Source: a virus. From it: a stretch of DNA of 22,344 nucleotides. Below, one piece after another: positions 1 through 22,344 of this stretch. The stretch is taken from the IMG/VR virus record IMGVR_UViG_3300047277_000069, positions 1 to 22,344 of that record; one strand, 5' to 3'. The notes beneath the pieces were generated by a model that was not told the DNA's origin, made no database searches, and saw only the letters and a program-made list of their open reading frames with translations. How positions within the stretch are numbered: the first letter of the stretch is position 1; every line of letters begins with the position of its first letter. The translations under genes and the position numbers were made by a program.

Positions 1-3000
1 AAAGAATAGATTATTAAATTCTGCATCTAACTCATTGATGAAAATATCTTCTTTAAGCGCAGTTACAATATTACGGATTTCAGAATTTGGATTCTGGTCG
101 TATCTATTAGACGAGAATCCTTGATTTCCGAATCCTAATTCATTATCGGCAAAGTTGCCAATTGACTCATTTAATTGAATAGTGCCGTCTTGAATGCCAA
201 CTACAATAAACTCAAGATTTGCAGCAACCGCAATTAAGCTCCAACCATGCGATCCGGCATTACTAACTCTAACAAGAATTTCGTTGCCGGCTGCATATGG
301 TAATTTTAATGCATCAACTAATGTTGGAACTACAAATTCAATTTGTGTTGCGGCGCTGTAGCCAACTGCATACCAATCAACATAATGCCAATATAAATTA
401 GTTTTGTAGCTTTGTACTCTACTAATTTCCCAAGTCTTATCAATTGATAATTCGTATACTACCCATAGTCCGTCTTGAGTAGTATCGACATCAACTAAAA
501 CTTTATACCCAACATCTAATGTCACAATGTCAAGATATGACAACTCTATTTCTGTTGCTACTTTTTTGTCATATTCGCCTAATTTAATATTAGGTTGCGG
601 TTCTGAGGAATTAAGATTAGTTAAATCGTATTGACGTGCAATTGGTTTTGTAACAAAAATTCCATTAGTATATGCTACTAAATTGTTCAATGCGCCGCTG
701 CGATCATTGAACATAGCTTGGCGTGGGCGTGTATCAATTCCAAATTGATCAGCGATACTTAAAGTAGGATCCGGTACCAATGCACCAGTCACATCAATGC
801 CTGCCAAACTATCAATTAGTTTATTAATAATCTTAGCAGCAATAGTGCTCGACGCATTTCCTTTTTGTATTAATTCATACTCACTGTGAATCAAATTTGT
901 ATTTTTAATAAGATCGTAATCAAAATGCAATATAGTATTTTGTGCCGATAGATACTCGCTTACATTATACACTATAAAGGCATTATCACGCACGACTGCC
1001 GCATAAGGAACGCCCTGATTTTTAGGATTTGCAATGATATCCTGAATTGCAACAATTGGCAGATTTCTCGTTGGGTTGTTCGCATCAACAGTTGTTTTAT
1101 CTTTAACCCAATAGTAATATTTGTAACTAATGATATTAGTTACCGAATCGACATACATTGTTGATACATACGCACTATCGTCTGCATATTTAGGGATGCC
1201 GTCGCCTATATAACTGCTCGGAAGTACATTACTTTCCACCCATTCTAATACCTCAATAATAGAACCCGGAAATACTCTGCCCCAGTTTATACTACGATAA
1301 GTTAATGTGCTTTGCTCGTAATCGAGATAACGTAGTGTGCTTAGATTCCACCATACTTGTCCTACTTGATTTTCGTTCCAATATATGCTATCATTTAAAC
1401 TAACTGCACTATTTGTTCCTACATTGTATTTTGCAGGATCGTAACTAGTTTTATATGTAATCTCTTGCTCTGCACGACCAAGTATTTTACCTTTAACTGG
1501 ATCGATAAATTCTAATGTTGATAAAATTGTATTAGTTAATTTATTGTATAGATATATTTGATTAATTGCATCTACATCAACTGCCGGTGATTGATAGCGA
1601 ATTAAATCCCATCCACGTTGTGCCATTGGATTTTCAAATAAGTATACTGCGCCAGCATCAGTTAGTGTAGTATCATCGCCTAATGCAGATACTATAATGT
1701 AATGACCAACAACATCAATTGCAGTACCAAATCTGTCACCAATAGATAAATCACCAGTATTAAGTTGTTGGCAAAATGCGTAACGACCCGGATTCTCAAC
1801 TGCGTCACGCGGATCATCATATAATTCGTATATATAAACTCCACCTGCGCCAGATGTACTATCATAAAGACTTGTTGTTGTGGTGTCAAATATAGTAGTA
1901 TCTTGATCAAATGTTGCGTACCCTCGTGTTGTACCACGCTCACTTGATATAACTAACATAAGTGCATTACTAGCTAAAATTACTTTGCTTCCAAAGTATT
2001 CACCCGGCGTTTGATATGGATTAACAATAATTTGCATTTCGGCAAATACTTTCATACCTGCATTTGCATAGATTCCAGTTACGCCCGATGGTTGACCAGA
2101 TAAAATACGTAATCTATTTTTCGCAACTGTTTTGTCGCTGTTTAATCGTAAGTATCCATTTTCGTTTGCTGCGGTTACACCTAATAGATTAGCAGTATTG
2201 ATATCTTGAACCATCGAATCCAGTGTCGTGCCTGTTGCCTCAATTGAAAAGTTATCTAATCGTATGTTATGACCGGGAGTAAATGTTGGATTATGTATTG
2301 TACCTAAATTAGTACCGTATAATCGTCCTCTATTGTGGAATTTAAATACTGCACCTGTGTTATAAATTGTTCCGCTATCGTAATATGGTGCGCCAACATA
2401 AATTGCACAATTATTAGAACAGATTGTTAGTGCTGTACCAAACTGCGCATCTTTTTGTACTACACTACCGGTTAATAGTTCTAATAGATTGAATTGATTT
2501 ACTTCAACAAATACAACTTTGCCAACAGTCGGTGGTGTAACAAATCTGATTGTATTAGAACCAACCACAAAGTAATCACTAACTTCGATATTATCGATTG
2601 TAACTCTATGTACTGGTCCAATAGTTCCTTCTGTTATATAATCTGATGTGCCTGTACTATTAAATGCCTCGATTACTCTATCGTATACATAAACTGCGCC
2701 TGCGCCAGTTTTGCCGTTAACTGTTTCGTTTGGTGTACCAACTCCTAGTTGTGCTCCGTCCCAGCTTGCGTCTAATGCACTACCAAATCCACTACCGGTT
2801 GTGCCCTGTAATGTTGTTACTAATGTATAGTACGGTGCCTGAGAAATTGCAATATCATTTTGTGCAATATTAGCAACAAAGTTAACAGTTGTACCAGATA
2901 AAGTGTAATCAATATTTGGAATATATGTTTTACTTCTGCTAGTAACTAATAATGAAGTTGCGTCATTTGCAATGTCGGGAGTAAATGTTAATGCAATTGT

Positions 3001-6000
3001 GTTAGTTATAGAAGACGACGTAGTTGATAGAGGATATTTTCCGGTATCGACTCCGTTAACTAAAATATTTGCACCAACAATACCAGTTCTAATATTAGTC
3101 AATCTGTCTACCACCGGAGCAGAAAGATTTACGTTACCTAGTACAATACTTTCTGCGTCAGACATTAGTTGTGTAAGTTTGTCGCCAATCTTAACAGTTA
3201 TAGCACCGTTTAGTATTAGTGTATTCTGATCATTTACTGAATGTATTGTTTGTTGGTCTGATACAAATTTGTTTAATCCATATACATACACTCTATCATT
3301 GCCCGGGGCACCTACATATAACCACGTACCTGTTTCATCAAATGCAATACTCGAGCCAAATCTATCATTTGTTGCTGCTATATTACCTATAATTATGCCA
3401 GCACGGTTAAATGTTGTATTTGATCCAATTGTGCGATATGTATAAACATAACCAATATTACTTGCACTACCTGGTGCGCCGACCGCAAGTACGTTAGTCG
3501 CCAAGTCCATTGCGTGACCAAATTCTATTGTGTTTGCTGCATCTGGTGCAATAACCATATTTTCAAGGAATTTGTCAACGTTATTTTTAACAAATGTTGT
3601 TACTGTACCTGTTGCCAAGGTCGTTGATATCGGATGAGAACCTGCGGCTACACCGTTGATTGCAATATTTCCTGCTGTATCCAATACAGTATTCGTATTA
3701 TATTTTACAGTTATTACAGCATCACTTGACGCTGTACCTAGTAATGTTAGGTTAGCCCCAGTTGTTGCTTGAGTAATATAGCTTCCTGCATTTGCAGTAA
3801 TTGGCATAGTTAAGGCAACGATTAGTAATGATGCTTGCGGAGTGCCTGTTACAGAAATTAGACCATCTGCGCTCATTCTAACACTTGTGCCGTACCCATC
3901 AGTTGATGCGTATTCAGTCTGCCCTTTTTCAAATGTTTGATTATAATTCCATGGCATAGTTTTATTATAAACTTTCCATGTATTATTTGATGTGTTAGCC
4001 GACTGGCCTTGCGCCAGCGAAGTAGCGGCATCAATATCAATCCAAATCTTTTCGTTTGCTCTCCAGCCATGTGGTGGAACATATTTACGTGCATCTTCCA
4101 TGTAAGTAAAGCGTAAACTGTCGAGCGCAAATAACATACCGTTACCGGAGATTGTGTCTAATTGAGAGGTATCACCGGAATACTTAACCATAATATTATT
4201 AAGATTAATTATTGAATCAACTTGATAAAATCCATCAAATGCTATGTTAAATCCACGAATGACAAATATATCATTTACTGCCAATGCATGCGGAATAGTC
4301 GACGTAAATGTAATATATCCATCTAACGAATTTGTAACGGCAGTAATGTGATTATCTGTTTCTGTTACACGATATACATTCCAATTTTGTGTAAAATCTT
4401 TTGCACACCAGATAGTATATCCACTCCCGATTGTACTTAAACTATTATTTAAATCAACAAAGTCAGTAAGATCAAATATTGCAGTATCAACGTCGTTGAT
4501 ATTTACATATCCCGCTGTTGGGATATCATTACTATAATCACTATGTGCATCACGAGTTAGCAGTGACATAGTAGTGCCAATTGATGATTTATACAATTGT
4601 GACTTGCTGAATACTGTTACTCCGTCTGCTCTATTTGCATCTTCGGCGCCAACAAATTCAGCAATAGCAGGATTAACACTAAATGCTTTTTCATCTAATG
4701 CAATTTCGATGTACGGATTTGTATCTAATGCACCGTATTCACCGACGCGAACTGCCCACTCTTCATAAAAGTTAATTGCACTACTTATATTATTAAATTC
4801 TGCGTTAGTTAATTGATTAACTGCATTTGCAGAACCTTTTTGTTTAATAAATCCTTTATAGAATTCAATTTGTGTTGTGTTGCTTAATCCAAGATCTGCC
4901 AAGTATTGTCTCGGTTTAAATCCAATTAAGCCATGACTGTATGTTATTTGATCTGCATCGTTGAAGTTCGAATGTGAATCATAATATGCTTGTGACTTAA
5001 CTGCAATAGTAGAAAAGTTAGGTAGTAGTCCTTTCTTAATTTGATCTGCCGGAATTGTTTTCCAGTATGCAAATGCAAATTCCGGGGTTGCAGTTACGTT
5101 TTGTAATGCAACATAATATTGATTTTTGTATTGCGCTAGATCGCCTTTTAAGTAATCCTTACCGGCGGCCCATGCATCAACAATACCAGAACTATACATA
5201 AAGCCCGGGGCACTCAAACTACCGTCCCAGTCTGCTGTTTTTTGTCCAATTAGTTTTAGTCTGTATTGTCTATTACCGAGCTCTGGTTTATAGATAATAT
5301 CATTAAACACCGTTGTATTATCAAATATCAATACATGTTCGTATTGTACTAGATTTAATTCTGCATAGCCAATAACAGCATCATTTGTTAACGTTACTTT
5401 AAATGCAGTCGGGCTACGTAATACATTATAATTAACATGTTTAACTAATTTAAAGTTTTGATCTAATACCTTTGATCCGTGTTGACTATCTGTGATCGCA
5501 TCTGTGATTGCTCCAACTGTAACTGCATTTAGTACGTTTGCAACCGGACTTAACACTAAGATGCTGCCAGTTGCCCATCCTTGCTGTGCCCAGAACATAA
5601 ATTCTTTCGCCGATAGTTTCCAGTTACGTGTTTCACCTAATTGTTCATCGGTATCGTTGAATGTAAGGCCTTGTGCCATTAAGTAGCGTTCGTAACTAAT
5701 TAAAAAATCAGTTACTTGCTGTTGACTATTAAATTCATAACCATACGGTACTGTTAGTTTTAAATTTTGATAATCTCTAAATACAGTTGTTGAACTACTT
5801 AACACAGTAATTTTGTATGCATTTGAGTTTATAACACTAGGAATAATAGTGAAGTATGGATTAGCTAAATTATAACCCCGTACACTATATCCGTTAGTAG
5901 TTTTTTCAACAATCACACCACTATATACCATTTTGTCAACTGGGGCAGATTTATACAAATGTACATTATAGTTTTCGTTTGGAATAATAATGCTATCGTT

Positions 6001-9000
6001 GGTACTTGTTGGCGAACTTTGTTCTGCTAATACTTGTAGGTACTTGTGATCACTAAATCCAGCCATTTTATATGCAAGATTAACTTGATAATTTTTTAAT
6101 AGCGGTGTAATAACAGTAGATGGATTAATTCCTTGATTTACTAAGAAATCTGCAATCCAGTTTATATAGCCTGCTGTTCTAACTGGTGTGCCAGATGATA
6201 TATCGCCATTGAATGTCAATGATGTTTGTTTAATATGATCATTATTATTAGTTAGATATTGCCCTAGTATGTAATTCATTGAATAACGAGATACATCCAT
6301 TGATAGCCCAAAATATCTACCAGGTTTTGCTAGTGCAAGTGCTTGCTGTGCAGCAAACGGAAAATCACTGCTATTACGCCATGCCTGTTCAACTGGCCCG
6401 TACTGCCCTACTGCCCACGTTGTTGCGGCTCTCGATGAATTAAATGTTGCTGTCATAATTGCTGCAGGACTTAATAAAAATCCATTTTCATCTACTGGGA
6501 TAACAGTCGATAGGCCAGGGCGAGCAAAGTTTGTATCTATTCCTGTGCGTAATCCGCCTTTAATTATTCCTGCTTCCAAGTCATCCCATAGTAATTTGTT
6601 ACCGCCTGTGTACGGTGCAGTACCATATTCTTCTTCCCACCATAATGGCATTGCACTAAACCCTAGCATTTCCCATGGTGTGGTATGCGGACGAATTGTA
6701 TCGTAATAATATTGATAACATGCTCTCCAGCTTCCTGGTAATATTTCTCCATCGATTCTATCAGTGAACCGACTGTAGTTCCATGTAAATGGATCATTGC
6801 TTTCAAATGTATCATTTACAGAAAAGTCAATTTTGTTATTGCCAATCCAAGTTAAAAAGCTTCTCGATAATAATTGATTAGCTTCGGCTAAATTGTAACT
6901 ACTATCTCTAAACTTACCAGGAACAACCTCAAAGATGTCTTGATAACTGCTAACATCTGGCAATTTAATATTATTGTATATACGTTTTTCTAATTCCAGT
7001 AAGAAACCATCTCTGTAGTCGCCAAACGTAGGTGTTATACTACCATCATGGCCTCGTATAACATTAATCGGGGTACGATATGTATCATCTAAGAATATTT
7101 CCGGAATGAACTTAGGAAATAATCCTAGCTTCGTTGGAGTTTCCGGAATATAGTTCCCGTCGGTATTTTGATATTCTACAAATTTAACAACATCATCTAC
7201 TAGCAAGGTAACTGTATCAGTAAATGTTATTCCCGGACGATTGGTTTCGAACGTATAATCATTTGTTGAAATTAATTGTACGTCATTTAAATAAACAAGG
7301 ACCGCAGTGTTACTTAATGTATATGCATCAAATACCTTAGTAAGTTCGTATGTGCGAACTAAAGGATCGAATATTGTATATGTAATTGTGTTAATCAATG
7401 TGCCATACGGCACCATATCACTATAATACCACGGGAAACTTGTATTTTTGATTGTATTAATTGTTGTTAAAATTAAATCAACACTTGCCACTGGATCGGT
7501 TGGTTGTATTCCGGTTAATGTTGCACTTAGCTCCAAGAATTTATTTTTAAATCTTGCGTATTCTTGTTGTGCATAGCGAGTAGCATCAATAAAGTTTGTA
7601 TTATCATTTAATAAGAACAATGCGCCGTTGGACACCGGGGCACTGTGTTGTAAAATATTACCACCTTGCGCTTTTATTTCTATATCGCGCAAATTGCTCT
7701 GCCCAAGTATACTGCCAACTAATTCGTTACTATTTTGACTTAACACTACAAGATGATTTCTTAGTTGTCCGTGAGTCATTGATGATAAGTCAATATTTTG
7801 CGCATTTAGATCTAAGTTAAATGGGATTTGATATTGGCCAAGTGCGCTAGTCATTGAGCTAGTAACTAATATATCAATCTTGTCACCGATTACCGGAGCT
7901 GTAGTTAATATTATTTGATTATTAGTTAATGTCCATTGAGTCGATGATACCCATGTATTGTTTTGATAAACCTTAACAGACGGAATAGTTGAATTAGCTG
8001 AATTCGGAACAATATCAAGTGTAAATGGACTGTTTAATCCATCGTATATATAAGTTATTAACTGCGGCTGTGTGCTGTAGTCAACAACCGTTGCCCAGTT
8101 ATTCATTGGGTTAGTTACTTCTCTATCTATTATTTTTAATAGAAAGCCAGTAGCAACACTAGAGTGATATGTGACTTGATCAATAACATAGTCAAATGTA
8201 TCTGTATCAAAATAGTTAGAAAATTCAATGTCGCCTTGCGCTTGAAATGTTCTATATTTTAATGGGAATCCCAACACCGAATCTGCATTTCCTGTTCCTG
8301 TTCTATTATATCCAAATAGTTTAGTCCCAGCGAACGTACTGCGTGGATATGTTGATAAACTTACTCCAGTTAAATCAAATATATCAAATAATGGATCTTG
8401 TTGTAATGTTGTCTTTTGTTGAGCTTCCATCCACGAAATACCATCGTACCACCATTGACTACCTTTGTGTTGCCCGTCAGTTACAACTAATGTATCATAT
8501 ATATTGCCATCGCCATCGTTGGCAATAGTTAATTTAATTTGTGCCGGACCTGTTGGTAGCCCTTCGCTATCAACTAATGTTTGCACTAAATTAATAACAT
8601 AAACTTTATCACGCACTAGTGGATCTAAGTCTTCAGAAAATAGTATGCGCATACCATCTACTATGTTAACTCCAGCAACTGTAGTCAATACTTGCCCTTC
8701 TAATTCAGTAAATGCATCAACAGTTGTTGTATCTAAAATGTTAATTGATTGTTTACCAATTCTACCATTGTTAAATAATTGAATATCTGTATCAAACTGT
8801 ACAATCGGACGTTGCGCACGTAAAGTCTGATCATATGTTACAACAGTACCATTGTACTCTGCAGTTATGCTAATCACATCACGATGGAACCAACGATTGC
8901 TACGAGACCAAGCATTTAAATCTTTACTTGCGCGATTGATTGTAATATAGTCAGGAAATGTTTGGTCGGGATAGTTTAATGCTAACTCGTCATTGTATAG

Positions 9001-10467
9001 CTCAGGGGTAACCAATAGAGCTACGTTAACAAGTGCAATAGCGTCACCTACTCCTTCTACATAGTATTCATTATTTTGATAACTTGCAGGAGTAACATCG
9101 GCCCCAAAACTAACTTTTAGTCCGCTTGTAAATTTAATGCCGTTGGGACTAGTGTATGTTTTTTGTCCAATGATATCATTTTCGATATCAATTATCCAGC
9201 TTACAGTATCAACTATTTTAATTGTTCCGTAAATTGCAGGGTTAGCGCCATCTTGGAAATATAATGTATTTTGTATACTTGAAATTACAGGAACAGGGTA
9301 GAAAAATCCATCATATTCTTTAAAGAATTCTTTGTTTGCATTTACAAGACCGGCTTTAATGTATACTTTTTCATTTAATGCAACATTTTGCACGTACACT
9401 AATCGTATAAGCGGATCAACTTCGTTTGTTTCGAAAAATTGAACACGCCAAACGCCATACCGTTGAGCATACGGCACAACTTCGCCTGTGCCGTAATCTG
9501 GATCAATATCACCGTCATTATCGTTTACTGCATCTGCTGTCCATGCTGCTTCACCATAATTAGTTAAGGTATCTTGTTCGATAAAGATTAATGTCTTGCC
9601 GTCTAACTGTCCACTGATACCGGCATACTCAGGGAACTGAGCAATAAACTCACTTAAAAAATGATTATGTATATCTGAATAAGCAATAGGCGCGGCATAA
9701 TCTACATTGTACACAGTGGCCATTCCGGTGTAGTGTTCTTGCGCATCTGCTTGCGGAACATGGAATGTTATTGCGCCGCTTTCGGCGCCGTTGTTTAATA
9801 CACCAAGTACTTCTCTAGCACTAATCGTTGGCGTTGCGTTAATTAATCCGTCGACCCCCGGTTCAGTTTGTATCCAAAATCCAGCTCCAACTTGGTTGAC
9901 CTCAAATGTATATTGACCACCACGTGCCAATGTAATTGTATTATTAACAATTCCGCCAGATGTAAAGTCATACCGCGATGCACTAGTGTTACGAGTAATT
10001 GCAAATGTTTTTTCTAAATCGACTCCGTTAGTGTTAACATCAACTTGATCAGGACCTTGCGGTAACCAATAGTATTGACTAAAGTTAACAAATTTGTCAA
10101 ATGATAATTTTGGGTCAAAACTATAATATTCTTGATCAAATAACCTTGCATGATTATTACTTAGACCACCGTGGTATTCAATTTTATTTAATAAATCGAT
10201 ATAACTTGCAAAGAATGTAACTTCGCTTTGTTCATCGCGGACAACAATACTCGGCTCAAGTTGATACTTTTGTCGTTCGGCCGAGCTCTCAATAACATAG
10301 CTATCTTTACTCTTATATGTAGGAGCAAATGTTCTTCCGATATAACCATATATGTTTCTTAAATTAGGTTCAGTTACTAACTGATCTAATGTAGCTGACA
10401 AAAACTTATTGTTAACGTCAGTTTGAAATATGGTAGGAAGAAAATTGGAGGTCTTTTTTGTCGCCAT
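1..10467 (-). CDS. Giant baseplate/tail structural protein, 3' end outside window (at least 3489 residues)
   Basis: This is a virion structural protein of the very large family found next to gp6 in aquatic T4-like phages; it lies where T4 has gp7. I read the minus frame from the ATG at 10467 to base 1: 3489 codons with no TAA, TAG or TGA. The N-terminus (MATKKTSNFLPTIFQTDVNN, then LRNIYGYIGRTFAPTYKS and RQKYQLEPSIVV) matches the start I recall for the cyanophage proteins. Further family-like segments lie near residues 1470-1510 (IIIPNENYNVHLYKS, YSGVIVEKTTNGY) and 3030 (WNENQVGQVWWNLSTLRYLD). Residues about 2310-2960 carry FG-GAP-type repeats. Acidic DxDxDG-like loops lie near residues 316 and 650. 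The start is 29 bp after gp6, behind a late-promoter box, with only a weak Shine-Dalgarno. Equivalence to gp7 is a guess from gene order. The right edge and frame are secure; the true C-terminus is unknown. Confidence 0.9.
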   Translation of the reverse strand, partial: MATKKTSNFLPTIFQTDVNNKFLSATLDQLVTEPNLRNIYGYIGRTFAPTYKSKDSYVIESSAERQKYQLEPSIVVRDEQSEVTFFASYIDLLNKIEYHGGLSNNHARLFDQEYYSFDPKLSFDKFVNFSQYYWLPQGPDQVDVNTNGVDLEKTFAITRNTSASRYDFTSGGIVNNTITLARGGQYTFEVNQVGAGFWIQTEPGVDGLINATPTISAREVLGVLNNGAESGAITFHVPQADAQEHYTGMATVYNVDYAAPIAYSDIHNHFLSEFIAQFPEYAGISGQLDGKTLIFIEQDTLTNYGEAAWTADAVNDNDGDIDPDYGTGEVVPYAQRYGVWRVQFFETNEVDPLIRLVYVQNVALNEKVYIKAGLVNANKEFFKEYDGFFYPVPVISSIQNTLYFQDGANPAIYGTIKIVDTVSWIIDIENDIIGQKTYTSPNGIKFTSGLKVSFGADVTPASYQNNEYYVEGVGDAIALVNVALLVTPELYNDELALNYPDQTFPDYITINRASKDLNAWSRSNRWFHRDVISITAEYNGTVVTYDQTLRAQRPIVQFDTDIQLFNNGRIGKQSINILDTTTVDAFTELEGQVLTTVAGVNIVDGMRILFSEDLDPLVRDKVYVINLVQTLVDSEGLPTGPAQIKLTIANDGDGNIYDTLVVTDGQHKGSQWWYDGISWMEAQQKTTLQQDPLFDIFDLTGVSLSTYPRSTFAGTKLFGYNRTGTGNADSVLGFPLKYRTFQAQGDIEFSNYFDTDTFDYVIDQVTYHSSVATGFLLKIIDREVTNPMNNWATVVDYSTQPQLITYIYDGLNSPFTLDIVPNSANSTIPSVKVYQNNTWVSSTQWTLTNNQIILTTAPVIGDKIDILVTSSMTSALGQYQIPFNLDLNAQNIDLSSMTHGQLRNHLVVLSQNSNELVGSILGQSNLRDIEIKAQGGNILQHSAPVSNGALFLLNDNTNFIDATRYAQQEYARFKNKFLELSATLTGIQPTDPVASVDLILTTINTIKNTSFPWYYSDMVPYGTLINTITYTIFDPLVRTYELTKVFDAYTLSNTAVLVYLNDVQLISTNDYTFETNRPGITFTDTVTLLVDDVVKFVEYQNTDGNYIPETPTKLGLFPKFIPEIFLDDTYRTPINVIRGHDGSITPTFGDYRDGFLLELEKRIYNNIKLPDVSSYQDIFEVVPGKFRDSSYNLAEANQLLSRSFLTWIGNNKIDFSVNDTFESNDPFTWNYSRFTDRIDGEILPGSWRACYQYYYDTIRPHTTPWEMLGFSAMPLWWEEEYGTAPYTGGNKLLWDDLEAGIIKGGLRTGIDTNFARPGLSTVIPVDENGFLLSPAAIMTATFNSSRAATTWAVGQYGPVEQAWRNSSDFPFAAQQALALAKPGRYFGLSMDVSRYSMNYILGQYLTNNNDHIKQTSLTFNGDISSGTPVRTAGYINWIADFLVNQGINPSTVITPLLKNYQVNLAYKMAGFSDHKYLQVLAEQSSPTSTNDSIIIPNENYNVHLYKSAPVDKMVYSGVIVEKTTNGYSVRGYNLANPYFTIIPSVINSNAYKITVLSSSTTVFRDYQNLKLTVPYGYEFNSQQQVTDFLISYERYLMAQGLTFNDTDEQLGETRNWKLSAKEFMFWAQQGWATGSILVLSPVANVLNAVTVGAITDAITDSQHGSKVLDQNFKLVKHVNYNVLRSPTAFKVTLTNDAVIGYAELNLVQYEHVLIFDNTTVFNDIIYKPELGNRQYRLKLIGQKTADWDGSLSAPGFMYSSGIVDAWAAGKDYLKGDLAQYKNQYYVALQNVTATPEFAFAYWKTIPADQIKKGLLPNFSTIAVKSQAYYDSHSNFNDADQITYSHGLIGFKPRQYLADLGLSNTTQIEFYKGFIKQKGSANAVNQLTNAEFNNISSAINFYEEWAVRVGEYGALDTNPYIEIALDEKAFSVNPAIAEFVGAEDANRADGVTVFSKSQLYKSSIGTTMSLLTRDAHSDYSNDIPTAGYVNINDVDTAIFDLTDFVDLNNSLSTIGSGYTIWCAKDFTQNWNVYRVTETDNHITAVTNSLDGYITFTSTIPHALAVNDIFVIRGFNIAFDGFYQVDSIINLNNIMVKYSGDTSQLDTISGNGMLFALDSLRFTYMEDARKYVPPHGWRANEKIWIDIDAATSLAQGQSANTSNNTWKVYNKTMPWNYNQTFEKGQTEYASTDGYGTSVRMSADGLISVTGTPQASLLIVALTMPITANAGSYITQATTGANLTLLGTASSDAVITVKYNTNTVLDTAGNIAINGVAAGSHPISTTLATGTVTTFVKNNVDKFLENMVIAPDAANTIEFGHAMDLATNVLAVGAPGSASNIGYVYTYRTIGSNTTFNRAGIIIGNIAATNDRFGSSIAFDETGTWLYVGAPGNDRVYVYGLNKFVSDQQTIHSVNDQNTLILNGAITVKIGDKLTQLMSDAESIVLGNVNLSAPVVDRLTNIRTGIVGANILVNGVDTGKYPLSTTSSSITNTIALTFTPDIANDATSLLVTSRSKTYIPNIDYTLSGTTVNFVANIAQNDIAISQAPYYTLVTTLQGTTGSGFGSALDASWDGAQLGVGTPNETVNGKTGAGAVYVYDRVIEAFNSTGTSDYITEGTIGPVHRVTIDNIEVSDYFVVGSNTIRFVTPPTVGKVVFVEVNQFNLLELLTGSVVQKDAQFGTALTICSNNCAIYVGAPYYDSGTIYNTGAVFKFHNRGRLYGTNLGTIHNPTFTPGHNIRLDNFSIEATGTTLDSMVQDINTANLLGVTAANENGYLRLNSDKTVAKNRLRILSGQPSGVTGIYANAGMKVFAEMQIIVNPYQTPGEYFGSKVILASNALMLVISSERGTTRGYATFDQDTTIFDTTTTSLYDSTSGAGGVYIYELYDDPRDAVENPGRYAFCQQLNTGDLSIGDRFGTAIDVVGHYIIVSALGDDTTLTDAGAVYLFENPMAQRGWDLIRYQSPAVDVDAINQIYLYNKLTNTILSTLEFIDPVKGKILGRAEQEITYKTSYDPAKYNVGTNSAVSLNDSIYWNENQVGQVWWNLSTLRYLDYEQSTLTYRSINWGRVFPGSIIEVLEWVESNVLPSSYIGDGIPKYADDSAYVSTMYVDSVTNIISYKYYYWVKDKTTVDANNPTRNLPIVAIQDIIANPKNQGVPYAAVVRDNAFIVYNVSEYLSAQNTILHFDYDLIKNTNLIHSEYELIQKGNASSTIAAKIINKLIDSLAGIDVTGALVPDPTLSIADQFGIDTRPRQAMFNDRSGALNNLVAYTNGIFVTKPIARQYDLTNLNSSEPQPNIKLGEYDKKVATEIELSYLDIVTLDVGYKVLVDVDTTQDGLWVVYELSIDKTWEISRVQSYKTNLYWHYVDWYAVGYSAATQIEFVVPTLVDALKLPYAAGNEILVRVSNAGSHGWSLIAVAANLEFIVVGIQDGTIQLNESIGNFADNELGFGNQGFSSNRYDQNPNSEIRNIVTALKEDIFINELDAEFNNLFF
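1621..3540 (-). repeat. FG-GAP-type repeats (predicted beta-propeller) inside the giant protein
   Basis: Protein-level repeats in the giant gene. Each starts with FG(S/T/H)(A/S/K) and is usually followed about 15 residues later by a GAP-like turn and then a VYVY-type strand. FG falls at residues about 2315 (FGHAMDLATNVLAVGAPG), 2370 (FGSSIAFDETGTWLYVGAPG), 2561 (FGSALDASWDGAQLGVGTP), 2676 (FGTALTICSNNCAIYVGAP), 2825 (FGSKVILASNALMLVISS) and 2913 (FGTAIDVVGHYIIVSALGDD). A weaker candidate (YGTSVRMSADG) is near 2191. Spacing is uneven (55-191 residues), so loops or small domains are inserted between blades. FG-GAP repeats form integrin-like seven-bladed propellers, often in binding proteins. 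A receptor-binding or capsule-binding role is inference. Confidence 0.8.
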
Positions 10468-10483
10468 GTTGTTATATTCTCAA

Positions 10484-10500
10484 GTGTTATATGTATTTAA
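10484..10500 (-). promoter_or_regulatory. Putative late promoter box of the giant gene
   Basis: On the minus strand this reads TTAAATACATATAACAC. It shares AAATACA followed by TATAACA with the boxes ahead of gp6 and the 412-residue gene, and resembles the T4 late -10 element TATAAATA. It overlaps the gp6 stop codon and lies 16 bp before the giant gene's ATG. It is the weakest of the three copies (first base T instead of A, and one base shorter in the middle). Confidence 0.5.
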
Positions 10501-13500
10501 GCCAGTACAGTTTGGTTGATTTGCGCTGCGGTAATTGCAGTAATTATTTGCACATTATCAACAGTTGCTGCACTAACAATAATTTCATTGTATTCTGCAT
10601 TAATTTGTTGTAAGCTACCGTATATACTAGCTTCGCTAGATGGCACAATAATAATACTTGCAATGTTAGGAGCAAGTACGCTATGCAAATATGCACTCAA
10701 TTCACTGAAGTAAAACGTTTCGCCAAAGTCCCAATTTGCAACATCAAAATAACTATTGATACCAGCAATAACACTTGTCTTAATATCATTGTCACTAATA
10801 ATAATACTTGGATTTTTAACTACTTTAAATGTTGCTTGCAATGTTATAGGTGCTTTTGCTCCGAATATTGGTTTAAATTTAGCAGGGTTGTAAATAATTG
10901 TATCTGTTAAGCTCTTATAATTTTCCAGTGCGCCAAACTCTACACCAAGTGATTCGACTGTTGGTGCAACTGGTTCGACTATTGTATTTGTTGTATCATG
11001 CACCCATGCTGTATAATCAGTTGAATATTGTTTTGTTAACAAATATAAATCAATAATATTATTTGGGCTTGGATCAATCCGACGATAGTTCGGACTATTA
11101 TGTCTATATTGGAAGTATATATCCTGTCTGCCCACTTTAGAAGTGTAATCAGTTACTAAATTTAAAATATATGATGCACCAGTCACAGTCAACTGATAAA
11201 ATGCATTATCGGGCACGATATAAAATAATTGCCCATCTGCATACAATGTAGCTGCTATTTGCGCATCACGTAATGTAGCATACGTAGCATTAATAAGAGC
11301 ATTACTTATCGGAGTTTGTGTAATAAAATTATCATAACCGTACGTTGATTGAAAATATACATATTTGTTTATTACATCAATTGACGGATTAATAATTAGT
11401 TCAAACAATTCAGGATTGTCAGGAATGCCATCGCCGTCTATATCAGGGAAGGTAACTAAGATTTTATTAGGATTGTTATATCCATCGACCTCGGTAATGT
11501 TTTTATAAATGTACCATGTATAATCTAACGCTAGCGGACTTGCATTGTCTGGGTTTGAATTTATTTTAAGCACCTTAACCTGATCGTGGACCGTTGCAGC
11601 TGTTTTTGGATCAAATACTTTAACTGTGTTATCAAAGTAGAAGTTAGTTTCTTTTACACTCTCAAATACATAATTTAAACCACGATATAAAACAGTATAA
11701 GTCTGTCCGACTGTTTTAAATCTAATCAACCAGCTCGAATCTATAGATGTTCCGCTAGTATTACCCGCAGATGCTAAACTAAATTCACCTGTATTTAAAT
11801 CCCCTGGCAAAATTAATACCCAGCTTGCAGAGTCAATATCGTAACGCAAACCAAATTCTTCGTATGCCTGAATATAACCAACAATAGAATCTGTTAGTGC
11901 AGTCGAAAATTCAATATTAAAAACTGCGTAAGCTGCTACTGCAACAGAACCGGTTGGGACACGATCATTGATTATAATTGGGCCAGTACCGTTTGATAAA
12001 TTGCCGGCGCCGCCGTTAGTACCATCACCAATTAATTGCTGTATTGCAGAATATATAAAATATTTGTCACCAGATTTAGACGGTGTACCAGTTTGTATGA
12101 TATTTCTTGCATCAAAATAATTACCTGCGCCTGCAGAAAATTTAATAATTGCGCCTTGTTTAATATACTTAACTGAATTGGTTGCTCCGGCACCGACTTG
12201 AACGATTTTATCTGTGCTATCGTAAAAATAACCCGTTGCACCATTGGCAATATCAGTCGACAATTGCCAATATAAATCAGTCAATGCAATTATTGGATAC
12301 TGGCTATAGAAAAACTGTAATGTCTCTGGTGCCGCAGCAATTGGTTTAACTTGATTATAAATTACTTTGTAAATATCATTTCTTGTGTTATAATCAAATG
12401 AGAATGTATTCTCAAATGGATCGCGATATAACATACCATCTTCTGCAAAGATATTTGTACTTGAATATTTTCCAGTTGTATCAATAACATCTAAGTAACG
12501 ACTTACGCCACTTGATGTACGATTAACTGCTTTAACTTTAAGTATGTTACTAAACAATGTGTAAGGTAAGATATTGTAATCTTCACCTGTTACCATACGA
12601 TCTTGTGTGTAGTATTGTTGTGGTGCTTTTTGTCTAATTTCTTCAAGTGATTCACGTGAGCTAGCATTAGCAACTGTATAACGCAAGCTCGCACGAAGCG
12701 TAAGTGTTTCTACTCTGCCGCTACGACTTACATAGTTAATCGGAACAACCATGCCTTGCATTTCGTCGGGCGTAATTTTATAATTAGCGCCATTACTCGT
12801 TCTGTAATATAATCTGTAGTTGCCTTGTGGGATATTAGCAAAAGAGCCGTCGCCAAATGTTAAATCAACTTGGTCGGCTGCACGGGTATTAACTTGATAA
12901 ACAGTTTTGCTAGTACTTTTATTATAGATAACATTAGTATTTGCAACAGATGGCACCTGAGTCCATAATGTATCTGGCAAGCCTTGAGCATTTAGACTAT
13001 ATAGCCATACATCTGTATTATTAATATTGTCTACATTAATACCATACACACGATTTGGTGTGCTTTCTTGAAATGTAAAATCAAGTGTCTTTAATTCGCC
13101 TTGTTTAAAGTATGTAAAGAATCCAGTATTCGCACTTGAATTGCCTAAGTTATCATTTTTATAAAGTATATTAAATGGTTGATTTGGGCGTGGCGGCGCT
13201 TCGTAAATATAAGTTGTAGCGGCGCTAGTTGGGCTAATCATTTCGAACTTAGTAGGCGAACCTTCTACTCGTGCAGTAAAGCCGTATGTTGCAATAATAC
13301 TTTGTACTAAATTGATTTGATATTCGTCGTTGGTAACACCGTTAATTATTTGACTATTGCCCGGTTTGCCCACAACCTGTGTAGACACTAATCCTGCATT
13401 AATTACTGTAGTTAATTGTTCGAGCCAGTTATCATTGCCTGCGTCTGCCCAATCAATTACTAAGCCCGATAAGTTGATTCCGTTGCTATCATAAACAGAT

Positions 13501-13880
13501 TCTGTTGTACTAACACTATCAACTTTCAAAAAGCCGCTTGATGGAATGTTACGTTTAGGATTGTATGAAATTAGTTTAGCAAGTTTAAGAATACTATCAC
13601 GACGTTGCGCAGTATCCATAAAGTTTTCACGTGCGTTTAGATCGCCGCGGAAAGCAAGTGATTGGCCTAAGAATGCAACTAAGTCGATTAGCGCAACGAA
13701 TTCACTTGATTCAATAAAGTCATTGAAATCCTCTGGGTAGTATAAGCGCAAATAGTCAATCATTGACTTACGAAGTGTTTCGTAGTCATAGCTTTGAAAG
13801 TCCGCATTACGGAAGGTTTGATACAGTTTAGTCCAGTCTTCTGCAACTAGTAAACCCGTTTGTCTTGTAGTAATAGCCAT
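10497..13880 (-). CDS. gp6: gp6-like baseplate wedge protein, enlarged
   Basis: gp6 is the baseplate wedge subunit that forms the inner dodecameric ring and, with gp7, gp25 and gp53, the wedge core that reorganises on sheath contraction. The N-terminal block is family-typical (YETLRKSMIDYLRLYYPEDF, ESSEFVALIDLVAFLGQSLA, DSILKLAKLISYNPKRN). A baseplate-J-like core is near residues 405-500 (RESLEEIRQKAPQQYYTQDR, then MVTGEDYNILPYTLFSNILK). The C-terminal domain, about 970-1127, resembles the gp6 dimerisation region. At 1127 residues it is far longer than T4 gp6 (about 660); the extra mass lies roughly between 500 and 960 and includes DIDGDGIPDNPE at 813-824, a calcium-loop-like motif. gp25 is 50 bp upstream, and a late-promoter box lies in that gap. 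Confidence 0.9.
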   Translation of the reverse strand: MAITTRQTGLLVAEDWTKLYQTFRNADFQSYDYETLRKSMIDYLRLYYPEDFNDFIESSEFVALIDLVAFLGQSLAFRGDLNARENFMDTAQRRDSILKLAKLISYNPKRNIPSSGFLKVDSVSTTESVYDSNGINLSGLVIDWADAGNDNWLEQLTTVINAGLVSTQVVGKPGNSQIINGVTNDEYQINLVQSIIATYGFTARVEGSPTKFEMISPTSAATTYIYEAPPRPNQPFNILYKNDNLGNSSANTGFFTYFKQGELKTLDFTFQESTPNRVYGINVDNINNTDVWLYSLNAQGLPDTLWTQVPSVANTNVIYNKSTSKTVYQVNTRAADQVDLTFGDGSFANIPQGNYRLYYRTSNGANYKITPDEMQGMVVPINYVSRSGRVETLTLRASLRYTVANASSRESLEEIRQKAPQQYYTQDRMVTGEDYNILPYTLFSNILKVKAVNRTSSGVSRYLDVIDTTGKYSSTNIFAEDGMLYRDPFENTFSFDYNTRNDIYKVIYNQVKPIAAAPETLQFFYSQYPIIALTDLYWQLSTDIANGATGYFYDSTDKIVQVGAGATNSVKYIKQGAIIKFSAGAGNYFDARNIIQTGTPSKSGDKYFIYSAIQQLIGDGTNGGAGNLSNGTGPIIINDRVPTGSVAVAAYAVFNIEFSTALTDSIVGYIQAYEEFGLRYDIDSASWVLILPGDLNTGEFSLASAGNTSGTSIDSSWLIRFKTVGQTYTVLYRGLNYVFESVKETNFYFDNTVKVFDPKTAATVHDQVKVLKINSNPDNASPLALDYTWYIYKNITEVDGYNNPNKILVTFPDIDGDGIPDNPELFELIINPSIDVINKYVYFQSTYGYDNFITQTPISNALINATYATLRDAQIAATLYADGQLFYIVPDNAFYQLTVTGASYILNLVTDYTSKVGRQDIYFQYRHNSPNYRRIDPSPNNIIDLYLLTKQYSTDYTAWVHDTTNTIVEPVAPTVESLGVEFGALENYKSLTDTIIYNPAKFKPIFGAKAPITLQATFKVVKNPSIIISDNDIKTSVIAGINSYFDVANWDFGETFYFSELSAYLHSVLAPNIASIIIVPSSEASIYGSLQQINAEYNEIIVSAATVDNVQIITAITAAQINQTVLA

Positions 13881-13889
13881 ACTATTTCC

Positions 13890-13907
13890 CTGTTATAATG
13901 TATTTAT
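13890..13907 (-). promoter_or_regulatory. Putative late promoter box of gp6
   Basis: On the minus strand this reads ATAAATACATTATAACAG, identical in 17 of 18 bases to the box before the 412-residue gene. ATAAATA matches seven of eight bases of the T4 late consensus TATAAATA. It sits in the 50-bp gp25-gp6 gap, with the ATG 9 bp after its end. A weak Shine-Dalgarno (AGGGA) follows directly. Confidence 0.6.
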
Positions 13908-13930
13908 TTAAAGAAAAAGTACGTAGTTTA

Positions 13931-14308
13931 TTAGCGGGCAGTGAGTGTTCTTGTTTGATTATCAAATCGAAGATTCATTAAATTAGTTTGATTTGTTTGT
14001 AAATAACGTAAGTCAAGCTCAATTTGAATACCTGTTTCGTATTCTGTTATAATGACATTATCAATTGATACTCGTGGGTCGTATGCAGCGATTGTTTTAA
14101 TATCGGCAATAATAGCACTCTTAAGTTCAGCAGTAAATGGGTCGTACAATACGTTCCAAATAATAGTACCGAAGTTTGGGTTCATTAGTTTTTCGCCCTT
14201 GCGGATGTGGAAGTGGTTAATTAAGTCTTGCTTAACTAACTCAAAATCAGTTAGACGAAACTTTTTATTTCGTCCTACTGTACTAAATCCTTTATACATA
14301 ATAGCCAT
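13931..14308 (-). CDS. gp25: gp25-like baseplate wedge protein
   Basis: A 125-residue protein, close to T4 gp25 (132). gp25 is a wedge component with a small lysozyme-like fold but no proven wall-degrading role; it bridges the gp6 ring and the sheath initiator region. Diagnostic segments are LTDFELVKQDLINHFHIRKG, EKLMNPNFGTIIWNVLYDPF and AAYDPRVSIDNVIITEYETG. The last carries DPR where most family members have EPR, a conservative change. The TAG at 13931 is followed by gp6 after 50 bp, and gp5 ends 8 bp upstream, so it is very likely co-transcribed. An AGGA lies about 11 bases before the ATG. An ATAAATAT run just ahead of the ATG is too close to act as a promoter for this gene. Confidence 0.95.
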   Translation of the reverse strand: MAIMYKGFSTVGRNKKFRLTDFELVKQDLINHFHIRKGEKLMNPNFGTIIWNVLYDPFTAELKSAIIADIKTIAAYDPRVSIDNVIITEYETGIQIELDLRYLQTNQTNLMNLRFDNQTRTLTAR

Positions 14309-14316
14309 AGTAATAT

Positions 14317-16458
14317 TTATCCTGCTCTAAGTCCTGCTACTTTCGGTGCCATAACAGCAATTGCATATTTTCCCTTTTGGAAGTAACTTGCTCCCGACGT
14401 TCCGTTGTTAATATCAGATCCGACCCCTGTACGTGCAAATGTATTTGCTCCACCAGCACCTAGCATATGAGCTGTCATTAGTAATCCGCCAATTTCTTCA
14501 TGCGATGTCTCTGTTGTAATTGCTTTTTTAGATACTAATATATTGTAATTAGATTTAGTAAAGTTAAAAATTGCTTGCTCTTGTATTGCCGGAGTAGAAA
14601 GAAACTTATCGCGACTTAACCCGCCTAGCCACATTGCATCATTGCCTAATGTTGCTGTACCTTTGCAGTTATGCCCAACAAAGCCAGCAGTTTGTAATGC
14701 TGCGTAACCCATTTGATATTTGCCCAAGAATCCGCATTGATTAATTGCCATATACCCTGCTTGTCCATTTTGTAAGCGTGGAGAATACGAACGTGGTACT
14801 TTACAATCAATGCTCATCGGAGTTGCACCACTACTTTCACTTTTAGCAATTTGCGCCAGTAACGCAATTACTTCGTCTTTACTTAATGGCCCGATTACTC
14901 CGAGCCCATCTGCATTAATTAATTGATCTCTAATATTTGTATCAGTTAGTGTGCCCGATACTCCTTTTAAACTTTTGTATGATGGCGTAAAGCTAGTATC
15001 TGGTGTACCAGGCGGAGTTGAAATTGGTGCTGTTTCTTCGGTTGCTCTGCCGCCACGATTAAATGGTTCGTGTGTTGGTGCAACCGAAACAATGGTTGAC
15101 AATTTTGCAGATTGGGTGTATAATCCAGTACTACTAAGGGCTACATCAGTTAAACTATTTGGTTTTATCGGGGCGGGCGCAGTAACAGGGGCGCCGCCAA
15201 TTGTATTTTGTAGTACTTCCCCGTTTAATACTAGTTTACCGCCTGCTTGCACAGATACTGTTGCGGCATCAATATTATATGCTCCACCTGATTTAAATTC
15301 TATGCCACTAGCGCCAACACTTAGTTTGCCTGTTGATAGTAGATTAATACCTGCAGCATTAATTTCTAGTTTGTTGCCTGCGTTTATGTTAATGTTGTTG
15401 TCTGCATTAAGATTAATGTTAGTATCGGAGTGAATATTAACTGTGCCCTCACTCCTAACGTTAAAACCAGCTTTTGAATATATGTGTACTTGTCCGTCAC
15501 TTGCAAGTTCGACCCAGCTCGTGCCATCACTATGCGAAATATATAACGTGTTGTCCGAGTCATTCATCATTATCTGATGACCCGTCGCAGTACGTAATCT
15601 AACTAATTGGTCATCGCCAGTTACACTACCATCGTCCATAACAAATGTATGCCCGCCCTTGCGAGTTGAATATCGATAATCATCCTCTGTTAATGTTCCT
15701 GCTTTAACTTTAGCAAGATATATTTCTGGATTATCTGCAGGATCTCCATCGTACGGTCTACCAGGAGTGCTAATACCAAATACATTACTTGGGCTTTCGC
15801 GCTGACTGCTACTAGTAATTGTGCCTCGTGATTGATCTCTATCTAATCCTTGTTGCTTTAAGATTGTATATTGTGGTTCGTGGATAGGTTTAGGGTTATC
15901 AACAAAGTTAGGATTTTTAGTAACTTCTACATTATTTTCATTATATTCAGCAACAGGTGCAAGTAATCCTAATTTGTATGATTGTTTAGTTGCATCATCT
16001 GCCCCAGATATATCAACGGCGTTACTGCTTGCTAGTCCCGGCATCATGTATCTACTAACATGAGAATTAACACATGCAATAAAATAGCCGCGCAACGGGT
16101 CACCTCCAATAAACAGTACAATAACTTCTACCCCTACATCGGGTGGAACCATCCACATACCATATGTATGCGGTACATTTCTAAATTTATTATCTGTGTT
16201 AGGTAATTTGTTTGCTTTTTTTGCAATATCTGTTGTTCCCATAAATGGGCTGGCGTAGCTAATAGTGCGCCAATTATGTGCATCATCTTCGCTACCGCCT
16301 AAGTCAGGAATCCATACTTGTAGTCGGCCCGATCTAGCAGGGTCGAGATTATTTTTTACAATACCTATGTATGGATGTGGGTCAACTCTAGTTGCGGCGG
16401 CGTCTTCCTTACGCAAACTTTTAATAACCTTACTACCGACTCTGTGATCTATTGCCAT
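14317..16458 (-). CDS. gp5: gp5-like baseplate central spike with C-terminal lytic-transglycosylase-like domain
   Basis: The central needle protein that pierces the host outer membrane. Residues about 28-135 form the gp5/VgrG-type OB-fold (HPYIGIVKNNLDPARSGRLQ, WMVPPDVGVEVIVLFIGGDP). Residues about 268-412 look like the triple-stranded beta-helix needle: short alternating strands rich in N, G, I and V (VNIHSDTNINLNADNNININ). A Pro/Thr/Ser-rich linker covers about 415-500. Residues about 525-700 look like a goose-lysozyme/SLT transglycosylase-type domain: AKSESSG with candidate catalytic Glu541, GFLGKYQMG at 576-584 and AHMLGAGGA at 663-671. Three Cys (552, 575, 598) lie inside this domain. 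T4 gp5 instead has a T4-lysozyme-type domain between OB-fold and needle. The gene starts 23 bp after the hub gene, with AAGGA about 9 bases before the ATG. The fold assignments come from sequence pattern only. Confidence 0.92.
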   Translation of the reverse strand: MAIDHRVGSKVIKSLRKEDAAATRVDPHPYIGIVKNNLDPARSGRLQVWIPDLGGSEDDAHNWRTISYASPFMGTTDIAKKANKLPNTDNKFRNVPHTYGMWMVPPDVGVEVIVLFIGGDPLRGYFIACVNSHVSRYMMPGLASSNAVDISGADDATKQSYKLGLLAPVAEYNENNVEVTKNPNFVDNPKPIHEPQYTILKQQGLDRDQSRGTITSSSQRESPSNVFGISTPGRPYDGDPADNPEIYLAKVKAGTLTEDDYRYSTRKGGHTFVMDDGSVTGDDQLVRLRTATGHQIMMNDSDNTLYISHSDGTSWVELASDGQVHIYSKAGFNVRSEGTVNIHSDTNINLNADNNININAGNKLEINAAGINLLSTGKLSVGASGIEFKSGGAYNIDAATVSVQAGGKLVLNGEVLQNTIGGAPVTAPAPIKPNSLTDVALSSTGLYTQSAKLSTIVSVAPTHEPFNRGGRATEETAPISTPPGTPDTSFTPSYKSLKGVSGTLTDTNIRDQLINADGLGVIGPLSKDEVIALLAQIAKSESSGATPMSIDCKVPRSYSPRLQNGQAGYMAINQCGFLGKYQMGYAALQTAGFVGHNCKGTATLGNDAMWLGGLSRDKFLSTPAIQEQAIFNFTKSNYNILVSKKAITTETSHEEIGGLLMTAHMLGAGGANTFARTGVGSDINNGTSGASYFQKGKYAIAVMAPKVAGLRAG

Positions 16459-16481
16459 TTATTATTTCCTTAACCTGTTAT

Positions 16482-19400
16482 TTAAGAAGCTCTCGTAGCA
16501 GTTCTTGATTTTAATGTTTCTTTGATAATAGCAACATCACTCAGGATTTTAGTTTTAAGTGATGGGTTCTCATCATAATATGATATTGGTGTTACAAGTA
16601 AATTATCAAGAGCAGTTGTTCTAATTCCCATTGCAGCATATTGCCCTCTAAGAAATACTAAATCTGCAGCACTTATACCTTCAAGTGGTGACCCGGTTAT
16701 AGCTGCCATCGGCGAATTATTATTAGTAGGCGGCGGAACAGCAACTGGTTCTGTTGGTTTATCAATTGGTTTTTCTGGTGCAGTTGCGTTAACTTTAGCT
16801 AACGCTATCTCTTCGGCAGTTTGTGCTGGCTTAGCAGTATCTGCCACTGGGTTACTGCCGGGCGCAGTATCAACTCCATCTACTTTATTAACTTGCGACA
16901 TATTTGGCGCAATATTATTATTATCAACTACTGCAACAGCGCCGGCAATAGCAGGGCGTTCTTTTGATTCTTGTTTTGGTTTTGTTGTATAATCAAATGC
17001 AACCTGTCGAGGTAAGCGCACTGCTTCAACTGTTTGAATAAATTGTCCGTTTGCAAAATTACTTTCTACTTGCAACACTCTATACATTCCCGAAAATAAA
17101 TTTTCAGAGTAATGTGGGTCGAATTTCATTAAGCCAGTTGTTTCGTCTATGTCGACAGGACTTCTTACTGAAATTTGTATATAAACTTCGCCTGTATCCA
17201 TATGCAAACTACCGTTTGCGATCAATCGTGAATCTGTGCCCGTACTATCAACCTGATCTGAATCCGCTACCATTACTGGTGGATAAAATATATCATCTTG
17301 TTTAATATATTGCGGGTCGCCTATAATTTTTAATTTACATTGTAGCATATCGCCGCCTGCACTTGTATAGATTGATGATTCAACATCGGTTACTGCAAGT
17401 GCCGCATTAGTGATTGCTCCACCAGAGGAGTTAACTTGAGCATTGAAAATTACAGGTTTCGACTTTGCTGGCATTACTGAATTAGCATCTATATTAGCTA
17501 CAACATAGCCGTCGGGGTTTTCTGTTTTTAAATCTTCTTCTGGGTCAATGTTATATAACTTAGATACATTTTCAGTATACGCTGTAATTGCAGTATAGTA
17601 AAGTGCATTAAACTCGATATTAAAATCAAGTACATCGCTATTTTCCCCAGTGTAGTAATAATTGTGCACCTTAACTGCATCTGTTATTACTGCTTGTGGA
17701 GTAATTGCTAATTTAGTATTATATATTGTATACGGTACTACATTATATGTAATGTTTCTCGCCCAACGTTGCTGACTTTTGCAGTATGCGCCCAATGTTA
17801 CTGTTGGTATAACTTTAAACCATTTAAGTGGTTTAGATTGTTGCTCTTTTTTATATGCTTTGTAGTCTTCTGCAGCTGTAGTTCCAGTAAAATCAGTAGA
17901 TAACTTTAATTGACCTTGCAAATAATCACTATGTCGCATAACAAACATAATAACCTGATCTATACTTGTACCTGCATTGATTGAAAATATGCGAGCCGTG
18001 TATTCAAGTGAGGAATTTGCAGCACCCCTAATAGACATTCTGTTATCTTCACTTGCTAACGGAGTACTTGCGGCACTTAATGTTTCTGAACTGATATTAA
18101 ATTTTGCATTTTTAATGTCGTCGTGAAACTTAAACGAATAAGTGTCGGCTGCTTGAATTTTATTTGTTGCAGCTAAGTCTGCATAGTACGCATTAATTGC
18201 ACCACTATATGATTTAATTTTATAAATCGGTTCCTTACCGACGATTAAATCTGTTGTACGTTGACTCATTAATAATGACGGAACAACCGATAGTTGCCCC
18301 GACGGACCAATTAGGTTACCAGTTTGTCCGGCTATTGTTGCGTTAGTTCGACCATTTGCACCAGCGGTGGGCGCAAGGCGTAAATTAGTAGAAGCAGCTA
18401 ATTCTCGTTGTGATTTCATTTGTTCAACAATATTCTCGGCTTCACTACTTTGGAAAAAGCCAGCAACAGTGCCAGCTGCAATTTCAAAGTTAGCAGGAGT
18501 AGATACAGTGCTTAAATCAAATGCCGAATGGCCAAACACACTTGCTTGCATTTGATACTCTGCACCTTTACCACTTGCTTTAATGTCCATTTTTAGAATA
18601 CGAATCGGAATTCGTTTAGTTTGATCGGGCACTACACCAATAATTTCGCCGGCATCGTTTGATGCAAAGAAATCAATTTGCAATAGATAAGGTTGATCAA
18701 GGTAGTTCATTGATTTAACTTCGGGCGACATACTAAGATCAATAATTCTAGTTAGTAGCGTAACACCATATGGTTCAATAATAGTAAATGTAAAATTTAT
18801 TGCATTACTTGAACGAGAATGTTCATTCATGCCAATCACTGTAGTCATGTTTAAATTATCAAAGTAGAAATCTTCTGCAAATGCCGGTTCTGCTCGCTTA
18901 AACTTACTTGGACCTTCATTATTGTTATATCTACCTGCACTTGCTATAATAACTCGATTTGCAGTATAGTCTTGCTTTTCAATAATCCGATTGTATTCAT
19001 CTATTGTTAGTAATGCAAGACTAAGTCCAAAGGTATATCCGGGGTATGCCAATAACGGATTAGGCAATGGTGCAAGATGTAATTTTTCAGGAGGTTGGGC
19101 AGTAGATGCTTCTGTGTGTGCTACCTCAGATGCCGTGGCGTTCGGTTCAATTAATGTCTCGCCTGGTGCCAAAGCAAGAGAATCTTTTTTAGCAAGTTTT
19201 GCTTTTTCTGCTGCAGACAAGGTCGTTGCTTTAGCCAGTGATGCATTTTGTTGTGCTCGTAATTTTTCAAATTCATTTTGAAATTGTGCTTGATTTATTT
19301 TACCAGTACTTAAATCGTTTGCTAACTGAACTTGATATTGTGTATACTGTGCGTTAATTGCAGTTGTTGGATCGGCAGCTGGTGTATCATTTTTTATTTT

Positions 19401-19565
19401 AGCAGATGCAGTATCTTGTGTTTTTATAATAGGTATTGATGGTTGTGCAGATGCAGTCATATGCGCTTCTGATTTTAGATCGTTTATAAATGTCGGATCT
19501 TTCTTGAATTCTGCCGGTGCATCAGCAAGTAGTTTAGCGTATATCTGTGCTTCTGTTTGTGCCAT
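16482..19565 (-). CDS. Large baseplate hub protein (gp27/gpD-like, tentative)
   Basis: A 1027-residue virion protein of a family I recall from aquatic T4-like phages. It occupies the place beside gp5 where a gp27-type hub is needed. Residues 1-165 are Ala/Gln/Lys-rich and probably helical or disordered. A conserved core at about 165-375 holds YPGYTFGLSLALLTIDEYNR, AFAEDFYFDNLNMTTVIGMN and FTFTIIEPYGVTLLTRIIDL. Later segments (DVLDFNIEFNALYYTAITAY, KIIGDPQYIKQDDIF, LFSGMYRVLQVESNFANGQF) are the strands expected of phage hub proteins of the gpD/gp27 group. A Pro/Ala/Lys/Thr-rich linker precedes a small C-terminal helical tail. It starts 3 bp after the gp53 stop. No separate gp27-like gene is visible, so this protein probably provides the hub ring. 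Structural role is likely; gp27 equivalence is inference. Confidence 0.8.
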   Translation of the reverse strand: MAQTEAQIYAKLLADAPAEFKKDPTFINDLKSEAHMTASAQPSIPIIKTQDTASAKIKNDTPAADPTTAINAQYTQYQVQLANDLSTGKINQAQFQNEFEKLRAQQNASLAKATTLSAAEKAKLAKKDSLALAPGETLIEPNATASEVAHTEASTAQPPEKLHLAPLPNPLLAYPGYTFGLSLALLTIDEYNRIIEKQDYTANRVIIASAGRYNNNEGPSKFKRAEPAFAEDFYFDNLNMTTVIGMNEHSRSSNAINFTFTIIEPYGVTLLTRIIDLSMSPEVKSMNYLDQPYLLQIDFFASNDAGEIIGVVPDQTKRIPIRILKMDIKASGKGAEYQMQASVFGHSAFDLSTVSTPANFEIAAGTVAGFFQSSEAENIVEQMKSQRELAASTNLRLAPTAGANGRTNATIAGQTGNLIGPSGQLSVVPSLLMSQRTTDLIVGKEPIYKIKSYSGAINAYYADLAATNKIQAADTYSFKFHDDIKNAKFNISSETLSAASTPLASEDNRMSIRGAANSSLEYTARIFSINAGTSIDQVIMFVMRHSDYLQGQLKLSTDFTGTTAAEDYKAYKKEQQSKPLKWFKVIPTVTLGAYCKSQQRWARNITYNVVPYTIYNTKLAITPQAVITDAVKVHNYYYTGENSDVLDFNIEFNALYYTAITAYTENVSKLYNIDPEEDLKTENPDGYVVANIDANSVMPAKSKPVIFNAQVNSSGGAITNAALAVTDVESSIYTSAGGDMLQCKLKIIGDPQYIKQDDIFYPPVMVADSDQVDSTGTDSRLIANGSLHMDTGEVYIQISVRSPVDIDETTGLMKFDPHYSENLFSGMYRVLQVESNFANGQFIQTVEAVRLPRQVAFDYTTKPKQESKERPAIAGAVAVVDNNNIAPNMSQVNKVDGVDTAPGSNPVADTAKPAQTAEEIALAKVNATAPEKPIDKPTEPVAVPPPTNNNSPMAAITGSPLEGISAADLVFLRGQYAAMGIRTTALDNLLVTPISYYDENPSLKTKILSDVAIIKETLKSRTATRAS

Positions 19566-19568
19566 TTA

Positions 19569-19874
19569 TTATAACCCTAATGCAATAGTTATTGTTTCTT
19601 TCTTAGGTACAAAAATTGTTGTTCCTGGCAGGAAATCAAACACAGGATCTTGTATTGTATTTGGGTTGCGCATTGCAAATACCCACCATAACGCACTGTC
19701 ACCATATAAGTCATACGCTAACAGATCAGGACGGAATTTGTATGTTGCTGCAATTTGATATACTACATCGGATGCAATTGCAGGAATATCTCTAAATGTA
19801 GTAATATCTAAAAAGAATCCGTAAGTTTCTGTATTAGCATACGGACTTGCTTTGCTATATTGTGCAGATGACAT
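19569..19874 (-). CDS. gp53: gp53-like baseplate wedge protein (LysM-type), short form
   Basis: A 101-residue protein matching the conserved part of gp53, the wedge subunit whose LysM-like fold clamps neighbouring wedges. Diagnostic stretch, about residues 40-93: VVYQIAATYKFRPDLLAYDL, then YGDSALWWVFAMRNPNTIQD and PVFDFLPGTTIFVPKK. T4 gp53 is about twice as long (196), so this is close to a bare LysM module with a short N-terminal arm. Its ATG overlaps the upstream stop as TAATG, which suggests translational coupling. A perfect AGGAGG lies 9 bases upstream, inside the end of the previous gene. LysM modules can bind peptidoglycan, but in this family and position the structural role is much more likely. 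Confidence 0.85.
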   Translation of the reverse strand: MSSAQYSKASPYANTETYGFFLDITTFRDIPAIASDVVYQIAATYKFRPDLLAYDLYGDSALWWVFAMRNPNTIQDPVFDFLPGTTIFVPKKETITIALGL

Positions 19875-21112
19875 TATAGGAATCCTCCTGATGTTGCAGT
19901 TTGTAGTAATCTACCCGATGCAAAGTCATTCATGTTAAAGTTATCGTGTAAGTTTTTACGACTGTACACTGGTTTTAATGTAATTGATATTGTACTTACT
20001 GCTGGTACACGTGTTGATGTTACAACTGATTTGTATTCCATCTTTTTAGTATCAGCTGTTGCTTTTTTACTGCCCCACTGTGGTGCATATATTTGTCCAG
20101 TAGTTGCATCGGACATATTACCCAACGAATTGTTTACTGATCCTATATTTGCAGGGTCGGCACCGACGATAGATTCTGTCAGAGTTGCTGTAGTTACTGG
20201 AATTTGAATATAATCAACTTCGTTTGGTAGTGTATGAGTAAAACTACTTATTACACAAGGCACATGCGGAAAATAATGACTACCATATCCATCTAAGAAT
20301 ACAATCGGCGGCGGATTACCTGCATTTGCACCACTACCAAAAAACATTTTAGTAGCCGATCTGAAGAAGTATATTGCCGCAAGTAAATATTTGCCTTCAT
20401 CAATTCCCTGTACTGTAAATTCGCCGGTAACTGTAATATCACTTACTTCACTATTTGTATAAAATTGTTGTGAATAGTTACTATGCATTGGTGTTGCTGC
20501 TGAATAATTAGCTATATGCGATACTGCGATACTCGGAGTATACGGAAAAACAACGCCATTTGTTTCTACTAGTGGTTCCATAAGACTATTTGGATTTGGC
20601 CCAACTGCTTTGTAGAATATATCTGATTTGTCAGCTAAACTTATGCGTATTCTCCAGTCATCATCTGACCCTGTACTAGCACCATTTGCAGTTTGAATTC
20701 CAATGACTGGTTCTTTTTGCACTGCCGCTTCTGCTGCATTATCGGGCAATACACTTTTTCTTGCTGTTTCTGATTCAAATGATGCCCCACCACCGCCGGC
20801 ATTCTCTGGAGTTTGTTCGCCATAGTATCCGCCAGCAAAACTAGGCGCAGTACCAACTCCGTCAGTTATAGCAGCAGTTCCGCCAATTGAATCTGTTCCT
20901 GTTAAATATGCACTCGGACTAGATGGATTATAGCCACCACCACTACTTAATGCTTGCTCGCCATTATATCCGCCAGCAAAACTAGGCGCATACGCACCAG
21001 TATAGTTTTGCGGAGCATAAGGGTCGTATCCACCATTGGTAGAATCAACTTGTCCGGGTACGTAACCACCTCTATTATCAAATATTGGTGCGTCTGTAGG
21101 ATTTAGAGCCAT
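19874..21112 (-). CDS. Tail-tube/baseplate junction protein (gp48/gp54-like, tentative)
   Basis: First gene of the minus-strand operon, 412 residues. Residues 1-115 are low-complexity, rich in Gly, Tyr, Pro, Ser and Ala, with APSFAGGYNGEQ and APSFAGGYYGEQ as a clear repeat. The folded part starts near 150 (DDWRIRISLADKSDIFY) and includes NGVVFPYTPSIAVSHIANY, EFTVQGIDEGKYLLAAIYFF, RSATKMFFGSG and SSFTHTLPNEVDYIQIPVTT. This strand-rich pattern fits the tube-initiator/tube-cap group of T4-like phages, and its place before gp53 and the hub agrees. Which of gp48 or gp54 it matches cannot be decided by eye. The start is supported by an AGAGG about 8 bases upstream and by a late-promoter box at 21123-21140. 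It overlaps gp53 by one base. That it is a baseplate/tube protein is fairly sure; the exact name is not. Confidence 0.7.
   Translation of the reverse strand: MALNPTDAPIFDNRGGYVPGQVDSTNGGYDPYAPQNYTGAYAPSFAGGYNGEQALSSGGGYNPSSPSAYLTGTDSIGGTAAITDGVGTAPSFAGGYYGEQTPENAGGGGASFESETARKSVLPDNAAEAAVQKEPVIGIQTANGASTGSDDDWRIRISLADKSDIFYKAVGPNPNSLMEPLVETNGVVFPYTPSIAVSHIANYSAATPMHSNYSQQFYTNSEVSDITVTGEFTVQGIDEGKYLLAAIYFFRSATKMFFGSGANAGNPPPIVFLDGYGSHYFPHVPCVISSFTHTLPNEVDYIQIPVTTATLTESIVGADPANIGSVNNSLGNMSDATTGQIYAPQWGSKKATADTKKMEYKSVVTSTRVPAVSTISITLKPVYSRKNLHDNFNMNDFASGRLLQTATSGGFL
19884..19889 (-). promoter_or_regulatory. Consensus Shine-Dalgarno of gp53
   Basis: A perfect AGGAGG on the minus strand, 9 bases before the gp53 ATG and within the last codons of the 412-residue gene. 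With the TAATG overlap it fixes the gp53 start and is the strongest ribosome-binding site seen in the window. Confidence 0.8.
20826..20849 (-). repeat. 24-bp direct repeat, copy 2 (second in coding order)
   Basis: Identical over 24 bases to 20967-20990, 141 bp away and in the same frame. It encodes the core of APSFAGGYYGE in the Gly/Tyr-rich N-terminal region of the 412-residue protein. Exact DNA identity, including synonymous positions, points to a recent duplication or conversion. Confidence 0.9.
20967..20990 (-). repeat. 24-bp direct repeat, copy 1 (first in coding order)
   Basis: Partner of 20826-20849, encoding the core of APSFAGGYNGE. The 141-bp spacing is 47 codons, so recombination between the copies would remove or add 47 residues without changing frame. 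Confidence 0.9.
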
Positions 21113-21122
21113 AGTAAAACCT

Positions 21123-21140
21123 CTGTTATAGTGTATTTAT
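21123..21140 (-). promoter_or_regulatory. Putative late promoter box of the baseplate operon
   Basis: On the minus strand this reads ATAAATACACTATAACAG. It contains ATAAATA (T4 late consensus TATAAATA) and matches the gp6 box in 17 of 18 bases. It lies 10 bp before the ATG of the 412-residue gene, in the divergent region. Recognition by the gp55 encoded next door is inferred from the T4 model. Confidence 0.65.
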
Positions 21141-21184
21141 TGTCGGAGAAATAGTAGCAGTTAAAGAATAACCGCATAAATAGG

Positions 21185-21213
21185 TTGTATAGCGCAATAC
21201 TATATGTTATAAT
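21185..21213 (+). promoter_or_regulatory. Sigma70-like promoter of gp55
   Basis: TTGTAT at 21185-21190, a 17-base spacer, and a perfect TATAAT at 21208-21213. The expected transcription start is near 21220, giving a short leader with AAAAGGA at 21224-21230 before the ATG at 21241. The -35 matches four of six consensus bases. This suits early or middle expression by unmodified host polymerase. Confidence 0.65.
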
Positions 21214-21240
21214 AATAGAAGTTAAAAGGAATCTATTCAC

Positions 21241-22140
21241 ATGGCACGTAAAGTCAACTATTTAAATAATAAAGACATTTTAAAAGAAATCGCTAAAAGT
21301 AAATTAACATATTGTAGTTTTATTAACAAAGATGTAACTATGTACGATGCTATTGTATTAAATGTAAGTGCAATTACTAAAAAATCCGTAGCAGAAGCTA
21401 GAGCAACAAGAGCAACAAGGCTTGCTAAAGAAGCACAAGAAGCTGAATTATTGCTTGGTAACAAGCGCAAGTTAGATGAATTTGCAATCCCAGTAGAAAA
21501 TATCCCAGTAACAGACATTGTATTCCGTGTTATGACGTGGGAGCATATACCTATTGATGAAGTTAAACAGAAAAAGTCCGACGCTAAAGCACAAGAAGCA
21601 TATGATGAAGATTTGTTTGAAACTGAATACGATGAGCCTGCACCAGTTGTTAAAGTTAAAGGTGCGGTTAAGTACGTTAAACTAAACTTTCCTCCATTCT
21701 TTCATTATTCAGTAACCGACGACTTAACTCCGGTTATTGTCGGCAAGAGTCATTGGAAGGGCGACTTTGAAACTGGTGGCTTTGTTAAGGATCATGGTAG
21801 CATGACGGCTAAGTTAGCTCATATGTTTGTTAAACTATGTGAACGCTATGCTACACGTAGTAACTGGCGTGGTTATACATACAATGATGAGATGCGTTCG
21901 CAAGCATTACTTCAATTAAGTCAAATTGGGCTACAGTTTGATGAATCTAAATCAGACAATCCATTTGCTTATTACACAGCCGCAATTACAAACAGCTTTA
22001 CTCGTGTATTAAACATCGAAAAGCGTAATCAAAACATTCGTGATGACATCTTAGAGATGAATAACTACGCACCGAGCTACACCCGTCAGAATCAAGGCGG
22101 CAGTTGGGGCGGAGGTGGCGGACACGGAGCCGACGAATAG
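21241..22140 (+). CDS. gp55: gp55-like sigma factor for late transcription
   Basis: gp55 replaces the host sigma factor on RNA polymerase and directs it to ATAAATA-type late promoters. The N-terminus (YLNNKDILKEIAKSKLTYCS) matches the start I recall for gp55 of aquatic T4-like phages. The sigma-region-2-like part is at about 187-262: MTAKLAHMFVKLCERYATRS, WRGYTYNDEMRSQALLQLSQ and SDNPFAYYTAAITNSFTRVL. T4 gp55 has the same order (GYT.RD/E.M, K..NPFAYFT). At 299 residues it exceeds T4 gp55 (185); the extra mass includes a charged segment at about 45-140 with DEDLFETEYDEP (123-134). The C-terminus is Gly-rich (GGSWGGGGGHGADE). AAAAGGA lies 10 bases before the ATG and a sigma70-like promoter is directly upstream. 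It is transcribed away from the baseplate operon. Confidence 0.9.
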   Translation: MARKVNYLNNKDILKEIAKSKLTYCSFINKDVTMYDAIVLNVSAITKKSVAEARATRATRLAKEAQEAELLLGNKRKLDEFAIPVENIPVTDIVFRVMTWEHIPIDEVKQKKSDAKAQEAYDEDLFETEYDEPAPVVKVKGAVKYVKLNFPPFFHYSVTDDLTPVIVGKSHWKGDFETGGFVKDHGSMTAKLAHMFVKLCERYATRSNWRGYTYNDEMRSQALLQLSQIGLQFDESKSDNPFAYYTAAITNSFTRVLNIEKRNQNIRDDILEMNNYAPSYTRQNQGGSWGGGGGHGADE

Positions 22141-22157
22141 TTTGGCAATATTTTCTT

Positions 22158-22185
22158 TTGACTTCACTGGGTTAAGTAGTATACA
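22158..22185 (+). promoter_or_regulatory. Putative sigma70-like promoter just before gp47
   Basis: TTGACT at 22158-22163 (five of six consensus bases), a 16-base spacer and TATACA at 22180-22185; TACACT at 22182-22187 with an 18-base spacer is an alternative. It lies in the 53-bp gp55-gp47 gap. The predicted start falls about 0-3 bases before the ATG, so a transcript from here would be nearly leaderless. Confidence 0.4.
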
Positions 22186-22193
22186 CTAACTAT

Positions 22194-22344
22194 ATGGCAA
22201 ATTTATTTAAAAAAGCAGCAGTTCTGACTGACATACACTTCGGGCTTAAAAGCAATAGTATGCAACATAACGAAGATTGTTTAAACTTTGTTAAGTGGTT
22301 TATTACTAAATCTAAAGAAGAAGGTTGTGATGTTTGTTTTATGA
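22194..22344 (+). CDS. gp47: gp47-like recombination nuclease subunit (SbcD/Mre11 family), 3' end outside window
   Basis: The first 50 residues of a calcineurin-type metallophosphoesterase. LTDIHFG at 11-17 supplies the D-x-H metal-binding motif of SbcD, Mre11 and T4 gp47. The following segment (NEDCLNFVKWFITKSKEEGC) is the helix that usually leads to the D-x-x-x-x-x-G-D block, which lies past the edge. With gp46 (Rad50/SbcC-like) it would process DNA ends for recombination-dependent replication. The gp55-gp47 pairing is common in T4-like phages. No Shine-Dalgarno is visible ahead of the ATG; a sigma70-like promoter ends 8 bases upstream. The call rests on a short N-terminus plus context. Confidence 0.8.
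   Translation, partial: MANLFKKAAVLTDIHFGLKSNSMQHNEDCLNFVKWFITKSKEEGCDVCFM

Follow-up and report, generated by a model that had tools for sequence, protein, structure and literature searches.

The window analysed here is an entire virus record of 22,344 bases, and the stop codon of the giant gene that fills its left half lies outside its reach. Homologues of T4 gp6, gp25, gp5 and gp53 stand upstream of this gene in one minus-strand structural block, and a gp55-like late sigma factor gene runs divergently from that block (Table 1). These neighbours, together with the virion proteins among the relatives described below, bear out the T4-like virion context that the earlier note had proposed. The divergent intergenic region before the gp55-like gene (21113-21240) carries ATAAATA-type stretches resembling T4 late promoters. 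At the right end (22193-22344) a truncated ORF begins with MANLFKKAAVLTDIHFGLKSN... and probably encodes an SbcD/gp47-like nuclease subunit; RaK2 and CBB have such a gene after their sigma gene.

Table 1. Genes of the window and segments of the giant protein (residue numbers are those of the giant protein).
Feature	Position	Strand	Remarks
Giant gene, PHROG_10938	1..10467	-	3,489 codons, truncated at the 3' end by the record boundary
Residues 2941-3489, conserved again	1..1647	-	In relatives runs ~750 residues past the record
Residues 2041-2940, variable insert with FG-GAP repeats	1648..4347	-	Low occupancy in distant relatives
Residues 1866-1914, motif QxxFYxGfIxqKG(T/S)xNA...YEEW	4726..4872	-	Near-invariant; candidate gp7 core counterpart
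Residues 1761-1808, small CBM_5/12 fold (predicted)	5044..5187	-	Pfam E 4e-4, below cut-off; structure match
Residues 430-2040, conserved core	4348..9180	-	Alignment to distant relatives; dip near 1021-1080
Residues 148-431, predicted cupredoxin-like beta-sandwich	9175..10026	-	In close relatives, missing from most distant ones
Residues 1-140, conserved N-terminal segment	10048..10467	-	Nearly all jumbo-phage relatives align up to ~120-140
gp6-like baseplate wedge subunit, 1,127 aa	10497..13880	-	phrog_10646 E 7e-301; 29 bases upstream of giant gene
gp25-like baseplate wedge subunit	13931..14308	-	PF04965 E 2e-8
gp5-like baseplate hub protein	14317..16458	-	phrog_13211 E 2e-44
Virion structural protein phrog_11190	16482..19565	-	E 2e-34
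gp53-like baseplate wedge subunit	19569..19874	-	phrog_7145 E 7e-28; PF11246
Virion structural protein phrog_12050	19874..21112	-	E 4e-45
gp55-like late sigma factor, divergent to structural block	21241..22140	+	phrog_12791 E 7e-79

The ORF listing and the translation agree with the earlier reading of the giant gene as stop-free: from its ATG it forms one 3'-open ORF with zero stops in 3,489 codons, a length over which about 256 would be expected at the base composition of the window (ln P(no stop) = -266). The remaining five frames of the same region contain 159-425 stops each, and their longest open stretch is at most 139 codons. Differences between the window gene and that of the relative L010 at codon positions 1/2/3 number 653/430/1437, a bias that fits protein-level selection. 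Among metagenomic contigs carrying relatives at the equivalent locus, the matched region lies in a single frame in 98 of 99. The only interrupted one, L016, shows one TGG-to-TAG change when compared with the 99.96%-identical L013; the TAG (L016:15537-15540) replaces the conserved YEEW tryptophan and is either a nonsense variant or a sequencing error. An assembly artefact or a chance ORF is ruled out by the relatives in these 99 contigs, the stop statistics and the codon-position differences. The in-frame stop or assembly frameshift that would have spoken against the gene was looked for across 1-10467 and not found, and we conclude that this is one real but truncated gene.

The closest relatives among the matches listed, L010 and L027 (both from IMG/VR), are 75.7% identical to the window protein and share its domain order and gp6 neighbour, and L010 also has its FG-GAP repeats. 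They are complete at 4,196 aa and continue for 750 residues past the point where the window ends, whereas the window copy lacks this last stretch of about 750 residues. Their length places the expected stop about 750 codons beyond the end of the record, in keeping with the claim that it lies outside the window, and the full protein is estimated by this comparison at ~4,240 aa (roughly 4,200) and ~460 kDa. Because L027 sits on a contig of 329,321 bases, the window is most likely one piece of a jumbo-phage genome. Complete ORFs are present in 64 of the 99 contigs and, leaving aside the interrupted L016, the other 63 range from 3,508 to 6,282 aa with a median of ~4,450. The longest of these (L080, L081 and L088; 6,190, 6,282 and 6,226 aa) are not gp6 fusions: gp6 is a gene of its own there, and their ~930 extra residues form an insert near residue 630. 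For T4-like virions, the earlier note's ranking of the protein among the largest is justified, but its own complete relatives reach 6,282 aa and the cyanophage gp7s 7,124 aa.

A profile-database search, as the earlier note had suggested, matched the window protein to PHROG_10938, a "virion structural protein" (E 0, 1,043.8 bits, three stretches, the best at residues 861-1757). Judged by sequence, it is a member of an already catalogued jumbo-phage family without an assigned function. In tblastn searches with residues 1-1000, 1001-2000 and 2490-3489, 57-60 phage records were matched at less than 60% identity, all of the RaK2, 121Q, CBB, PA5oct, Atu_ph07 and SCTP-2 jumbo types; the middle third additionally matched XacN1 and two Stenotrophomonas phages. 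None of the three segments matched a cyanophage, so the proposed resemblance of parts of the protein to a cyanophage family did not hold up, and close kinship with cyanophages is rejected for the window's part. The family occurs in about 60 cultured jumbo phages of the RaK2, PA5oct and Atu_ph07 kind, and in IMG/VR at least 593 matched stretches encode relatives. Each of nine jumbo-phage records has the family in one gene, and a profile search found it absent from T4 and S-SRM01. Known relatives include RaK2 ORF070w (3,322 aa), 121Q gp582, CBB_236 (3,340 aa), PA5oct gp355 (3,857 aa) and Atu_ph07 gp180 (4,449 aa). These cultured RaK2-like relatives share with the window the family, the slot after gp6, the conserved core and the KG(T/S) motif, but they are only 25-31% identical to the window protein over the aligned parts, and most of them lack the domains at 148-431 and 2041-2940 or have different ones there. 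RaK2-like jumbo phages carry one virion protein of 3,300-4,600 residues each, which is common in environmental phages and has so far been annotated as hypothetical or merely structural.

The protein alternates between conserved and variable blocks. By their distribution, segments 148-431 (occupancy 0.1-0.3 in distant relatives) and 2041-2940 look inserted in a conserved core, as the earlier note had supposed in describing a single real polypeptide with inserted domains. The model of residues 1-1075 was poor (mean pLDDT 53.5) and gave no PDB match at E <= 0.001; only residues 148-431 were usable, with pLDDT of ~60-85 over most of that segment, and they resemble rusticyanin (VIA-align Z 10.2, rmsd 2.4 over 100 residues). 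A comparison of this cupredoxin-like domain with the YHYH domain of cyanophage gp7 gave no support for equating the two. AlphaFold2 modelled residues 1210-2066 (72 sequences) as mixed alpha/beta with a mean pLDDT of 79.2; Foldseek matched this core model to family members in BFVD and found no significant match in the PDB. Within the core, residues 1761-1808 match the CBM_5/12 profile at 20.7 bits, below the 26.2 cut-off, and their predicted fold agrees with CBM_5/12 (VIA-align Z 8.2, rmsd 1.1 over 46 residues); the structure matches include tail structures of phages Milano, 7-7-1 and A-1(L). The FG-GAP repeats are matched by PF14312 (E 4.6e-16, 59.2 bits against a cut-off of 23, three stretches), and this region probably folds as a beta-propeller. 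Sequence searches of solved structures found no relative for the full protein or for profiles of residues 1-1075 and 1060-2060, and only chance-level rows for the FG-GAP region.

Such domains, and the large size, would suit a peripheral virion protein of the adhesin or fibre kind (a whisker, a tail-fibre base or a host-surface binder) that merely adjoins the wedge genes and has the FG-GAP, CBM-like and cupredoxin-like domains as its working parts, and the CBM_5/12 fold occurs also in phage tail-fibre and receptor-binding complexes. However, the FG-GAP and cupredoxin-like domains are variable, and the conserved core of ~1,600 residues is without adhesin signatures. Immunogold TEM of RaK2 identified gp526-534 as the long fibres and placed gp098 in the baseplate (PMC10253068). 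With the strict gp6 adjacency described below also against it, we regard this explanation as unlikely, although it is the one among the alternatives that we take most seriously. The same block structure, with variable regions between clear domain blocks, could instead reflect a single precursor from which several virion proteins are cleaved. Neither a cleavage signal nor a report of processing was found, and in none of the 99 contigs does a domain boundary divide the relative into separate genes, which makes a precursor improbable.

Relatives of the giant protein are present in virions. CBB_236 was represented by 21 virion peptides (7.72% coverage; PMC5259590), and ESI-MS/MS is noted in the sequence record of PA5oct gp355. 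In phAPEC6, gp245 (calculated mass 381.88 kDa) was detected by 17 peptides with 7.6% coverage and follows gp244, a "baseplate wedge" protein (PMC7247149); by its position and size, we infer that gp245 belongs to the giant family. This mass spectrometry concerns relatives only, and neither a location in the particle nor an intact chain follows from the peptides, so that coverages of 7.6-7.7% are also compatible with a cleaved precursor. PHROGs files PHROG_10938 under "head and packaging", as would fit a different structural protein such as a tape measure or a head protein. Against this, the gene lies inside a baseplate gene block, the predicted model is mixed alpha/beta without long helices, and Atu_ph07 has a separate predicted tape measure, gp701 (PMC6102473). 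We consider a tape measure or head protein very improbable, more so than a precursor.

Wherever the upstream sequence of a relative was long enough to tell (62 relatives), a gp6-like gene directly precedes the giant gene, with -1 to 112 bases between the two, and the giant gene directly follows gp6 in 7 of 8 cultured-phage loci examined. The exception, Salicola phage SCTP-2 (L008:4633-13923), has an unannotated giant ORF of 3,096 aa in the gp6 slot upstream of the relative. In T4 the slot of the giant gene is that of gene 7, which directly follows gene 6; gp7 is a wedge monomer of 1,032 aa present in 6 copies per tail (PMC3004832). Equivalences have been proposed between T4 gp6/gp7, P2 gpJ/gpI, Mu 47/48 and TssF/TssG, with a 2:1 stoichiometry (PMC6300606).

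Direct comparison did not establish homology with gp7. The gp7 profiles (phrog_964; Pfam Gp7_helical, Gp7_5th and Gp7_6th) had no match on the window protein, phrog_964 had none in the nine jumbo-phage records, and full-length profile comparison with T4 gp7 gave a probability below 1%. Scans of jumbo genomes with Tail_P2_I and PF23786 yielded nothing over cut-off but missed T4 gp7 too and are thus uninformative. The near-invariant motif of the core (Y1870 in 76 of 76 sequences, K1877 in 73 of 75, G1878 in 75 of 75 and W1904 in 72 of 75), found in RaK2, 121Q, CBB, SCTP-2, PA5oct and Atu_ph07, does resemble the FYxxKG(T/I)xxS(F/Y) core of T4 and cyanophage gp7, although its Y-to-KG spacing is 7 residues as compared to 3. 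A sliding-window comparison of profiles with the gp7 core gave scores of 25-26 for the four windows spanning the KG(T/S) motif, at a probability of only 9-12%, as against at most 18.2 elsewhere and at most 17.6 for the reversed target. One gap-rich window (2041-2240) was left out of these figures, its score being discarded when the reversed target scored equally. Because they overlap, and because the motif was sought after a KGT-type signature was expected, the four windows are not independent tests. No gp7 chain was among the structure matches of the predicted core, in which the motif region reached a pLDDT of just ~60-70. We regard the motif match as a weak lead, short of proof of homology.

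Taken together, we lean towards the giant protein being a gp7-equivalent baseplate wedge scaffold, an oversized counterpart of T4 gp7 as judged by position and motif rather than by proven homology. This role is the best supported, mainly because of the gene position. By analogy with (gp6)2-gp7 of T4 and (TssF)2-TssG of the T6SS, each of the six wedges would contain one giant chain bound to two gp6-like chains. The conserved core would serve as the scaffold of the wedge, connecting gp6 with the baseplate rim, and the cupredoxin-like, CBM-like and FG-GAP propeller inserts may decorate that rim as fibre docking sites or host-surface contacts. Placement in the gp7 slot gives these proteins a testable role and would explain the missing gp7 profile matches in jumbo genomes. 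A stronger proposal, to which we give somewhat less credence and which we find a little harder to believe than to doubt, is that the family shares true orthology with gp7/gpI/TssG despite extreme divergence, with the Y...KG(T/S)...YEEW core buried midway in a protein of 3,300-6,300 residues.

What the giant protein has in common with T4 gp7 and its proposed equivalents P2 gpI and TssG is the slot after gp6 and a weak resemblance in the KG motif; in contrast, T4 gp7 gives no profile match in either direction and has less than a quarter of the length estimated for the full giant protein. In cyanophages, too, a giant gene follows gp25-gp6; P-SSM2, S-SRM01, ACG-2014f and Bellamy have it annotated as the gp7 "baseplate wedge initiator", and the cyanophage gp7s that we read span 3,274-7,124 aa. 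Synechococcus phage S-SKS1 (L032:17889-24748) has two consecutive ORFs of 707 and 1,571 aa in the unannotated slot after gp6, where other cyanophages have one giant gp7. The giant family and cyanophage gp7 (phrog_2885/4406) share the gene position after gp25-gp6, but no similarity of cyanophage gp7 to the window's part was found, nor were its YHYH domains found in the giant protein. Similarity to cyanophages is confined to the C-terminal region absent from the window, where L010 carries a short GSGYT-type repeat. The region that the window misses holds, at approximately L010:15026-15250 and L010:15953-16210, GSGYT-type repeats and a TTL...GERITY...RRGT beta module; the repeats match cyanophage gp7 with a probability of up to 96%, and the module weakly matches its N-terminal region (~70%). 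A C-terminal beta module is perhaps common to the family and cyanophage gp7. If the family is truly orthologous to gp7, then jumbo phages and cyanophages would each have enlarged the same wedge protein with different inserts, as a scaffold for large baseplates.
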